From positions 1-64,000 of the forward strand of contig JANYDC010000125.1 in the NCBI GenBank assembly GCA_025359965.1: a stretch of 64,000 nucleotides of DNA, in the 5' to 3' direction. A program made the translations under genes and the position numbers. Shown one piece after another: positions 1-64,000 of the stretch. The notes below the pieces were generated by a model that searched no databases, was not told the origin of the DNA, and worked only from the letters and a program-made list of their open reading frames with translations. This stretch comes from Pedosphaera sp. GTDB taxonomy: Bacteria > Verrucomicrobiota > Verrucomicrobiia > Limisphaerales > SXQI01. Positions within the stretch are counted from its first letter, which is position 1; each line of letters begins with the position of its first letter.

Positions 1-1165
1 CAATCAACCACGAACCGCCTGACCACCACCAAACAATACGATAACCTGAATCGTCTCAGTTCCATTGGCTCGGTGCCATCGGCGGATAGCCCGCTGGTCT
101 ACGGCTATCAATACAATGACGCCAATCAACGGATCAGGGTCAATCTGGCCGATGGAGCCTACTGGTTGTACCGATATGATTCCCTCGGTCAGGTCATCAG
201 CGGGAAGAAGTATTTCGCAGACAACACTCCTGTCCCTGGCCAGCAGTTTGAGTACGGTTTCGATGACATCGGCAACCGGCTGTCCACCAAGGGGGGCGGG
301 GATCAGAATGGTGTCAATCTGCGCAGTGCCAGTTACACTCCCAACCTGCTCAACCAGATCACCACCCGTGGCGTTCCGGGAGGCTTTGATGTGGTCGGGC
401 TGGCTCCGGTGGCGGCCAGTGTCACCGTCAACAGTTCCGCCGCCGACTACCGGCGTGGCGAGTATTATCAGGAACTGCTCAACCCGGTGAATACCTCGGT
501 GCCAGTCTGGCAAAGCGTGGCTGTGGCCACCTCCGGCGGGGGATCCGCCAGTGGCAATGTGTTTGTGCCTAAAACCCCTGAGGTTTACAGCTATGATCTG
601 GACGGCAACCAGACGGTGGACGGACGCTGGAACTACACTTGGGATGCTGAAAACAGGCTCGTCCGCATGGTGGCCAACACAGCGGTCGGACCCCAGCAGC
701 GGATTGATTATGGCTACGACGCAAAGGGACGCCGCATCAGTAAAAAAGTATGGGGTAACACGGCTGGTACTGGCAGCCCGGCCACCTACAACCGCTTCAT
801 CTACGACGGCTGGAACCTGCTGGCTGAGCTTGACGGCAACAACACCAACGCCATCGTGCGCAGTTACATCTGGGGCAGTGATCTGAGCGGTTCAATGCAG
901 GGGGCAGGGGGAGTCGGCGGACTGCTCATGATCAACGACCCGACCACCGTCGCCACCCATTTCGTGGCCTACGACGGCAATGGCAATGTCGCCGCCACCG
1001 TCAGCGGCAGTGCCGGAACCACCACCGCCGCTTACGAGTACGGTCCCTTCGGCGAAGTCATCCGCTCCAGCGGCACGATCTCTAAAACCAACCCCTACCG
1101 CTTCTCCACCAAATACCAGGACAGTGAGACGGATCTGCTTTACTACGGGTACCGGTACTACAACC
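1..1165 (+). repeat. RHS core direct repeat, copy 1
   Basis: Positions 1-1165 align with 2300-3464 at a constant offset of 2299 bases, with only scattered, mostly synonymous substitutions and no gap that I could find. Similarity ends abruptly just after the YRYY codons, where the variable tips begin. This is the pattern expected of recombining rhs cassettes, where conserved core sequence acts as the homology arm. Confidence 0.85.
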
Positions 1166-1563
1166 AGTCCAATGGAAGGTTGCTGAGCAGGGACCCGATT
1201 GAAGAGGCGGGCGGCAAGAATCTTCACGGGTTTGTGAACAACGATCCCGCGAACAAATTTGATATTGATGGGCGGTTTTTCTGGTTCTCTGGATGTTCCA
1301 AGCCCCCCTGTATGATTACATGGTTGTGCACCACTACTGGCCCGGTTGCGAAGAAAGCACTCCCTGGTGGATTGACGATCTGGGGATGTATTTATGCCTG
1401 TACAGTAGTAGCCCGGTCTGGAACTTGTACTGGCAATAATAACCTCGCTATTGGCGGAACTGGCTGGCCGGATGGATCCGATACTATGGAGCTCCTCCCT
1501 CGATTCGGAGCTCCACCCGCAGGCCTCTGTCCTCTTACGAAAACAATTAATGAAAGCAGGTAA
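1..1563 (+). CDS. RHS/YD-repeat protein with variable Cys-rich tip, 5' end outside window
   Basis: The reading frame is open from base 1, so the N-terminus lies upstream. The first in-window start is GTG at 73, but homology continues before it. The protein has repeated YD-type motifs (YDSLGQV, YDAKGRR, YDGNGN) and the RHS core end, with YRYY followed by RDPIEEAGG, encoded near 1150-1220. RHS cores form a shell that encapsulates a C-terminal toxin which is released on delivery to neighbouring cells. The roughly 100-residue tail after the core (from about 1255) is different from the tails of the two later copies. It is rich in Cys and hydrophobic residues, and I do not recognise its activity. 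The stop is directly followed by the ATG of the next gene, suggesting a toxin-immunity pair. The RHS assignment is sure; the toxin role of the tail is inferred. Confidence 0.9.
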   Translation, partial: QSTTNRLTTTKQYDNLNRLSSIGSVPSADSPLVYGYQYNDANQRIRVNLADGAYWLYRYDSLGQVISGKKYFADNTPVPGQQFEYGFDDIGNRLSTKGGGDQNGVNLRSASYTPNLLNQITTRGVPGGFDVVGLAPVAASVTVNSSAADYRRGEYYQELLNPVNTSVPVWQSVAVATSGGGSASGNVFVPKTPEVYSYDLDGNQTVDGRWNYTWDAENRLVRMVANTAVGPQQRIDYGYDAKGRRISKKVWGNTAGTGSPATYNRFIYDGWNLLAELDGNNTNAIVRSYIWGSDLSGSMQGAGGVGGLLMINDPTTVATHFVAYDGNGNVAATVSGSAGTTTAAYEYGPFGEVIRSSGTISKTNPYRFSTKYQDSETDLLYYGYRYYNQSNGRLLSRDPIEEAGGKNLHGFVNNDPANKFDIDGRFFWFSGCSKPPCMITWLCTTTGPVAKKALPGGLTIWGCIYACTVVARSGTCTGNNNLAIGGTGWPDGSDTMELLPRFGAPPAGLCPLTKTINESR

Positions 1564-2067
1564 ATGAGGCGCCTTGTTTCCATCAAGATGGCAGTGTTTG
1601 TAGCTATCTTTTTAGGTGGACTGTTCACTGTAACGTTTCGGGCGTTATCACGCAAAGTGGTGCTGATTGTAGAAAGTCTAGAACATGACAAGGAAGGGAA
1701 TCTCTCTGTAAGCTTGGTTCTCTCAAACGCTCAATCGTCAAGCATTAAACTGGCAACTGATTCAACGGGCCAGCCTTTCGTAGCAATCCTGAAGGATTAC
1801 GGCGCAGGGATGACGAATATCTCAAAACGGACGGCATCCGCGCTCAGCATATTGCCAGGGCGTAATTCTATTCGATTCAAATGTAACTTGCCCTGCGACG
1901 GTGAAGCCACCTATTTGGGAGTTAGTACATACACTGTTGATCCTTCCCGGGCTGCGTGGAATACGATTGTTGCACGGGTAATGGGATCGTCTTCTGAAGA
2001 GTCGCGTGACATCATGGTTGAAATAAATCCATGTAATCGGGGTAGTGTGGATTCAAATGGTCGATGA
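1564..2067 (+). CDS. Small membrane-anchored protein, candidate immunity protein for RHS tip 1
   Basis: This 167-residue protein starts with ATG immediately after the TAA of the RHS gene. Residues of about 8-26 form one N-terminal hydrophobic segment (roughly VAIFLGGLFTVTF), and the rest looks like a soluble domain outside the cytoplasm. I do not recognise the family. Position directly behind an RHS variable tip is the classical place of a cognate immunity gene, and an anchored periplasmic domain would fit a toxin acting on the envelope. The Cys-rich hydrophobic tip of the preceding gene is compatible with that. This is inference from context only; it could instead be an unrelated small exported protein. 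Confidence 0.55.
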   Translation: MRRLVSIKMAVFVAIFLGGLFTVTFRALSRKVVLIVESLEHDKEGNLSVSLVLSNAQSSSIKLATDSTGQPFVAILKDYGAGMTNISKRTASALSILPGRNSIRFKCNLPCDGEATYLGVSTYTVDPSRAAWNTIVARVMGSSSEESRDIMVEINPCNRGSVDSNGR

Positions 2068-2212
2068 TGTGACCTGAACCAGCCACGCCGGGGAGCGGTG
2101 ACGGGTCGTGTTGGTTTTCGCGAGTGGCTGATTCCCGTCCCGTTACGGATGGGCGATAGCCCCCGAAAACGCCCTGCCAACCGAGTGAGGGGCGCGACTC
2201 CTTCCGGCTATT

Positions 2213-4027
2213 TTGAAGCACGGTCTTCCATGGAAGTCTGAAAATGCCAATATCAGCAGCGTTGCCAATTCGCCTTTGGTAGGCCAGATTGCCTTCAAAC
2301 AATCAACCACGAACCGCCTGACCACCGCCAAACAGTACGATAACCTGAACCGGCTCAGTTCCATTGGCTCGGTGCCAGCTGCGGATAGTGCTTTGGTCTA
2401 TGCCTATCAGTACAACGAGGCCAATCAACGGATCAGGGTCAATCTCGCGGATGGGGCCTACTGGCTGTACCGGTATGATTCCCTCGGTCAGGTCATCAGT
2501 GGGAAGAAGTATTTCGCGGACAACACCCCCGTGCCCGGCCAGCAGTTCGAGTACGGCTTTGACGACATCGGTAACCGCCTTTCCACCAAAGCGGGCGGGG
2601 ATCAGAACGGGGCCAACTTGCGCAGTGCCAGTTACACTCCCAACCTGCTGAACCAAATCGCCACCCGAGGGGTGCCGGGAGGGTTTGATGTGGTAGGGCT
2701 GGCTCCGGTGGCCGCCAGTGCCACCGTCAATAGTTCCTCCGTCGATTACCGGCGTGGGGAGTATTATCAGGAACTGCTCAGCCCTGTGAATACCTCGGTG
2801 TCTGTCTGGCAGAGCGTGGCCGTGACTACCTCCGGCGGGGGCTCCACCAGCGGTAATGTCTATGTGCCCAAAACCCCGGAGAACTTCAGCTACGACACCG
2901 ATGGCAACCAGACCGTCGACGGACGCTGGAACTACACATGGGACGCTGAGAACCGGCTCATCCGTATGGTGGCCAACACCGCTGTGGGACCGCAGCAGCG
3001 CATTGATTACGGCTATGATGCCAAGGGACGCCGCATCAGTAAGAAGGTTTGGAGCAACACGGCGGGCACGGGCAGTCCGGCCACCTATAATCGCTTCATC
3101 TACGACGGATGGAATTTGCTGGCTGAATTGGACGGCAACAACACCAACGCCGTCGTGCGCAGCTACATCTGGGGCAGTGACTTGAGCGGTTCCATGCAGG
3201 GGGCCGGGGGCGTGGGCGGACTGCTCATGATCAACGACCCGACCACCGTCGCCACCCATTTCGTGGCCTACGACGGCAATGGCAATGTCGTTGCCACCGT
3301 CAGCGGCAGTGCCGGAACCACCACCGCCACCTACGAATACGGACCATTTGGAGAAGTCATCCGCTCCAGCGGCACCATCTCCAAGACCAACCCCTACCGC
3401 TTCTCCACCAAATATCAAGATAATGAGACGGATCTACTTTATTACGGATACCGTTACTACAGTCAGTCTTCAGGCAGGTGGATTTCCAGAGACCCAATGG
3501 CAGAATTGGGCGGTCTAAATTTATACGCTTTTGTCTTGAACAGGCCCACTATTGGCTTCGACCCCGACGGGCGAGTTGCGGTTGTTGACGATGCTGTGAT
3601 TATTGCTGCAATAGGCACTGCTGTTGCGTGTTCAGCTGCTACCGCTTGGCTGACATCTCCAGAGGGTCAAAAGGCTATACATGACATTGCAGAAACAGCC
3701 ATTTCAGCCGCTGATGCTATATGGGACGCTATCTCTGCCGCCGCTGGTAAATGCAAAGACTTCATTTGCTCACGGAAAAAAGCCAATTGTGATCCAATTG
3801 AAGGTCTCAGCGTAGCGCAGGATGAAAGTAAGTATGGCAAGTCAAAGTGCCCCCCCCCGGTTGCCTGGCAAGCCCAAGGCTCCGGAGGTGGACATGGACA
3901 GGGAGGATCGACTCATTGGCATTGGATTGCATGGGATCCCGCACCGTGCGGACTATGCATCCCGACTCGACGCAGTGGGCCAAATCCGCCAGCAAATGCA
4001 GTAATTTTGCCCGGAGTTTATAAATAA
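2213..4027 (+). CDS. Orphan RHS core with variable C-terminal tip 2
   Basis: The only available start is TTG at 2213. RHS similarity begins around 2250, so the copy lacks the signal, N-terminal plug and most of the shell of a full RHS protein, and it is best seen as an orphan core-tip cassette. The core (about 2300-3490) is nearly identical to the first copy and ends with SRDPMAELGG. The tip (about residues 455-604) begins with a hydrophobic Ala-rich stretch, then a Cys-containing segment and a HWHW motif near the C-terminus; I do not recognise its activity. Four to six bases separate it from the downstream gene, whose protein resembles immunity proteins. Expression as an independent protein is doubtful; such cassettes can be brought into use by recombination with an upstream full-length rhs gene. 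Confidence 0.8.
   Translation: MKHGLPWKSENANISSVANSPLVGQIAFKQSTTNRLTTAKQYDNLNRLSSIGSVPAADSALVYAYQYNEANQRIRVNLADGAYWLYRYDSLGQVISGKKYFADNTPVPGQQFEYGFDDIGNRLSTKAGGDQNGANLRSASYTPNLLNQIATRGVPGGFDVVGLAPVAASATVNSSSVDYRRGEYYQELLSPVNTSVSVWQSVAVTTSGGGSTSGNVYVPKTPENFSYDTDGNQTVDGRWNYTWDAENRLIRMVANTAVGPQQRIDYGYDAKGRRISKKVWSNTAGTGSPATYNRFIYDGWNLLAELDGNNTNAVVRSYIWGSDLSGSMQGAGGVGGLLMINDPTTVATHFVAYDGNGNVVATVSGSAGTTTATYEYGPFGEVIRSSGTISKTNPYRFSTKYQDNETDLLYYGYRYYSQSSGRWISRDPMAELGGLNLYAFVLNRPTIGFDPDGRVAVVDDAVIIAAIGTAVACSAATAWLTSPEGQKAIHDIAETAISAADAIWDAISAAAGKCKDFICSRKKANCDPIEGLSVAQDESKYGKSKCPPPVAWQAQGSGGGHGQGGSTHWHWIAWDPAPCGLCIPTRRSGPNPPANAVILPGVYK
2300..3464 (+). repeat. RHS core direct repeat, copy 2
   Basis: Second copy of the RHS core, collinear with 1-1165 at an offset of 2299. 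Both ends are sharp: upstream sequence at 2068-2240 is not RHS-like, and downstream the variable tip takes over. The third RHS region (about 4870-6190) is a more distant relative of the same core and does not align without gaps. Confidence 0.85.
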
Positions 4028-4033
4028 CACGTT

Positions 4034-4456
4034 ATGGAAGATCTAACTTCATCCAATATTTTGGATTACATTGTAGACGTGCACAAAGTGTTGGATTATG
4101 TTGATCATTGGCCGGATTTTCATGATGCGGAAATCATCAGCATTAAGCTGAATCGCCAACAAACGATAACTGAAATTGGACCAACACTAATTTTGGATAT
4201 TGCAACGATGCACAAAAGCACTTGGGTACGAATCGAGTTGCATTTTGGGAGAGTCGAAAGATTGGTTCTGGCAGAGTTCAATTACCAAAACGCGATCAAC
4301 GGATTGTTTATTTCATTTGTTTCAGCTGCGAAGCATTCAAAATCCCGGCTTAAAGTAGAGCTAATTGAAGCTTTTGGGGTTAGTGGGTCTTTTCAGTGTG
4401 AGAAAATAAAAGTAGGATGTATATCACCATATGATTATCCAAAGTCTTTTTGGTAG
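4034..4456 (+). CDS. Imm50-like candidate immunity protein for RHS tip 2
   Basis: A 140-residue soluble protein starting with ATG six bases after the RHS stop. Residues around 28-38 read WPDFHDAEIIS, a Trp-x-x-Phe-His-Asp-Ala-Glu signature that I associate with the Imm50 class of polymorphic-toxin immunity proteins. The gene is visibly AT-richer than the RHS core in front of it, which is usual for tip-immunity modules acquired by transfer. The expected role is to bind and neutralise the tip of the preceding RHS protein in the cytoplasm. The family label is from memory of the motif and is moderate in confidence; the positional argument is stronger. Confidence 0.6.
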   Translation: MEDLTSSNILDYIVDVHKVLDYVDHWPDFHDAEIISIKLNRQQTITEIGPTLILDIATMHKSTWVRIELHFGRVERLVLAEFNYQNAINGLFISFVSAAKHSKSRLKVELIEAFGVSGSFQCEKIKVGCISPYDYPKSFW

Positions 4457-4460
4457 GCTC

Positions 4461-4570
4461 GATCGTTGAATTAACGAGTTCAAGTACCCCAGCATGGGCG
4501 ATTCAACAATGCTATCCGCCCCAAGGGGGGGAGATTACCCAAGTACCCTCGAGATCGTTGCCTAGTTAAC
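4461..4570 (+). repeat. Pair of short direct repeats beside the recombinase remnant
   Basis: The octamer GATCGTTG occurs at 4461-4468 and 4553-4560, each followed within a few bases by a TTAAC string, and CAAGTACCC occurs at 4481-4489 and 4540-4548. They lie in the non-coding gap between the immunity gene and the 3' end of the truncated tyrosine recombinase. They could be remnants of a recombination site or chance; the repeats are short. Confidence 0.3.
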
Positions 4571-4607
4571 ATACCTCCCAACGCGATAGCGGCTCACTAA
4601 CTCCGAC

Positions 4608-4913
4608 TCAATACTCCACCTTAAACGTCGGCGAATCCTCCGGCCTACTCAACCGCGCATCGTAGAGCCTGGTCGTCGAAATATTCGCGTGTCCCAGCCA
4701 CTCCTGCACCTTGGCAATGTCGGCATTGTGCTCCAGGGCGTTGGTGGCCGCTGTTTTCCTTAGCGCGTGCGGACCAAATCCCTCCACTGAAATACCCACT
4801 TCCTTGGCGTACTTCATTACCACGTTGCGATACACCGAGCTGCTCGTCAGTCCCGTTTCCATTTTTCCGTCCGGACGTTTGAAGAGCGTGACCAACGGTC
4901 TTTTCACTGCCAA
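4608..4913 (-). pseudogene. Tyrosine recombinase (integrase), C-terminal catalytic fragment
   Basis: Only the last 101 codons are present, reading from a TTG at 4913. Counting from there, the fragment keeps HxxR (His49, Arg52), the GHANIST box with His75, and the nucleophile Tyr84, with normal spacing (23 and 9 residues), and it ends with [10 protein letters not shown]. The N-terminal DNA-binding domain and the first catalytic Arg are missing, so it cannot be an active recombinase alone. The 5' break falls at about 4860-4905, exactly where RHS coding sequence begins on the other strand. The element that this integrase served has been cut by, or has delivered, the third RHS cassette. Confidence 0.85.
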
Positions 4914-6724
4914 TTATGCTTATCTGGCTAATTCCGACCTCCTGAGCACCACCACCTTCGCCAGCAACACCACCACACGGGTGACGAGTACGCGGCAGTG
5001 GGATTTTGGGTATCGATTGAGGGGAATCAACCATGCAGTGGGTGGAGTGGGAGTGGCAGGGCACAATTACGGTTATGACCTCGCGGAACGAAGAACGCGG
5101 GCGTGGTTGGAGGATGGTTCTTACTGGGCTTATGGTTATGACGACCGTGATGAAGTGACCTCGGGCAAACGGTATTGGGTGGGATCATTCGTCGGTGCCG
5201 GGCGAGCAGTACCAATACGCCTACGACGGGTTGGGCAACCGGACCAACTCGGCGGCGGGCGGGGACAGCTCTGGACAAAACCTGCGCTCGACTGGCTACG
5301 CGGTCAACAACCTGAACCAGTACACAAGCGTCACCAACTCCGGGTATGTGGAGATCATCGGCTCGGCCTCGGGTCCGGCCAGCGTGGCGGTCAATACCTT
5401 GGCCGCCTACGAGCGAGGGGAGTTCTTTCACAAGGAACTGGCTGGTAACACCACCACCAATCCCATGGCCCTGTCCGTTTCGGCCATCGCCAACATAAGC
5501 GGCACCACCGCGACTAATTCGATCTCGCTCCTGTTGCCACCACAGAACCAAGCCTTGACCAATGACCTCGACGGCAACCTGACCAGCGACGGGCTGTGGG
5601 TGTACGTGTGGGACGCCGAGAACCGGCTGACCAGTATGTACAGCGCTACCAATGTTCCGACGGCCAGCAGGCGGTTGTTGGAGTTTGGGTATGATTACGA
5701 GGGCAAACGGATTTCCAAGAAGGTGTCCACCTGGGTCTCCGGAAATTGGTCGCAGCAAAGCCATACGGTTTTTCTGTACGATGGCTGGCGTCCGCTGGTT
5801 GAGATGGATGGAACCACCGTGGCCAATCTCGTGCCGACTCTGCTACTGACTTACACTTGGGGTCAGGATCTGAGCAGATCGCTGGACGACGCCGGAGGCA
5901 TCGGAGGTTTGGTGGCCTATCAGGAAATCCAAGGGGCCAACACTTGGACGCATTTCCCGATCTACGACGGCAACGGCAACGTGACCGGCCTGTACAGCGG
6001 AGCCGGAGAACGCACCGCCAAGTACGAGTACTCTCCCTTCGGCGAAGTCATTACCAAATTTGAAGCCCCCAGCGTGAAGTACCCGTTCCGTTTCTCCACC
6101 AAGCATCAGGACTTAGAGACTGGGCTTGTGTACTACGGGTACCGCTACTTCGCAGCGTCACTCGGTAGGTGGATCAACAGGGATCCAAAAGCAGTAGAGG
6201 GCGGGATCAATCTCTTGGCATTTTTAAAGAACGGATCACTGAATCAGTTTGACCCTTTTGGTCTGACTGCAGGAAGCATGGGCGATACCGGAGCCGCCAT
6301 GTCGATAGATGAGGGTGGGGTAGGAGAGGGGGCTAGTACTGCGTCAAAAGCAAAAAACATATTTGAAGAAGTTGTCGATGAAATTAATGATACCGAACAA
6401 TTTGTTGCTGCACTTGCCGATGGTCCTGAAGATGCTCTTATCGTTGGACTTCAACTTGTTGGTGAGCGCATTGTTAGCAAGTTCGGCGGGCGACACGGAC
6501 ATCATTCCGATCCGCAATGGGCTGGTGGTGCTAAAAAACAAAAGCTCACAGACATGTGGCAGGGTGGCCACGAACAATTACATAATGACATGAATGTGTT
6601 TCTCGATGAGTTTGGTATGAGGCCCCAAAAGGGGAATTCTGGACAGATTATAAAAGCCAAGTTTGGTAGGAATGGCATTTTGGATAAAGTGGCTGCATTT
6701 TATCAGAAAAACAGTTCCAAATAA
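4870..6724 (+). pseudogene. Third RHS cassette, frameshifted, with HNH/Endo VII-like tip
   Basis: RHS-like coding begins near 4870 in one frame ([35 protein letters not shown]) and continues from about 5180 in the next frame (VPGEQYQYAYDGLGNR onward). A one-base change between about 5170 and 5195 separates them; joined, the two parts form a normal core. The core ends at YRYF and NRDPKAVEGG (about 6130-6205). The tip contains GRHGHHSDPQW, then KQKLTDMWQGGHEQLHND, a His-rich pattern like that of HNH/Endo VII-type RHS nuclease toxins. The second frame has an ATG-less internal start at 5195, so a shortened product cannot be ruled out. A sequencing error is the main alternative to a true frameshift. 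Confidence 0.8.
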
Positions 6725-6767
6725 AGTGAAGCAGCAAAAGATTTTTTAATCAAAACCCAAGATTAAA

Positions 6768-7316
6768 ATGAACGGTGCTAAGTTGTTTTTCATTGTTGAT
6801 CCAGAAAATGGTGCACACATGTTGCCCGACGATGATACAGGGTTAGTGTGTCCAGAATGCACCAGATTGCTGAATTGTAATTATATTAATCCAAAATTTA
6901 AAGTTCCAAAAAAGTGTCCTGATATATCTCACACTTATGATGGATTCCAAGTGGTTTCTCAAAAATTTCGAGAGATAATTGAAACGGAAGGGTATCAAGG
7001 TGTCGAATTTATTTCGATACCTGCATGTCCATTTTTTTTAATGCGTGTAACGAATGTTCTTGAGTTTAGTAGACCTTCGGAACTCAAGTTCGAAGATCTT
7101 TGCCATTCCTGTGGAAGATACGCATCTGTTTGGGGCCTTCTTCACGTAAAGGTAATCGTGCCTTTTTCGGGTGTGTGTGAGGGATTATATCGGAGCGATA
7201 TCGAGATGGGTTACCGACAATCAATAGCCCCTATATTAATCGTCCCAGAAGCAACGAAATTAACGCTTAAAAAAAATAAATTAACAGGCGTGGAGGCGAT
7301 GCCTGCTCCTGTCTGA
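6768..7316 (+). CDS. Cys-rich (zinc-ribbon-like) candidate immunity protein for RHS tip 3
   Basis: A 182-residue protein beginning with ATG 43 bases after the third RHS cassette. It has a CPEC pair near residues 28-31 and a second pair, CHSCG, near 111-115, which together could bind one zinc ion. No signal peptide or membrane segment is visible. The gene is strongly AT-rich compared with the RHS core. I recognise the general layout from proteins encoded behind RHS nuclease tips but cannot name the family. Inferred role: cytoplasmic inhibitor of the HNH-like tip. Retention next to a frameshifted toxin gene would fit an immunity gene kept for protection from siblings. Confidence 0.55.
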   Translation: MNGAKLFFIVDPENGAHMLPDDDTGLVCPECTRLLNCNYINPKFKVPKKCPDISHTYDGFQVVSQKFREIIETEGYQGVEFISIPACPFFLMRVTNVLEFSRPSELKFEDLCHSCGRYASVWGLLHVKVIVPFSGVCEGLYRSDIEMGYRQSIAPILIVPEATKLTLKKNKLTGVEAMPAPV

Positions 7317-7598
7317 ACTTAACACACTGAGCTAGGGGGTGGCGAGTTGACCAACTCCTGTTACAAGGGGTTCTTGAACTTGGAAAGCCAACCATCGCAC
7401 GCCAAGTTTCAAAAAAATCGGCGTTTGGGCGAGTGGGTTGCCCCAAGTATTGTTGTTCGTTTCGCGAAATGTGGTCTCGGTTAGGGCTGATTCTGTAGAA
7501 CGCAAAGCTCATCCCGCAGTCGCTGGGTTAACCAGGGAAGTACATTGGAGATTGTTTCACTCTGTTCCCTCCGTCTCGTCTTCGGTAAAGGATCCGGC

Positions 7599-8297
7599 TT
7601 AGTGCGAGCGGCGGGCCAGTACTAGGTATTGCGCGCCTAGGGGTAAGCGGCAGACGGCTGGTTCTGTGATGCGCATGAAGGAGAGGGAGCGCGGGAAGAT
7701 GAATTGGAAGGTGGTTTCGAGGATTTCAAAGTTGCCTTGACGCAAAAGGCGTTTGGCCTCCCGGGGCATCAGGGTGATGGCATCGCGGTCGAAGGGGATT
7801 TTGCTCATGACGTAGCGTGTGCCAGGGTTGAGGGGGTTGTTTTCCCAGAAGGCAAAGATGCCGCCGGGTTGGAGGTTGGCGTGGATTTGGCGGATGCACT
7901 CGGGTCGTTCCGCTGGGGGGATGTGGTGGAATACGCCGTTGCAGAAGGCCAGGTTGTAGGGGCCGTGTTGGGCGATGCCGGAATTGGTTATGAAATGGGC
8001 CGGGAAGTTTTTGGAGAACTCGCGGCGGGCGACTTCCAAGGAGGCCTCGGAGGGATCGCAACCGACCAGAATTTCTGGGTTGAGGGTGGAGCAGAGGTAG
8101 GGGGTCGCGCTGCCGGTGCCGCAGCCAAAATCGAGGATGCGCCGAATGCTGCCGCCGTGTCGGTTGAGGCGTTGGTGGAGCCATTTCACCCTGTGGGAGG
8201 CGAAGAAATCCTTGCTCTCGCCGGAGACGGAAATCCCTTTGGCCAAGGCCTCCTCGTAGTTTTCGGAGTATTCGTCGAACTCGGATTTGGGTTGCAT
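7599..8297 (-). CDS. Class I SAM-dependent methyltransferase
   Basis: A 232-residue protein with the SAM-binding motif I LDFGCGTG at residues 55-62, an acidic loop GCDPSEAS, and the post-I FCNGVFHHIPP segment of the Methyltransf_11/25 type. It lies nine bases downstream of a membrane glycosyltransferase, so both are probably cotranscribed. The acceptor is unknown; a polyprenyl-linked sugar, a quinone-like compound or a glycan are possible. It starts with ATG at 8297. Confidence is high for the fold and low for the substrate. Confidence 0.85.
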   Translation of the reverse strand: MQPKSEFDEYSENYEEALAKGISVSGESKDFFASHRVKWLHQRLNRHGGSIRRILDFGCGTGSATPYLCSTLNPEILVGCDPSEASLEVARREFSKNFPAHFITNSGIAQHGPYNLAFCNGVFHHIPPAERPECIRQIHANLQPGGIFAFWENNPLNPGTRYVMSKIPFDRDAITLMPREAKRLLRQGNFEILETTFQFIFPRSLSFMRITEPAVCRLPLGAQYLVLARRSH

Positions 8298-8306
8298 GGC
8301 GGAGGC

Positions 8307-9521
8307 TTATTTCCGGGCGATGGTCAGGATGCTGAGAAGGAAGCTGGAGAGCATGCCTTGAACGCCGAGGGAGGTGAGGGTTGCGCCGGGGATGACGATG
8401 CGCATGGTATGGGCGTAGTCCAAGCGGCCGAAGCCGGTGGCTTTCCAAGTAAGGACGGCCCACGCCAGCAGGGAAAGGCCGACGGCCAAGACCACGGCGC
8501 TAATGATCAGACCGCGTTCGAGAGAGAAGAAATTGATGACGGCTTTTGAGGTGGGGTCGGGCGGGTGAAAGCCTTCGCTCATGGCGAAAGCCTTGGCGAA
8601 GGTAGCAAAAAACAAGGCCTGACATCCGCACAGAATGGCGAGGCTGGCAAAGAGCAGGGTGTGTGCGTCGAAAGTTACGCCGCTGATGGATATGCCGGGA
8701 AGAGCCAGGGAACAGCCGAGAAAGCCGATGGCGATGAGGAGGGTTCCCGGGAAGATGAACAGCCACTTCGGGGTGAAGAGCAGGTAAAACCGTAGGGTTC
8801 GCCAACCGTCCCTGAAGGTCTTGAGGTGAGGGGGATGGGATTTGCGGCCGTCCGGGTGGAGGGTGATGGGCACTTCCTCAATCTTGGCCTTGAAGAGGGT
8901 GGCCTTGATGATCATTTCGGTGGCGAATTCCATTCCTGTGCAGCGCTGGTCCAGGCGGTGGAACAGATCCTTGCGAAAGCCGCGCATGCCGCAGTAGACG
9001 TCGTTGATCTTGGACCCGAACCATAGTTTGGCCAGAAAGGTGAACATGGGGTTGCCAATCCAGCGATGGCTGGTGGGCATGGCTCCGGGAAGGACGGTGC
9101 CGCCGCCGCCGGGGAGCCGGCAGCCTTGGACCAGATCGGCTCCGGCGACGAGTTTTTGGTAAAATTTGCCCAGCTCCAGGAAATTATAACTGTCGTCGCA
9201 ATCGCCCATGAGCACGAATTCGCTGCGCGCGTGGTTTATGCCGCCCATGAGGGCATTGCCGTAACCCTTGGCCTGGACGTGAACGACGCGAGCGCCCAGA
9301 CTTTCGGCGATCTGGACGGAGCTATCGGTGCTGCCGTTGTCGGCGATGACGACTTCGCCGTCGATGCCGTTTTCCATGAAGGCCCGCAAGGCTTTGCCGA
9401 TGCAGACCGCGATGGTATCAGCCTCATTAAGACAGGGCATGACCACGCTTAGCTGAGGCTTGGGGCCTTCGCTATGGGGCGTATTGGGAGCAGGCTGTGC
9501 GGTTCTGCTAATCGTGTTCAT
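8307..9521 (-). CDS. Membrane glycosyltransferase family 2, dolichol-phosphate sugar synthase type
   Basis: The 404-residue protein has an N-terminal GT-A domain with PCLNEAD (29-35), ADNGSTD (60-66) and the acidic GDCDDSYN string, followed by about four hydrophobic segments from residue 250 to the end. This architecture matches GT2 enzymes that load a sugar from a nucleotide donor onto polyprenyl phosphate at the inner face of the membrane. The gene is first in a two-gene unit with a methyltransferase and is divergent from the large polysaccharide operon. The start ATG at 9521 gives a short, low-complexity N-terminal tail before the GT domain. The sugar is unknown. Confidence 0.85.
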   Translation of the reverse strand: MNTISRTAQPAPNTPHSEGPKPQLSVVMPCLNEADTIAVCIGKALRAFMENGIDGEVVIADNGSTDSSVQIAESLGARVVHVQAKGYGNALMGGINHARSEFVLMGDCDDSYNFLELGKFYQKLVAGADLVQGCRLPGGGGTVLPGAMPTSHRWIGNPMFTFLAKLWFGSKINDVYCGMRGFRKDLFHRLDQRCTGMEFATEMIIKATLFKAKIEEVPITLHPDGRKSHPPHLKTFRDGWRTLRFYLLFTPKWLFIFPGTLLIAIGFLGCSLALPGISISGVTFDAHTLLFASLAILCGCQALFFATFAKAFAMSEGFHPPDPTSKAVINFFSLERGLIISAVVLAVGLSLLAWAVLTWKATGFGRLDYAHTMRIVIPGATLTSLGVQGMLSSFLLSILTIARK

Positions 9522-10120
9522 TTAAGATAACTTCGCATCATTATGCATCGGACGGGCAGTTTGAGAAGCATTCTCAGGCGGGGGGAAAGATGGCCGGTGC
9601 CCAAGGGTAGGCGAACGGAAGCGGTAGATGCGGGTGGGGTGGTTGGTCCATGTGGGATCGGTGAAGGGTAAAGAACTTCAACTGAGATGGGGACTGGGTT
9701 CGTCAATGTTTTGGAGGGTTTATGCGCGGGATTTCGGTAAGTGATGGTAGCGGTGCGATGACGGCGATTTCGGCTGGCACCGTTGTATGGCTAACCTAGG
9801 AGAGAAGTGGGGTTCAACATACAAGGGGTTGAAGGCAATTGTGGGGCTGCCACCCAGGGTAGTCCCGCACTGGTGGAACAACCGCTTAATTGAACTTCAG
9901 ATCAGGAGGGCCGCTTTGCGGTCTGGGCTGATTGAGGTAAATCCCTTCAGGATTATCCGAAAGGGGGCGAGGTGCCGCATGGGCAGATCGTGACACAAGA
10001 ATGGAACTTGCGAGGAGGGCGGGATTTTGGTTCATTCAATTCATATTAGCCGAATCGCACAGTTTGTGCGTTTGCCTCGCCGCCATAGCGTGCCGGCGGG
10101 TAGGGAGAGTTTTTTGATCC
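9522..10120. other. Divergent intergenic region without a convincing gene
   Basis: About 600 bases between the divergent glycosyltransferase and the GbsR-like regulator. A 68-codon frame at 9787-9993 is possible but has no recognisable domain and I do not call it. The right end carries a dyad (10056-10070) and a TTTTTT string just before the regulator start. The region must hold the promoters for both directions. Confidence 0.5.
10056..10070. promoter_or_regulatory. Dyad CGCACA-N3-TGTGCG, candidate operator of the regulator
   Basis: A perfect 6-bp inverted repeat with a 3-base spacer, centred about 58 bases before the ATG of the GbsR-like gene. Outside the half-sites the pairing continues with AA/TT after one mismatch. 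Placement suits autoregulation and control of the following polysaccharide operon. Binding is inferred. Confidence 0.45.
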
Positions 10121-10639
10121 ATGTCCGAAATCCAGTCCAAGACCAGACTTGAGATGGTCGCAGCGACCGGGCGGTTATTCCAACTGCTCGGGCTGCCGCG
10201 TTCTACGGGGCAGGTTTATGGCCTGCTGTATCTGTCGGATATCCCCCTGTCGCTTAACGTCATGGCGCAGAAAATCGGGCTGAGCAAGGGGAGTGTCAGC
10301 ATTGCCACCAGGCATTTGGTTTCTTGGGGTGCAGCGCGGACGGTGTGGGTGCAGGGATCTCGGCAGGATCATTTTGAGGCGGTGGGGGAGCTTCGTGCGG
10401 TGCTGGAGCAGGTTTATCGCGAAAAGGTGAGGGTCCGTATGAAATCCTCGAGCCAAAAGGTGGGAGCCATACTAAAACTGGTGGAAGAGGATGAGGCCGG
10501 CGGCCAACTGGACAAGAGTGAGGCGGCCTTTTGTCGCAAGCGGGTCAAAACACTGGAATCCATGCATCGTGAGATCAGTGGATTGACCCCCTTTATCGAG
10601 GCATTTTTGAGTTTGAGTCCATCGGAGGTGGAGGTATGA
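10121..10639 (+). CDS. GbsR/MarR-family transcriptional regulator
   Basis: A 172-residue cytoplasmic regulator. The winged helix-turn-helix spans about residues 15-90: GQVYGLLYLSDIPLSLN, then GLSKGSVSIATRHLVSWGA and a basic wing leading to the GSRQDHFEAVGE strand, which is the characteristic GbsR arrangement. The C-terminal part is helical and probably forms the dimer interface. It is the first gene of the polysaccharide operon: its TGA overlaps the ATG of the next gene by four bases. It therefore probably controls its own operon, perhaps through the dyad at 10056-10070. The signal it senses is unknown. Confidence 0.85.
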   Translation: MSEIQSKTRLEMVAATGRLFQLLGLPRSTGQVYGLLYLSDIPLSLNVMAQKIGLSKGSVSIATRHLVSWGAARTVWVQGSRQDHFEAVGELRAVLEQVYREKVRVRMKSSSQKVGAILKLVEEDEAGGQLDKSEAAFCRKRVKTLESMHREISGLTPFIEAFLSLSPSEVEV

Positions 10640-11412
10640 GCTTCACGAAACCCGGGCGTGATCCCAAAGTCTGCATTCTGGGCAGTTCGGTGGGGTTCAA
10701 AATGCGGCCTGCGCGGACGTGCGCTGAGGAGCTGACCTATGGGGAAATTTTGGAACAGAGGGGATGTAATGTTAAAAACGTTTCGCGTGCGGCAGCGATG
10801 CTCAGCGAGCAATTTGGTCTGCTGGACGATGATGTGATCACCTTTTTCCCCAGCCATGTCATAGTCCACTGCGGAGTGGTGGAAATCTGTCCACGTAGGG
10901 TGTGGCGGCGGCCTAATAACGCTACCGTCTTAAACTATTACGGCAACGCGTTTTTTGATGAGCCTTATGTGTTCAGCAACTGGAAATCCAAAAGCCGCGT
11001 TTTTGGGCTGCGAGTTTTCAATGGTCTGACGCGGCGTTTGATGAAATTGCTGCATAAGGATTGGCCTTGGATGGATTCAGACCGGTTTCTGACGGTGGTG
11101 GATGCGGTCATCAGCCGTGTGCTGAAGGAAACGGGAGCGCAAGTGGTGGTGTGTGGCATCACGCCATGCAACGAGCGGGTAGAAAAATCGCTGCCCGGCG
11201 CGGGCGCGGCCATTAATTCCGCCAACCTAATGCTGGCGAAACTAAGCGAAAACAAGGGAAGCCGGATTAAATACTTGGATGTGGAGAGGCTTTTTAAGAA
11301 TCGAGACATCAATATGCTGGCTCCCGATGGAATTCATTTTTCCGCAGCCGGGCATGCGTTGATGGCGGAGCATCTGGCGGAAATGATCATTGGACCCAAG
11401 CCGTTGGCGTAA
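10636..11412 (+). CDS. SGNH-like hydrolase of the polysaccharide operon
   Basis: The 258-residue protein begins with ILGSSVGF, a block I motif in which Ser18 would be the nucleophile, and ends with DGIHFSAAGH (about 231-240), the block V Asp-x-x-His. A central VVVCGITPCN strand fits block III. There is no signal peptide, so it is cytoplasmic or acts on a lipid-linked intermediate. SGNH proteins in glycan loci usually add or remove O-acetyl groups. The gene overlaps the regulator by four bases and lies six bases before the flippase. The substrate is not known. Confidence 0.75.
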   Translation: MSFTKPGRDPKVCILGSSVGFKMRPARTCAEELTYGEILEQRGCNVKNVSRAAAMLSEQFGLLDDDVITFFPSHVIVHCGVVEICPRRVWRRPNNATVLNYYGNAFFDEPYVFSNWKSKSRVFGLRVFNGLTRRLMKLLHKDWPWMDSDRFLTVVDAVISRVLKETGAQVVVCGITPCNERVEKSLPGAGAAINSANLMLAKLSENKGSRIKYLDVERLFKNRDINMLAPDGIHFSAAGHALMAEHLAEMIIGPKPLA

Positions 11413-11418
11413 AAAATC

Positions 11419-12969
11419 ATGGCTCTACCCAAGAAGGAAATTGCGGCGAATATCGGTGGCCAACTGGCCAGCGTGCTCGTGAATTTTTTGACGGTGCCCT
11501 TCATCATCCGCTATCTGGGCCCGGAGGCTTACGGATTGGTGGGGTTTTTCATGTCGCTTCAAGCGGTGACGGCCATTTTCGATTTCGGCTTGAGCACGGC
11601 GGCCAACCGCGAGATTAGTCGTACGCTGGCGTCGTCGAGCGATAAACAAAAGACCTGGGCGATGATCCGCACCATGGAGCTGTTCTACGTGGCTGGAGGG
11701 GCGATCCTGTTTTGCATTCTTTGGTCCATATGCGACTGGATGGCCAGGGAATGGCTTCGTGCGGACAAGCTTTCTCCCACTGATATCAGGTTTTGCCTGA
11801 TCGCGGCGGCTGGGACTTTGGGGCTAAGGTGGCCTATTTCGCTTTATGGCGGGGTTTTGCGAGGGCTTGAGGCGCAGGTGCAGTTAAACACGTGGTTTGT
11901 CTTCTTTGTGGTGGCCAGAGGCGTTGGGTCGGTGCTGGTTATGGCTTTCATTTCCACGGATGTGAGGGCTTACTTTCTGTATCAACTTCTTTTGGGCGGA
12001 CTGGAAACCCTTGTGATGTCCTGGGTGAGTTGGGGCCGGGTGGGAAGGGATGGACTGTGGAAGAGCCGATTTGAATGGAATGTTTTGCGAGGCGTTTGGA
12101 AGTATGCCTTTAACATTGGGTGGGTATCGCTGTTTGCGGTGGCATTGAAGCAGGTGGATAAAATGGTGGTTTCCAAATTACTGCCGCTGGATCAGCTGGG
12201 TGTTTACACTACGGCGACGGTGGCGAGCATGGGTCTGGCGAAGATCGGCACGCCGATCCAATCGGCGGTTTTCCCGCGGCTGACCCGTTTGTTTACTGTG
12301 GCGGACTGGCCGGGGCTCTCGAAAACATTTCATGAATCCGTGCAGCTGATTTCCTTCCTGAGCTGCCCGCTTTGTTGCATCATGATCTTCTTTGCCCCGG
12401 AGGTTTTGCTGGCTTGGACGCACAATGAAGCGATGGCGCGAAATGGTGCGGCCACGATGGCGTTGATGTCGGTTGCTATGTTTTTTAATTTGACCATGAG
12501 TATTCCTTTTGTGTTGCAGCTGGCTGCAGGGTTGACCTGGCTGCCGCTTTATACAAACGCCATCGGTGCGATCGCACTGGTGCCGCTCACGTACTACATG
12601 GTGGCGAAGTTTGGGGTGGTGGGGGGGGCGTCAGCCTGGCTGGTGTTTAATGTGTGCTATTTCCTGCTGGTTCCCCAAGTGCTTTTCCGTCACATCCTGA
12701 AGGGAGAAACTAAGGCTTTCTATCTTCGAGACACGCTGCCGTTCATGGCTCTTTCGGCGTTGATTTTTGTGGTGGCCAGATATTTTGCACCAGAGCAGAA
12801 GGGTTTTATGCCGGCCCTCATTTACGCCGCGCTGGGAGGGGTGGTGTATGGGGTGCTGGCCTTTAAAGTCTCACCCTCGCTCCGTGAAGTTTTGAAAACC
12901 CTGCCCGGCCCCTGGTCCGCGCGCCAGCGGGCGTCCCGCGTCAAGCCCACCATTCCTGGAACACTCTAA
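11419..12969 (+). CDS. Polysaccharide flippase, Wzx-like (MOP superfamily)
   Basis: A 516-residue integral membrane protein with about 14 hydrophobic segments. The start matches Wzx/MATE-like flippases: an N-terminal GGQLASVLVNFLTVPFIIRY stretch, then YLGPEAYGLVGFF and GLSTAANREISR. Its predicted task is to move the undecaprenyl-linked repeat unit across the inner membrane. It sits in the middle of the glycan operon, six bases behind the SGNH gene and 25 bases before the NeuB-type gene. Together with the ligase/polymerase at 21035 it supports a Wzx/Wzy- or WaaL-type export route. Confidence 0.9.
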   Translation: MALPKKEIAANIGGQLASVLVNFLTVPFIIRYLGPEAYGLVGFFMSLQAVTAIFDFGLSTAANREISRTLASSSDKQKTWAMIRTMELFYVAGGAILFCILWSICDWMAREWLRADKLSPTDIRFCLIAAAGTLGLRWPISLYGGVLRGLEAQVQLNTWFVFFVVARGVGSVLVMAFISTDVRAYFLYQLLLGGLETLVMSWVSWGRVGRDGLWKSRFEWNVLRGVWKYAFNIGWVSLFAVALKQVDKMVVSKLLPLDQLGVYTTATVASMGLAKIGTPIQSAVFPRLTRLFTVADWPGLSKTFHESVQLISFLSCPLCCIMIFFAPEVLLAWTHNEAMARNGAATMALMSVAMFFNLTMSIPFVLQLAAGLTWLPLYTNAIGAIALVPLTYYMVAKFGVVGGASAWLVFNVCYFLLVPQVLFRHILKGETKAFYLRDTLPFMALSALIFVVARYFAPEQKGFMPALIYAALGGVVYGVLAFKVSPSLREVLKTLPGPWSARQRASRVKPTIPGTL

Positions 12970-12994
12970 CCAAGACCGCCAACTCAATTCTCAT

Positions 12995-14044
12995 ATGAAT
13001 CGACAACTGACCATTAATAATCAAGTCATCAACGACGACAGCGACTGCTATGTGATTGCCGAAATCGGGCACAACCACATGGGCAAGCTCGACGTGTGTA
13101 AAGAGCTGTTCCGTGTGGCCAAGACTTGTGGTGTTGACGCCGTGAAGCTGCAAAAGCGCGACAACAAATCGCTCTATACCAAGGGGCTGTACAATCAGGT
13201 TTACGACAACCCAAACAGCTATGGGGACACTTACGGCGCGCATCGCGAGGCGCTGGAGTTTGGCAGGGCGGAATACCTGGAGCTGGCGGCCTATGCCAAG
13301 GAGCTGGGAGTGACCTTCTTCTCCACGGCGTTTGATTTCAAGAGCGCTGATTTCCTTTCCGAGCTGGAGATGCCGTTGTACAAGATTGCCTCGGGCGATC
13401 TGAAAAATGTGCCATTGTTGCGCTATGTGGCCAAGTTCAAAAAGCCCATGATCATCAGTACCGGCGGGGCTTCGTTGGAGGATGTGAAGCGTGCGTACCA
13501 TGAAATCATGGCCATCAATCCGCAGTTGGCCATTTTACAATGCACCGCAGCTTATCCCTGTGAATTCAATGAGTTGAATCTGCGGGTCATGTCCACTTAT
13601 CGCGAGCAGTTCCCCGACGCCACCATCGGTTTGTCAGACCACGACAACGGCATCGCCATGTCGGTCGCAGCGTATGTGCTGGGATGCCGTGTGATCGAGA
13701 AACATTTCACCCTCAACCGAGCTAATCGCGGCACAGACCATGCCTTCTCCCTGGAACCCGAGGGCATGCGGAAAATGGTGCGCGATCTTCGCCGCACGCG
13801 GGTGGCTCTTGGCGACGGGGTCAAGCGGACCTTCCCCAACGAGGTCAAGCCACTGTCCAAGATGGCAAAGTCCGTCCGGGCGGTCCGCGATCTGCCCGCC
13901 GGCCAGGTGCTTTCGTGGAACGATATCGCGCTCAAATCGCCGGGCGACGGCCTGCCACCTTACGAGGTGGACCGCATGCTGGGCAAAAAGCTGGTCAAAC
14001 CGATGGCGGAGGATGATCTCATCCAGTTTGATAACCTCGCCTGA
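12995..14044 (+). CDS. neuB: NeuB-type nonulosonic acid synthase
   Basis: The 349-residue enzyme has a TIM-barrel NeuB domain with the signature EIGHNHMG (23-30), DAVKLQK, the STAFD box and IEKHFTLN, then a C-terminal SAF/antifreeze-like domain (about 285-345). The family condenses phosphoenolpyruvate with a hexosamine, hexose or their 6-phosphate to give a nine-carbon keto-acid. The immediate neighbour is a KdsC-like phosphatase and a CMP-sugar synthetase follows further down; this set resembles the three-enzyme route to KDN or Neu5Ac through a 9-phosphate. No UDP-GlcNAc epimerase gene is in the window. The exact sugar cannot be read from the sequence. Confidence 0.88.
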   Translation: MNRQLTINNQVINDDSDCYVIAEIGHNHMGKLDVCKELFRVAKTCGVDAVKLQKRDNKSLYTKGLYNQVYDNPNSYGDTYGAHREALEFGRAEYLELAAYAKELGVTFFSTAFDFKSADFLSELEMPLYKIASGDLKNVPLLRYVAKFKKPMIISTGGASLEDVKRAYHEIMAINPQLAILQCTAAYPCEFNELNLRVMSTYREQFPDATIGLSDHDNGIAMSVAAYVLGCRVIEKHFTLNRANRGTDHAFSLEPEGMRKMVRDLRRTRVALGDGVKRTFPNEVKPLSKMAKSVRAVRDLPAGQVLSWNDIALKSPGDGLPPYEVDRMLGKKLVKPMAEDDLIQFDNLA

Positions 14045-14054
14045 GCCCGGGAAT

Positions 14055-14561
14055 ATGGCTAAATTCCTTCCTTATCCTGAGGTCATTCCACAGGTGCGCC
14101 TGCTGGTCTTGGATTTCGACGGCGTGTTGACCGACAACGCCGTCTATGTTTCACAGGATGGTGTTGAGATGGTCCGCTGCTGGCGGAGCGACGGGCTTGG
14201 GCTCGCCCAACTGCCGGGCATTGGCATTGATGTGCTGGTCGTTTCGACCGAGGTAAACCCAGTGGTCAGCGTGCGCTGCCGCAAGCTGAAACTGACCTGT
14301 GTGCAGGGGGTGGAGGACAAGGTTGCGAAGTTGGGCCAGATACTGATCGAACGCGGTCTTGAGTGGCGAGACGTGGCCTACATGGGCAACGATATCAACG
14401 ACGAAGGCTGTCTCAAACTGGCATCTTTGCCCATTGTTCCCCAAGATGCGCATCGGGCGGTTGTGCCTCTGGCGTTATGGAGGACCGAGGCGCGGGGTGG
14501 GTATGGAGCAGTGCGCGAGGTCTGCGACGAAATGATCAGAGTGAGGAGCAAGCAGAGATGA
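14055..14561 (+). CDS. KdsC-like HAD phosphatase (nonulosonate 9-phosphate phosphatase candidate)
   Basis: I place the start at ATG 14055, ten bases after the NeuB stop, giving 168 residues; a longer frame begins inside neuB and is unlikely. HAD motif I is LDFDGVLTDN and motif IV is MGNDINDEGC, as in the cap-less C0 subfamily that includes Kdo-8-phosphate and KDN-9-phosphate phosphatases. These work as tetramers and remove the phosphate from the acid formed by a KdsA or NeuB enzyme. Placement right after NeuB points to a nonulosonate 9-phosphate. The last four bases overlap the SDR gene (ATGA). Confidence 0.85.
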   Translation: MAKFLPYPEVIPQVRLLVLDFDGVLTDNAVYVSQDGVEMVRCWRSDGLGLAQLPGIGIDVLVVSTEVNPVVSVRCRKLKLTCVQGVEDKVAKLGQILIERGLEWRDVAYMGNDINDEGCLKLASLPIVPQDAHRAVVPLALWRTEARGGYGAVREVCDEMIRVRSKQR

Positions 14562-15370
14562 GCGACACGTTGTTCTCGGTGGAAGGAAAAGTGGCGGTGG
14601 TGACCGGCGGGCTTGGCCAGCTGGGCCGGCAGTTCTGCCTGTCACTCGTCGCACGCAAGGCGCGCGTGGTCTGCATGGACCGGAGAACTCCGGCCGAGCT
14701 GGTGGAAATGAAGTTCGGTGCGCTGGCTGAGAAGATGATGTTTATCGAGGCCGACGTCACCAAACGTGAATCATTGGAGGACGCGCTCAAGGCCATCGAG
14801 GCGAAGTTCGGCACTCCTGAAATTCTCGTCAACAATGCCGGGCTGGATTCCCCGCCGGGAGCTCCTGCCTCGGAGACGGGGCCTTTTGAGGAATATCCTG
14901 AGTCCTCATGGGACAAGGTGATGGAGGTTAATCTGAAGGGAGTATTTCTCTGCTGCCAGGTTTTCGGTGGTGCGATGGCGAAGGCCAGCCGCGGCTCGAT
15001 CATTAACATCAGCTCAATTTACGGTGTGGTCTCGCCGGATCAACGAATTTACGAGTTCCGCCGCAAGGAAGGGGTGGCCTTCAACAAACCGGTGGCGTAC
15101 TCGGCCTCCAAATCGGGCATTTTAAACCTGACCCGTTATCTGGCCACGTATTGGGCACCCAAGGGCGTGCGGGTGAACACACTGACCTTTGCCGGAGTGG
15201 CCAACAACCAGCCAGCGGAGTTTTTGGCTGGCTACGAGCCTAAGGTGCCGCTGGGCCGCATGGCGCGAGAGGATGAATACAACGGGGCCATTATTTTTCT
15301 TTCCTCGGATGCGTCGTCGTATATGACGGGTTCGAACATGATTTTGGATGGCGGGTTCACCGCCTGGTAA
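14558..15370 (+). CDS. PtmA-like short-chain dehydrogenase/reductase
   Basis: The start ATG at 14558 overlaps the previous stop and gives 270 residues. NAD(P) binding is shown by TGGLGQLGR, followed by NNAG, the Ser of INISSIYG and YSASK with the catalytic Tyr and Lys. The SSIYGVVSPD segment and the NLTRYLATYW region resemble PtmA-type reductases found in legionaminate/flagellin glycosylation loci. The reaction in those pathways is not fully settled, and here the substrate is unknown. It could modify a precursor or the finished nonulosonic acid. The gene lies inside the operon, eight bases before the aldehyde dehydrogenase. Confidence 0.8.
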   Translation: MSDTLFSVEGKVAVVTGGLGQLGRQFCLSLVARKARVVCMDRRTPAELVEMKFGALAEKMMFIEADVTKRESLEDALKAIEAKFGTPEILVNNAGLDSPPGAPASETGPFEEYPESSWDKVMEVNLKGVFLCCQVFGGAMAKASRGSIINISSIYGVVSPDQRIYEFRRKEGVAFNKPVAYSASKSGILNLTRYLATYWAPKGVRVNTLTFAGVANNQPAEFLAGYEPKVPLGRMAREDEYNGAIIFLSSDASSYMTGSNMILDGGFTAW

Positions 15371-15378
15371 TTTTTGAT

Positions 15379-16845
15379 ATGCCAACGCTCCCTTCGCTTC
15401 TGCCCAACTGGATTGGCGGCCAACAAACCTTGGCAGCCAGCAATGAGTCTTTCGACAAGCTCAAACCGCACGACGGCACTTCATATTGCCGCGTCACGCG
15501 CTCGGGCCAACCGGAGATTGATGCCGCTGTAGCGGCCGCGCGTGCTGCGCAAGTGGCGTGGGCGGATACGCCGGCGGTGAAGCGCGGTGAGATCCTGCAC
15601 GAGATTGTGCTGCGGATGAAGGCGGCGACCGATGAAATAGCCCGGGTCGTGGCCGATGAGACCGGCAAATCATTTAAGGACGCCAAGGGGGAAACGGGCG
15701 GCGCAATTCAGTTGGGCTTGTTCTATGCCAGCGAAGGTCAGCGGCTTTACGGTCGCACCACCACGAGTGGGACGCCTTATAAATACGCCATGACCGTGCG
15801 GCAGCCTATCGGAGTGGCCGGATTGATAATCGCGGCGAACACGCCGATCGCGAATGTGGCGTGGAAGGTTTTTCCGGCGCTGATATGCGGCAATGCCGTC
15901 GTTCTCAAAGCAGCAGAGGATACCCCGGCCACCTCGTGGCTCTTCGCCAAACTTGCGCATGAGGCTGGATTGCCGGCGGGGGTTCTGAATGTGGTGCAGG
16001 GTCTTGGTTCGGAGGCGGGAGCCGCATTGGTGGCGCATCCGCAGGTTGGGGTGGTGAGTTTCACTGGTTCGACCGCGGTAGGTAAACTGATCCATCAACA
16101 GGTGGGCGCTCGTTTGGCACGTCTTTCGCTTGAGTTGGGCGGCAAAAACGCCTTGGTTGTTTGTGACGATGCCGATTTGGATCGTGCGGTCACGTGGTCT
16201 CTTCTCTCCGCTTTCAGCAATGCCGGCCAACGTTGCGCGGCAGGCAGCCGGTTCATTATTTTTGAAAGTGTGTACGACCGCTTTAAGGAACTGCTTTTGA
16301 AGCGGACGGCTCAACTGAAAGTGGGTCCGGCCGACACGGATGATCTCGGGCCGGTGATTAACGAACGCCAGCTTAACAACATGGTTCGCAGCGTTAGTCA
16401 GGCTGTGGAAGGAGGCGGATGCCTGCTTTCCGGAGGGGGACGTTTGAACGACGAAGCCCATGCCAAGGGCTTTTACATGAGTCCCACTTTGCTGGAAGGG
16501 ATTGATCCCCAAGCTGAGATTTCGTGCCGAGAGTTGTTTGGGCCTGTCGCTATTCTCTACAAAGTACGGGATTTTGATGAGGCTCTGGCTCTGACCAACA
16601 ATTCGCCTTACGGCCTGACTGCCTGCATTCACACCAAGAATTTTCACCGGGCCACCAGATTCTGCGAAAAAGTGCAGACTGGTGTTGCTGTCGTAAACGC
16701 GGGAACGTTTGGCAGCGAGCCGCACATGCCTTTTGGCGGTACCAAGCTCTCCGGCAATGGCTCACGCGAGCCGGGCACCGAGGCTCTTAACATCTATTCA
16801 GAGCTTAAGGATATTTACCTCAACATCGACCCCGCCCAACTTTGA
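15379..16845 (+). CDS. NAD(P)-dependent aldehyde dehydrogenase
   Basis: A 488-residue ALDH-superfamily enzyme with the LELGGKN box containing the general base Glu252 and the catalytic Cys286 in NAGQRCAAGS. Also present are the cofactor-binding FTGST motif and the C-terminal MPFGGTKLSGNGSREPG region. It oxidises an aldehyde to an acid. ALDH is not part of the known Neu, Leg, Pse or KDN routes, so its presence between an SDR and the CMP-sugar synthetase suggests an unusual precursor or a modified product. It may also simply be a catabolic helper in the operon. The stop overlaps the next gene's TTG start. Confidence 0.88.
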   Translation: MPTLPSLLPNWIGGQQTLAASNESFDKLKPHDGTSYCRVTRSGQPEIDAAVAAARAAQVAWADTPAVKRGEILHEIVLRMKAATDEIARVVADETGKSFKDAKGETGGAIQLGLFYASEGQRLYGRTTTSGTPYKYAMTVRQPIGVAGLIIAANTPIANVAWKVFPALICGNAVVLKAAEDTPATSWLFAKLAHEAGLPAGVLNVVQGLGSEAGAALVAHPQVGVVSFTGSTAVGKLIHQQVGARLARLSLELGGKNALVVCDDADLDRAVTWSLLSAFSNAGQRCAAGSRFIIFESVYDRFKELLLKRTAQLKVGPADTDDLGPVINERQLNNMVRSVSQAVEGGGCLLSGGGRLNDEAHAKGFYMSPTLLEGIDPQAEISCRELFGPVAILYKVRDFDEALALTNNSPYGLTACIHTKNFHRATRFCEKVQTGVAVVNAGTFGSEPHMPFGGTKLSGNGSREPGTEALNIYSELKDIYLNIDPAQL

Positions 16846-17576
16846 AGCCAGACATCATTGCCCTCATTCCAGCGCGCGCCGGTTCCAAGCGGGTTCCGGG
16901 AAAGAACGTGCGCGTTCTCGGCGGGCATCCGTTGATAGCATACACTATTTGTGCCGCCCTGGATTCGGGCATTTTTTCGCGAGTGATTGTGTCCACGGAT
17001 TCGGAGGATGTGGCGCAGCTCTGCCGTGGTTACGGGGCGGAAATTCCATTTCTGCGGCCTGCCGAATTCTCGGGCGACACTTCGCCGGACATCGAGTGGC
17101 TGCATTACACTTTGGGCCGCCTTAAAGAGGAGGGTCGTCTTCCTGAGGCTTTTTCGCTGCTCCGGCCGACCAGCCCCTTCCGTCTGCCTGCCACCATCCA
17201 GCGTGCCTGGGCTCAGTTTCAATCAATCGAAGCTGATTCATTGCGGGCGGTGGAGCTCTGCCGACAGCACCCGGGTAAAATGTGGGTCATGGAAGGCGCC
17301 TTGATGAAACCCCTCATGAACGATGGCGGCAAGAATCCGCCGTGGCATAGTACGCCTTATCAGGCACTGCCGGTGGTTTACGCCCAGAACGCGAGCTTGG
17401 AAATCGCCTGGAGCAAGGTGGTTTTGGAAGGCGGCACCATTGCGGGAAAGCGTGTCATCCCATTCATCACCCACGAAACCGAGGGATTCGATATCAACAA
17501 GCAGGACGACTGGATGCTTGCTGAGGTTTTACTTGAACGTGGCATGGCCACCCTTCCCGCTGTACGCACTATTTAA
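16842..17576 (+). CDS. neuA: CMP-nonulosonate synthetase (acylneuraminate cytidylyltransferase)
   Basis: The 244-residue protein shows the cytidylyltransferase motif IPARAGSKRVPGKN (9-22), STDSEDVA, the LLRPTSPFR segment and DINKQDDW near the C-terminus. It activates a nonulosonic acid with CTP, releasing pyrophosphate, so that a transferase can use it. The start is a TTG that overlaps the TGA of the ALDH gene by three bases (TTGA), so translation is probably coupled. It sits four genes after neuB and before the transketolase. Distinguishing NeuA, PseF and LegF types is not possible by eye. Confidence 0.87.
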   Translation: MKPDIIALIPARAGSKRVPGKNVRVLGGHPLIAYTICAALDSGIFSRVIVSTDSEDVAQLCRGYGAEIPFLRPAEFSGDTSPDIEWLHYTLGRLKEEGRLPEAFSLLRPTSPFRLPATIQRAWAQFQSIEADSLRAVELCRQHPGKMWVMEGALMKPLMNDGGKNPPWHSTPYQALPVVYAQNASLEIAWSKVVLEGGTIAGKRVIPFITHETEGFDINKQDDWMLAEVLLERGMATLPAVRTI

Positions 17577-17597
17577 CCCATCAGGGACACACATCTC

Positions 17598-19577
17598 ATG
17601 CCAGACCTTCAATTCATTCCCACCAGCGAGTTTGACCGTGTTCGCGCACAAGTGACCGATCGTTTTCAGCGCCTTCATTTGGTCGCAGAAATGGCGCGTC
17701 TGAACACGCTCGTTGAAATCAAGAAGGCGGGTTCCGGCCATTTGGGATCAAGCCTCAGCGCCATGGATCTCGTGACCTATCTTTACCTTGAGGGCATGAA
17801 CACCCTTCAGGTGGGTTGGGCCAGCCCGCAACGAGATATTTTTTTCTCCTCCAAAGGTCATGACGTGCCCGGACTATATGCGCTGCTTTTCGGTCTGGGT
17901 GCGGTGGCCGAGGAAAAATTTCTTAAACTACGGCGCTTGAATGGTCTGGATGGCCATCCCGATGTGCATGTCCCGGGAATGGAAGCCAACACCGGCTCAT
18001 TGGGCATGGGCATTTCCAAAGCCCGAGGAATGTCATGGGCGAAAGCCCATCGGGGTGATGGCGGGCGGGTTTACGTGATGACGGGCGACGGTGAGTTGCA
18101 GGAGGGGCAGATTTGGGAGTCTATGCAGACCGCCTCTCATCACCGCTCTGATGTCACGGTGATCGTGGATCACAACAAACTACAGACAGACCTGCCTGTT
18201 GAGGAAATTATTTCCCTGGGTCAGATTGAAGCCAAGATGCGTTCATTCGGCTGGGAAGTGGCCCGTTGCGACGGCCACGATTTCATGGCCATTGACGCGG
18301 TGCTGGCCCGATTTGCCACAATGAGCGGGCCCAAGGTTCTGATTGCCGACACCATCAAGGGCCGCGGCATTTCGTTCATGGAGAAGATCTCTGAGTGCGC
18401 CAACCTGCAGGGAAAGTATCTTTGGCACTCAGGCGCTCCTGCCGACGAGCCATTCACGCTGGGTTTTGAGGAGATTCTGGCCCGCATCAACCGTCTGCTC
18501 GCGGGTCATGGTTTTACGCCCGTCACCCTCAAGGCTGTGCCCGCGGAGAACCTGCCGAAGCTGGGCGTGAGCAAACAATACATTGCGGCTGCTTACGGCG
18601 AGGAATTGGTGGCTCTTGCGGCTGAGGTTCCTCAACTGGTGGTCTTGGATGGCGATCTTTCCGCTGACTGCAAGGTGCGTGGCTTCCATCTGAAGTATCC
18701 GGAGCGGTTTATCGAGAATGGCATTGCTGAGCAGGACATGGTTTCCGTGGCCGGCGGCATGGCACGGCAGGGATATTTGCCGGTCTGCAATTCCTTCGCC
18801 ACGTTTCTGACGGCGCGGGCCAATGAGCAGATTTACAATAATGCCTGCGAGGGGACCAAGATCATTTATGCCACACACTTCGCCGGATTTATTCCCGCTG
18901 GCCCCGGCAAAAGCCACCAGAGCGTGCGTGATATTTCCCTGATGGCGTCTGTGCCTGGAATGACCGTGTTCCAGCCCTGTTCCGCTGATGAAGCCAGATT
19001 GGCTACGCGCCACGCCGTGCTGGAAGCGACGGGCAATTTCGCCTTGCGGCTGAATATCGGGCCCAGCCCGCGCGAAATCGCGCTTCCTGCCGATTACCAT
19101 CTCCAACCGGGCCGTGGGGCGATTCTCCGCGAGGGCAAGAATGTCGCGCTGATTGCCTATGGACCGGTTATGTTGCACGAGGCTCTGAACTGCGCCGAAA
19201 TGGCGGTTGGCTCTTCGCTCAACCTCGCGGTCATCAACCAGCCTTGGCTGAATGTTTTTGATTTGGACTGGGTGATGTCGATTTTGGAAAAATACCACAC
19301 GCTTTACCTGATTGATGATCACCTGCTCACTGGTGGCATGGGAGAGCGTTTTCTGGCCTTTGCTGCTGAACACGATTTGTTGGCGGGATCGCGCCTGCGC
19401 AGAATCGGTCTCGACCGTCTCCCGGCCTGTGGTACTCCGTACGAAGTGCTGAGGGAGCATCGCATGGATGGAGCATCCCTATTGCACAGGATCAGGGAGG
19501 ACCTTGAGCTCGAACAGGAGGCTGCGGCTGGCGGCGGTGATCAGGCCGTGTTCAACACTCTCGAGGCAGCGCAGTAG
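17598..19577 (+). CDS. Transketolase, full-length, within the nonulosonate operon
   Basis: A single 659-residue chain joins the thiamine-diphosphate N-terminal domain (GHLGSSLSAMDL; GDGE at 163-166, then DHNKLQTDLPV) and the pyrimidine-binding domain (ENGIAEQDM with Glu378), followed by the C-terminal domain. The family moves a two-carbon ketol unit between sugar phosphates. The gene lies 21 bases after the CMP-sugar synthetase and two bases before the transferase gene, so it is part of the glycan operon rather than a central-metabolism copy. It could make an unusual-length sugar for the NeuB step or supply precursor. The enzyme call is firm; the role is open. Confidence 0.9.
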   Translation: MPDLQFIPTSEFDRVRAQVTDRFQRLHLVAEMARLNTLVEIKKAGSGHLGSSLSAMDLVTYLYLEGMNTLQVGWASPQRDIFFSSKGHDVPGLYALLFGLGAVAEEKFLKLRRLNGLDGHPDVHVPGMEANTGSLGMGISKARGMSWAKAHRGDGGRVYVMTGDGELQEGQIWESMQTASHHRSDVTVIVDHNKLQTDLPVEEIISLGQIEAKMRSFGWEVARCDGHDFMAIDAVLARFATMSGPKVLIADTIKGRGISFMEKISECANLQGKYLWHSGAPADEPFTLGFEEILARINRLLAGHGFTPVTLKAVPAENLPKLGVSKQYIAAAYGEELVALAAEVPQLVVLDGDLSADCKVRGFHLKYPERFIENGIAEQDMVSVAGGMARQGYLPVCNSFATFLTARANEQIYNNACEGTKIIYATHFAGFIPAGPGKSHQSVRDISLMASVPGMTVFQPCSADEARLATRHAVLEATGNFALRLNIGPSPREIALPADYHLQPGRGAILREGKNVALIAYGPVMLHEALNCAEMAVGSSLNLAVINQPWLNVFDLDWVMSILEKYHTLYLIDDHLLTGGMGERFLAFAAEHDLLAGSRLRRIGLDRLPACGTPYEVLREHRMDGASLLHRIREDLELEQEAAAGGGDQAVFNTLEAAQ

Positions 19578-19579
19578 GC

Positions 19580-20968
19580 ATGATGAATAAACCCGTCATC
19601 ATCGTTTCCGTCTCGCTCAGCATGGTAGTGAGAAATTTTTTCTCCACCAGCGTCATGACCCGGATGCGCGAATCCTTTGATGTGGTGGTGCTCTCAACGC
19701 CGAAAGTCGCGGAAACCATCCGTCGCCTGGGCTATGACCAGGGCATCACGCTGGAAGTCATCGATGTTGGGCCGGAGCCGCGGTTCTGGAAGGCGCTGAG
19801 GCATTTCAAAAAGAAGGTCCACATGGAAAGCCGCCAGAGTGCCACCGAGGCCATTTGGGAGAAATACCACAAGCGCCCTTTGTACCAGCGCGTTGGCGGC
19901 AAAGTGATCAAGCGGCTGATCCATTTGGTAAATCCGTTAAAGCTTCAAGGCCTGATTGAGAATGTCGAAACGGCTGTGACTCGGGACCGCTCGCTCAGTG
20001 CGATGTTCGAGAAATATAAGCCCACGATGGCCTTGCTGTGCATCACATCCGCGCAGCATGACGAAATTTTTGTGCGCAATTGCCGCGCATTCAATGTGCC
20101 GGTTGCCTACATGGTGATGAGCTGGGACCACCTTTCAGCCAAAGTGGTGCTGCATCTGGATTTTAAACTGATTTTGGTCTGGAACGAGCACACCCGTCAG
20201 GAAACCCTGCGCACTTATCCCTGGTTCACGGCCTCCCAAGTTAAAGTGGTTGGCATCCCGCATTTTGATTCCTATGCCGTAAAACCCGAGCTGACGCGGG
20301 AAAAATGGTGCCAGCGTTTCGGGCTTGATCCCTCCCGTCGTACGCTTTTGTTCAGCACCATGCCGCAGGTGCGGCATGATCAACAACACGTGGTGATCAA
20401 AACGCTTCTGGACGAAATCAGACCCGGAGGACGCCTGCCGGCCGACCTCCAAATTCTGATCAAGTGCCATCCATTTGACAATTTCACCGGGTACGCCGAT
20501 GTGATCTCTGGCAAACCGGCTGGACTGCTCGGCACCACTTTCAAAGGCAAGGGGCAGACTGAAAACTGGGAACCTTCCGACAGCGAGCTGACCGACTCCC
20601 GCAACGCCCTTTATTTTTGCGACGTTAACATTAATATTTTCAGCACGGTCACGATTGAGGCCGCCTTTTTTAACAAGCCGATCATCAGTCTGGCCTTCGA
20701 TCCCCTGCCTATTGCGGCGGGACGCGTCCCCTGCCGCCAGTACTATAATTGGGATCACTTCAAACACATTGTGGATAAAAACGCCACGATCATGGCGGAG
20801 AGCTACGACCAGCTCTTCGACGCCATCAACACCAGCCTCACCAACCCTGCTTACAAATCCGCCGAGCGTCAGGTGCTGGTGGATACTTATATGGGATGCA
20901 CGGTTGGCACCGGCAGCCGGCACATGGTTGAAGAACTCGTGACTTTCGCCCGGCAAATAAATGGGTAG
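19580..20968 (+). CDS. GT-B-like glycosyltransferase/glycerophosphotransferase-like protein
   Basis: A 462-residue soluble protein with no clear membrane segment. The second half carries LIKCHPFDN and FSTVTIEAAFFNKPIIS, a His-Pro plus Ser-Thr-x-x-x-Glu-Ala arrangement seen in CDP-glycerol glycerophosphotransferases and related GT-B folds that include some capsule sialyltransferases. It directly follows the transketolase gene. In this context it may transfer the CMP-activated nonulosonic acid to the glycan. The family is not certain, and I would not assign a gene name. Confidence 0.6.
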   Translation: MMNKPVIIVSVSLSMVVRNFFSTSVMTRMRESFDVVVLSTPKVAETIRRLGYDQGITLEVIDVGPEPRFWKALRHFKKKVHMESRQSATEAIWEKYHKRPLYQRVGGKVIKRLIHLVNPLKLQGLIENVETAVTRDRSLSAMFEKYKPTMALLCITSAQHDEIFVRNCRAFNVPVAYMVMSWDHLSAKVVLHLDFKLILVWNEHTRQETLRTYPWFTASQVKVVGIPHFDSYAVKPELTREKWCQRFGLDPSRRTLLFSTMPQVRHDQQHVVIKTLLDEIRPGGRLPADLQILIKCHPFDNFTGYADVISGKPAGLLGTTFKGKGQTENWEPSDSELTDSRNALYFCDVNINIFSTVTIEAAFFNKPIISLAFDPLPIAAGRVPCRQYYNWDHFKHIVDKNATIMAESYDQLFDAINTSLTNPAYKSAERQVLVDTYMGCTVGTGSRHMVEELVTFARQING

Positions 20969-21034
20969 GATGAAATCAACTTTGAATGCCGAGAGTAAAA
21001 TGAGTGCCGCGTCAGGGCGGCGGGAGGAAACGGC

Positions 21035-22306
21035 ATGAGCAAAGCCTATTGGCTGATCATTTACGTTTGTATTCTCCATTTCGGTCCTTTGCTGAACATT
21101 TTCGGGATGCTTCCGGGCGGCCGGGTGTATGCCGTCACCACGGTTGCCAATCTGATCGCCGCCTATTTTACCTTGGATTACTTGGGGACAGCCTCCAAAG
21201 CCCGTGGTAAGAGTTTGACGCCTTTGGACATGCTGGTGACCGGGTATCTCGTGTGGTCTGCCCTCTCAATCATACTCTACTTTCAGGCAAATAATCCTAC
21301 GGCACTGGAGGGTTACTGGTACGGCACCCACACTTTCACCCTGCCCATTTGCGCCTATTTCATCGCCAAACATCTCACCTCGGCGCAATTGATGAAGGTG
21401 TTGCGTTTTGTGGTTTACACCAACGCGTTCGCGATGCTCATTGGCATCTACCTTTTCTCCGCGAGACCGGACTATTACACCGAATTTATGCGCGATGCCA
21501 CGAACCGCATGGGCGACCTGGAGGATTGGCAGATATACAACCGCATGCAGTCCTATTTAGGCTCCACTGCGGTCGGAATCGTAAGCGCCCTCAGCATCGT
21601 TTTGATCCGGATAACCAATCCTTCGGTGATTTTTGCGTTTTCAGGGGTGGCGCTTTTTGCCTCCTCAGTCCTGCTTTCGCGCCAACGCGGCGGCATGGTC
21701 GGCGCCGCCGTTGCCCTGATCTATTTTCTGGTTTTTCACAAAGGCCGCCGTCTGATGGGCATCGTTGTTATTGGATTGGGTTCGCTGCTTGCCGCTTTGA
21801 TGCTTACCACTGTGGACAATCAGCACGAAGGCGTGGTTGATAATATCTTCAGTAGGTTCACTGAGGTTACGTATGTTTTTGACGAACATCGCTCCGGTTA
21901 CACAGTCGTTTGGGATTATATCACAGATTTTCCTTTTGGTGTGGGCGTGGGTGCCACGGGTGCCAGCTCTGATGGCCTTCAAGATCGCGGTAAAGTGGTG
22001 GATGCGAACTTCATGCGCATTCTGGCAGACTTGGGGATTCAAGGTCTGGCTCTTTTCATTGTTGTGATCGTGGCAGCGGGTCTGAGTGCCCTCAAACGCA
22101 AGGACCGGCTTGGATGGATATCAGTTCTTGTCATTTACGTCGTAGTCGCCTTGGGCACCAACACCTTGGACAGCCACTATGTCTCCCAGCTCTTTTGGAT
22201 ATTCTTGGCAACGATGGATACCCCTGAGGTGCAGCCTGAAGCCGTGCAGATCACTGTACTGGCCGATGAGCCGCTCAGCGGTGAGCCCGCTCCCTCTTCA
22301 GCCTAA
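21035..22306 (+). CDS. O-antigen ligase/polymerase family membrane protein
   Basis: The 423-residue protein has about 10-12 hydrophobic segments and a large loop at about residues 255-345 containing FDEHRSGYTVVWDYI and GVGVGATGAS, typical of the Wzy_C/WaaL domain in which Arg and His residues act on the undecaprenyl-linked glycan. It either polymerises repeat units or links glycan to an acceptor at the periplasmic face. It is the last gene of the polysaccharide operon; pyrH begins 120 bases later. The start ATG at 21035 is preceded by GGGAGGAAA. Confidence 0.8.
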   Translation: MSKAYWLIIYVCILHFGPLLNIFGMLPGGRVYAVTTVANLIAAYFTLDYLGTASKARGKSLTPLDMLVTGYLVWSALSIILYFQANNPTALEGYWYGTHTFTLPICAYFIAKHLTSAQLMKVLRFVVYTNAFAMLIGIYLFSARPDYYTEFMRDATNRMGDLEDWQIYNRMQSYLGSTAVGIVSALSIVLIRITNPSVIFAFSGVALFASSVLLSRQRGGMVGAAVALIYFLVFHKGRRLMGIVVIGLGSLLAALMLTTVDNQHEGVVDNIFSRFTEVTYVFDEHRSGYTVVWDYITDFPFGVGVGATGASSDGLQDRGKVVDANFMRILADLGIQGLALFIVVIVAAGLSALKRKDRLGWISVLVIYVVVALGTNTLDSHYVSQLFWIFLATMDTPEVQPEAVQITVLADEPLSGEPAPSSA

Positions 22307-22399
22307 GCCCGATCTTGCCTTGGATTGACGGGCGATCAGGGAGTGGATAAGGTCCATTGCATAACGAGGTTGCAATTCCCGGTGTGTGATTGTGCATAG

Positions 22400-23170
<771 letters not shown>

Positions 23171-23200
23171 CCGCGCGTGGATCAAACTTAATTTATAGCC

Positions 23201-23761
23201 ATGAACATTGATGAGATTCTTCTCGAGTCCGAAGACAAAATGGCCAAGACCGAGCTGGTCGTTCAGCAGGAATTTTCCGGTGTCCGAACCGGAAAAGCCT
23301 CAGCCGGACTGGTTGAGAACGTGATGGTTGAGGTTTACGGTTCTCACATGCGCATCCGCGAGCTGGCCGGCATCACCACTCCGGAAAATCGCGTCATTTT
23401 GATTCAACCCTGGGACGCCACCACGGTTCATGCCATCGAGAAGGGTATTCAGAAGGCTAATCTGGGCCTGAACCCCACCATTGACAAGAAGGCCATCCGC
23501 ATTGTGCTGCCAGAGCTAAGCACGGAACGGCGCCTTGAGTTCTCCAAAATTGTCAAAAAAATGTCGGAAGACGGACGGGTGGCCATCCGCCATGTTCGCC
23601 GCGACGGTCTGGAAGCCTTGAAAAAAGCATCGAAGGAAGGTGGCATGACCGAGGACGAAGTTGAGCAGGCCGAGGAGGAAATGCAACGGCTGACAAACGA
23701 GTACATCAGAAAGATTGATGCGCATCTCGCCTTCAAGGAGGCCGAGATCATGAAGGTCTGA
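23201..23761 (+). CDS. frr: Ribosome recycling factor
   Basis: A 186-residue protein of normal length with the conserved QEFSGVRTGKAS, IQPWDATTVHAIEKGI and IRHVRRDGLEALKK segments. With EF-G it splits the post-termination ribosome. It lies directly downstream of pyrH with a spacing of 30 bases, so the two are very probably cotranscribed. Confidence 0.97.
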   Translation: MNIDEILLESEDKMAKTELVVQQEFSGVRTGKASAGLVENVMVEVYGSHMRIRELAGITTPENRVILIQPWDATTVHAIEKGIQKANLGLNPTIDKKAIRIVLPELSTERRLEFSKIVKKMSEDGRVAIRHVRRDGLEALKKASKEGGMTEDEVEQAEEEMQRLTNEYIRKIDAHLAFKEAEIMKV

Positions 23762-23820
23762 GCCATCAACCCCTTAATCATCCCTCTTTTCATCGGGCAT
23801 GCTTCGGCCTATGTTGAAGC

Positions 23821-24717
23821 ATGGTCCGTTATCGATTGATCGCCCTGCTGTTTTCGTTGATGTTCACTGCTGCCTACGCTCAGGAAGCCAATGCCATTCT
23901 GCTTTGGCCGGAGGGCGCGCCGAGTGCCGTGGGGCAGGAGGATCAGGATAAGCCCACACTCTCGATCCATCTCCCTTCCAAGGAAAATAATACGCGCACC
24001 GCAGTGCTAGTCTGTCCTGGAGGCGGCTACGGAGGCTTGGCCATGGATCACGAGGGCAAACAGATTGTGGCGTGGCTAAACAAGAACGGCATGGCCGGGT
24101 TTATTCTCAAATATCGCCTTGGGCCCCGTTATCATCATCCCGCGCCTCATCAGGATGCGACGCGTGCCCTGCAATACATCCGTGCACACGCTGGAGAATT
24201 TGACTTTGATGCCAGCCGTCTGGGCATTATCGGCTTTTCGGCTGGAGGCCACTTGGTTTCTTCCATCGTCACCCACAACCAGCCGGGCGATGCCTCGGCC
24301 AAAGATCCCCTGTTAAAACAATCGTCGCGCCCCGATTTCGCCATACTGTGCTATCCCGTCATCACCATGACCGAGTCATGGGGCCATGGCGGCTCAAAGC
24401 GGAATTTATTGGGCGAGAATCCGGATCCGAAGCTGGCCGAGTTCCTTTCCAGCGAGAAACAGGTCAGCACCAATACACCACCCTGTTTCCTTTGGCACAC
24501 CACCGAAGACACGGCAGTGCCCGTCGAGAACTCATTGGCGTTTTATCGGGCCTGTGTCGCAAATAAGGTTCCCGTTGAGATGCATATTTTTCAATATGGC
24601 GCTCATGGGCTGGGGCTGGGCCCGATTGGCTCGACCGTGACACCCTGGCCCGACCTTTTGCTGACTTGGATGCGCAAAAGCGGTTTTCTGGCTGCACCCT
24701 CGGCACCCGCGAAATAA
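23821..24717 (+). CDS. Secreted alpha/beta-hydrolase, BD-FAE/acetyl-xylan-esterase-like
   Basis: The 298-residue protein has a signal peptide (residues 1-21, ending AYAQ). The catalytic triad is visible: nucleophile Ser in GFSAGG, Asp in the EDTAVP segment and His in GAHGLGLG. An HGG-like oxyanion site appears as CPGGGYGGLA. Proteins of this type deacetylate xylan or related plant and algal polysaccharides in the periplasm or outside. The gene follows frr with a 59-base gap and may be an independent unit. The substrate is inferred from family resemblance only. Confidence 0.82.
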   Translation: MVRYRLIALLFSLMFTAAYAQEANAILLWPEGAPSAVGQEDQDKPTLSIHLPSKENNTRTAVLVCPGGGYGGLAMDHEGKQIVAWLNKNGMAGFILKYRLGPRYHHPAPHQDATRALQYIRAHAGEFDFDASRLGIIGFSAGGHLVSSIVTHNQPGDASAKDPLLKQSSRPDFAILCYPVITMTESWGHGGSKRNLLGENPDPKLAEFLSSEKQVSTNTPPCFLWHTTEDTAVPVENSLAFYRACVANKVPVEMHIFQYGAHGLGLGPIGSTVTPWPDLLLTWMRKSGFLAAPSAPAK

Positions 24718-24728
24718 TTACCCCTTTC

Positions 24729-25070
24729 ATGCAACTTTCCACCAAACAAACCAGCCACCTTCGCAGCCTTGCCCAGACGCGCGATGCCATGCTTCTCATG
24801 GGCAAACAGGGGCTTACCGACGGATTTATCAAGATGGTTGATCAGGCCCTGACTGACCACGAACTGGTCAAAATCCGTCTGTCCGGCCTCAAGGACCAGC
24901 GCAAAACTCTCGCTCCGCAAATGGCCGAGCGCACCCAGAGCAACCTGATCACCCTGGTGGGTCATGTCGTTGTGCTCTACCGCCAACTGCCTGATCCCGC
25001 CAAACGCAAAGTGACGTTGCCGGCCGCGAATGCTGAAGCCGCCGGCACGATTGATCCTTTGGCGGAATAG
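24729..25070 (+). CDS. yhbY: YhbY/CRM-domain RNA-binding protein
   Basis: The start ATG at 24729 gives 113 residues; an upstream frame overlaps the esterase gene and is rejected. The sequence LSTKQTSHLRSLA, then LMGKQGLTDGFIKMVDQAL and VKIRLSG match the CRM/YhbY fold, including a GxxG-type loop as GKQG. YhbY proteins bind pre-50S ribosomal particles. About 15 extra residues at the C-terminus are Ala-rich. It precedes an RNA pseudouridine synthase, consistent with a ribosome-biogenesis pair. Confidence 0.9.
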   Translation: MQLSTKQTSHLRSLAQTRDAMLLMGKQGLTDGFIKMVDQALTDHELVKIRLSGLKDQRKTLAPQMAERTQSNLITLVGHVVVLYRQLPDPAKRKVTLPAANAEAAGTIDPLAE

Positions 25071-25090
25071 GACCGCGCCGCAATGGTTGC

Positions 25091-25669
25091 ATGATCCTGG
25101 CCTTTCATAAACCCTACGGCGTTCTCTCCCAATTTACGCCGGACGGTTCGTCCAACCGCACCCTTGCTGAGTTCAACTTCCCGAAAGCGGTGTATCCCAT
25201 CGGCCGCCTTGACGCGGATTCCGAGGGTTTGCTCCTGTTGAGCGATGAAGCGCGCTGGAACGAGCGCCTGCTCCATCCCACACAAGGTCACGAACGCATC
25301 TACCATGCCCAAGTCGAACGCATTCCCACTGCCAATTCGCTGTCTCAATTGGCGCGCGGCGTGGTCATCCAAGGCCATTCCACGCTTCCGTGCCGTGCCA
25401 GAATACTTAATCCCCAGCCCATCGTGGCGGAGCGAATCCCACCGATCCGCGTCCGTAAAAACATCCCTGACTGCTGGATCGAACTCGCGCTGGTCGAAGG
25501 TAAAAACCGCCAAGTCCGCCGCATGACGGCAACCATTGGCCACCCGACTCTCCGGCTCGTACGCGTGCAGATGGGCCGCTTCCCTCTGGGTGCTCTGGTG
25601 TCCGGCCAATGGGTCAGGCTGGATGCCGCGCAGGAAATTCTGCTTGAGCAAAGTCCATTGCAATGTTGA
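25091..25669 (+). CDS. RsuA/RluE-family rRNA pseudouridine synthase
   Basis: A 192-residue catalytic-domain-only enzyme without an S4 domain. The family motif GRLDADSEGLLLL holds the catalytic Asp41, and VEGKNRQVRRM is the second RNA-binding signature. The starting FHKPYGVLSQFTP segment and short length are most like RluE, which modifies 23S rRNA. The gene begins with ATG 20 bases after the YhbY gene. The exact target uridine cannot be read from sequence. Confidence 0.9.
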   Translation: MILAFHKPYGVLSQFTPDGSSNRTLAEFNFPKAVYPIGRLDADSEGLLLLSDEARWNERLLHPTQGHERIYHAQVERIPTANSLSQLARGVVIQGHSTLPCRARILNPQPIVAERIPPIRVRKNIPDCWIELALVEGKNRQVRRMTATIGHPTLRLVRVQMGRFPLGALVSGQWVRLDAAQEILLEQSPLQC

Positions 25670-25678
25670 GGTGTTCTG

Positions 25679-26044
25679 GTGAGCGATCCGAATTCGGCTG
25701 AAGCAGTCATTCAGCGCCAGCTTGAGGCCTATAACGCGCGCGATATTGAGGCTTTACTGGCGACTTATGCTGAAAATGCCAAGCAGTTTGAGCATCCTGC
25801 CAAGCTTTTGGCCGAGGGCCACAGCCAAATCGGGGAGAGGTTTGCCATTCGATTCCAAGAGCCCAACCTTCACGCCAAATTATTGAGGCGCGCGATCATG
25901 GGAAATGTGGTCGTGGATCACGAGGAGATTTTTCGGACTTTTCCCGAAGGGACCGGACGAATCGAAGTCGTGGCAATTTATGAAGTGCAGGCAGGGCTGA
26001 TCCGAACGGCTTCATTCATTTTTGGAAGTAAACAATTGGATTGA
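25679..26044 (+). CDS. NTF2-like/steroid-isomerase-like small protein
   Basis: A 121-residue protein starting at GTG 25679, nine bases after the pseudouridine synthase. The pattern QRQLEAYNARDIEALLATYAENA followed by Lys/Leu-rich strands and a C-terminal IYEVQAGLIRTASFIFG is that of the SnoaL/NTF2-like cone fold. Such proteins include isomerases and binding proteins, and no active-site assignment is possible here. It is the last gene before the strong hairpin at 26061-26095. Confidence 0.75.
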   Translation: MSDPNSAEAVIQRQLEAYNARDIEALLATYAENAKQFEHPAKLLAEGHSQIGERFAIRFQEPNLHAKLLRRAIMGNVVVDHEEIFRTFPEGTGRIEVVAIYEVQAGLIRTASFIFGSKQLD

Positions 26045-26060
26045 GAAGCACGTTTGCAGT

Positions 26061-26095
26061 AAAAAAAAGACCCGCTGCCTAGGCAGCGGGTCTTT
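26061..26095 (-). terminator. Intrinsic terminator of tig, 30-bp perfect palindrome
   Basis: Bases 26066-26095 form a perfect inverted repeat whose 14-base arms meet at a TA centre. On the minus strand the stem runs into a T tract (the A tract at 26061-26068 read in reverse), as expected for rho-independent termination of trigger-factor transcription. On the plus strand the run after the stem is only TCTTT, so it may also terminate the convergent plus-strand operon, less strongly. Confidence 0.9.
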
Positions 26096-26110
26096 CCGAG
26101 CAAAGGGAAA

Positions 26111-27442
26111 TCAACTCGCGGCCGGCACAACGGATGTACCCGCTGGCACTTCCTCAATTTGTGCGTTGGCTTCGATGAAGGCGATGACCTTTTCGAACAG
26201 GATTTGTTCGTGGATCTGGTCGAGACCGTTGCGTTTTTGCAGGTCTTTGACGAATTTGCCGGGCTCAACTTGATTTTGAGCGGCCATGGCCAGAACGCGC
26301 TGCCCCAACTCTTCACGAGTGGTGGTGATGTTTTCCTTCTCAGCAATTTTGCCAAGGGCGAAGGAGATCTTAACGCGATCTCGGGCGCTGTTGTTGGCGA
26401 AGGCAAAGATTTCGTTCTTCTGCTGATCGATAATCTCCTTGGAGAGGCCGCGCTGTTGGTTCTCGCGGATCACTTCATACACCACGTTGCGGGTTTCGAT
26501 GTTGACCATTGACTCAGGGAGTTCGCTGGTGACGGCATCTTGAAGTTGCTTGAGCAATTGACCGCGCACATCCTGTTGACGGCGGGAGTTCATCTCGTTC
26601 TGAAGGTCGGCGGCCACGCCTTCACGGAGTTTCGCAAGGTTCTCAGCGCCCCAAGTAACAGCGAACGCATCGTTTACTTCCGGGAGATCACGTTCTTTGA
26701 CGGAGGTGATTTCGACTTCGTACACGCCTTTGAGGTTTTGCAGAGGGGCAGAAACAAAATCAGCGGGGAAATCAACGTTGACGGTCCGTTTGTCGCCCTT
26801 GGACGCACCGACAAGTTGCTCGGTGAAACCGGGGATAAAGGCACCCTCCTTAATTTCCATCCAGAAGTCCTTCTTCTCGGTAAGGCCTCGGGCGGTGGGG
26901 GCGATATCGGTGAGGGGTTTGCCGTCGGTGGTGGCGGTATAGTTGACGATAACAATGTCGCCCGTTTTAACGGGGGTCCCGACATCGCGGAATTCAGCTC
27001 GTTGTTGGCGCAGGGACTCGATGGCCTTGTCGATATCGGCATCGGTGACTGAACCGACTTCCTTGCGGACTTTGAGGCCTTTGTACTCGGGGAGCTCAAA
27101 TTCAGGAGCGGTCTCAATGGTGGCGGCGTACTGCATGGATTTGCCGCGGCCAAACTGAATTTCCTCAGTGTCGGGACCGGCCACTACGTGCAGCTTATGC
27201 TCGTTGACCGCTTTTTTGTAGGAATCGTTGAAAAGTTTGCGCCGCACCTCGTCGGCAATGGACTTGGCGTGTTGGCGCGCGACCATGGCGCGGGGGGCCT
27301 TGCCGGGACGGAATCCCTGCATTGAGGCCTGTTTGGCCACTTCAGTGGTCATTTCTTCGAAAGCAGCATCAACGGTTTGCGCATCAATCTCGAAGCGCAG
27401 CAGCTTCCGGCAGGGGGCTAAATTCTCAATCGTAACGCTCAC
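26111..27442 (-). CDS. tig: Trigger factor, ribosome-associated chaperone
   Basis: A 443-residue protein of normal length. The N-terminal ribosome-binding domain contains the loop GFRPGKAPR (43-51); an FKBP-type peptidyl-prolyl isomerase domain follows (about 155-245, with the GDIVIVNYTA start), then a helical C-terminal domain. It meets nascent chains at the ribosomal exit tunnel. The usual neighbours clpP, clpX and lon are not downstream here; the gene stands alone with its own promoter candidate and terminator. The C-terminus has a short Val/Pro/Ala tail. Confidence 0.95.
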   Translation of the reverse strand: MSVTIENLAPCRKLLRFEIDAQTVDAAFEEMTTEVAKQASMQGFRPGKAPRAMVARQHAKSIADEVRRKLFNDSYKKAVNEHKLHVVAGPDTEEIQFGRGKSMQYAATIETAPEFELPEYKGLKVRKEVGSVTDADIDKAIESLRQQRAEFRDVGTPVKTGDIVIVNYTATTDGKPLTDIAPTARGLTEKKDFWMEIKEGAFIPGFTEQLVGASKGDKRTVNVDFPADFVSAPLQNLKGVYEVEITSVKERDLPEVNDAFAVTWGAENLAKLREGVAADLQNEMNSRRQQDVRGQLLKQLQDAVTSELPESMVNIETRNVVYEVIRENQQRGLSKEIIDQQKNEIFAFANNSARDRVKISFALGKIAEKENITTTREELGQRVLAMAAQNQVEPGKFVKDLQKRNGLDQIHEQILFEKVIAFIEANAQIEEVPAGTSVVPAAS

Positions 27443-27781
27443 AAATCAACCTTTCACCAGGCCATCAAACATTTATGGGAGGGCAAACCGCAGGCTTACC
27501 CTGTCAACAAAGGAACGGGTACCCTAGAGGGGACGAGGACAGACTGTCAAACGGGAAAAAATTCTTGGGAGGCGAAAAAAGGATTCCCGCGAGGAGTTGG
27601 ATGCACAAGGAAGTCGTACACCATCAAATGTGGGCTTTTGCATCCAGACGGAGATTCAACCGCTTTCAGGGTTGAAGGAATTGTGGATCAACTGCCCAGG
27701 GCAGGCCCGCTAAGTGCGTTCCGACCCTGAGCTGAGTGACGGATTCCCTTTGGGAATCAATGATCTTGATCGGCACGAAGC
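27443..27781. other. Intergenic region between fba and tig
   Basis: About 340 bases without a gene. It holds the tig promoter candidate (27521-27550). Two hairpins could end fba transcription: TTCAACC (27655-27661) pairing with GGTTGAA (27670-27676), and CTGCCC-A-GGGCAG at 27692-27704. Neither has a clear T tract, so their role is uncertain. Confidence 0.5.
27521..27550 (-). promoter_or_regulatory. tig: Candidate promoter of tig
   Basis: On the minus strand TTGACA (27545-27550) is followed after 18 bases by TAGGGT (27521-27526), about 80 bases before the tig start codon. The -35 box is perfect and the -10 box is weak. A second TTGACA at 27502-27507 has no matching -10 at normal spacing. Confidence 0.4.
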
Positions 27782-28747
27782 CTAGTCGAAAGCGTGGCCG
27801 GAGCTGCAAAGGACGTTTTTCACCTTGTGGCGAACGAGGTCTTTGACCTTGTTGCGGGCGGCAGTGTTGTACTTGCGGGGATCGAATTCTTTGGGGTTTT
27901 CGGACAACACTTTGCGCACGCCGGCGGTGTAGGCCAGACGCAGGTCGGTGTCGATGTTGACTTTGGTGCAACCGATGCGTCGGGCGACTTCGATGTCGGC
28001 CTCAGGCACGCCAGCGGTGTCGTTACCAAGGTTACCGCCGTATTTGTTAATCTCAGCAACGAGATCGGCAGGAACTGAGGAGGCACCGTGCAGGACGAGG
28101 GGATAATCTCCCAGACCAGCTTCGCTCAAAGCCTGCTTAATGGATTTGAGACGTTCCAAGTCGAGGTGCTGTTCGCCTTTGAACTTGTAGGCGCCGTGGG
28201 AGTTGCCAATGGCGATGGCCAAGGAATCGATGCCGGTGAGTTGGACGAATTTGACGGCTTCCTCAGGGTGGGTGTAGTGGCCGCCTTCGGAGTAACCGCC
28301 GCCTTCTTCACCTTCATCAAACTGAGCGCCAACGAGTTCGCCGAGTTCGCCTTCAACCACGCAGTTGTGTTTGTGGGCGTATTCGACGACTTTTTTGCAG
28401 ATTTCGACGTTCTTCTCGAAAGCGAGGTGGGAACCATCGATCATGACGGAGGTGAACCCCTCGTCGATGCACTCTTTGCAGAGCTCGAAAGTGTCGCCAT
28501 GGTCCAGATGGACGGCAATGGGGATGGTGGAGAGGGAAACGGCGGCCTCAATGAGTTTCTTGAGATAAACAGGGTTGGCGTACGAGCGGGCACCCTTGGA
28601 AATTTGGAGCATGACAGGAGCTTTTTCCTCTTCGCAGGCCTCGATGATGGCCTGGAGAAGCTCCATGTTGTTGACGTTGAACGCGCCGAGCGCGTATTTG
28701 CCTTTAAGCGCTTTGGCAAACAAATCTTTGGTGTGTGTCAGTGGCAT
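27782..28747 (-). CDS. fba: Class II fructose-1,6-bisphosphate aldolase
   Basis: A 321-residue zinc aldolase of the class IIB type. VHLDHG carries His80, Asp82 and His83 (proton donor and metal ligand region); the ELGELVG, GNSHGAYK and LHGASS segments supply further metal and phosphate ligands. It cleaves fructose-1,6-bisphosphate in glycolysis and works in reverse in gluconeogenesis. The start is ATG at 28747. It is flanked by unrelated genes on both sides and appears to be transcribed alone. Confidence 0.95.
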   Translation of the reverse strand: MPLTHTKDLFAKALKGKYALGAFNVNNMELLQAIIEACEEEKAPVMLQISKGARSYANPVYLKKLIEAAVSLSTIPIAVHLDHGDTFELCKECIDEGFTSVMIDGSHLAFEKNVEICKKVVEYAHKHNCVVEGELGELVGAQFDEGEEGGGYSEGGHYTHPEEAVKFVQLTGIDSLAIAIGNSHGAYKFKGEQHLDLERLKSIKQALSEAGLGDYPLVLHGASSVPADLVAEINKYGGNLGNDTAGVPEADIEVARRIGCTKVNIDTDLRLAYTAGVRKVLSENPKEFDPRKYNTAARNKVKDLVRHKVKNVLCSSGHAFD

Positions 28748-28884
28748 AATTCAAAAAAAAGGCGCGGGGTCACGCCGAGGGTCGATTGTTAGGCCGAAGT
28801 TTAGGAAAAGGAAGGAGAAAAACCGAGCGAGGGGGGGATCGGGCTTTGGCCTCTCGCAATGCTGGGCAAGAGAGCGAAAAACTG

Positions 28885-28898
28885 CAATATTCATATTG
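28885..28898. promoter_or_regulatory. Dyad CAATAT-N2-ATATTG, candidate PadR operator
   Basis: A perfect 6-bp inverted repeat with a 2-base spacer, ending 33 bases before the padR start codon. PadR regulators usually repress their own operon from AT-rich dyads near the promoter, so autorepression is likely. The AT-rich stretch may also contain the -10 region. Confidence 0.55.
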
Positions 28899-28931
28899 TA
28901 TTCCCATACGAGAGGGGATATGGTCTCCTCC

Positions 28932-29270
28932 ATGAGCAGCAAAGCTGACGTTTGGCAGGGGACTTTGGCCCTGATGGTTTTGAAGACGCTGGAACGCGCT
29001 GGTTCGTTGCACGGCTACGGAATCGCACGCCGAATTGAGGAAACGAGCGCAAAACTTTTGTCAGTCAATTACGGCACGCTTTATCCAGCACTTTTGAAGC
29101 TTGAACAGGAAGGTTACATCTCATCGGAATGGGGTCTCTCCGACAACAATCGAAAGGCAAAATTTTATCAACTCACGCGGGCGGGCTGCAAACAAATCGA
29201 GAAGGAAACCGAGGATTGGGAGCAAATGACGGCGATTCTGGCTCGGTTTCTAAACCCCAAGATCGCATGA
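28932..29270 (+). CDS. PadR-family transcriptional regulator
   Basis: With ATG 28932 the protein has 112 residues; ATG 28920 adds four residues but has the purine-rich GAGAGGGG only two bases away. The winged helix contains LHGYGIARRIEE, LSVNYGTLYPALLKLEQEGYI and a Lys-rich wing (NNRKAKFYQLT), followed by one C-terminal dimerisation helix. This matches the short PadR subtype found next to ADOP permeases in Acidobacteria and Verrucomicrobia. The two permease genes follow in the same direction, so it probably controls them. The effector is unknown. Confidence 0.92.
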   Translation: MSSKADVWQGTLALMVLKTLERAGSLHGYGIARRIEETSAKLLSVNYGTLYPALLKLEQEGYISSEWGLSDNNRKAKFYQLTRAGCKQIEKETEDWEQMTAILARFLNPKIA

Positions 29271-29370
29271 GAATCATTTTTTTGAATTGTTGGCGGGGTG
29301 CCAGTTGGGTGCACCCGGCTTCCAAGGAGTTGGTAACGATCTCGAAGTTGGGCTATTTTAAATTTAATCC

Positions 29371-29385
29371 TATGGGTTACCCATA
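29371..29385. promoter_or_regulatory. Dyad TATGGGT-T-ACCCATA before the first permease
   Basis: A perfect 15-base palindrome with a single-base centre, ending 36 bases before the permease ATG, in the 151-base gap between padR and the permease. Its half-site does not match the dyad upstream of padR, so a different protein or an RNA hairpin may be involved. A 10-base palindrome GGGTGCACCC at 29307-29316 lies in the same gap. Confidence 0.45.
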
Positions 29386-29421
29386 TCAAATCAATTTTCA
29401 AATACAGGCGGAAGGATTGGC

Positions 29422-32106
29422 ATGAGGATGCTTCGTGGATGGCTGGTGAGGTTGGGCAGCCTGTCCAACAAGCAGCGCAAGGACAAGGAATTCGATGAGG
29501 AGATCGAGAGCCATGTCCAAATGCACATCGATGACAATGTTGGGTTGGGTATGACACTTGAAGAGGCGCGACGACAGGCGATGATCAAGTTTGGCGGTGT
29601 AGAATCAACGAAGGAGGCGTACCGAGATCAAAGGGGGTTGCCGTGGCTGGAAATGCTTTGGAAGGACATCCGCTATGGAGCGCGGCAGTTGCGCAAAAAC
29701 CCAGGTTTCACCGCTGTGGCAGTGCTCACGCTGGCGTTGGGCATTGGTGCGAACACAGCCATTTTCAGTGTTGTGGATGCGGTGCTATTACGTCCGCTGC
29801 CTTATGCCGACTCCGGCCAATTGGTTTCGTTGAGCGAGCGGGGACCCGATTGGTCGGGCGGATCGCTTTCGTATCCCAATTTCATCGACTGGAAGAATCA
29901 GCAATCGGTTTTTGAGAGGTTTGGCGCGTACAGTGGGAACAATTTAACACTCACCGGCGCTGGCGAGCCCGTCCGGCTAGGAGCGGCTTTGATGTCAGCG
30001 GAGGTTTTCGCGGCTTTGCGCGCGCAACCGGAAATCGGGAGGGTTTTCGGCGAAGGCGAAGACAAGCCGAGTGCCCCACCGGTGGCCGTGATCAGCCATG
30101 CACTTTGGCAGAATCGATTGGGTGGTCAGCCCGGAATTGTCGATAAAACGATCAGCCTCAATGGGAAAGCTTATACGATTTTGGGAGTCATGCCGGAAGG
30201 GTTTGATTTTCCCTACAAAGTTGACCTCTGGCTGCCGGTGGGGCCTTCTTCCGCGGATTCCAATTGGCAGAAGCGAAACAATCATCCCGGGCTGTACGGA
30301 GTGGCGCGTCTCAAACCGGGAGTTACTCTCGAAAAGGCGCGAGCCGATTTGGATGTCATCGCTGCTCGCCTGGAACAACAATACCCGGAATCCAACAAAA
30401 CCCGGGGTGTCCAGATCGACCGATTATTGGACAACAAAGTTGGAAACGTGCGCCGTTCACTTTGGATTCTCCTCGGGGCAGTCAGTTTTGTGTTGGTTAT
30501 TGCCTGCGCCAATGTCGCCAACCTTTTGCTGGCGCGTGCTGCGGCCCGCGAGAAGGAAATGGCCCTGCGTGCGGCGCTGGGAGCAGGCCGATGGAGAATC
30601 ACTCGACAATTGCTCACGGAAAGCGGCTTGCTCGCGTTGCTGGGCGCGGGGGTGGGCCTGCTTTTCGCCAAAGGCGTCCTTCGTCTCGTGACAGTTCTTG
30701 CCGGCGAGAGTATCCCGCGCGCGGCTGAAATCAGCCTGGACCCGCACGTGCTTCTCTTCTCAGGGCTGGTGGCAGTGCTCACAGGCACTTTATTCGGCCT
30801 GGCTCCCGCTTGGCACGCGAGCCGTGTCAATTTGCAGGGAACATTAAAAGAAGCGGGGCGTGGAGCGACATCCAGCCGCACGGGAATACGGCAAGGGCTT
30901 GTCATTGCGGAAGTCGCGCTGACGTTCGTGCTTCTAGTCGGCGCCGGCCTGCTCCTCCTCAGCTTTCATCGATTGTTGCAGGTCAATCCCGGCTTTGCGG
31001 TTGACCGCGTTTTGACGTTTCGAATCAATCCGCCTGAAGATAAGTATCAAACAGATACGCAGGAGATTCTTTTTTGCCAGGCTCTGCGCGAAAAATTGCG
31101 CGCGCTACCCGGTGTGCAAGCCGCCAGCCTTTGCTCACAGACTCCCCTGCATGAAGGCGGTTGGGACATGCTCTTCCTTATTGAAGGGAGACCCGAACCC
31201 CCGCCACATCTTCAACCCTCGTTGCAGGTTCATCTCATTGCGCCCGATTACTTTCAGGCCATGGGCATACCACTTCTTCAAGGACGTGATTTCACAGAAC
31301 AGGACAACCGAGAGCACCTGAAGGGCGCTTTAGCCGCTAATGCTTGGGGAGCCGGACTCAACTCGATCATCATCGACGAAGAATTCGCCAAGCACTATTG
31401 GCCTGACCAGAATCCAATCGGCCAGCGCGTCCGGATTCCTTTTGGGGAACGCGGGGAACAACCAGTCGTCACCGTAGTGGGTGTGGTCGGACGAATTAAA
31501 GAGAATCGTTTAAGCGATCGCGGCGGAATGGAGCAGGCTTATTTTCCCATGTATCAGCAACCGCTTCGGAATTTGGTTGTCGTCGTCAAAACAACCGCTG
31601 AACCTGGCGCCATGGCAACTGCGGTGCGACAGCAGGTTTCTCAAATCGATCCGGTCATGCCCGTTTTCGGAATCCACACTATGAGGGAAATCCGAAACAA
31701 TAGCGTTGCGCCGGAGCGACTTAATCTCGGTTTGCTTGGAGGGTTCGCCGCCCTCGCCTTGGTCCTAGCCATCATCGGCCTATATGGCCTGCTCGCCTTT
31801 ACCGTTACCCAGCGGCAAAGGGAGATCGGCATACGCATGGCTCTCGGCGCCCAACGAATCGATGTTCTTAATTTAGTGGTTGGACAAGGAATGCGGTTGA
31901 TCCTCGTGGGCGTGGTCATCGGACTTTTAGGATCGCTCGCTTTGACGCGGGTCTTAGCCAGCGTGCTTTTCAAGGTCGAGCCCACCGATCCGCTCACTTT
32001 TGTCACCGTGACAGTCCTACTTTGCGTCGTTGCCTTGCTGGCCTGCTATATCCCGGCACGTCGCGCAACAAGGGCCGATCCGATGGCGGCACTTCGTTGT
32101 GAATAA
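29422..32106 (+). CDS. ADOP-type ABC transporter permease 1
   Basis: An 894-residue membrane protein. An N-terminal soluble domain of about 60 residues ([28 protein letters not shown]) is followed by the MacB-like periplasmic core after the first membrane helix ([24 protein letters not shown]), then FtsX-like membrane blocks at about 350-480 and 770-890. This is the duplicated orphan permease layout typical of Acidobacteria and Verrucomicrobia. No ATPase gene is nearby, so the partner nucleotide-binding subunit must be encoded elsewhere. It likely works in lipid or small-molecule extrusion, but no substrate can be inferred. It lies behind padR and nine bases before a paralogue. Confidence 0.9.
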
Positions 32107-32115
32107 GGAATACCC

Positions 32116-34830
32116 ATGATAAAACTTCGCGAATTTGTGATGAGGATTGGCGGCTTGTTCAGCAAGCAGCGCAAGGACCGGGAACTCGATGATGAGATCG
32201 AGAGCCATCTTCAAATGCACATTGAGGACAATCTGCGGTCGGGCATGGCTGCTGAGGAAGCTCGAAGACAGGCAATGATCAAGCTGGGGGGGATCGAAAG
32301 CACAAAGGAGGCCTGCCGTGACCAACGTGGCCTCCCGTGGTTGGAGATGATCTGGCAGGATGTTCGTTACGGTGCGCGGATGTTGCGCAAGAATCCCGGC
32401 TTCACTGCGGTGTCCGTGCTCACGCTCGCGCTGGGTGTGGGGGCAAACACGGCGGTCTTTCAACTGCTTGACGCGGTGAGGATGCGCAGCCTGCCGGTGG
32501 CGAAGCCACAGGAGCTGGCCGAGGTGCGCGTTAACGGGGGATCCAAGGGATTCGGCGTCAGCAGCGGCCCAAGCTGCCAAATAACCCATCCGCTTTGGGA
32601 GTTGCTGCGCGCGAACGCTGATCCTTTCAGCGGAATATTTGCCTGGGGAAATGACTTTGGATTTGTCATTGGCCAAGGTGTCGGCAGACATGGGGTGGGC
32701 GGGCTTTGGGTGAGCGGCGATTTTTTTACGGTACTCGGATTGACCCCCACACGGGGCCGACTTTTCACCGCGAATGATGACCGGCGCGGGATGGGACCGG
32801 AAGGGGTCGTGATCAGTCATGCATTTTGGCAGAGGGAATTCGGCTGCGCGGAAGATGCCGTCGGAAAACCGCTGACGATCAACGACAAGGTTTTCACGAT
32901 CATCGGAGTGACTCCACCAGAGTTCTTCGGTTTGGAAATCGGCCGGAATTTCAGTGTGGCTCTTCCGGTATCAGCGCGCGGAATCTGGGCGCCAGGGGTG
33001 CTGGACCGAAGAAACGCCTGGTGGCTTACTGTGATGGGAAGGTTGAAGCCGGGTTGGGACGTCAAACGCGCCGCGCAATATTTTGATAGCATCAGCCCGG
33101 GATTGTTTGAGGCGACAGCACCGAGCGGATATTCCCAGTCCATGGTGGATACCTACATGAAATTTCACCTGACGGCTCTCCCTGCCGCCAAAGGAGTCAG
33201 CCGTTTGCGAACGGATTACGAAGAACCGCTTTGGCTGCTTTTCGGCATCACCGGTCTTGTTCTTCTGATCGCGTGCACCAATCTGGCCAATCTCGTCCTC
33301 GCACGGGCGAGCGCCCGCGAGGGTGAGGCTGCGATACGACTGGCCATAGGAGCCTCACGCAGAAGGTTGCTGGGCCAATCGCTGTGCGAGAGTTTGCTTC
33401 TGGCCAGCGCAGGCGCATTGCTGGGTGCAATTTTTGCGGGAGTACTGAGCCAGATACTTATTTGGTTTCTCAGCACTGATGGCAATCCGTTGACCATCGT
33501 AATCAAGACCGACTGGAAGCTCTTTGCATTTACCGGAATTGTGGCGGTCCTGGCTTGCGTGATTTTTGGACTGGTGCCGGCGTGGCGCGGCTGCATGGTT
33601 GAGCCGCTTGCCGCGCTCAAGGGCGGCGGACGCGGATTGATCGGGCGGCGCGACGGCATGGTTATCCAACGCGCTCTAGTTGTTTCGCAAACGGCTGTTT
33701 CCCTCGTTTTGCTTGCAGGCGCCCTGCTTCTCATTCGCAGTTTTTGGAATCTCACCCGAATTGATCCGGGCTTCCGCAAAAGCGGTTTGATTTTTGCAAG
33801 TGTCGATTTTTCCCGGCTGAATCTGCCGCTGGATGGAATCGAATCGGTCAAAAAGGAGTTTATGGAAAAGATCAGATCGATCCCCAATGTTCGGTCAGTC
33901 GCCAGCACCACCCATAAACCCTTGTCGCAGCAAAGTTGGACCATGGCGGTCACGTTCAATGGCGAGGAGGAACGAAAAAGCAGTGCGAAAATTACCTGGA
34001 TCAGTCCAGACTATTTTCGGACGATCGAAATCCCCATTCAAGCGGGTCGCGATATTAACGAGACGGACCGCGCGGGTTCGTCAAAGGTTGCCCTGGTGAA
34101 TCAGGCATTTGTTCAACGCTTTTGCGGGTCCACCAATCCGATTGGCCTCCGCCTGCGAACGACACAGGAACCCGGCTATCCTCAAGCAGACTATGAGATT
34201 GTCGGGGTGGTGGCCGACACAAAGTATTCCAGCGTGCGCCAGGAAATCTGGCCGATTGTTTATGCTCCCGCCACGCAGGATCCGAATACCGGCACGTGGA
34301 TGCAGCTCGCCATCCGTTCTTCCACTGACGCAAACGCGCTCCTTCCGGTCCTGCAAAAGAAAATTCAGGCCATCGACCCGCAGATAGGCCTTGGGTTGAG
34401 TGTGCTGGAAACGGAGGTTCGCGATGGTATGGTACGGGAACGTTTGATGGCGTGGCTTTCCGGATTTTTCGGAGTACTGGCGATGCTGCTTGTGACCATC
34501 GGGCTGTACGGAGTGATTTCGTACATGACGGTGCGTCGTCGGAACGAACTCGGCATTCGGCTCGCTCTGGGCGCACAAAGGCACGATGTCTTCGGCTTGG
34601 TGTTGCGGCAGGGAATGACGTTGGCCGCAACCGGAATCGTGGTAGGGATCGCTGCGGCTCTTGGGATTACACGAGCATTGGGCAGCTTACTCTTCCTCGT
34701 CAAACCAAACGATCCATTGGTGTTCGCGGGGACTTCATTGTTGCTCCTGACCGTTGCTTTCCTCGCGTGCTGGCTTCCCGCCCGTCGCGCGGCGCGGGTG
34801 GACCCGATGATAGCGCTTCGTCATGAATAA
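32116..34830 (+). CDS. ADOP-type ABC transporter permease 2
   Basis: A 904-residue paralogue of the preceding gene, starting nine bases after its stop. The first 110 residues are closely alike in both ([28 protein letters not shown], the NPGFTAVSVLTLALGVGANTA helix), while the periplasmic cores differ strongly. The C-terminal FtsX block shows RRNELGIRLALGAQRHDV and ends ARRAARVDPMIALRHE. The shared N-terminal domain suggests one common cytoplasmic partner, and the different cores suggest different periplasmic ligands. The downstream gene is convergent. Confidence 0.9.
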   Translation: MIKLREFVMRIGGLFSKQRKDRELDDEIESHLQMHIEDNLRSGMAAEEARRQAMIKLGGIESTKEACRDQRGLPWLEMIWQDVRYGARMLRKNPGFTAVSVLTLALGVGANTAVFQLLDAVRMRSLPVAKPQELAEVRVNGGSKGFGVSSGPSCQITHPLWELLRANADPFSGIFAWGNDFGFVIGQGVGRHGVGGLWVSGDFFTVLGLTPTRGRLFTANDDRRGMGPEGVVISHAFWQREFGCAEDAVGKPLTINDKVFTIIGVTPPEFFGLEIGRNFSVALPVSARGIWAPGVLDRRNAWWLTVMGRLKPGWDVKRAAQYFDSISPGLFEATAPSGYSQSMVDTYMKFHLTALPAAKGVSRLRTDYEEPLWLLFGITGLVLLIACTNLANLVLARASAREGEAAIRLAIGASRRRLLGQSLCESLLLASAGALLGAIFAGVLSQILIWFLSTDGNPLTIVIKTDWKLFAFTGIVAVLACVIFGLVPAWRGCMVEPLAALKGGGRGLIGRRDGMVIQRALVVSQTAVSLVLLAGALLLIRSFWNLTRIDPGFRKSGLIFASVDFSRLNLPLDGIESVKKEFMEKIRSIPNVRSVASTTHKPLSQQSWTMAVTFNGEEERKSSAKITWISPDYFRTIEIPIQAGRDINETDRAGSSKVALVNQAFVQRFCGSTNPIGLRLRTTQEPGYPQADYEIVGVVADTKYSSVRQEIWPIVYAPATQDPNTGTWMQLAIRSSTDANALLPVLQKKIQAIDPQIGLGLSVLETEVRDGMVRERLMAWLSGFFGVLAMLLVTIGLYGVISYMTVRRRNELGIRLALGAQRHDVFGLVLRQGMTLAATGIVVGIAAALGITRALGSLLFLVKPNDPLVFAGTSLLLLTVAFLACWLPARRAARVDPMIALRHE

Positions 34831-34870
34831 GTCGGGGACGTCGGGTCGGGGACCACAGGAGAACTATTTT

Positions 34871-36997
34871 TTATTCGAGTTCCTGGCGGAGGAAGGTGAA
34901 TTCCAGGGCTGACATGAAGGCGTGTTGTTTGTCGTCGGCGGCGCCGGCGTGGCCTCCTTCGGTGTTCTCGTAGTAGAGCAGCCCGGGGTGGCCTTGGGCT
35001 GACATTTTAGCCATCATTTTGCGGGCGTGACCCGGATGGACGCGATCGTCGCGGGTGGAAGTCGTGAAGAGGATGTGGGGGTAAGTCCGACCCGGCTGCA
35101 CATTCTGGTAGGGAGAGTATTTGCTGAGGAAAGCCCATTCCTCGGATTTGGTGGGATCGCCGTATTCTCCCATCCAACTGGCTCCGGCGAGGAGGGTGTG
35201 GTAGCGGCTCATATCGAGAAGAGGAACGGAACAGACCACCGCGCGGTAAAGCTCTGGATGCTGGGTAAATGCGACGCCTACGAGCAATCCTCCATTTGAA
35301 CCGCCCATGATGCCCAGATGACGGGGGCTGGTCACTTTGCGCCGATGCAGATCCTCGGCCACGGCGGCAAAGTCGTCGTAAGCGTTTTGACGATTTTGCT
35401 TCACAGCCGCCTGATGCCACGGGGGGCCGAACTCGCCCCCGCCTCGAATATTAGCTACGACATACACATTTCCGGCCTCCAACCAGGCGGCACCCACGTC
35501 GGAGTTGTAGTAGGGAGTGATAGACACCTCGAAACCACCGTAGGCGGTTAGCAAGGTGGGAGTTGGGCCGCTTCGAGCGGCATGGGTTCGGCTGACTTGG
35601 AAGTAGGGAATCCGCGTGCCGTCTTTGGAGGTGGCCTCATGCTGGCTGACTTCGAGTCCGTTGGCCTCAAAAAATGCCGGAGAGCTTTTTAGCTGCTGAA
35701 GTTCAGGCTTACCTATGACTCCCATTTTCAGTGAGGATGGAGTAAGGAAATCGGTTGCACCCAGAAAAAACTCGTCGGACTCCTCCTCCACCACCGCATT
35801 AATCCAAAGACTGCCAAACTCGGGTGCAGGGATCGCTTGGCGCGACCATTGATGGTTTTCCCATTTTAAGGAGTATAGGCGGCTTTTGACGTTATCGAGT
35901 TCGTTAATCAACAGGTAATTCTTGGTGCGCCCATAGTTATCCAGTGATTTGCGTGGCCCGGGTTCGAAGACAACGGCCAGATCGCGCTTTCCTTGCAAAT
36001 AATCTTGGAGCGGTGCTGATAACAATGCTCCTGCCGGATAGGTTTTGCCGTCTATCGGCCAATCGGTTCGAAGCCGAATGAGCAGTTGATCGCCAAACGT
36101 GCCCAATTCGGCATCGGCAGGTTTCTCGATTTTTACCCATTGGTCTCCTTGGCGGAGGAAGCTTTCGTTGCTGAAAAAAGTGATGGCACGGCTGATCCAT
36201 TCGTAGGTGTGGCCGTGGTCGTGATCCACCGCTGCCCCAACGGCGACGTCACCGGGTTGACCTTCGAAAAGGGCCTTGGCTGAGGAAAGGGGCGTGCCAC
36301 GTTTCCATTCTTTGATAACGCGCGCATAACCTGATGTCGTGAGCGAGCCGGGGCCGAAATCCGTTCCCACGTAAACGGTATCGATGTCGCGCCAAGTGAC
36401 ATCGCTCTTGGCCTCCGGCAAGATAAAGCCGTCTTGGACAAACTGTTTCCCGACTACGTCATACTCGCGGGTGACGGTGGCATCCGCGCCTCCTCTTGAA
36501 AGAGAAATTAAGGCGCGCTCGTATTTCGGAAAAAGCATACTGGAGCCTTTCCAAACCCAATTCTCTTTTTCCGTGGCAGAGAGAGCATCGAGATCCAAAA
36601 CGGTTTCCCATGAGGGCTTGTCTTTTCGATACTCCTCGGGGGAAGTGCGACGCCAGATACCTCGCACATGCACATCATCGCGCCAGAAATTGTAATAGTA
36701 GGATGCACGTTTGTACGGCAGAGCGAGTTTCTCCTTCGAATCGTAGATGGCCAACAAGCGTTTTCTGAGCGGATCAAACCCGCCGTCCTTGGTCAGGCGA
36801 TTAGTGCTGACGCGGTTTTGGTCGGCGACCCACGCTAGGGAACGCTCGCCGGTCACTTCTTCGAGCCAAAGGTAGGGATCCTCCGGCTGGGGATGAGAAA
36901 GAGTGGACGAGGCAGATGGGGGCGAGATTGATTTATCTTGATGCATACATCCTGCAAGAACCACGAACAGCAGAAAGGCAAGATTGATGGTTTTCAT
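34871..36997 (-). CDS. Prolyl oligopeptidase-family (S9A) lipoprotein peptidase
   Basis: I choose ATG 36997 (708 residues) because it begins a lipoprotein signal MKTINLAFLLFVVLAGC with the lipidated Cys17; a GTG six codons upstream is less likely. A beta-propeller-like N-terminal domain (PEDPYLWLEEVTGE onward) precedes the alpha/beta-hydrolase domain with the nucleophile in MGGSNGGLL, Asp in TRDDRVHP and His in EGGHAG. It cleaves short peptides after proline, probably while anchored in the periplasm or outer membrane. It is convergent with the permeases and has no visible operon partners. Confidence 0.93.
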   Translation of the reverse strand: MKTINLAFLLFVVLAGCMHQDKSISPPSASSTLSHPQPEDPYLWLEEVTGERSLAWVADQNRVSTNRLTKDGGFDPLRKRLLAIYDSKEKLALPYKRASYYYNFWRDDVHVRGIWRRTSPEEYRKDKPSWETVLDLDALSATEKENWVWKGSSMLFPKYERALISLSRGGADATVTREYDVVGKQFVQDGFILPEAKSDVTWRDIDTVYVGTDFGPGSLTTSGYARVIKEWKRGTPLSSAKALFEGQPGDVAVGAAVDHDHGHTYEWISRAITFFSNESFLRQGDQWVKIEKPADAELGTFGDQLLIRLRTDWPIDGKTYPAGALLSAPLQDYLQGKRDLAVVFEPGPRKSLDNYGRTKNYLLINELDNVKSRLYSLKWENHQWSRQAIPAPEFGSLWINAVVEEESDEFFLGATDFLTPSSLKMGVIGKPELQQLKSSPAFFEANGLEVSQHEATSKDGTRIPYFQVSRTHAARSGPTPTLLTAYGGFEVSITPYYNSDVGAAWLEAGNVYVVANIRGGGEFGPPWHQAAVKQNRQNAYDDFAAVAEDLHRRKVTSPRHLGIMGGSNGGLLVGVAFTQHPELYRAVVCSVPLLDMSRYHTLLAGASWMGEYGDPTKSEEWAFLSKYSPYQNVQPGRTYPHILFTTSTRDDRVHPGHARKMMAKMSAQGHPGLLYYENTEGGHAGAADDKQHAFMSALEFTFLRQELE

Positions 36998-37108
36998 GCG
37001 AGTCCAATCAAGCACGAGCGAGCGGAAATGGACAAGAGGAAAACTGGTTTAGACAACACATTCGACTGGAATGGGCTTAAATAGGAAAGGTCTCGATCTT
37101 CTTTAAAA

Positions 37109-37130
37109 TATCGTATTAGTATAAACGATA
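37109..37130. promoter_or_regulatory. Dyad TATCGT-N10-ACGATA over a -10-like box
   Basis: A perfect 6-bp inverted repeat with a 10-base spacer, ending 16 bases before the chosen ATG of the GTPase gene. TATAAA (37120-37125) lies inside it. The arrangement suits a repressor site at the promoter of the GTPase-helicase operon, or a hairpin in its leader. No regulator gene is adjacent. Confidence 0.4.
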
Positions 37131-37146
37131 GAAATTGTTCAAAAAT

Positions 37147-39540
37147 ATGCCTGACTCACCTTCACGTCGCATCGTTGCATGGTTCAAAACGCTCGTTCGA
37201 CCGGTTTTCCAAAAGACTGAGAAAGCACCTGTGCTTGAGGAATTAGATAAGCTGGCTGCACAGGTGGAGCAACTTGAAAAAACCAAAGGAGACGCATTTC
37301 CAATCTGCTTGCTGGGACAGGCAGGCGTGGGTAAGAGCACACTCATCAATACTCTTATAGCAGATACCGCCATTGTAGTTCCCTCCGGCGGCGGGACGGG
37401 GCCGCTCACTGCCAACGCGCTAAGTGTTACCTACGGGGACCACCCTTCGTTTGTAGTTAAATATCACTCAAGGAAGCAAGTCGACCAAACTCGATTCATC
37501 CTCGAAGGAGAAATCCATCGGCAAAACAAAAGCAATTTCGCGGAGGTCTCAGCAGAAGCTCTCGAAAATGCGGAATTCGCAGACATTGAGTTAGACGGCG
37601 AAGAGCAGAAGAAAACCCGTACTGAAGAGGCGATTGGTCGGGCTTCCCTACTCGTAGCAGGAGCACAAACGGCCCCGCGTGACCTGACTTATCTAGCGGA
37701 TTCATTACGGTGGGTTCTGGGGCAATCGCGAAAATTTCAGACACAACTTCTTGAAGAGGACAAGGAACGATTACGTCAGGTAGCAGAGGCTTTAAATCAT
37801 GGAGTCACTGAAGCAGGCAGGCATTTCGATAGCACAAAAACTCCGGATTTTGGTCATCGGCTACGGGACCACGCGTGTGGTTTCATGGCTCCTCTCATTA
37901 TGGAAATGGCCATTCAGTGGCCTTCGCCGGTGCTGCAAGGTTCATTGGAAATAATCGATCTGCCGGGGATTGGAATTCTGAGCGACGCATACGCCTCAGT
38001 CACGTCAAACTACCTCCGTAATAAAGCAAAAGCGGTGATGCTTGTCGCTGACTCTCGTGGTATTCGCCGGGAGGATGCTGAACTCCTGCGGAGCAGTGGT
38101 TTCTTGAACCGTCTGTTGCATTCAAGCGACGACCTGACGGCGGATCCGGTTGCGCTGATTGTAGTCGTTGTTAAAATTGACGATGTCGCCGTGGAGAACT
38201 GGAGAAATGATAAGGCAATAAACGGTGTGGCCTTACAAACCAAAGCCGAACATTTTGCTGCTCAGGTGGAACGCTGCCGCGCTGATGTTGCACAGCGTCT
38301 GCAAAACTTCCTGCGTGAGGTCTGGGAGGATGATACGGAGGGCAAACGGATTGTGATCAAATCAATCCTTGATAATTTGAAGATTTTTCCGGTCTCCGCA
38401 CCACAATTCCGCCTGCACTGCGCGACAGATCCTGACGATGATAAACCGTTCCTTCCGGACGCCGAGACGACGAATATCATTGCTCTGCGTAGCGCCATCT
38501 CCAACGTTGCACGAGCCTGCATGGCCGAACGAAAGCATCGACGAGAGGAGATCCTACAGCGTTTTTTTGGGCAACTGCGCGCTCGGCTGGAGCTTCTGAG
38601 CGCGCAGAGAAACGAAGAGCGTCAAGCAGAAGAAAAGATTAGTAACTTTAAGCAGGCTCTGGACTGCTTTAGGGCACCGCTCCAGCGTGAGTTTGATACC
38701 CGTCGAGGAGGTTTCCGCAACTTCTTGCGTCAAACGATTCCCACTCAAATCGAGGCTAGGGTGCAAAAAGCGTCGGATAAGGCCCGGAAAGACATTCAAA
38801 GTGACCTCAAGAAATTACGAGGTGCGCATTGGAAAACGCTCCAAGCGGCGGTGCGCAAAGAAGGTACTTTTTACGGGAGTCGCCACATCAACCTTCCCCA
38901 TGATTTTGCCCTTCGTTTTGAGGAGCCCGTAGCTGAGGTTTGGAGTCGCGAAATCTTGGTGGACGTCCGCCGCGAAACCCGGGAATTCGCCGCTTATCAA
39001 TCCAGAGTAGTAACTCAAGTTCTTGAGTGGGCTAAACCACAAGGGATAAACGTCTCGACACGGTTACTGGAGGCCTTAGTTGAATCAGTAAGTCAGCATC
39101 AGCAGCAGGTAAACGCTGTGGGCAAGGAAGCGGTCGATGACCTCCGTGACAAGGTTCGCTCTGAGCTTATCAAAAAAATTGAAGTCCACATAAGGACCAG
39201 ATGTAAGAGATTCGTTGCCGATCAGAAGGATTTTAGGACAGGGGTTCGAAGTCGAATTCTCGAACTGTTCGAGGAGCTGGGCGACGAAGTGGTCGCCGCG
39301 GCCTTAATCCCTGCTGTTTGCTTGCTTACTGAAAAATTTAAGGAGGTAGACAAAGAAATTTTGGCGGCATTTCGCGAGCACAGCGATCCCTTGGACGAGG
39401 CAGCCGATGCCCTAGTTCAGCGTCAGGAAAAAAGCCTTCAACACGAAGCGGCCAAGGACGGAAAACTTCTAATCGCTATTGATGCAGCGTTGAGGGCCAC
39501 CCCCGAACAACATGCTGACATGAGCGCAGTTCTCATATGA
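37147..39540 (+). CDS. Dynamin-like large GTPase, first gene of a GTPase-SNF2 pair
   Basis: I use ATG 37147 (797 residues); a TTG four codons earlier is the alternative. A P-loop GQAGVGKST lies at 57-65, a G2-like GTGPLT near 84-89, the G3 motif DLPG at 271-274, and a variant G4 with VKID (Lys343, Asp345) where T/N-K-x-D is normal. About 180 residues separate G2 from G3, clearly more than in ordinary dynamins, and this part is charged and helical. From about 420 onward the chain is almost all long helices, like a dynamin stalk, but no transmembrane segment or paddle is evident. The last four bases overlap the helicase gene (ATGA), so the products are made together. I do not know a named family. 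Confidence 0.85.
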   Translation: MPDSPSRRIVAWFKTLVRPVFQKTEKAPVLEELDKLAAQVEQLEKTKGDAFPICLLGQAGVGKSTLINTLIADTAIVVPSGGGTGPLTANALSVTYGDHPSFVVKYHSRKQVDQTRFILEGEIHRQNKSNFAEVSAEALENAEFADIELDGEEQKKTRTEEAIGRASLLVAGAQTAPRDLTYLADSLRWVLGQSRKFQTQLLEEDKERLRQVAEALNHGVTEAGRHFDSTKTPDFGHRLRDHACGFMAPLIMEMAIQWPSPVLQGSLEIIDLPGIGILSDAYASVTSNYLRNKAKAVMLVADSRGIRREDAELLRSSGFLNRLLHSSDDLTADPVALIVVVVKIDDVAVENWRNDKAINGVALQTKAEHFAAQVERCRADVAQRLQNFLREVWEDDTEGKRIVIKSILDNLKIFPVSAPQFRLHCATDPDDDKPFLPDAETTNIIALRSAISNVARACMAERKHRREEILQRFFGQLRARLELLSAQRNEERQAEEKISNFKQALDCFRAPLQREFDTRRGGFRNFLRQTIPTQIEARVQKASDKARKDIQSDLKKLRGAHWKTLQAAVRKEGTFYGSRHINLPHDFALRFEEPVAEVWSREILVDVRRETREFAAYQSRVVTQVLEWAKPQGINVSTRLLEALVESVSQHQQQVNAVGKEAVDDLRDKVRSELIKKIEVHIRTRCKRFVADQKDFRTGVRSRILELFEELGDEVVAAALIPAVCLLTEKFKEVDKEILAAFREHSDPLDEAADALVQRQEKSLQHEAAKDGKLLIAIDAALRATPEQHADMSAVLI

Positions 39541-42278
39541 ATGGTCCTCTTGTCAGCTTTAAGCACATTCCGCACGTTGTAATTCGTGAGACTGACGACT
39601 GGGGTATTCGTGTTCTTGATTTGGCTGCACCGCCCAGGCGGCTCTGGGGTAGTCAACCAGCAATCCCAGCCCCTCTCCGCACCAATATCGATCCATATCT
39701 AACACAGCCCTATCCGCTGCCTGGAGAATTACTCACCGCAGCACTTGCAGAGAGCGATACCTGGAGCGCAATGACTAAGAGAAGCCTAGCTCGTTTTGAG
39801 GCCTTTTTTCTCACGTGTGAAGACCCTCAGCGGCGTCTTGATGCGAGAGAAGTTGTCACGCTGGCCCATCAAGTTAGCTTGGTTCGCCATATTCTAGATA
39901 CCCCTGGAAGACGACGTGTTCTTATTGGGGACGAGGTCGGACTTGGAAAAACCGTCGTTGCTGGCCTCATCATCCAAGAGTTGCTGGCGGCGAACCCCGG
40001 CTTACGGGTGCTTTATCTTGCTCCCGCAAGGCTGGTCTCCAACGTCGGTCGAGAGTTCAATCGTCTGTCTTTGTGCTTTCGTGAGTGGAAAGCTCAAGAC
40101 GGAGACGCTCGTCTCGATACTGATCATCGGATTATTGCCAGCATTCACCGCGCGGTTCATCCCCACCATCTTGACCGGTTGCTCCGACTGCGTCCTTGGG
40201 ACATTATCGTTGTTGACGAGTGTCATCACTTGAGTGATTGGAGTGAGGGTGGTGGAGATCCTGTAATGAAGTATCGGCTGGTTCGCGAGTTGGTCGCAAA
40301 GCAATCCCCGGAGAGCTGCCTTCTGCTATTGTCTGGCACACCTCATCAGGCCCATGCTGCTCGTTTCGACAATCTCTTAAGGTTGCTCCAAGCCCAGGGC
40401 GAATCACCAGCTCAGACGGCAGGCCGCGTTATTTATCGCACAAAAGAGGATGTGCGCGATTGGGACGGCAACCCTCTCTTCCCGCAGAGACAGGTGAATC
40501 CACCGATCATTGTCAATCTTGATCCTGATCATAAAGCTTGGTTGACGGCTATCCACAGTTTTTTTAAGCCTGCCGAAGGTCACGTAGATCAAGCGCTTCA
40601 ACGCGCTGCTGGGTGGAAGTGTGCCCAAGCCCTGCAATGGGCGACTTCCAGCCCCAACGCAGGGCTTGGTTACCTTGTCCGTCAGGCGCTGCGCGCAGGC
40701 TGGACATTGGCTGAAGAGCCACTGGAGGAAGCCATAGCCGCCCTGCGGCCTTACCGATCAGGCTCTCCGAAGGAACCTGTCGAGGCCGTCTATCGCCGCT
40801 TGCTGGTAGAAATTCGCCGTCAAAATGATGAGGAAGATGTTGAGGATATAGAGGAGACGATCCATGACAACAATAACAACGTCCACCACGCCGCCTTAGC
40901 CTCTCTGATTGCCCAAGGGATTAAACTAGTACTGGCTCCTCGCCAGCTAAAGTGGGAAGTTCTTTGGCGCGAGGTTATTCAGGTTTCAGGCATGGACAAA
41001 ATCGTTCTCTTTGCACAACCCATCGAAACCGTATTGGCATTGGCAACTTGGTTGGAGAAAAAGACAGGCCAGTGCCCTGCAATTATAATTGGTGGACAGT
41101 CCGACGCAGAGCGGGATCAGCAAGTGGCGCGGTTCAAGGACGTTCAAGGGCCTCAGTTTCTTATCTCATCTAGAGCGGGTGGGGAGGGCATCAACCTGCA
41201 GTTCTCTCGCAGATTGGTTCATCTCGACGTCCCTTGGAACCCAATGGAGATGGAACAGCGGGTTGGACGAGTGCACCGCTTTGGCTCTCGGGAAACGATC
41301 CTGGTTGATACGATAGTAGTTCGGGATAGCCGTGAAGCCCAAGCTTGGAGTGTTGCGCGCACTCGACTTGAGTCCATTGCGCATACTCTTGTTGCCGCTG
41401 ATCGTTTTGAGACCGTTTTCTCACGCGTTATGTGCCTCATTCCGCCGGAGGAATTGCAAACCGTACTCATCAATAGCCCTGCCTCGCCGATGGCGCAAAC
41501 CGATGTTGAGCGTTTGTCCGCACTCGTTGATTCTGGTTTTCGGGACTGGCAAAATTTCCACAACCGGTATGCAGCAAATCAACAGAAAATCCGCGAGCAG
41601 CCAGGCGGAATCGCCAAATGGAGTCATCTTCGGGATTTCCTTATTCGCTATGGCGGGGCTCAACTTGCCACAGGCATAGCTCGAACTCGGTTCCTCCAAC
41701 GCAATGGACAAGTGGAAACCGTGGATGAGTCAGCCGAGGTGCTAAAAATCAGCGATGGCTCACTCCGCTTTGTGGGCGATTTCGATGGAGGGCTTTTTAA
41801 CGGCCAAGTGACTGGTTCGGTCGATCCACTTGGTTTAAATATTCCAGATGTTGCCGATTTATTGAGCAACTGTGCCAGTCCAGTTCAAGTAGCAGGCGCT
41901 GCTCATCTTCGTTGGGGCGACAACCAAAAAGATCTCCGCGCTAGACTAGGCAATGAAGTCGTAGTGCTTGCTTTCGCTCGCCAGAGCTTTCGCCTAGATT
42001 CCGTCGGTGGCCACAATGAGGTTGGCACCGATTTGACAGCGTACGTGGTGCGCACTGAAACGACTGACGAACTCTCGGATGAAGATCGAGGCGCTCTATT
42101 TGACTTAAGCCACTTGGGGACCATTCGTGTGCGTCCGGTTGATTCTAAATTGCATGCACGCGCTGCCACGGAAGAACGAAAGATTATCAACGAATTGCGC
42201 CGTCCTTCTGAAGAAGCGATCCGACAAGGTGTGCGTTACGCTGTTTGGCCTATTCTCGCGCTTCATTTGAGCCCTTAG
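39537..42278 (+). CDS. SNF2-family DNA helicase/translocase, second gene of the pair
   Basis: A 913-residue protein. After about 125 N-terminal residues come Walker A GDEVGLGKT (131-139), Walker B DECHH (227-231) and motif III LSGTPHQ. The second RecA domain has ISSRAGGEGINLQ and the motif VI QRVGRVHRFGS. The order and the DEVGLGKT form match the RapA/DrmD-type SNF2 group, enzymes that translocate on double-stranded DNA and are frequent in phage-defence loci such as DISARM. The last 250 residues are not recognised and may bind the partner. It overlaps the GTPase gene by four bases and ends the operon; a 190-base gap with no gene follows. Confidence 0.9.
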   Translation: MNGPLVSFKHIPHVVIRETDDWGIRVLDLAAPPRRLWGSQPAIPAPLRTNIDPYLTQPYPLPGELLTAALAESDTWSAMTKRSLARFEAFFLTCEDPQRRLDAREVVTLAHQVSLVRHILDTPGRRRVLIGDEVGLGKTVVAGLIIQELLAANPGLRVLYLAPARLVSNVGREFNRLSLCFREWKAQDGDARLDTDHRIIASIHRAVHPHHLDRLLRLRPWDIIVVDECHHLSDWSEGGGDPVMKYRLVRELVAKQSPESCLLLLSGTPHQAHAARFDNLLRLLQAQGESPAQTAGRVIYRTKEDVRDWDGNPLFPQRQVNPPIIVNLDPDHKAWLTAIHSFFKPAEGHVDQALQRAAGWKCAQALQWATSSPNAGLGYLVRQALRAGWTLAEEPLEEAIAALRPYRSGSPKEPVEAVYRRLLVEIRRQNDEEDVEDIEETIHDNNNNVHHAALASLIAQGIKLVLAPRQLKWEVLWREVIQVSGMDKIVLFAQPIETVLALATWLEKKTGQCPAIIIGGQSDAERDQQVARFKDVQGPQFLISSRAGGEGINLQFSRRLVHLDVPWNPMEMEQRVGRVHRFGSRETILVDTIVVRDSREAQAWSVARTRLESIAHTLVAADRFETVFSRVMCLIPPEELQTVLINSPASPMAQTDVERLSALVDSGFRDWQNFHNRYAANQQKIREQPGGIAKWSHLRDFLIRYGGAQLATGIARTRFLQRNGQVETVDESAEVLKISDGSLRFVGDFDGGLFNGQVTGSVDPLGLNIPDVADLLSNCASPVQVAGAAHLRWGDNQKDLRARLGNEVVVLAFARQSFRLDSVGGHNEVGTDLTAYVVRTETTDELSDEDRGALFDLSHLGTIRVRPVDSKLHARAATEERKIINELRRPSEEAIRQGVRYAVWPILALHLSP

Positions 42279-42468
42279 AAAGGACTGGAGATTACCTGTT
42301 AGAGCATTCCTGTGAATCATGTAGCGACTTTATGGACGAAACCTCAATTGTTACGAACGAATCCGAGAATTTGAGGGAACACATCGCAACATCATTTGTG
42401 AGAACTCTTTAACCCGCCGACTGCTGCAATTGCAGAGCTATCCGGTCGAGGGTCAATATGTTGAAGGA

Positions 42469-45258
42469 TCAGGGGGCTTGGAGCCAGCGGAGGAGGTCGG
42501 ATAGGTCTTGGGGTTTTAGGGCGGATTCGAAGCCGGCGGGCATTAGGGAGAGTTTGGATGGGGTCATCGATGCGATGTCGGTGCGGAGGATGGCGTGGTC
42601 GATGCCGCCGGGGAGGCGGAGGACGAGGTTGTTGGCGGTTTCAGCGGAAACGAGGCCGTCGAGAGTTTCGCCGGATTTGAGGGTGATGGTCCAGGCGCGA
42701 TAGCGGGCTTCGATGGCTTGGCTGGGGTCGAGGATGGCGGTGATGAGCCAGTCAACGGGTTTGGAGCCCACCATGCCGAGATCTGGGCCGACTTCGTTGC
42801 CTTCGTCGCGCAGGCGATGACAGGGAAGACATAGGGTTTGGAATTGGTGGTGGCCTCGTGCGGAGTCACCGGTGAGTTTTTCAACGCCAGCGTAGTTGGA
42901 GATGACTTGGGCGCGGTCGGAGGAGGATGGGCTGAGAACCACGGGGGGGATGGAGGGTTTGGGAACGGCGGTGTTGGCTTTCAGCTGCGCGAAGAGGGTG
43001 CTATCTGGCGGAAGGGAGGACATGACGGCGATGCGGAGGGATTCATCAGCATCATCGCGCGCCGCGAGTTGGCGGAGAGTGGATTCAGTCTTATCAAAGG
43101 GCCATGCACCGAGAGTGAAGGCGGTTTGCAAGCGAACGGAGGCGTCACTGTCCGTGGCGAGTGCCGTCACCGCCGCGAAGAAAGGCTCGTTTTTTCCAGC
43201 CAAAACTTCGCTTTGGCGGAGTGCTTCGCAGCGGACGGCAAAGTGGGGATCGGCCAGGGCGGCGATGAGGAGCTCTGGAGTAAGCGCGTTCAGCACGCCG
43301 AGAGTTGCGAGGGCTTGGATGCGGACTTGTGGGGCGTGTGCCGCAGTGAGCAATTGTTGGAGAGGTTCACGGGCGGCGGCATCGGCGCGATCAGTCAGCA
43401 AACGCTGGGCGGTGTCGCGCTGCCAACCGTTGACGCTGTCCATGGCGGCGACGAGATCGCGGGTGTTTTTTGCGGCCAGATTGGGGATGGATCGGCGCGG
43501 CTTGCCTTTGGGCGCGACGCGGTAGATGCGGCCCTTGTCGGAGCCCGCCCGCAAATCGACGCGCGCCTGCATTTCCGGTGAAATCCACTCGGGATGTTCG
43601 AGGATGAAGCGATACATGTCGGCGACGTAAAGCGCACCGTCAGGTCCGATGCGAGTGGTGGTGGGACGAAACCAGTTGTCGGTGCTTGCGAGGAATTCGC
43701 TTTGTTCCTCACCGGCGGCGCGATGGCTGGTGAAACCGTCGCCGCTGCGTTCCAGCACTTCGCGGTGCACGACGTTGTGTACAGGTTCGCTGGCGAAAAC
43801 GCTCGTGGTGAACTCGGGTCCGAACCAGTCGTCGCGATAGGGAGTGGGGCTGCAACCGCTGGTGACGTGGTTGAGCGACCAGGGTTGGTTGGGTCGCACC
43901 ATCGAGGTGCTGGCGGGGAAGACGCGGGTGGAATCGTCGTAGTTGGCCAGCTCATGCTTCACGCTTTTTACGGCGAGATTGGAGTTCCGGCGCAAATAGT
44001 GTTCGGGCAGGGTGACGTGCCAGAGCCAGGTGGGATTGTTGTTGCCAAACCAGTTGCCCCAGTCGTCGCGACGGCGACCATATTGGGTGGAGGCAGAGAC
44101 GGTCTCCATCTGCCCCGTGTCGGGCCGGAAACGGATATCGCGACCGCTTATCGACATGGTTTTACCAGTGGCGAGGGATTTCACGGTGCCGCCGCTATCG
44201 CCGTTGGCGGCGTAGATCCAGCCGTCGAGACCAAGCTCAAAGCCGTTGAAACGGTGTTGTTGATTACCCGGAGTGAAACCGGTGAAGAGCACTTTTTGCA
44301 CGTCGGCCCGGCCGTCGCCATCGGTGTCCTCAGCGTAGATCAGATTGGGCGCCGAGGCGATGAGCACACCCTTGCGCCACGGCATGACGCTGGAGGGGAA
44401 TGGAATGTTTTCGAGGAAAGGTATGGCCTTGTCGTAGCGGCTGTCACCATCGGTATCCTCCAGTACTTTGACCACGCCACCGGGTTTGCCTTTGCCATCC
44501 ATGCCTAAAGGGTAATCGCGCATTTCCACGACCCAGAAGCGGCCATCTGCGCCCCAAGCAAAGGCGATGGGGTCGATGACGACAGGTTCGGCAGCCACGA
44601 GCTCGACCGCAAAACCAGGGCGGACGCGGAAACTGGCGAGGGCTTCTTCGGGCGATTTCGGTGGTGGCATGTCAAAGGCAATCAATTCCTTGAGGGATCG
44701 GCGTTCCACGGCGGCGGGTGTTCCGTCCTGAGCCGGTCGGCTGATGATGAGATAACCTTCCTCGATCCTGACGTCTGCGCCCACTAAAGAGGGTGGCTCA
44801 GTGCTGGCACCGGCGCGTGCGGCGGAGCGGACGAATTGAGACCAGCCGCGAGTCCAGCCGAGATCGGTTCGCACGTTTTTGGTCCAGAGATGGATGGCAA
44901 ATCGTTGGGGGTTTGAAAAAAGAATATCATCGAAGCCGTCACCGTTCAGGTCCACAAAACGGAGACCTGCGTCAAGGCCGGCGGTATCCACTAGGGTAAC
45001 GCCTTCGGGCAGACCGTAATTAGTTTTCGTCCATTGTGCGGATGCGTCATTCCACTGCTGGATTTCGTTGGTGCCGGGGCGGCTGGTCAATTTTTCCTTG
45101 GTGCCATCATGATCAAAATCATGGAACAAAGTGCCGGGCGGGACCACATTGGGAATGGGTTGAGCAAAAGTGAGGATTGGAGCGGCCAGTGCCCACGCGA
45201 GCCAGACGCAAAGGGAACGGCGCGCCTGGTTGGAACTGTTGATGGCTGGGCTTGGCAT
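42469..45258 (-). CDS. PVC-type membrane-bound dehydrogenase with C-terminal cytochrome c domain
   Basis: A 929-residue exported protein: signal peptide ending near AQP (about 33), an FG-GAP-like repeat region (DFDHDGTKEK, DLNGDGFDDI), a beta-propeller dehydrogenase-like domain of the Pirellula/Verrucomicrobium type (about 210-590), HEAT-like repeats (about 610-760) and a c-type heme site CLPCH near 804-808 with its downstream binding region. Such proteins are thought to oxidise sugars or other compounds in the periplasm and pass electrons to the respiratory chain. It is the third gene of a minus-strand unit with a MauG-like peroxidase. The substrate is unknown. Confidence 0.9.
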   Translation of the reverse strand: MPSPAINSSNQARRSLCVWLAWALAAPILTFAQPIPNVVPPGTLFHDFDHDGTKEKLTSRPGTNEIQQWNDASAQWTKTNYGLPEGVTLVDTAGLDAGLRFVDLNGDGFDDILFSNPQRFAIHLWTKNVRTDLGWTRGWSQFVRSAARAGASTEPPSLVGADVRIEEGYLIISRPAQDGTPAAVERRSLKELIAFDMPPPKSPEEALASFRVRPGFAVELVAAEPVVIDPIAFAWGADGRFWVVEMRDYPLGMDGKGKPGGVVKVLEDTDGDSRYDKAIPFLENIPFPSSVMPWRKGVLIASAPNLIYAEDTDGDGRADVQKVLFTGFTPGNQQHRFNGFELGLDGWIYAANGDSGGTVKSLATGKTMSISGRDIRFRPDTGQMETVSASTQYGRRRDDWGNWFGNNNPTWLWHVTLPEHYLRRNSNLAVKSVKHELANYDDSTRVFPASTSMVRPNQPWSLNHVTSGCSPTPYRDDWFGPEFTTSVFASEPVHNVVHREVLERSGDGFTSHRAAGEEQSEFLASTDNWFRPTTTRIGPDGALYVADMYRFILEHPEWISPEMQARVDLRAGSDKGRIYRVAPKGKPRRSIPNLAAKNTRDLVAAMDSVNGWQRDTAQRLLTDRADAAAREPLQQLLTAAHAPQVRIQALATLGVLNALTPELLIAALADPHFAVRCEALRQSEVLAGKNEPFFAAVTALATDSDASVRLQTAFTLGAWPFDKTESTLRQLAARDDADESLRIAVMSSLPPDSTLFAQLKANTAVPKPSIPPVVLSPSSSDRAQVISNYAGVEKLTGDSARGHHQFQTLCLPCHRLRDEGNEVGPDLGMVGSKPVDWLITAILDPSQAIEARYRAWTITLKSGETLDGLVSAETANNLVLRLPGGIDHAILRTDIASMTPSKLSLMPAGFESALKPQDLSDLLRWLQAP

Positions 45259-45278
45259 GTGGTTGGGGTTTAATGAGT

Positions 45279-46406
45279 TTATGGGATGACGGGCAGGCCG
45301 CTCGGAACACTGGTGGGGGAGGTGTGATCGTAATCGTTGCTGCTGAGGACATCGAGGAATGCTTCGAGCGCGGGGAAATCGTCGAGGTTAAGATTTAGGT
45401 GCTTGAGCAGAGGATCCAATCGAAGGGATGCGGCTTTATCTCCGCCGTCAAGGGTTTCGCTGATGCTTTCGGCGAGTTCGTCGTAGAAGACCAGTACTTC
45501 ACGCAGGGTGCGGAGGCGACCATTGTGCATGTATGGGGCGGTGTGGCGGAGGTTGCGCAGGGTGGGGGTGCGGAACTCGCGATTTCCGCCGGGGGTGTTG
45601 TCGGGCCCGCCGATGAAATGGAGTTTGAAATCGGAGAACATGGGCCCGCCGTGGCATTGGATGCAGCCGGCGTCCTGAAAGACCCGCAGGCCGCGCAGTT
45701 GCTCTGCGTTCAAGGCGTTCGCATCCCCTTCAACAAGCCGGTCAAAAGCAGTGCGTGGTGTGATGAGGGAACGTTCGAAAGCGGCGATGGATTGGGCGAG
45801 ATGAAGCGGAGTGACAACCTTTCGTGCAGGCTCGCTGAAAGCTTCCTGGAAGCGTAGGCCATACTCGGGAATGGATTGAACCCGCTGAATGGCGTGGGTC
45901 ACCGCTTCGGTTTCTGTACACGGATCCGCGCACATTTCACCGCGGGATTTGAGCGGGATTAAGGCCTGCTGTTCCAGACTGTGGGTGCGCGAATCCCAGA
46001 ACATGGGGGCAGTATGGGGATCGGCATTTGCGCCTGCTACAAGGCCATTGAAACCCACATTCAGAAGGGATGGCACATTGCGTTCTAGCCCGGGAAGTGT
46101 TGTGGGAGCTGGGAAGATTCTGGCCTGACCGAGACCTGTTCCACCCACCCCGATGGGCGTGGCCCGGCCATCGGTCCAACCGAAGCGCGGGTTGTGGCAG
46201 GTTGCGCAGGAAACATTTTTGGTGGAGGACAGAATGGGATCAAAAAATAGGGCTCGACCCAAGGCGATTTTGGCGGTGGTGCTTGGGTTTTCGTTGGGAT
46301 CGGGCGAGTGCAAGGGCAGTGCTTGCAAGCGCATCTCGAGTGGTATGGCTTGAGCTGCGGCAGTTATGGCCAGGCCGAGGAGGGCGAGTTGGAGCACATG
46401 GCTCAT
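45279..46406 (-). CDS. MauG/CcpA-family diheme cytochrome c peroxidase
   Basis: A 375-residue periplasmic protein with a signal peptide (residues 1-20, ending AAAQA). Two heme-attachment sites are present: CATCH (67-71) and CIQCH (248-252). The remaining regions match the di-heme cytochrome c peroxidase/MauG family, which reduces peroxide or oxidises protein side chains to make cofactors. The ATG overlaps the stop of the upstream DMFase-like gene by four bases, and the PVC cytochrome gene follows after 20 bases, so these three probably act together. It may mature or supply electrons to one of its neighbours. Confidence 0.9.
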   Translation of the reverse strand: MSHVLQLALLGLAITAAAQAIPLEMRLQALPLHSPDPNENPSTTAKIALGRALFFDPILSSTKNVSCATCHNPRFGWTDGRATPIGVGGTGLGQARIFPAPTTLPGLERNVPSLLNVGFNGLVAGANADPHTAPMFWDSRTHSLEQQALIPLKSRGEMCADPCTETEAVTHAIQRVQSIPEYGLRFQEAFSEPARKVVTPLHLAQSIAAFERSLITPRTAFDRLVEGDANALNAEQLRGLRVFQDAGCIQCHGGPMFSDFKLHFIGGPDNTPGGNREFRTPTLRNLRHTAPYMHNGRLRTLREVLVFYDELAESISETLDGGDKAASLRLDPLLKHLNLNLDDFPALEAFLDVLSSNDYDHTSPTSVPSGLPVIP

Positions 46407-47842
46407 TTAGACAACCGTTCGAGAATGTTTCTTGTGATGCGATCCACGGCGGGGTCTCCCCCTCTGAGACCGTGGGCCCAATCGGTGCTGCCGCAGGTGA
46501 AGACCGTGCCGCCGCGCGTGTAAACGCCCATCACGGCGTTGCCTTTGCGTCCATTTTCCCACTGGTCGTACCACTGGCAGTCATCGGGATGCCATTGGGC
46601 GGGGGCGGTGCCGAGCGCTTCAAAGGTGGTGGGTGTGCCATCGCGGTAGGTGGGCGAGGGCAGACCGTCCTTCCATGATAATTCGCAGCCGTCGCATTCA
46701 TAGCCCACGATGGTGTCCTTTCCGCCGAAAGCATCGTCGCGCTTAAGGTTGGTACCGGCGAAAATCCAATGCTCAGGGTGGTGGACTGTAAACGCGCCGC
46801 TGCCATCCATAAGTTGGCCGTGGCTTTTATGGTAGCCGCCCCTAAGAAAGCCGACGCCGGTCAATTGATTCTCGGGTCGTTTCACCAGGTAATGGCTCCA
46901 GAGGGAAGAAAGGGTGGCGTAGCTTTCGCGGGCGGCGTAAACGGGGTCTGAGTGGAAATTTTGCTTCCAGCAGGTGAGAGCCTGGCCGGAGTCCTCGCTG
47001 CGCACCTGCCAGCAGCAGGTATTGCCGCTGAAAAAAGCCACATTGCCACCGTCGCCTATGAATTTCTCAAGGTTATCGCGCATGGACGCAGACCAATATT
47101 CGTCATGCCCAACGCTGAGGACGAGACGGTAGGCTTTCAGAATCTCGGGATGGGATTCCAGATCGCCGTTGGCTGCATAGTCAAAAGCGTAGCCATTGCG
47201 CTCAGCCCACTGGACGAAGGGCTGCTCCCAAGTGCCGAACTGGCTTTGGGGAGGTCTTTCGAATGAGACGCGGTGGCCTTGATTACTGTCTCGACCATTG
47301 TAGCCATACAGGCTGAAGCCGCCCCAGTTGTTGTAAGCGTTGTAGGTGTGCGTGGAGAGTTGGAGGAGGATTTTGGAGGCTTTTCCCGGCTTGGAGGGTC
47401 TGAGGACGAAGTAGCAATTGCCCTCAGCGGTGCGGGTGTTGCGCTGGGTGAATTTGCCACCGCCATCATGCGCCCGAAGGGTCACTTGATAATAGCCGCT
47501 GCGCCATTCGGCGGGAATCTTTAAGGTTGTTGCCACCGGCCAGCGGCAGCCATGGGATGAGGCATCCTCCGGGACGGGATGCTCACGTCCGACCACCGCG
47601 GCAGACGACCAAACGGATTCGGACTTCTCTCCCAATCGAACAATTTCAATGGAAAACGTTGGAGCGCTGCTGGATACGTGCAGAGTCAGTTCGTCGCCTG
47701 GCACATAGCTGACATGGCCGACATAGCCTTCGACAAAGAGCGCGCGAGGCTCGTCGGCGGCTGAAAGGGCTCCAGCGGCAGCGAGCCAGATCAGACTTGC
47801 GACAAACGCTCCCATCCTGAGTGTTTTGCGGAAGGGATTCAT
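46403..47842 (-). CDS. Exported N,N-dimethylformamidase beta-subunit-like protein
   Basis: ATG 47842 gives 479 residues beginning with MNPFRKTLRMGAFV and a signal peptide cut near ALSAAD; a TTG 12 codons upstream is not favoured. The body resembles the C-terminal domain of DMFase beta subunits: STHTYNAYNNWGG, VSFERPPQ, LVLSVGHDEYWS and FFSGNTCCWQ. In true DMFases this domain sits in a cytoplasmic amidase; here it is secreted and alone, so a different hydrolase function is likely. It is the first gene of the redox operon and overlaps the peroxidase gene by four bases. Confidence 0.8.
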   Translation of the reverse strand: MNPFRKTLRMGAFVASLIWLAAAGALSAADEPRALFVEGYVGHVSYVPGDELTLHVSSSAPTFSIEIVRLGEKSESVWSSAAVVGREHPVPEDASSHGCRWPVATTLKIPAEWRSGYYQVTLRAHDGGGKFTQRNTRTAEGNCYFVLRPSKPGKASKILLQLSTHTYNAYNNWGGFSLYGYNGRDSNQGHRVSFERPPQSQFGTWEQPFVQWAERNGYAFDYAANGDLESHPEILKAYRLVLSVGHDEYWSASMRDNLEKFIGDGGNVAFFSGNTCCWQVRSEDSGQALTCWKQNFHSDPVYAARESYATLSSLWSHYLVKRPENQLTGVGFLRGGYHKSHGQLMDGSGAFTVHHPEHWIFAGTNLKRDDAFGGKDTIVGYECDGCELSWKDGLPSPTYRDGTPTTFEALGTAPAQWHPDDCQWYDQWENGRKGNAVMGVYTRGGTVFTCGSTDWAHGLRGGDPAVDRITRNILERLSK

Positions 47843-47954
47843 AGGGTGAAGTTGGGACGAGGCCAATGGTGAAGTCAAGAGTCTTCCCGTTGAATGGCTC
47901 TTGTGGACAAAAACGGTTCAGGAACGATTGTGCAAGGCGGAGTTAAATTTATAG

Positions 47955-47983
47955 TTGACCGAACGGTAAACTATTAATAAGAT
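47955..47983 (+). promoter_or_regulatory. Candidate promoter and operator of the RND efflux operon
   Basis: TTGACC at 47955-47960 is followed after 17 bases by TAAGAT (47978-47983). A dyad ACCG-AA-CGGT (47958-47967) overlaps the -35 box, in a position and with a half-site shape seen for TetR-type repressors of efflux operons. The start codon of the fusion-protein gene is about 130 bases downstream. There is no adjacent regulator gene. Confidence 0.4.
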
Positions 47984-48114
47984 AATCAGGTTGACGGTTC
48001 CAAATCGTGACGAAGCATTTTTGCTGGCAGTTAAGACTTGTGAACAAAACAGGTCGATAGACCAAGTGGTCAAGTAAGCTGTGAGCACCACAAAACGTGG
48101 ACAATTTTTGAAGT

Positions 48115-49284
48115 ATGATTAAACAAATTCAAGCAATAGTGGTTTTATCTTTGTTGGCATGCCTGACATTGACGGGTTGCGGCAAACATGAGGGCGCAGC
48201 ACACGGTGGGCAGGCAGGCGGGCCTATTCCCACGGTTACAGTAATTAAAGTGAAACCCGGAGAAACGGTGGAGGAGGAGGAACTGACCGGGCGCGTAGAA
48301 GCGATCGAATCGGTCGAAATTCGGCCGCGAGTGAGCGGTTACCTCACGGAGATCCGCTTCCAATCCGGCCAACTCGTTAAGAAAGGCGATGTGCTTTTCG
48401 TGATTGACCAGCGTCCATTCAAAGCGGCTTTGCAACGTGCGGAAGGTGAGGCGGATGCGGCAAAAGCACGGTTTGAATGGGCAGAGAGGGAAGCAAAACG
48501 TGGAGAAGGTTTGCTGGCATCAAGAGCCCTTTCACAGGAAGAATCCCAAACACGTGGAACTAAACTGAGCGAAAACCGTGCCGCACAAACGGTGGCTGAG
48601 GGAGCACTGACCACAGCACGCCTCAACATGGATTTCACGGAGGTGAAATCGCCCATTGACGGAAGGGTCAGCCGGGCGCTTGTCACGGTGGGGAACAATG
48701 TCAGCGGTGTCGACGGAGCCACGACGCTGCTGACAACGGTTGTCTCGATTGATCCTATTTATGTCTACGCGGATGTAAACGAAGCAGCCACACTCAAAAT
48801 TCGCGGACTGCTGAAATCGGGAAAGTTGGGGTCGAATGGCAAGGTCAAGGTAAACATGGCGCTTGCGGACGAGGAGGGCTTTCCGCATGAAGGGGAGATC
48901 GAATCGTGGGATAACCGGCTGGATCCTGGAACAGGCAGCATGGTATTGCGCACCATTTATTCCAACCCGGACGGCAGGCTGGTGCCTGGGTTATTCGCGC
49001 GTTTGCGCCTTCCCAGTGGGGAAAAGAAATCCGGCCTTTTCATTCCGGAGGGCTCTGTGGGCACGGATCTCAGCCAGAAATTTGTGTTGGTGGTGAATGC
49101 GACCAATGGGGTGGATTACCGTCCCATCAAACTGGGAGGAGGGCTTTCCGGTTTGAGAGAAGTCAAGGAGGGGCTCACCGCTGAGGACCGAGTGGTGGTC
49201 AATTTGCTGATGGCGAAAGTGCGCCCTGGAATGACGGTTAAACCGGAGGAAGCAGCTGTTCCTGTTGCCGACGCCAAACATTAA
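48115..49284 (+). CDS. RND efflux membrane fusion lipoprotein (AcrA/MexA type)
   Basis: A 389-residue protein with a lipoprotein signal ending LTLTGC (Cys22). It has the usual order: barrel-sandwich half (EIRPRVSGYLTEIRFQSGQLVKKG), a central coiled hairpin (about 100-160, rich in Ala/Glu/Arg), the second lipoyl half (MDFTEVKSPIDGRVSR) and a beta-barrel. It bridges the inner-membrane pump and the outer-membrane channel. The pump gene begins 31 bases after its stop. It is the first gene of the efflux operon. Confidence 0.93.
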   Translation: MIKQIQAIVVLSLLACLTLTGCGKHEGAAHGGQAGGPIPTVTVIKVKPGETVEEEELTGRVEAIESVEIRPRVSGYLTEIRFQSGQLVKKGDVLFVIDQRPFKAALQRAEGEADAAKARFEWAEREAKRGEGLLASRALSQEESQTRGTKLSENRAAQTVAEGALTTARLNMDFTEVKSPIDGRVSRALVTVGNNVSGVDGATTLLTTVVSIDPIYVYADVNEAATLKIRGLLKSGKLGSNGKVKVNMALADEEGFPHEGEIESWDNRLDPGTGSMVLRTIYSNPDGRLVPGLFARLRLPSGEKKSGLFIPEGSVGTDLSQKFVLVVNATNGVDYRPIKLGGGLSGLREVKEGLTAEDRVVVNLLMAKVRPGMTVKPEEAAVPVADAKH

Positions 49285-49315
49285 GCAACCCTCGATTAAT
49301 CAAGAGGGCAACCGT

Positions 49316-52300
49316 ATGAATTTTTCCCATTTCTTTATTCGACGTCCGATTTTCGCGGGAGTGCTGTCCATCCTGATCTTCCTATTGGGAATGATCGCGA
49401 TGAACAAGCTGCCCATCAGCGAATATCCCGAGGTGGTGCCGCCGCAGATTGTGGTGCGCGCGGTGTATCCGGGAGCGAACCCAAAAACGATCTCGGAGAC
49501 CGTGGCGGTTCCGCTGGAATTGCAGATCAACGGCGTGGAGAACGCGCTGTATATCTCATCGCAATCGACCAGTGATGGCGTGATGACCTTAACGGTCACT
49601 TTCAAACTGGGTACGGACATCGACAAAGCCCAGGTGCTGGTGCAGAACCGCGTTTCGCAGGCTTTGCCAAAGTTGCCGGAGGAAGTGCGGCGCCTGGGTG
49701 TCCTGACGATCAAATCCTCGCCGGATCTTACGATGGTGGTCCATTTAATTTCGAAGGATGGCAGATACGACGATATTTATGTGCGCAACTACGCAACCCT
49801 CCAGGTAAAAGATGTGCTGGCACGTATCAAAGGCGTGGGCCAAGTGTCTGTGTTTGGTTCGGGTGACTACGCCATGCGTGTTTGGTTGGACCCGCAAAAG
49901 GTGGCCGCAAAAAGCATGACGGCCAAGGAGGTGGTGGATTCGATTCGTGAGCAGAATGTCCAAGTCGCTGCGGGCGCGGTGGGACAGCAGCCGGTGAGTG
50001 AGCCGGTGCCGTTCGAGTTGCAGATCAACACCAAGGGGCGGCTCGTCACAGAGGAAGAGTTCGAGGGGATTGTGCTCAAGACCGGACCCAACGGGGAGAA
50101 GGTGCTGTTGAAGGATGTTGCCCGAATTGAGCTGGGCGCCGGGGAGTATGCGCTGCGTTCGCTGCTGAACAACAAGTCAGCGGTGGCGTTGCCCATCTTC
50201 CAGCAGCCGGGCAGCAATGCGCTGGAGCTCTCGGCCAACGTGCGCAAGACTATGGCGGAGCTTAAGGGCAGTTTCCCCGACGGGCTGGATTACAATATTG
50301 TTTATGACCCCACGGTGTTCGTGCGCAAATCCATCGACGCCGTGGTTCACACGCTGTTTGAAGCCGTGCTATTGGTCGTGCTGGTGGTGATTCTCTTCCT
50401 TCAGACATGGAGGGCTTCCATTATCCCGCTGGCGGCGGTGCCAGTATCTCTGGTGGGAACCTTCGCGGTCATGAGTGCGCTGGGATTTTCAATCAACGCG
50501 CTTTCACTCTTCGGTCTAGTGCTGGCCATCGGCATTGTGGTTGATGACGCCATCGTGGTGGTTGAGAATGTGGAGCGTAATATTCGCCTCGGTAGATCGG
50601 CGGTGGAAGCAACGGAACAGGCCATGCGCGAAGTGACAGGCCCCATTGTGGCGACGGCTTTGGTGCTGTGTGCAGTGTTTGTGCCGACCGCATTCATTAG
50701 TGGATTAACCGGCCAGTTCTACAAGCAGTTCGCAATTACGATCGCCATTTCGACGGTAATTTCAGCCTTCAATTCACTGACGCTTTCGCCGGCGCTTTGT
50801 GCGCTTCTGCTAAAAGACCATCATGCGCCCAAGGATCGTCTGACACGCATCATGGATGGCGGTTTGGGTTGGATTTTCCGGCCATTCAACCGCTTCTTCG
50901 AGTGGGCCTCGGCTCGTTATGCTCACGGAGTGGCGCGAGTGATCCGGGCCAGTGTGGTGGCTCTCATCGTTTATTTGGGGCTGGTGGTGCTTACGGGCTG
51001 GAGCTTCCAAAAGGTTCCTGTGGGTTTCGTGCCTGTGCAGGACAAGCAGTACCTGATCGCTTTTGCGCAGCTGCCCGACGCGGCTTCGCTCGACCGTAGC
51101 GATGCGGTCATTCGCAAGATGTCGGACATGGCCAAGTCGGTCCCGGGTGTGGCCAATTCCATTGCGTTCCCGGGCTTGAGCATCAATGGCTTTAGCGTGA
51201 GCCCGAACAGCGGGATTGTGTTTGTTGGATTGGACGATTTTGAGAATCGGACAACGCCGGACAAATCAGGCCTTGCTATTGCGGCCAAGTTGAACGGGAT
51301 GTTTTCCCAGATTCAAGAAGCCCTTGTTTTGGTGGTGCCGCCGCCGCCGGTGAATGGTCTGGGAACGAGCGGAGGATTCCGTATGCAGGTTGAGGATCGC
51401 TCGGGAGTTGGTTATGAGCAGCTGTACGCATACACCCAGCAAATCATCGGCCGGGCCTACGCCACAAATGCTCTTTCGACGGTTTATTCGACCTTCCAAG
51501 TGAGCGTGCCACAGCTGGATGCGGATGTGGATAGGGTCAAGGCCAAGATTCAAGGTGTCTCGCTAACGGAATTGTTCGACACGATGCAGATTTATCTGGG
51601 CTCACTTTATGTCAATGACTTCAACCGTTTCGGGCGCACTTATCAGGTGATTGCGCAGGCGGAAGCATCTCATAGGGACCGAATGGAGAAAGTCAAACAA
51701 CTCAAAGTGCGCAACAGCAAAGGGCAAATGGTGCCGATTGGCTCGCTGGTGAGGGTTGAAGAGGGGCACGGACCCGATCGCGTTATGCGCTACAACGGTT
51801 ACCCCACAGCGGAGATCAATGGAAACCCCGGGCCCGGATTTAGCTCGGGTCAGGCGGAGTCAGCCATTGAGGATATCGCCGCACAGGTATTGCCCAAGGG
51901 AATGACTTACGAGTGGACCGACCTGACCTACCAGCAGCGTTCCGCCGGCAACACAGCGATCTATATCTATCCGCTCTGTTTGCTGCTGGTGTTTCTGGTG
52001 CTGGCAGCTCAGTACGAAAGCCTGAGCCTGCCGCTGGCGATTATCCTGATCGTTCCCATGTGCCTGTTGAGTGCCCTGACAGGTTTGCTGATCAAAGGTG
52101 CTGAGAATAATGTATTCACCCAAATCGGTTTGATTGTGCTGGTGGGACTGGCCTGTAAAAACGCGATTTTGATCGTTGAGTTTGCCAAGGCCAAGCACGA
52201 CGAGGGGATGAGCACGGTTGATTCGGCCCTGGAGGCCTGCCGTCTTCGTTTGAGGCCGATTCTGATGACAAGTATCGCGTTCATCGCGGGCGTCTATCCA

Positions 52301-53926
52301 CTGGTGGCGTCCCACGGTGCCGGAGCAGAAATGCGTCAGGCGATGGGTGTGGCAGTGTTTTCCGGCATGATCGGCGTGACCGTGTTCGGCTTGTTTCTCA
52401 CGCCGGTGTTTTTCGTGGTAATCATGAATGTGGCCGCCTACTTCAAGCGTAAACCAGCCGTATCGACTAACCTCAAGACTGGCGGCGGACATGCGCCCGT
52501 CGCGGGAGCCGCTGTCGGCCTAATGTTGCTGGTGGGTTCGGTGACTGCGATGGCCGGACCGCTCACTGTTGGGCCTGACTATAAAAAACCAGTGATCGAA
52601 ACCGCGCCCGTCTTTAGGGATGCCGCAACCAACGAGTGGAAGGTGGCGCAACCATCCGATGAGCAGTCGCGCGGACAATGGTGGCTGGCTTTCAACGATC
52701 CGGTTCTCAACGAACTGGCCCAGGCAGCGACCACCAATGGGTTTACCTTGCGGGCGGCGCTGGCCCGTGTGGAGCAGGCTCGCGCCAGCGCACGAATTAC
52801 TCGCGGAAGTTTTTATCCCAATCTGAGTTTTGATCCGAGCTTTTCACGCGATAAATATTCACCGAATCAGATCCCAAACTTCGGTTCGGTGACGGCAAAC
52901 ACGTGGAAAATGCCCTTGGATCTCAGCTACGAAATTGACTTGTGGGGGCGGGTGCGACGCGCTTCGGAATCGGCTCGGAGCGAGGCGGAATCCAGTCTGG
53001 CCAATTTCTATGCCGCTCAACTGTCGATCCAGGCCGAGGTGGCTCAAAATTATTTCACGCTGCGCAGTACGGACAACCAACGTGAGATCGTGGAGGAAAC
53101 CAGGAAGGGACGCGCGGAGGCCTATGAAATCATCAAAGCCCGCGTGGATGCAGGTTCCGCGACTGATCTGGATTTGGCGCGCGCCGAAACCGAATTGGCG
53201 ACCGTTGAGTCGGAATACGCCAGCTTGGAACGGTCTCGGGCATCGCTTGAGGCTTCGTTGGCAGTGCTGACCGGCCGTGATCCTTTGACTTTCCGAATTG
53301 CTGACACGGGACATTACGGCCCGCCCGTGCCCGTGATCCCGGCGGGATTGCCGGTGGCTTTGCTGGAACGCCGCCCGGATATCGCGGCGGCAGAGCGGAA
53401 GATGGCTTCGGCCAATGCTCAAATTGGCGTGGCAAAGGGAGCGTTTTTCCCGGTGTTTCGCCTGACTGGCAGTGGAGGATTCATCAGTGCCGATTTTGAC
53501 CAACTGTTCAAGTGGGACAGTCGTGTCTGGTCCATCGGACCGAGTTTGTCCCTTCCCATCTTCGCGGGCGGACGCAATAAAGCCGGTTTGGCCCGGGCGA
53601 AACAGATCCATGATGAAGCAAGCTACAACTACCGGCAACAGGTGTTGGTGGCGCTTAGTGAGGTGCAAGAGACCCTGACCGGGCTGAAGTATTTTATGGC
53701 CCAGGTTGAGGCGTCAGACCGCGCTGCACAGTCTGCTCTTAAAGCCTCAGCTATCGCGCGCTTGCGTTATGATGGCGGGATCTCCAGCTATCTCGAAGTG
53801 GTGGACGCCGAGCGATCCGCTTTGCAAATTCGGCGCGAGGCTGCCCGCTCGCATGGGCAGCAGCGCATTGCCACAGTCCAACTCATCAAAGCCTTGGGTG
53901 GAAGTTGGGACGATACCATCAAATAA
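49316..53926 (+). CDS. Fusion of RND efflux pump (HAE-1) and outer-membrane factor in one frame
   Basis: ATG 49316 (MNFSHFFIRRPIFAG) gives 1536 residues. Residues 1 to about 1050 are a complete AcrB-like pump with the proton-relay pair Asp410-Asp411 in IVVDDAIVV and Lys948 in CKNAILIVEF. A linker and a signal-like hydrophobic segment (GLMLLVGSVTAMAG, about 1065-1080) then lead into a full-length OprM/NodT-type outer-membrane factor (VGPDYKKP onward, to 1536). The lipobox Cys usual at that point is missing. No stop codon separates the parts; ATG 52523 is an in-frame internal start. Two possible outcomes are cleavage at AMA-GP after export, or separate initiation; a real tethered protein would span both membranes. 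Confidence 0.9.
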   Translation: MNFSHFFIRRPIFAGVLSILIFLLGMIAMNKLPISEYPEVVPPQIVVRAVYPGANPKTISETVAVPLELQINGVENALYISSQSTSDGVMTLTVTFKLGTDIDKAQVLVQNRVSQALPKLPEEVRRLGVLTIKSSPDLTMVVHLISKDGRYDDIYVRNYATLQVKDVLARIKGVGQVSVFGSGDYAMRVWLDPQKVAAKSMTAKEVVDSIREQNVQVAAGAVGQQPVSEPVPFELQINTKGRLVTEEEFEGIVLKTGPNGEKVLLKDVARIELGAGEYALRSLLNNKSAVALPIFQQPGSNALELSANVRKTMAELKGSFPDGLDYNIVYDPTVFVRKSIDAVVHTLFEAVLLVVLVVILFLQTWRASIIPLAAVPVSLVGTFAVMSALGFSINALSLFGLVLAIGIVVDDAIVVVENVERNIRLGRSAVEATEQAMREVTGPIVATALVLCAVFVPTAFISGLTGQFYKQFAITIAISTVISAFNSLTLSPALCALLLKDHHAPKDRLTRIMDGGLGWIFRPFNRFFEWASARYAHGVARVIRASVVALIVYLGLVVLTGWSFQKVPVGFVPVQDKQYLIAFAQLPDAASLDRSDAVIRKMSDMAKSVPGVANSIAFPGLSINGFSVSPNSGIVFVGLDDFENRTTPDKSGLAIAAKLNGMFSQIQEALVLVVPPPPVNGLGTSGGFRMQVEDRSGVGYEQLYAYTQQIIGRAYATNALSTVYSTFQVSVPQLDADVDRVKAKIQGVSLTELFDTMQIYLGSLYVNDFNRFGRTYQVIAQAEASHRDRMEKVKQLKVRNSKGQMVPIGSLVRVEEGHGPDRVMRYNGYPTAEINGNPGPGFSSGQAESAIEDIAAQVLPKGMTYEWTDLTYQQRSAGNTAIYIYPLCLLLVFLVLAAQYESLSLPLAIILIVPMCLLSALTGLLIKGAENNVFTQIGLIVLVGLACKNAILIVEFAKAKHDEGMSTVDSALEACRLRLRPILMTSIAFIAGVYPLVASHGAGAEMRQAMGVAVFSGMIGVTVFGLFLTPVFFVVIMNVAAYFKRKPAVSTNLKTGGGHAPVAGAAVGLMLLVGSVTAMAGPLTVGPDYKKPVIETAPVFRDAATNEWKVAQPSDEQSRGQWWLAFNDPVLNELAQAATTNGFTLRAALARVEQARASARITRGSFYPNLSFDPSFSRDKYSPNQIPNFGSVTANTWKMPLDLSYEIDLWGRVRRASESARSEAESSLANFYAAQLSIQAEVAQNYFTLRSTDNQREIVEETRKGRAEAYEIIKARVDAGSATDLDLARAETELATVESEYASLERSRASLEASLAVLTGRDPLTFRIADTGHYGPPVPVIPAGLPVALLERRPDIAAAERKMASANAQIGVAKGAFFPVFRLTGSGGFISADFDQLFKWDSRVWSIGPSLSLPIFAGGRNKAGLARAKQIHDEASYNYRQQVLVALSEVQETLTGLKYFMAQVEASDRAAQSALKASAIARLRYDGGISSYLEVVDAERSALQIRREAARSHGQQRIATVQLIKALGGSWDDTIK

Positions 53927-53998
53927 TAAACGGTTGCCCCCATCTTATTGTTGGAGAAGAACTTGACGTAACGGAGCCATTCCACGATTGATAGGATT

Positions 53999-54577
53999 GT
54001 GAAATGGGCTTTAGGGACAATATTCTCGCCGGGCACCACTTGGCTGCGGATTGCCGAGATGGCGCCTTCGGTTTGGTTTGCCGCCTTGGTCGATTGGCTT
54101 CCATGGCTGCTGCTCGGATTGGGTACCGAGTATTACGGTCTCACGCACTGGGGCGGATCGCTTTCCGAGATTCAGGCATTTCAGACGTATAGCGCTGATC
54201 AAGCTTTGCGATATGTGGGCATTTACGGCGGATTGTTTGTGCTTGTGTTACTGGTCAGCTCGCTCTGGTTAAAATCCGTTGCCGAAAGTTTCGGTACCCG
54301 AGTGACGTTCAGCCAAACGCTATTGATGCTGGGTTATGGCACGATCCCAATTTCTCTGAGCCGATTCGCCGATGCCTTACCTCAGTTGCCCACCTGGGCG
54401 TGTTGGGGCGCGGGCATGGTGCTGGTGGCGCGCGGGCTGTACCACGGCGTGGCTCTTCTTCTTAAGCCGGAACAAACCAAAGGTTTCGGCATCTACCTGT
54501 TCTCGATGGTCGTGGTGGGCTGTCTGAGTGGCATTGCACATCTCCTCAGCATCATCGTTCTGCGAGGCAGGATCTGA
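53999..54577 (+). CDS. Yip1-like integral membrane protein
   Basis: A 192-residue protein that starts with GTG 53999, 72 bases after the efflux operon. Five hydrophobic segments are visible, and the opening LGTIFSPGTTWLRIAE resembles the beginning of bacterial Yip1-domain proteins, which have a similar Pro-containing amphipathic start before the helices. The function of bacterial members is unknown. It is convergent with the FtsB-like gene, with only 13 bases between them. Confidence 0.65.
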   Translation: MKWALGTIFSPGTTWLRIAEMAPSVWFAALVDWLPWLLLGLGTEYYGLTHWGGSLSEIQAFQTYSADQALRYVGIYGGLFVLVLLVSSLWLKSVAESFGTRVTFSQTLLMLGYGTIPISLSRFADALPQLPTWACWGAGMVLVARGLYHGVALLLKPEQTKGFGIYLFSMVVVGCLSGIAHLLSIIVLRGRI

Positions 54578-54590
54578 ATAATGAGTCGTG

Positions 54591-54947
54591 CTAGCGAAGC
54601 ACCGGGACGAAGGCATTGGTCCGGACGGGAGCTGTTTCAAAGTAAAAAACCGTTTCACCCGTGCGGGAAAGGCCCAGCTTGCTGCGGGCCATGCGTTCAA
54701 TGGTGCGCGGGTCATTCTTGAGATCGTTGACGTATTTCTCGCGTTCACGCACGGAATCCTCAAGTTTCTGAACCTCCAGTTTGAGGCGGTAGTTGTCCTC
54801 GCGCAGCCGCTGATTTTGCTGGCGGAGAGGCACGTACCAGTAGCCCACTCCAACCACTAAAGCCACGACAATACCCCCGATGATTAACCGGGTAAGCTGC
54901 TGCCAAATGCCGAGGTTTACTTTCATCGATTCAGACAGGGCGGGCAT
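54591..54947 (-). CDS. FtsB/DivIC-like septum formation initiator
   Basis: A 118-residue protein with one transmembrane helix (about residues 20-40), a coiled coil (about 42-85, LRQQNQRLREDNYRLKLEV) and the family end motif NDPRTIERMARSKLGL followed by GETVFYF. In the divisome this protein forms a trimeric complex with FtsL and FtsQ and activates septal peptidoglycan synthesis. The start ATG at 54947 is clear. Neither ftsL nor eno, a frequent neighbour, is adjacent. Confidence 0.88.
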   Translation of the reverse strand: MPALSESMKVNLGIWQQLTRLIIGGIVVALVVGVGYWYVPLRQQNQRLREDNYRLKLEVQKLEDSVREREKYVNDLKNDPRTIERMARSKLGLSRTGETVFYFETAPVRTNAFVPVLR

Positions 54948-55041
54948 CGTCCAGAAATCGGGCTATGGGCATGTTTTCTGGCCAACGCATGTTGATGAAC
55001 TTAAACAAACCACCCTCGCCGCGCAATTCTCCCTTTAGAAA

Positions 55042-57582
55042 TCACTTTGGCTGATAGGGAAAAGACTTTGCAAAGAACTCGGCGTCCATGGCCTCCGCCC
55101 ACAACCTGGCCGCTTGCTCCAAGCCGCTTAGGCTTAGGTGAACATGGTCATACCGGTCCTCCGGAGCCAACCGATCGTAGTCAGGACCTGCGAAGCAATT
55201 GCGCACCTCGCGAATCATCCGCTCCTGCGCCTGCCGGAAAACGGCGCGTGGCATCAGGTAGGGCGTTTGACGGTTGACCACCACGGCCAGTTGCGGGTAA
55301 CTCAAATCCTTACGGGCTTGGTCAACCCAAGCGAGATAGTTGTTGAAAACGATGCTGGTCTCCGGCTCATTCGAATCATTCTGTCCTTGATCAGCAAGAA
55401 CGGCACGCACTCCGGTGACGGAGACGTATCGCTGCCAAGTGTTGCGCACATTGATATACGGCATGCGAAGAGGAGATTTCACGAAGGAGTGCTCAAAGGC
55501 TTCGCCGCGTGCGGATTTGGCCCAATGCTCAAGACTGGTGCCGCCGAAGCCGGCATTGAAAATCATGACTGGCACATTTTCTTTTCTCGCCACGAGTTCG
55601 CCAAAGCGCGCCCAGAAATACGTTCCATGACCGAAGGGCGCGGGCTGGACTTTGCTGGCAAATGGCACGCCCACCAGTTCGGGTAGATATTTCGTGTCCG
55701 CAGTTCGTTCGTAATCGCGTTGGGTCTCGGGATGATCCAAATCCAAAGCCACAGTATTGACGCGGTCATCAGTGCTGCCAGGCAGGTTGATGTCCCCGCC
55801 TTGCGCCACGGAATGGCCAACCACCACGAACACCTCGCCCACTCCCACGCGTTCAAGCCTGGCGTGAGCGGGTTCGCTCGTTATCTGCTTAATACGCAAT
55901 TCCATTCGATACCAACCTGCTGGTGCGTCCAATCGTCCACTGAAGCTGCCGTCATCTCTTACGACAGCAACCTTTCTCCACTCATTGGTCAGCACGGGAT
56001 GGCCTAAGGAGACCAGAAAGGCTTCCACGGTGGAACCAATCAGCGAAGATTTGCCTGCGATGGGGATGGAAGCTCTGCCCGAGTGGTCACGCTGGAAAAC
56101 CAACCGATTTGCGGGGGATGTAATCTTAAGCCTGCTTTCGTCCGGCGCATGGGCTGGGCGAAGTTGGAGCAGAGCCACGCTCGGCTTGGCGAGTCGGAGC
56201 GAAAAGCTCGGCCTTTGTTCCTGCACCGTTTCCATTCGCGCGACATCCAAGTCGTGCTCTGCGTCCAGAATACGAATCTCGGCAAATGTGTCTGTTTTCC
56301 AAGGCAGGTGGCTGAGATCAACACGAAGATCCGCATGTTCCTCGGCAAAATTGCTAATAAGCACGGTGGCCTGCGAGTCCTCTCCATTTAGTCCAGCTGC
56401 AATGGCGAGCTTTCCGGGCACACTTCCTTTGGCTTCAGCACGCTTTGGTGTGGCAACGAGTTCGCGAAAGGACCGCACCGCGAAATAGTTCTTTTGCGGC
56501 ACACCGAATTCGTTGAACAGACCGAATGCGCCTGCCTCACCGTGAAATAGATTGGCCACATCGATCGGAGCATCCTGCAACTCAATCAGCGCACTCACTA
56601 TAAATGATGCACCCGGCGCGCCTGCCATGTCCTCGTAGTACTGTTGACGGGCTGGCGCCGGACTGTTGCGCGCCAGGGGCGCCCATGAATTGCCGGGTAA
56701 ATAGTTCCATTCGTTAAGATGGCTCTCGGTTTTTGTGAAGGCGTTTTCATCCAACAATTGACGAATGGCTTTTGCGCGCAGGACCAATTCATGAGGATTG
56801 GCAGTGTAGCAGTGCCAGGAGAAGAAATCCAAAGGCACAGGATTCGTACGACAGAGATTGAGGAAATCTACCACGAAATCGGTGGGTTTGAATACGCCTG
56901 CTACGAACCGGCCGCTTGCGCCCACGGCAGGGCCACCGACTTTCACATTAGGGAAAGTATGTTTGATCGCCGTCGCCGCCACGCGGTACAGGCGGAGATA
57001 GTCTTCGTCGTTGCCGCTCCACATCGCGGGCCTGTTTTCGGGTTCATTCCAAATCTCCCAATATTGAATGTCATGATGAAACCCTTTGGCCCAACCCTCA
57101 TTGTAGTGCCGGATGATGCCGAGACAGATATTCGCCCACTGGTTGTAGTCTGCCGGAGGGTGCGCGAAGCGTTTCACACTGGTGTGCTCGATGCTCTCGC
57201 CGAGTCGATAGACAATACCTGCTCCTGTGGCGCGAACGGCTGTAATGTATTCGTCAGTCAGCCGAAAATCGAAGCTCTCTGCTAGGCTTGGATCGGCTTT
57301 GAAATCAGGGAAGACCGCGTGGATATCCACCACATAAGGATTTGGAAAATAACAATCATGCAAACGCGTGAGTGGAATACCCAGTGCCTGATGTTCCGCC
57401 GTAAGATCCAGTAGCCCTCCCGGTCCAAGAGGTCCTTTGTTCACCCCGTGCAGCGCCCGGATCAATCCGTTGGTTTTTGCGAAATCAATTTGCAAGGCCA
57501 ATGGTTCGGCAGCAAGAGAAAGCAGCGTCACTCCAAAGAGCAAACCAAGACAACCCAACCACCTTGAAGAAAATATGCTCAT
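55042..57582 (-). CDS. Secreted GH39-like glycosidase fused to an SGNH esterase
   Basis: ATG 57582, preceded by GGGAG at normal spacing, gives 846 residues; the longer frame to 57672 is not favoured. After a signal peptide (ending near SLAAEP), a clan GH-A (beta/alpha)8 domain of the GH39 kind has acid/base candidate Glu180 in WEIWNEPE and nucleophile candidate Glu291 in LNEWNY. A beta-sandwich linker region (about 415-570) leads to an SGNH/sialate-esterase-like domain with VVVGHSVAQGG and DHVHLS at the end (about 575-846). It probably removes acyl groups and glycosyl units from one acetylated polysaccharide outside the cell. It is divergent from a CotH-like gene. Confidence 0.8.
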   Translation of the reverse strand: MSIFSSRWLGCLGLLFGVTLLSLAAEPLALQIDFAKTNGLIRALHGVNKGPLGPGGLLDLTAEHQALGIPLTRLHDCYFPNPYVVDIHAVFPDFKADPSLAESFDFRLTDEYITAVRATGAGIVYRLGESIEHTSVKRFAHPPADYNQWANICLGIIRHYNEGWAKGFHHDIQYWEIWNEPENRPAMWSGNDEDYLRLYRVAATAIKHTFPNVKVGGPAVGASGRFVAGVFKPTDFVVDFLNLCRTNPVPLDFFSWHCYTANPHELVLRAKAIRQLLDENAFTKTESHLNEWNYLPGNSWAPLARNSPAPARQQYYEDMAGAPGASFIVSALIELQDAPIDVANLFHGEAGAFGLFNEFGVPQKNYFAVRSFRELVATPKRAEAKGSVPGKLAIAAGLNGEDSQATVLISNFAEEHADLRVDLSHLPWKTDTFAEIRILDAEHDLDVARMETVQEQRPSFSLRLAKPSVALLQLRPAHAPDESRLKITSPANRLVFQRDHSGRASIPIAGKSSLIGSTVEAFLVSLGHPVLTNEWRKVAVVRDDGSFSGRLDAPAGWYRMELRIKQITSEPAHARLERVGVGEVFVVVGHSVAQGGDINLPGSTDDRVNTVALDLDHPETQRDYERTADTKYLPELVGVPFASKVQPAPFGHGTYFWARFGELVARKENVPVMIFNAGFGGTSLEHWAKSARGEAFEHSFVKSPLRMPYINVRNTWQRYVSVTGVRAVLADQGQNDSNEPETSIVFNNYLAWVDQARKDLSYPQLAVVVNRQTPYLMPRAVFRQAQERMIREVRNCFAGPDYDRLAPEDRYDHVHLSLSGLEQAARLWAEAMDAEFFAKSFPYQPK

Positions 57583-57689
57583 TCGGATGCTCCCATGTTG
57601 CTGAATTGTATCGTCAGCGACAAGAAATGACCCGGAAAAATGAAGCTTTTTTGCTTCTCCGAGACTCGCCAAACCTCTCCTAGTAGGGT

Positions 57690-58973
57690 ATGTCTTCTAT
57701 CAGAGTGAGAATTTTTCTGCCATGTTCCTTGGGACTCTTCTTATTGAGCGCCGGAGGGATTCTTAACCAGTGTATCAATGCAACTACCCCACTCGACGCT
57801 ATTGCTATCAGCCGCGACGGGCCCAAAGTCAGCATCTCCTTTAACGGCACATTGCAGTGGACTGACGCGGTCACGGGGCCGTGGAAGGATGCCGTGAATA
57901 AAACCAGTCCGTTTACGGAAGAATCTACCGACTCTCAAAGATTCTACCGCTCTCTCGACACGGGCAGCATTTTCTCTTCCGCCTCGGTGGTGGAACTGAC
58001 GTTGACGGCCCCTTTCCAAAGGAATTTCAATCTTGCGTTTGCCGGCAGTCCGGATGGGATTTTTCCTCCCGTTCGCGTAAAGCCTTACTTCGATGGCATA
58101 CTCTCTCTAGGCACCAATGAACTGCCCGTGAGTCTGCGTGTGCGCGGCAATTCTAGTTTGCAGGAATGCCCTTTCCCCAAGCTTAAATTCAAGGTGGCCA
58201 AGGAACGTCGCCTGGGCACGTCTTTTTTTGATGCTAGCGAGATCAAAATCGGCACGCATTGCGCCGAGGGCGGCCGTGGAAACATTGGGCGTCTGCGCGA
58301 AGAGGCTGCCACCTACCGGGAAGCTCTCGCTTACGAAGTGATGGAACTGCTTGGCTTCGTAGGGCCACGGGTCCGCCGAGCCCGCATCGAATATCACGAT
58401 ACCACCCCGATCGATTTTACCAGTGAGGTGGGTTGGCGACTCACACGCAGCGCCATGCTTATTGATGACGTTGATGTTCTCGCTGAGCGCCTTGGGGGGC
58501 ACGCCCTCACCGATGCGGAACTCGCCGCATTGACCGATCCAAAGTTTGATCCTCAACTCGCGTCCGATCTTCAATTTTTGCATGCCTTGTTGGGAAACTG
58601 GGACTACGGCATCAACGTGGAGAATCGTGGCGTCTGGAATACGGACGTCATTTCGTTTCAGGACGGGGTCCTTCTGCCGGTGGCAGGTGATTTTGATCTT
58701 TCTTCCTGGGTCACGGCGGTCGTCCGTATTTCAGCTCCTCGCGATTACTTGCCCGAGTTGCCCGAGGTCGACCGGCAGGTGCGCTATGAACTCGAACTAA
58801 TCAAAAAACGAGTCAGTGATATCCAGTTTGCGGCTTCCCGCACTCGGTTTATTTCCAAGCAGGCCGCGCTCCAGTCACAGATCAACACCTCCTTCGTGGA
58901 CGCGGAAGGCCGCACCAACGCCTTGCTTCACACGACGGCTTTTTTTGAGGCCCTGGCGTTGATCAGCCGCTAG
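57690..58973 (+). CDS. Exported CotH-like or spore-coat-kinase-like protein
   Basis: A 427-residue protein with a signal-like N-terminus (LGLFLLSAGGIL, with a Cys near 28). The middle has PVSLRVRGNSSLQ, in which an Arg-Gly-Asn-Ser sequence matches CotH starts, then YREALAYEVMELLG, a catalytic-loop-like LLGNWDYGINVEN and a DFDLS motif that could act as the metal-binding triad of a protein-kinase-like fold. This is a resemblance, not a secure family assignment. It begins 108 bases from the divergent GH39-like gene and may share its regulation. Confidence 0.6.
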   Translation: MSSIRVRIFLPCSLGLFLLSAGGILNQCINATTPLDAIAISRDGPKVSISFNGTLQWTDAVTGPWKDAVNKTSPFTEESTDSQRFYRSLDTGSIFSSASVVELTLTAPFQRNFNLAFAGSPDGIFPPVRVKPYFDGILSLGTNELPVSLRVRGNSSLQECPFPKLKFKVAKERRLGTSFFDASEIKIGTHCAEGGRGNIGRLREEAATYREALAYEVMELLGFVGPRVRRARIEYHDTTPIDFTSEVGWRLTRSAMLIDDVDVLAERLGGHALTDAELAALTDPKFDPQLASDLQFLHALLGNWDYGINVENRGVWNTDVISFQDGVLLPVAGDFDLSSWVTAVVRISAPRDYLPELPEVDRQVRYELELIKKRVSDIQFAASRTRFISKQAALQSQINTSFVDAEGRTNALLHTTAFFEALALISR

Positions 58974-59056
58974 GGTAGTGGTACGAAATCTGCGCCAAGA
59001 GGTTCGCAATTATTATTTGTCGGATTTTCCCATCCGGCGGCGATAACCTTGTGACC

Positions 59057-60811
59057 ATGAGCGACACCGATCTTCAATTGCTTGAACGCTACACTCGGGA
59101 CCGTGCCGAGGACGCTTTCGCTGAGATTGTCCGTCGTCATATTGGGCTCGTCTATTCCGCCGCGCTCCGGCAAATCCGGATGCCCCAGTTGGCCGAGGAA
59201 GTCGCCCAGTCCACCTTCACCGATCTGGCCCGGCAGGCGGAGCATTTGGAGCCGGATACAATCCTCACTGGCTGGCTCTATCAAGTCACACGCCGCACTG
59301 CGATTGATGTTGTCCGTCGGGAAGCCCGCCGTCAGTTGCGCGAGCAAATAGCCACTGAAATCAATGCCATGAACGCCGCCGACACCGATTGGGTGCACAT
59401 CGAGCCTATGCTCGACGAGGCCATGAGTACGCTTGATGAAACCGATCGTGTCGCCATCCTGCTTCGTTACTTCGAGAACCAATCCCTTCGCGAAGTTGGC
59501 GAAACGCTGGGTACCTCTGACGATGCCGCGCAAAAACGGGTGGCCCGAGCCGTGGAACGCTTGCGTGATTTTTTCACCAAACATGGAGTAAGGGCAGGCG
59601 CGAGCGGACTTGCCGCCGTGATCTCTGCCAATTCGGTCCAGGCCGCGCCCGTTGGGTTGGCCGTTACGATTTCCACCGCCGCCACCCTTGGCAAAGTAGG
59701 CCTTACTGCCACTGCCGCCAAAACCATCGCCATGACCACATTGCAAAAAACCATTGTCACAGTAGCTTTATCCATCGCGGTTGGCACAGCACTCTACGAA
59801 ATGCGTCAGGCTTCAATCCTGAGCCAACGAGTTCAAACCCTCGAGCAACAGCCTGGAATTGACGGCGAACATGACCGACTAACGCGTGAGCGGGATGAAG
59901 CCACGCGTAAAATCGCAACTTTAATTGCTGAAAATGAGCGATTGAACCGCAATGCCGGTGAACTTCTCGGACTGAGAGGCGAGGTGACTCGCTTGCGCGA
60001 GGAAGCGCGGGAGATGGCGACCACCTCCCCCACAATGAAGGCTTTGCTGAAGAGGGTGAATTTGCTCAAAGAGAAACTCGATCAAATGCCGGACAAAAAG
60101 ATTCCGGAGCTTCAGTTCCTCACGGAGAAGGATTGGGCCGACGCCGCCTGGGATGCGGATTTGGATACGGATGACGGGGTTCGCCTGGCTTTGAGCAGCC
60201 TGCGCAACATCGCGACGAATACTTTTTTGCAGCTAATACGGTCGGCCCTTAAAAAATACATTTTTGACAACGACTACAATTTACCTTCCAACATTGTTGA
60301 ATTGAAGTCCTATTTTGATATCTCCGTTGAAGACGCTATGATCCAGCGTTACAGACTCGTGCAAAGCGGCCAATTAAACAAAAATTTAGACGCTTCATTG
60401 GTTGAAAAATCCGTGATTGTCGATCCCGACTACGAATCGACCCAATCAATCTCCATGAACGGAGGAAGCACAAGAGGCATAAATAAGATAGAAGAGGCGG
60501 TTCAGAAGGCAGTAAAAGCATTTGCCAATGACAATCATTACCAATTACCGAGCGAATCATCGCAGTTAACCGAGTACCTAACGAAACCAATTGAGGCGGC
60601 ATCAGTTCAGAAGTACCTAAAGAAATTTACGTCATATTACCCGACACCCGAGGAGGCACTACTAATGCCGGTGTTGGATGCTTATGCAGCAGTGCATGAC
60701 GGACGTGGCCCTGAAAATATCTCCGACCTGCAGCCGTTCCTTACGACTACGGAACAGCAAGAAGCGGCTCGTAAGCTCGAAAAGAGACGCCAGTTTAAGC
60801 CGGAGGAGTGA
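59057..60811 (+). CDS. ECF sigma factor with membrane helix, coiled coil and three C-terminal repeats
   Basis: ATG 59057 gives 584 residues; a GTG two codons upstream is possible. Sigma region 2 (about 15-85, with AFAEIVRRHIGLVYSAAL) and region 4 (about 115-175, with DRVAILLRYFENQSLREVGETLG) are typical. A hydrophobic helix follows (about 231-249), then a coiled coil (about 255-340). The C-terminus carries three imperfect repeats of about 38 residues (397-434, 485-522, 539-576) with a shared A..Y....Y.LP....L..YL pattern. The protein is thus a membrane-tethered sigma factor with an extracytoplasmic domain, with no separate anti-sigma gene next to it. The regulon is unknown. Confidence 0.85.
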   Translation: MSDTDLQLLERYTRDRAEDAFAEIVRRHIGLVYSAALRQIRMPQLAEEVAQSTFTDLARQAEHLEPDTILTGWLYQVTRRTAIDVVRREARRQLREQIATEINAMNAADTDWVHIEPMLDEAMSTLDETDRVAILLRYFENQSLREVGETLGTSDDAAQKRVARAVERLRDFFTKHGVRAGASGLAAVISANSVQAAPVGLAVTISTAATLGKVGLTATAAKTIAMTTLQKTIVTVALSIAVGTALYEMRQASILSQRVQTLEQQPGIDGEHDRLTRERDEATRKIATLIAENERLNRNAGELLGLRGEVTRLREEAREMATTSPTMKALLKRVNLLKEKLDQMPDKKIPELQFLTEKDWADAAWDADLDTDDGVRLALSSLRNIATNTFLQLIRSALKKYIFDNDYNLPSNIVELKSYFDISVEDAMIQRYRLVQSGQLNKNLDASLVEKSVIVDPDYESTQSISMNGGSTRGINKIEEAVQKAVKAFANDNHYQLPSESSQLTEYLTKPIEAASVQKYLKKFTSYYPTPEEALLMPVLDAYAAVHDGRGPENISDLQPFLTTTEQQEAARKLEKRRQFKPEE

Positions 60812-60835
60812 CCAAGGTGCTGAAACCGGTTGCTT

Positions 60836-62821
60836 TTATTTCGCGTCTTTCTCGGTGGGGCTGGGGGCGATGGATTTGGTCATGGTTTCGTGGGTGTTCC
60901 GGTAAAGTCGGCCTTCCCACCAAGCGTCACTGGGTTTTAAGCCGCGCCGGACGGTCCAGAGTTCCTGCACGGTTTTTTCGCGGTTGGCCATGGCGTAGAA
61001 GGGGACTGCGACGATTGGCTTGCCATCGACATCCTGACCCGTGATCACACGAATGCCGCCTAGAAGATCGGGGCGGGCTTCCACTTTGAATTGGGGATCA
61101 TCTCCCAGTTCCAAGGCGGCTTTGCCCTGATTGTCCACGCCTTCAAATCCGTAGACGAGCGGGCCGCGTTGGATGGCTACTTTGCCCACGCAATCCTTAA
61201 TCAGCGGATGGGCCTCCATGAGGTGGACGGGCATTTCCATGTTAAGCTCAATGACATCATTTTCCTTCCACTCGCGCTCGAGGCGGATGTAACCGCGATC
61301 AGTTTTGCGGAGCGGATTCATTGCCTCGCCGTTGATGGTGAGCGTTGCGGTTTCACACCAGCCCGGCCAACGGAGGTTCACGGCGAATCGCTTGGTCTTG
61401 CCGGGAGTAACGCCGATTTTGACGCTTCCTTCGTACGGATACTCAGTTTCGACTTTTAATCCCACCAATCCACCCTTGAGCGGTGCCTGCACCGACCCGG
61501 CCACATACAAGTTGAAGTAAACATCTTCCTCACCCGAGGCATAGGCGTATCGCCCCACTTGGAAGACGGTGCGGGAAAGATTGGGCGGGCAGCAGACCCA
61601 TGAATTGTATCTCGGTTTATTGGTGTCGCTGAGCGGGTTTTGATAGTAGGAGTTGGTTCCGTCCAGTGAAATGCCGTGCATGACCGCGTTGTAAAGCACG
61701 CGCTCGAGCACATCGCCGGAGTCGGACCCGCCTTCCAGCAGGAACATTCTTTGGGCGAAATCCAGAAGGCCGCAGGCTGCGCAGGACTCGTAGTAACCGT
61801 TGTTGGGCAGTTCGTAATCTTCCCCAAAGGCCTCATGTTCCTGGCGGGGGCCGGTGCTGCCTGTGATGGTCATGCGACGATGGGTGACGCTGTCCCAGAA
61901 ACGATTGGCCGCGAGTCGATAGTCTGATTCGCCGGTGGCCAGGGCAAGATCAGCCACTCCGGTGGCGAAAAAGGTGGCTCTGACCGCGTGGCCATCGAGG
62001 TTCATTTGTTGGCGTAAAGGGACGGCATCCTGGAAATAAGCACGGGGTGTTGCGCCATAGGGCTTCACCATTCCGCGACCGCGCCACTCAACGAATGCCC
62101 GGGCCAGCTCGATATACTTGGTGCGGCCGGTGGCTCGGGATAATTCAACCAAAGCCATCTCTAATTCAGCATGCCCACAAAAGCCGGGCACTCCTTTAGG
62201 CCCCAGAAAGTGCTCATAAGCTTCGTCCGCAGCCTTGCAGGCGATATCGATCAAGGCTCCTTTACCCGTGTTGGCTTGGTATTCGATTGCAGCTTCGATC
62301 AAATGCCCCAAAACATAGCCGTCATGCGAACCATCGAGAAAATCGGGATCCCAGTCCGGTTTGTGTTCGTTGATGATAAACACGTGAGCGTAGCCGTTGG
62401 CGCGTTGTGCCCGGCCGATCAAATCCACGATTTCGTCCACTTGCCGCTCCAACGCAGCGTCAGGAAACATCCCGAGCGAATGGGCGATGGTTTCGAGAAA
62501 CTTGTAAAGGTTGGCTTCGCCCCAAGTGTTGTTGAAAGGCCCGTCGGTCTTCTCTCCTGCCGCTTTGCGCAGCGACCGGATATCATACCCCATATATCTC
62601 CACGAATGCGGAATGGTACGATCCTTGTAAACTCGCATTTTGGGGCCCCAGAAGCCGCCTTCCAAATGCACGTTTTTGACCGGCACTGGAAGGATTTGCC
62701 CTTCCCGTCCTGACCACTTCCCCACGTTTTCGGGAACACCGGGCACCATTGCAGCGGAAGTCTTCAAACCGCCTCCGCTCCAAACCAAAAGGAATAAAAC
62801 AATACTCTTCCACATACGCAT
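60836..62821 (-). CDS. GH127 beta-L-arabinofuranosidase-like enzyme, secreted
   Basis: A 661-residue protein with a signal peptide (residues 1-23, ending SAA). The (alpha/alpha)6 domain shows the metal-site residues of the family: Glu345 and Cys347 in GYYESCAACG, and Cys410-Cys411 in WVCCPPN, where one Cys acts as the nucleophile. The family releases beta-L-arabinofuranose from plant glycoproteins and related glycans. It is transcribed toward the sigma-factor gene and has no adjacent transporter. Specificity beyond the family is not known. Confidence 0.9.
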   Translation of the reverse strand: MRMWKSIVLFLLVWSGGGLKTSAAMVPGVPENVGKWSGREGQILPVPVKNVHLEGGFWGPKMRVYKDRTIPHSWRYMGYDIRSLRKAAGEKTDGPFNNTWGEANLYKFLETIAHSLGMFPDAALERQVDEIVDLIGRAQRANGYAHVFIINEHKPDWDPDFLDGSHDGYVLGHLIEAAIEYQANTGKGALIDIACKAADEAYEHFLGPKGVPGFCGHAELEMALVELSRATGRTKYIELARAFVEWRGRGMVKPYGATPRAYFQDAVPLRQQMNLDGHAVRATFFATGVADLALATGESDYRLAANRFWDSVTHRRMTITGSTGPRQEHEAFGEDYELPNNGYYESCAACGLLDFAQRMFLLEGGSDSGDVLERVLYNAVMHGISLDGTNSYYQNPLSDTNKPRYNSWVCCPPNLSRTVFQVGRYAYASGEEDVYFNLYVAGSVQAPLKGGLVGLKVETEYPYEGSVKIGVTPGKTKRFAVNLRWPGWCETATLTINGEAMNPLRKTDRGYIRLEREWKENDVIELNMEMPVHLMEAHPLIKDCVGKVAIQRGPLVYGFEGVDNQGKAALELGDDPQFKVEARPDLLGGIRVITGQDVDGKPIVAVPFYAMANREKTVQELWTVRRGLKPSDAWWEGRLYRNTHETMTKSIAPSPTEKDAK

Positions 62822-62974
62822 GACTGAATGGTATGCCCCGAAGCTTAAGTCACAAGCCCGAGTCGTTCACTCTTTGAACTTTCCAGCGCCTTTGAGATCA
62901 AATTTTTTGGCGGAGTCGAAGGACAATGGGGAGATCGCGTTTGATTCTTGCCGGAGTGGAGGCAAGGTCTTTGT

Positions 62975-63352
62975 ATGGTTCCCATGCTGGAACACAAGAC
63001 TGAAGCTCTGCTACCCTGGTCCAAATTTTTTGGGCGGGTGGGAAAGTCCATCGCAATGGCGCAAATCGTAGTCGCCGTGGCGTTGGGGATTGGTGTGCTG
63101 GGATATCACTTCATAGCAGGGTTTGAATGGATCGACGCTTTGCTGAATGCCTGCATGATTCTGGCAGGGATGGGTCCAATGGGCGAGTTGCACTCCACCG
63201 CGGGGAAGCTATTCGCCTCGGGCTACGCTCTTTTCTCCGGGCTTGTTTTTATCGTGGTGATGGGTGTGGTGCTCACTCCGCTGCTGCACCGCATTTTGCA
63301 CGCTTTCCATCTCGAACAGCGAGACGAGAATGAGGAAGATGGTAAGAATTGA
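62975..63352 (+). CDS. Small membrane protein with pore-loop-like segment
   Basis: ATG 62975, preceded by GGAGG at 12 bases, gives 125 residues; TTG 62948 and ATG 62984 are alternatives. Two transmembrane helices (about 25-45 and 80-103) flank a segment WIDALLNACMILAGMGPMG. Both the two-helix topology and the following GKLFASGYALFSG helix resemble the pore module of potassium channels, but the TVGYG filter is replaced by AGMGPMG. I recognise this as a widespread conserved hypothetical layout with no established function. Confidence 0.6.
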   Translation: MVPMLEHKTEALLPWSKFFGRVGKSIAMAQIVVAVALGIGVLGYHFIAGFEWIDALLNACMILAGMGPMGELHSTAGKLFASGYALFSGLVFIVVMGVVLTPLLHRILHAFHLEQRDENEEDGKN

Positions 63353-63375
63353 GGGCGAATGTCAGGCTGCACTGG

Positions 63376-64000
63376 TTATTGCAGTTCCAACAATAGCTCC
63401 TGGGCTTTTTTGAAACGCGGGGCTTCCTCCAATGCCTCAAGAACCTGCTGGCGGGCGGCGGAACGATCCCCTGAGGCAAGAAGCATTCGTGCCCAATCAT
63501 AGCGGGCGGCCACCACGTTGGGCGGATGCAAAGCGACGACGCGCGACCAGGATTGAGCCGCCTCGGCCGGTAGTTTTAACTGTTCCCCAGCGCGAGCGAG
63601 TTGGTCGTGAGATTCCCAAAGCAGCGGATTAACGCCAATGACGCGTAGCGCCTGTTTTCGCACTTCGGCCCAATCCTCACGGGCCATGGCGAGCGTGATC
63701 AAGCGATCAAACGCTTCCACAGCTTCTGAATCTCGCTCAGCCCAATCAGTGAGCAGTTTGGTCTCTTCCTCCACGTGGCCCAACTGGCGTTCGACGCGGG
63801 CCAGCCATGCCCAGGGGTGTTCCAGGCCCTCTGGACCGGGGTGCAAGTCCAGCCAGCGTTGCAGGATTTTTTCGGCACCAGCCCAATCTTTTTTATCCAT
63901 TGCAGCAGCCGCGGCATTGCGCAAAACGATATTGTTGTTCGAGTGTTCCCAACCCACTTTTAACAACTCAGGTTTGTCGGCGGGTTCAGTGTCCTTCCAA
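63376..64000 (-). CDS. TPR-repeat protein, 5' end outside window
   Basis: The minus-strand frame is open to the window end, so the N-terminus is missing; the TTG at 63966 should not be taken as the start. The visible part consists of tandem helix-turn-helix repeats of about 34 residues (AMDKKDWAGAEKILQRWLDLHP, then EKQ-free AMAREDWAEVRKQALRV and ARMLLASGDRSAARQQVLEAL) typical of TPR domains that mediate protein contacts. Nothing shows an enzymatic domain in the part that can be read. Confidence 0.75.
   Translation of the reverse strand, partial: WKDTEPADKPELLKVGWEHSNNNIVLRNAAAAAMDKKDWAGAEKILQRWLDLHPGPEGLEHPWAWLARVERQLGHVEEETKLLTDWAERDSEAVEAFDRLITLAMAREDWAEVRKQALRVIGVNPLLWESHDQLARAGEQLKLPAEAAQSWSRVVALHPPNVVAARYDWARMLLASGDRSAARQQVLEALEEAPRFKKAQELLLELQ

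Follow-up and report, generated by a model that had tools for sequence, protein, structure and literature searches.

A distinct transketolase subfamily with a probable dedicated role in a bacterial glycan pathway

Results

The window, i.e., the whole stretch of 64,000 nucleotides from Pedosphaera sp. that we analyzed, contains a complete ORF of 659 aa on the forward strand (17598 to 19577) encoding a three-domain transketolase in which the Pfam domains Transketolase_N, Transket_pyr, and Transketolase_C all score over their cut-offs. At the head of the gene run to which it belongs, all on the forward strand, lies a small regulator-like ORF (10121 to 10639; HTH_IclR at 20.6 bits, under the cut-off), followed by profile matches to an SGNH/GDSL-type hydrolase (10636 to 11412) and a Wzx-like polysaccharide flippase (11419 to 12969). 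Next come a NeuB-type synthase with a SAF domain (12995 to 14044; profile match and alignment), a type of enzyme that uses PEP and an aldehyde, and a HAD phosphatase of the KdsC/Kdn-9-phosphatase type (14055 to 14561), which carries the DFDGVLT and GND motifs, matches NCBIfam models under their curated cut-offs, and has no Pfam match. The following SDR (14558 to 15370) is gluconate-5-dehydrogenase/KduD-like by family matches under curated cut-offs, and its best solved match is 6uh2, an entry without a specific function name. An ALDH with LELGGK and GQRC motifs (15379 to 16845), for which the best matches, under the cut-off, are 2-ketoglutaric semialdehyde dehydrogenases, and a CMP-sugar-acid synthetase, i.e., a PseF-like cytidylyltransferase by family matches (16842 to 17576), precede the transketolase. 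Downstream of it lie a putative glycosyl/glycerophosphotransferase-like protein (19580 to 20968; CDP-glycerol transferase-like at 20 bits and BFO_1060 glycosyltransferase at 43 bits, both under cut-off) and an O-antigen ligase/polymerase-like membrane protein (21035 to 22306; Wzy_C at 35 bits).

From the flippase to the glycosyltransferase-like ORF, the genes form a same-strand run in which every gap is −4 to 25 bases, and the Wzy-like ORF begins 66 bases past the glycosyltransferase-like ORF. The original prediction, made from this DNA alone, held that gaps of 21 and 2 bases tie the transketolase to the operon, and we confirm both: 21 bases separate it from the CMP-sugar synthetase upstream and 2 bases from the next ORF downstream. 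Of the two flanking genes named in that prediction, the CMP-sugar synthetase stands, whereas family support for the glycosyltransferase is weak and under cut-off. A scan for promoters and terminators did no better than shuffles. Elsewhere in the window, an RHS-repeat ORF with an unmatched C-terminus (5195 to 6724) is followed by a small ORF without a Pfam match (6768 to 7316); possibly, these represent an RHS-type protein with its partner gene.

By the original prediction, a dedicated function of the window enzyme would be refuted if its gene were the only transketolase gene in the genome; this is not the case. A search of the genome (assembly 92% complete) with PF00456 found a second full transketolase of 689 aa on contig C43 (L001, 1312 to 3381) and also a match to a pyruvate dehydrogenase-like protein on contig C28; PF02779 matched both transketolases and three further ORFs, the size of which suggests genes for DXS and 2-oxoacid dehydrogenases. 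Among 39 kin genomes, 27 match the C43 enzyme at 65 to 79% identity, either whole or as two pieces, and these 27 include each of the three genomes from the same genus. By contrast, the 39 kin genomes contain no close relative of the window enzyme: the best full-length match is 32% identical, and partial N-terminal matches reach 41%. Among 387 genomes of the same phylum, 14, the window's own included, match the window enzyme at E ≤ 1e-60, the best other being 37% identical. Because the C43 enzyme is kept across the lineage while the window enzyme lacks close kin, C43 is the inherited transketolase and the window gene looks acquired. We infer a central role of the C43 enzyme from its conservation. 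This enzyme is itself divergent, with Gln at the position of R358 in E. coli TktA and a very long branch.

The window enzyme belongs to a family with a broad distribution. Of 139 matched relatives, 80 loci with 48 to 59% identity over nearly the full length were kept; they come from Chloroflexota, Myxococcota, Thermodesulfobacteriota, Gemmatimonadota, Ignavibacteriota, Bacteroidota, Planctomycetota, and others, as well as one methanogen. A quickly built tree, in which some of the long outgroup branches raised warnings, unites 76 of the loci and the window (77 rows in all) in a single clade at an SH-aLRT support of 100, to the exclusion of canonical and split enzymes. Phyla are mixed within this clade, as expected under horizontal transfer. 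A further canonical or split transketolase was found in 19 of 20 picked carrier genomes. The exception is a methanogen MAG (L092), in which PF00456 matches the family member alone and the cassette is divergently arranged.

The genomic surroundings of these genes are recurrent. In 43 of the 80 loci, NeuB lies no more than 8 kb from the transketolase. The same range includes a cytidylyltransferase in 47 loci, the SDR in 38, an ALDH in 34, a gene of the KdsC type in 22, and a class III aminotransferase in nine. Typical gene orders are NeuB-KdsC-SDR-ALDH-NeuA-TKT, NeuB-ALDH-NeuA-TKT, and SpsF-TKT-aminotransferase-SDR-KdsC-NeuB, and the aminotransferase of the cassette is an Aminotran_3 protein that is glutamate-1-semialdehyde-aminomutase-like. 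The ALDH and the class III aminotransferase occur together in none of the 80 loci; the 43 NeuB-bearing loci comprise 29 with the ALDH, nine with the class III aminotransferase, and five with neither. Eight genomes with the aminotransferase cassette gave zero ALDH matches at E ≤ 1e-120. Similarly, the six genomes searched for which the locus has no ALDH (L045, L046, L078, L079, L082, and L103) yielded no close ALDH homolog, and inspection by eye gave no clear candidate for another aldehyde-using enzyme in the gap at five of these loci (L045, L078, L079, L082, and L103). A DegT-type aminotransferase recurs in 13 of 81 clustered gene sets. By Pfam, there is no isomerase among the recurring core genes or in ten other recurrent neighbor families.

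In the Myxococcota MAG L068, three NeuB and three NeuA matches lie within 20 kb (2431 to 21019). In the own-phylum genome G190, a different glycan cluster (L030, 621 to 12582) combines NeuB and a CMP transferase with an SDR, a DXS-like enzyme, an ATP-grasp protein, and a split transketolase in which R358 and R520 are kept; this may be another case, of independent origin, of a transketolase employed in such a setting.

At 30 of the 80 loci, many of them on short contigs, the transketolase is alone. In each of the 13 such genomes searched, the SDR is encoded elsewhere; it adjoins NeuB in 11, and in the other two the region is cut by contig ends. In all nine Ignavibacteria-type genomes among these 13, the aminotransferase adjoins the distant SDR, with no transketolase there. 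A housekeeping role of the solitary Ignavibacteria-type copies is ruled out, as all seven such genomes searched have a canonical transketolase. The SDR was detected at E ≤ 1e-55 in 20 of 20 genomes selected by the transketolase, with surroundings read for all but three of them, vs. 1 of 194 own-phylum genomes, i.e., the window's own, in a control that covers a single phylum and scores up to 13 candidates per genome. Three Chloroflexota carriers (L145 to L147) have an SDR-NeuA-KdsC-NeuB locus separate from a NeuB-ALDH-NeuA-transketolase locus, with the other NeuB type.

Active-site residues were read in the numbering of TktA, the E. coli transketolase, with which the window enzyme shares its three domains and the ThDP site. 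The alignment comprises the 77 rows of the tree; L046, L084, L108, and L117 were left out because their full-length frame was not picked (L117 has one stop). We take the ThDP and proton-relay residues of TktA to be H26, H66, H100, D155, E160, N185, H261, E411, and H473. All those checked are kept in 77/77 rows and in the four other loci when read pairwise; the ThDP site is thus intact. The positions of the sugar-phosphate pocket (R358, S385, and R520) and the adjacent D469 are changed throughout: the family has Asp at 385, Pro at 469, and Ile at 520 in 77/77 rows as well as, pairwise, in the four left-out loci, and column 358 is without Arg in every row, the window having Ala. Column 461 reads Tyr, Phe, or Leu, with a His one residue earlier that is alignable by a one-residue insertion, so a loss of H461 is uncertain; in the displayed Chloroflexota rows, the residue directly past column 358 is Arg. 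Among 19 canonical or split controls from the same genomes, 17 were usable (L157 has a truncated ORF, and for L164 the wrong ORF was taken), and in these S385, H461, D469, and R520 are each kept in 17/17 and R358 in 15/17, with Lys in two. In 13 split or fused enzymes of the own phylum, R358 is kept in 12, R520 in 10, D469 in 7, and S385 in 6. By this alignment, the sugar-phosphate pocket is largely lost in the window subfamily.

The same positions have been targets of enzyme engineering. In passages of PMC5073344 and PMC3657141, S385 of TktA is described to contact the phosphate of natural substrates and H461 is associated with phosphate binding; the variants S385Y/D469T/R520Q, H461S, and R520V have better activity on nonphosphorylated or aromatic aldehydes. 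Likewise, a passage of PMC7661550 states that changes at R358, S385, D469, and R520 favor aromatic aldehydes. While TktA was altered at these positions by engineers, the natural family has fixed its own substitutions. Both halves of the split-gene transketolase of Carboxydothermus, described in the same passage, are good structural matches; the window enzyme is one chain rather than two.

NeuB and its neighbors bear on the nature of the sugar. According to passages of PMC6795526, Arg314 in the SAF domain of NeuB places the N-acetyl group of ManNAc. In the window NeuB, this position is Ser. Among 45 NeuB rows, the motif is present in 35 (31 Ser, one Thr, one Ile, and two Arg) and absent in 10, and both Arg rows are other NeuBs of L044 and L068. 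The replacement of Arg314 by Ser in most rows suggests a NeuB substrate without an N-acetyl group, and the presence of a KdsC-type phosphatase points to a phosphorylated one. The NeuB-type synthase, KdsC-type phosphatase, and CMP synthetase, which lie together at 12995 to 17576, make up the gene set of the Kdn pathway. The Kdn/CMP-Kdn pathway described in passages of PMC6200933 comprises the same NeuB-type synthase, 9-phosphate phosphatase, and CMP synthetase, with a NeuB that likewise lacks the Arg. Unlike that pathway, the window cassette adds the SDR, the ALDH (or class III aminotransferase), and the transketolase.

Discussion

Known transketolases belong to central carbon metabolism. In the present case, three lines of evidence, i.e., the second transketolase in the genome, the recurring cassette, and the loss of the phosphate pocket, make it very probable that the window transketolase has a dedicated role in a glycan pathway and not in central metabolism, in agreement with the original prediction.

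Our preferred explanation is that the gene is part of a cassette, shared by horizontal transfer, for a CMP-activated sugar of the 3-deoxy-ulosonic (sialic-acid-like) kind and, with a rough probability of 0.4, that the transketolase tailors this sugar after NeuB has acted. In the scheme that we propose, NeuB would condense PEP with an aldose phosphate, for which mannose 6-phosphate is the probable candidate; as in the known Kdn route, the KdsC-type phosphatase would then take the phosphate off the product. The SDR would oxidize the penultimate carbon (C8 of the C9 acid), giving a terminal HOCH2-CO-CHOH end; the transketolase would take this hydroxyketone end as its donor and split off the two carbons C8 and C9, so that an aldehyde at C7 remains. 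The ALDH would convert this aldehyde to the C7 carboxylate, yielding a 3-deoxy-hept-2-ulosaric acid, or, in the alternative cassette, the class III aminotransferase would convert it to the 7-amine. The cytidylyltransferase would then form the CMP sugar. The exact reaction of the transketolase within this scheme, deduced from genes and residues, is tentative.

Several considerations favor chain shortening. First, gluconate 5-dehydrogenase and KduD oxidize a penultimate carbon, and the SDR, which counts them among its relatives, may do the same. Second, a Fischer comparison gives 8-keto-Kdn, read from C9, the configuration of D-fructose, as needed by transketolase donors. Third, D469 of TktA contacts the hydroxyl at the fourth carbon of the donor, and the ring oxygen on the fourth carbon of an 8-keto-Kdn donor may explain its loss. 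Fourth, the ALDH and aminotransferase replace each other and never occur together, which argues that the aldehyde is a product rather than a substrate of the transketolase. The scheme thereby gives the SDR, the ALDH or aminotransferase, and the transketolase each a job. It is weakened by the five of 43 NeuB-bearing loci with neither ALDH nor class III aminotransferase nearby, by the six searched genomes in which neither the locus nor the rest of the genome gave a close ALDH homolog, by the SDR and ALDH families being too broad to fix a substrate, by the two-carbon unit lacking an assigned acceptor and the direction of a transketolase being unreadable from sequence, and by the one archaeal genome in which the family member is the only PF00456 match.

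In the closest competitor of chain shortening, the enzyme would build, adding a two-carbon unit to a terminal aldehyde or, with a branched chain as the outcome, to a ketone made by the SDR, and the extended or branched acid sugar would then be CMP-activated. It draws on the same genes, transketolases are reversible, and nonphosphorylated acceptors would suit the changed pocket; however, the mutually replacing ALDH and aminotransferase are left without a clear role, and we consider this direction rather unlikely.

Still less probably, the enzyme would be a ThDP carboligase, either DXS-like or decarboxylating, and would place a unit from pyruvate or hydroxypyruvate onto a sugar-acid aldehyde or ketone. 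DXP_synthase_N scores 47 bits in the window enzyme, and a model of its monomer (pLDDT 80.7, pTM 0.73) superposes on DXS over the whole chain, with a DXS-like domain arrangement that human transketolase matches only at about 20 Å rmsd. Because of this arrangement, we draw no active-site geometry from the model, and other donors, e.g., hydroxypyruvate or pyruvate, retain some probability. By sequence, however, transketolase models score 369 bits vs. 174 bits for DXS, human transketolase is the best solved relative, and His26, His66, His100, His261, and His473 of TktA are kept in all 77 rows.

The original prediction had also proposed that the transketolase could provide NeuB with a seven- or eight-carbon sugar as its substrate. 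Position in the operon agrees with this, and known transketolases yield sedoheptulose and octulose phosphates. However, transketolases make ketoses while NeuB needs an aldehyde, the recurrent neighbors checked hold no isomerase, the phosphate pocket is largely lost in all rows, and the phosphatase implies that the NeuB substrate is phosphorylated. Supply of NeuB with a sugar phosphate therefore fits poorly, indeed least among the glycan-linked readings, and is improbable; modification of the sugar once NeuB has acted would fit better. Finally, a spare enzyme of the ordinary kind that became trapped in a glycan locus would account for the kept ThDP residues and is very improbable given the recurring cassette, the distinct clade, the lost phosphate pocket, and the other transketolase in 19 of 20 carriers.

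Tailoring after NeuB, as we prefer, has a partial parallel. In Shewanella, KdnA and KdnB reportedly oxidize and then aminate the tail of an ulosonic acid to make 8-amino-Kdo. The cassette would resemble this pathway in oxidation at the ulosonic-acid tail and, in its aminotransferase version, in amination, but the 8-amino-Kdo pathway has no transketolase and keeps the length of the carbon chain. PtmA and PtmF of the legionaminic pathway were considered as an explanation of the transketolase and rejected, as PtmF is listed as an oxidoreductase. In literature mostly outside subscription journals, this cassette is described neither in the titles and abstracts listed for transketolases together with NeuB or with gene clusters for nonulosonic or ulosonic acids nor in passages of PMC7371886, PMC11766843, and PMC12342839; in the passages of PMC12342839, "transketolase" and "nonulosonic" both occur, in unrelated places. 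Among the matches listed for "ulosaric" and polysaccharide, titles are mostly on plants and algae and name no bacterial pathway. The predicted product is a C7 2-ulosaric acid, the same class as Dha of plants, the biosynthesis of which is listed as unidentified in the parts of the plant literature covered. Known Dha is the D-lyxo form, whereas Kdn would give its isomer, 3-deoxy-L-arabino-hept-2-ulosaric acid, which further weakens the shortening scheme.

Altogether, these findings describe a separate transketolase clade that spans many phyla and is tied to CMP-sugar-acid synthesis, and a natural family with fixed changes where engineers freed TktA from sugar phosphates. The cassette suggests that bacteria make a class of surface sugars for which we found no description in the literature searched. 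It is possible, if doubtful, that the full sequence of SDR-made 8-keto-Kdn, C8-C9 cleavage by the transketolase, and finishing of the C7 aldehyde by ALDH or aminotransferase is a widespread route to CMP-activated 3-deoxy-hept-2-ulosaric and 7-amino sugars. If true, it would be the first pathway for the 3-deoxy-hept-2-ulosaric class, which includes plant Dha, and the proposal offers a testable account of how C7 ulosaric acids may be made.

Follow-up and report, generated by a model that had tools for sequence, protein, structure and literature searches.

A dynamin-superfamily GTPase and a SNF2-family helicase inherited as a pair: a candidate two-gene immune module

In the window (the whole stretch of 64,000 nucleotides of the Pedosphaera sp. 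contig that was analysed), the gene for a large GTPase overlaps the gene for a SNF2-family helicase, and the locus raises the question of what these two enzymes do together. An earlier sequence-only reading had regarded the pair as a candidate for a new defence system.

The coordinates and motifs of the two genes are summarized in Table 1. The GTPase matched Dynamin_N (Pfam PF00350) with an E value of 6e-10 and 39.8 bits against a cut-off of 27, and its G1–G4 motifs were invariant or nearly so, with DLPG approximately 207 residues C-terminal of the P-loop. These results indicate that the protein belongs to the dynamin superfamily. H561, L565, A567, and G573 were invariant in the family alignment, and the signature at residues 698–708 reads GxGxKxR in most family members. 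In regard to the helicase, the Pfam matches were Helicase_C (E = 1e-17), ResIII, and DEAD, and the two RecA-like lobes with motifs I, II, V, and VI place it in the SNF2/RapA group of SF2; no nuclease domain above the Pfam threshold was found in it. The nucleotide-binding motifs of both proteins were intact on inspection of the sequences. The large GTPase with its P-loop and DLPG, and its ATGA overlap with a helicase of the DEVGLGKT type, were thus as originally described, and the overlap likely couples the translation of the two genes. The long helical stalk also proposed for the GTPase is plausible from the helices at residues 439–783 of a predicted model, but this model, with a pLDDT of 40, is no evidence by itself; this value and the pLDDT of 34 for the helicase model are explained by the lack of a deep alignment.

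Table 1. Features of the GTPase–helicase pair in the window.
Feature	Position in window	Strand	Residues	Remarks
Dynamin-superfamily GTPase gene	37147–39540	+	797 aa	ORF opens at TTG 37135; likely start ATG 37147
G1/P-loop, GQAGVGKS	37315–37338	+	57–64	G57, G62, K63, and S64 invariant in 7 homologues
G3, DLPG	37957–37968	+	271–274	Invariant in family alignment
GTPase motif VKID			342–345
GTPase motif SAP			417–419
Family signature HWKTLQAAVR	38827–38856	+	561–570	Helical region; common to the Hma-linked GTPase branch
Family signature TGVRSRILELF	39238–39270	+	698–708	G699 and R703 invariant
ATGA junction	39537–39540	+		Overlap of GTPase stop and helicase start
SNF2-family helicase gene	39537–42278	+	913 aa	RapA/DrmD/BrxHII/HmaA group
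Walker A, DEVGLGKT	39930–39953	+	132–139
Walker B, DECH	40215–40226	+	227–230
Helicase motif GEGINLQ			549–555
Motif VI, QRVGRVHR	41256–41279	+	574–581

The pair stands alone, as had been noted, between a prolyl-oligopeptidase-like gene on its 5′ side and a PVC-type cytochrome-domain gene on its 3′ side, both of which are unrelated to it and lie on the opposite strand. The impression that it is richer in AT than its surroundings held for third codon positions and not for codon usage as a whole. The GC3 values of the GTPase (0.505) and helicase (0.496) genes were approximately 3.4–3.6 s.d. below the mean of the 29 other ORFs of the window (0.646, s.d. 0.042) and were the lowest among its large genes, whereas the overall codon-usage distance of the pair was no outlier against the window ORFs. 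No exact direct or inverted repeats of 9–16 bp were found at the ends of the pair, and no tRNA gene was found within the window.

We searched for further copies in genomes of two phyla. The closest copy of the GTPase, and its sole match in the genome-contig collection, was found in a Planctomycetaceae MAG (73% identity; locus L001, genome G388), where the helicase is 77% identical to that of the window. The non-synonymous divergence between the window genes and this relative (as L037) was 0.15–0.20 with synonymous sites saturated, which indicates that both genes are real and constrained. Among the 388 genomes searched in the window's own phylum, no further close copy of the GTPase was found, and a family-profile search of 384 genomes of its class, including G812 and G972 of the same genus, gave no further copy. 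In the second sample, which comprised 392 genomes of the phylum of G388 (taken as Planctomycetota), seven genomes hold the GTPase (L037/L001, L031, L032, L033, L034, L035, and L036). The two samples have no genome in common, which suggests that the two phyla differ. When these 392 genomes were searched with a helicase profile, seven high scorers were obtained (552–1611 bits), followed by a next score of 279 bits. All seven GTPases adjoin the seven high-scoring helicases in a constant gene order, and the identity of the two sets of genomes indicates that the two genes are found only together in this sample. The pairwise distances of the GTPases and helicases of six pairs were correlated (Mantel r = 0.95, the highest value among 720 permutations), and in each pair compared the GTPase was the less conserved of the two proteins. 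The GTPase and helicase are a single co-inherited unit.

The known members number seven or eight, all from the two phyla sampled, and the search beyond those phyla covered only plasmid, phage, and viral-contig collections. No match to the window GTPase was obtained with tblastn in phages or plasmids, and none to the helicase in viral contigs. Plasmid dynamins that were matched by the GTPase of a relative proved to be dynamin pairs or triplets in operons with no SNF2 partner, a viral-contig GTPase match (L050) reads as RsgA, and the short matches L004–L007, L028, and L029 were discarded as unrelated or too weak.

The pair occupies unrelated places in different genomes and moves between them, and the single fixed chromosomal place that would have spoken against a defence role was not observed. 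The window copy is far nearer to one planctomycete copy than the planctomycete copies are to one another, and its identity to the Planctomycetaceae copy suggests transfer of the pair across phyla. Genomes of the same genus share almost no DNA with the window region around the pair. Between L031 and L035, DNA identity was 87% over 3.3 kb, from inside the GTPase gene to the end of the helicase gene, and the flanks of the two pairs (L031:8100–13294 and L035:6210–9571) differ. Transposase genes lie near the pairs of L001 and L031.

Several copies are decayed. The GTPase gene of L031 has an in-frame stop, that of L035 has lost its 5′ part and has an HNH gene alongside, and both genes of L036 have broken frames, in which assembly errors are possible. 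The GTPase of L031 and L035 is therefore broken, differently in each, with the helicase open, as would be expected if the GTPase were the costly part of the pair. Against this interpretation, loss of the GTPase with retention of the helicase fits equally a helicase that acts alone. It is also in line with an alternative that we regard as unlikely, in which the GTPase serves as a switch or chaperone that licenses the helicase as effector, so that invading DNA would be stripped or translocated and then cut by a host or neighbouring nuclease. GTP use by McrB, which drives McrBC, is a known case, and the better conservation of the helicase in every pair agrees with such a division of roles.

We examined the neighbours of the pair in the loci of the window's branch. 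Adjacent defence genes were present at 4/7 loci, which is a raw count with no random-locus baseline. A CBASS cyclase and an HNH-SAVED effector lie next to the pair at L001; AIPR fragments (remnants), Vsr, and an HNH gene at L035; PDC-S18 (a PADLOC candidate) and an HNH gene at L034; and a type I RM specificity subunit, HNH, PDDEXK_4, and a GIY-YIG-type T5orf172 at L036. The neighbours at L033 are a WYL regulator and an ADP-ribosylglycohydrolase, that at L031 is the transposase, and the contig of L032 is too short for its neighbours to be judged. The nucleases near several pairs (HNH, PDDEXK, and Vsr) could supply the cut that a helicase effector would need, but no one nuclease was common to all pairs, and no nuclease domain above threshold was present in the window helicase itself. 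No defence neighbour of the window copy was found in the window, where the pair lies among ordinary metabolic and transport genes.

The latter setting would suit a role outside defence, namely housekeeping or the maintenance of a mobile element, for example RapA-like recycling of transcription complexes or chromosome dynamics. RapA is the bacterial translocase that recycles RNA polymerase, a housekeeping factor, and the dynamin-like CrfC works at replication forks. Among proteins of solved structure, RapA is also the closest to the helicase motor (E of 1e-39 with the family profile). However, the likeness is limited to the motor, and the window helicase scored 148.6 bits against the RapA equivalog cut-off of 576. 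It differs from RapA in being paired with a GTPase, patchy, and mobile. The distribution of the pair (1/388 genomes in its own phylum and 7/392 in the other), its low GC3, varied locations, defence neighbours, and pseudogenised copies indicate that a housekeeping role fits poorly, and we consider a role outside defence improbable.

No system matching the pair was found in PADLOC, NCBIfam, or Pfam, and neither protein reached an NCBIfam equivalog cut-off; the combination, which had been read as one with no known name, is absent as a system from PADLOC-DB and NCBIfam. The full-text literature, of which the coverage was incomplete, gave no description of a dynamin–SNF2 pair. In PADLOC, the helicase was about equally near to BrxHI, HmaA, DrmD, and DpdE, and these near-equal scores indicate that it is a separate branch of the RapA/DrmD/BrxHII/HmaA group. 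The BrxHI/BrxHII, DrmD, and DpdE helicases are of the same superfamily (PADLOC E values of 1e-38 to 1e-46), but the scores of the window helicase fell well short of the model cut-offs, with 164.8 bits versus 610 on DrmD (DISARM), 167.2 versus 500 on DpdE (Dpd), and 37.8 versus 1500 on ZorD (Zorya); the BrxHI model (BREX) gave 155 bits. None of the genes that accompany the helicase in DISARM, Zorya, Dpd, BREX, or Hma adjoined the pair: DrmA/DrmB and the DISARM methyltransferase were absent, the window has no dpd cluster, BrxC, PglX, and PglZ were absent beside the pair, and no ZorA/ZorB adjoined it. The pair thus falls outside these systems, close homologues of its genes were not components of a characterised system, and the suggested kinship with DISARM and Zorya was not borne out.

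In regard to the GTPase, the sole PADLOC matches were LeoBC (E = 7e-11) and LeoC, over short stretches of which the best was the P-loop region. The dynamin-type G domain is common to the window GTPase and to LeoABC and other paired dynamin-like proteins. LeoABC consists of two or three adjacent dynamin genes, whereas the window has one dynamin and a helicase partner, which places it outside Leo. Among solved structures, the G domain is most closely related to the Campylobacter pair 5owv, Nostoc BDLP 2j68, and SynDLP. These are bacterial membrane dynamins, and DynA delays lysis in infected Bacillus cells (PMC8844932), which is a precedent for membrane-acting defence. In such a scheme, the helicase would sense invading DNA and the dynamin-like protein would remodel or stabilise the membrane, leading to abortive infection or delayed lysis. 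The likeness to membrane dynamins is, however, mostly within the G domain, and the partner is a DNA translocase rather than a second dynamin. Moreover, no segment of transmembrane strength was found in seven intact GTPases; the 19-residue Kyte–Doolittle maximum of 1.63 falls within the G domain, at its G4 strand, and in lacking such a segment the window GTPase differs from the paired dynamins. The membrane role that the sequence-only reading had entertained for the GTPase accordingly gained no support, and we give a membrane-acting system only a small chance.

A second branch of the GTPase family was found in two Hma loci, L008 (G178) and L051 (G825), in which a GTPase of 756–788 aa adjoins a helicase of 1187–1216 aa. 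The profile comparison between the window family and the Hma-linked GTPases gave an E value of 1.8e-28 over 620 columns, and the signatures HxxTLxA and GxGxKxR are common to both. The Hma-linked GTPases match DUF7605 (PF24564) above the cut-off, whereas the DUF7605 model gave no match to the window GTPase even at E = 1; DUF7605 may have a link to SLIP-GC, a nuclear GTPase of eukaryotes. With 1674 bits, the helicase of L008 is HmaA. HmaA belongs to the same broad SNF2 group as the window helicase (27% identity over the motor), but the latter scored 137.6 bits on the HmaA model, the window has neither the HmaB methyltransferase nor the HmaC ATPase, and its order of GTPase and helicase is opposite. 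The window pair is therefore not a member of Hma (HmaABC, the Type-1 BREX-related DUF499/DUF1156 system). Taken together, the two branches indicate a GTPase family joined to a SNF2 helicase in two settings, which may descend either from one ancestral union or from two separate joinings. As in the window's branch, both Hma-linked loci lie among defence genes. The Hma-branch helicases end in NOV_C/DUF3883, which the window helicase does not have. NOV_C/DUF3883 has been described as a PD-(D/E)XK nuclease in Type-1 BR systems (PMC12839542), and its presence on these helicases favours the view that the helicase is the effector. The components described in the survey of these BREX-related systems are a helicase, a methyltransferase, and an ATPase, and its text nowhere contains the word "GTPase" (PMC12839542).

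The two loci have further genes of note. L008:3–12611 is an Hma locus with DUF499, DUF1156, SoFic, and a HigA-like gene, in which the DUF7605 GTPase adjoins HmaA. In the Hma-type locus L051:889–14273, an HmaA-like helicase has a DUF7605 dynamin GTPase as its neighbour, and HmaB is separated from these two by a Thoeris set (ThsB, ThsB, and ThsA); a TIR-PNTD protein follows.

The inheritance of the two genes as a rare, inseparable pair and the frequent defence neighbours indicate that the pair is probably an undescribed immune system. We favour, with some reserve, the reading that the two genes form a mobile module, complete in itself, that acts against phages or other kinds of invading DNA. The proposal of a candidate defence pair is thereby strengthened by a pair that is conserved, moves horizontally, and has defence genes beside it at loci of both branches. 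Against the immune reading count the window copy with no defence neighbour, the small number of members, and the inclusion of RapA in the helicase group.

In such a module, the sensor that acts on DNA is probably the helicase, and the effector is probably the soluble GTPase. The helicase, a double-strand DNA translocase of the SNF2/RapA type, would find or engage invading DNA or the polymerase on it and would then recruit or activate the soluble dynamin-like GTPase. The GTPase may assemble on the nucleoprotein marked by the helicase, or act otherwise in the cytoplasm, and would block replication or transcription of the invader or halt the cell. No recognised nuclease domain is present in either window protein, so that any damage would have to arise from assembly of the GTPase or from host factors.

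A bolder and rather doubtful extension is that the pair represents a new class of immunity, in which a SNF2 translocase would load a soluble dynamin-type GTPase on invading nucleoprotein, the polymer would be a nuclease-free effector, and the same family would have been coupled separately to HmaA in Hma/BREX-related systems. To our knowledge, the dynamin-like GTPases described in bacterial immunity to date are associated with membranes (DynA and paired dynamins, of which Leo is one). If dynamin and translocase are obligate partners in two branches, this would suggest that dynamins can act on DNA or nucleoprotein, and the Hma/BREX-related systems, which are widespread, would gain an accessory GTPase. 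The pair is small, at 5.1 kb.

Two other regions of the window were also observed. Region 1–7316 contains YD/Rhs-type repeat ORFs mixed with small low-GC genes (GC3 of 0.33–0.45) and resembles an Rhs tip-replacement region. A single ORF of 1553 aa at 49265–53926 seems to combine an RND efflux transporter and an outer-membrane factor in one polypeptide; these are usually two proteins, and a sequencing error is possible there.
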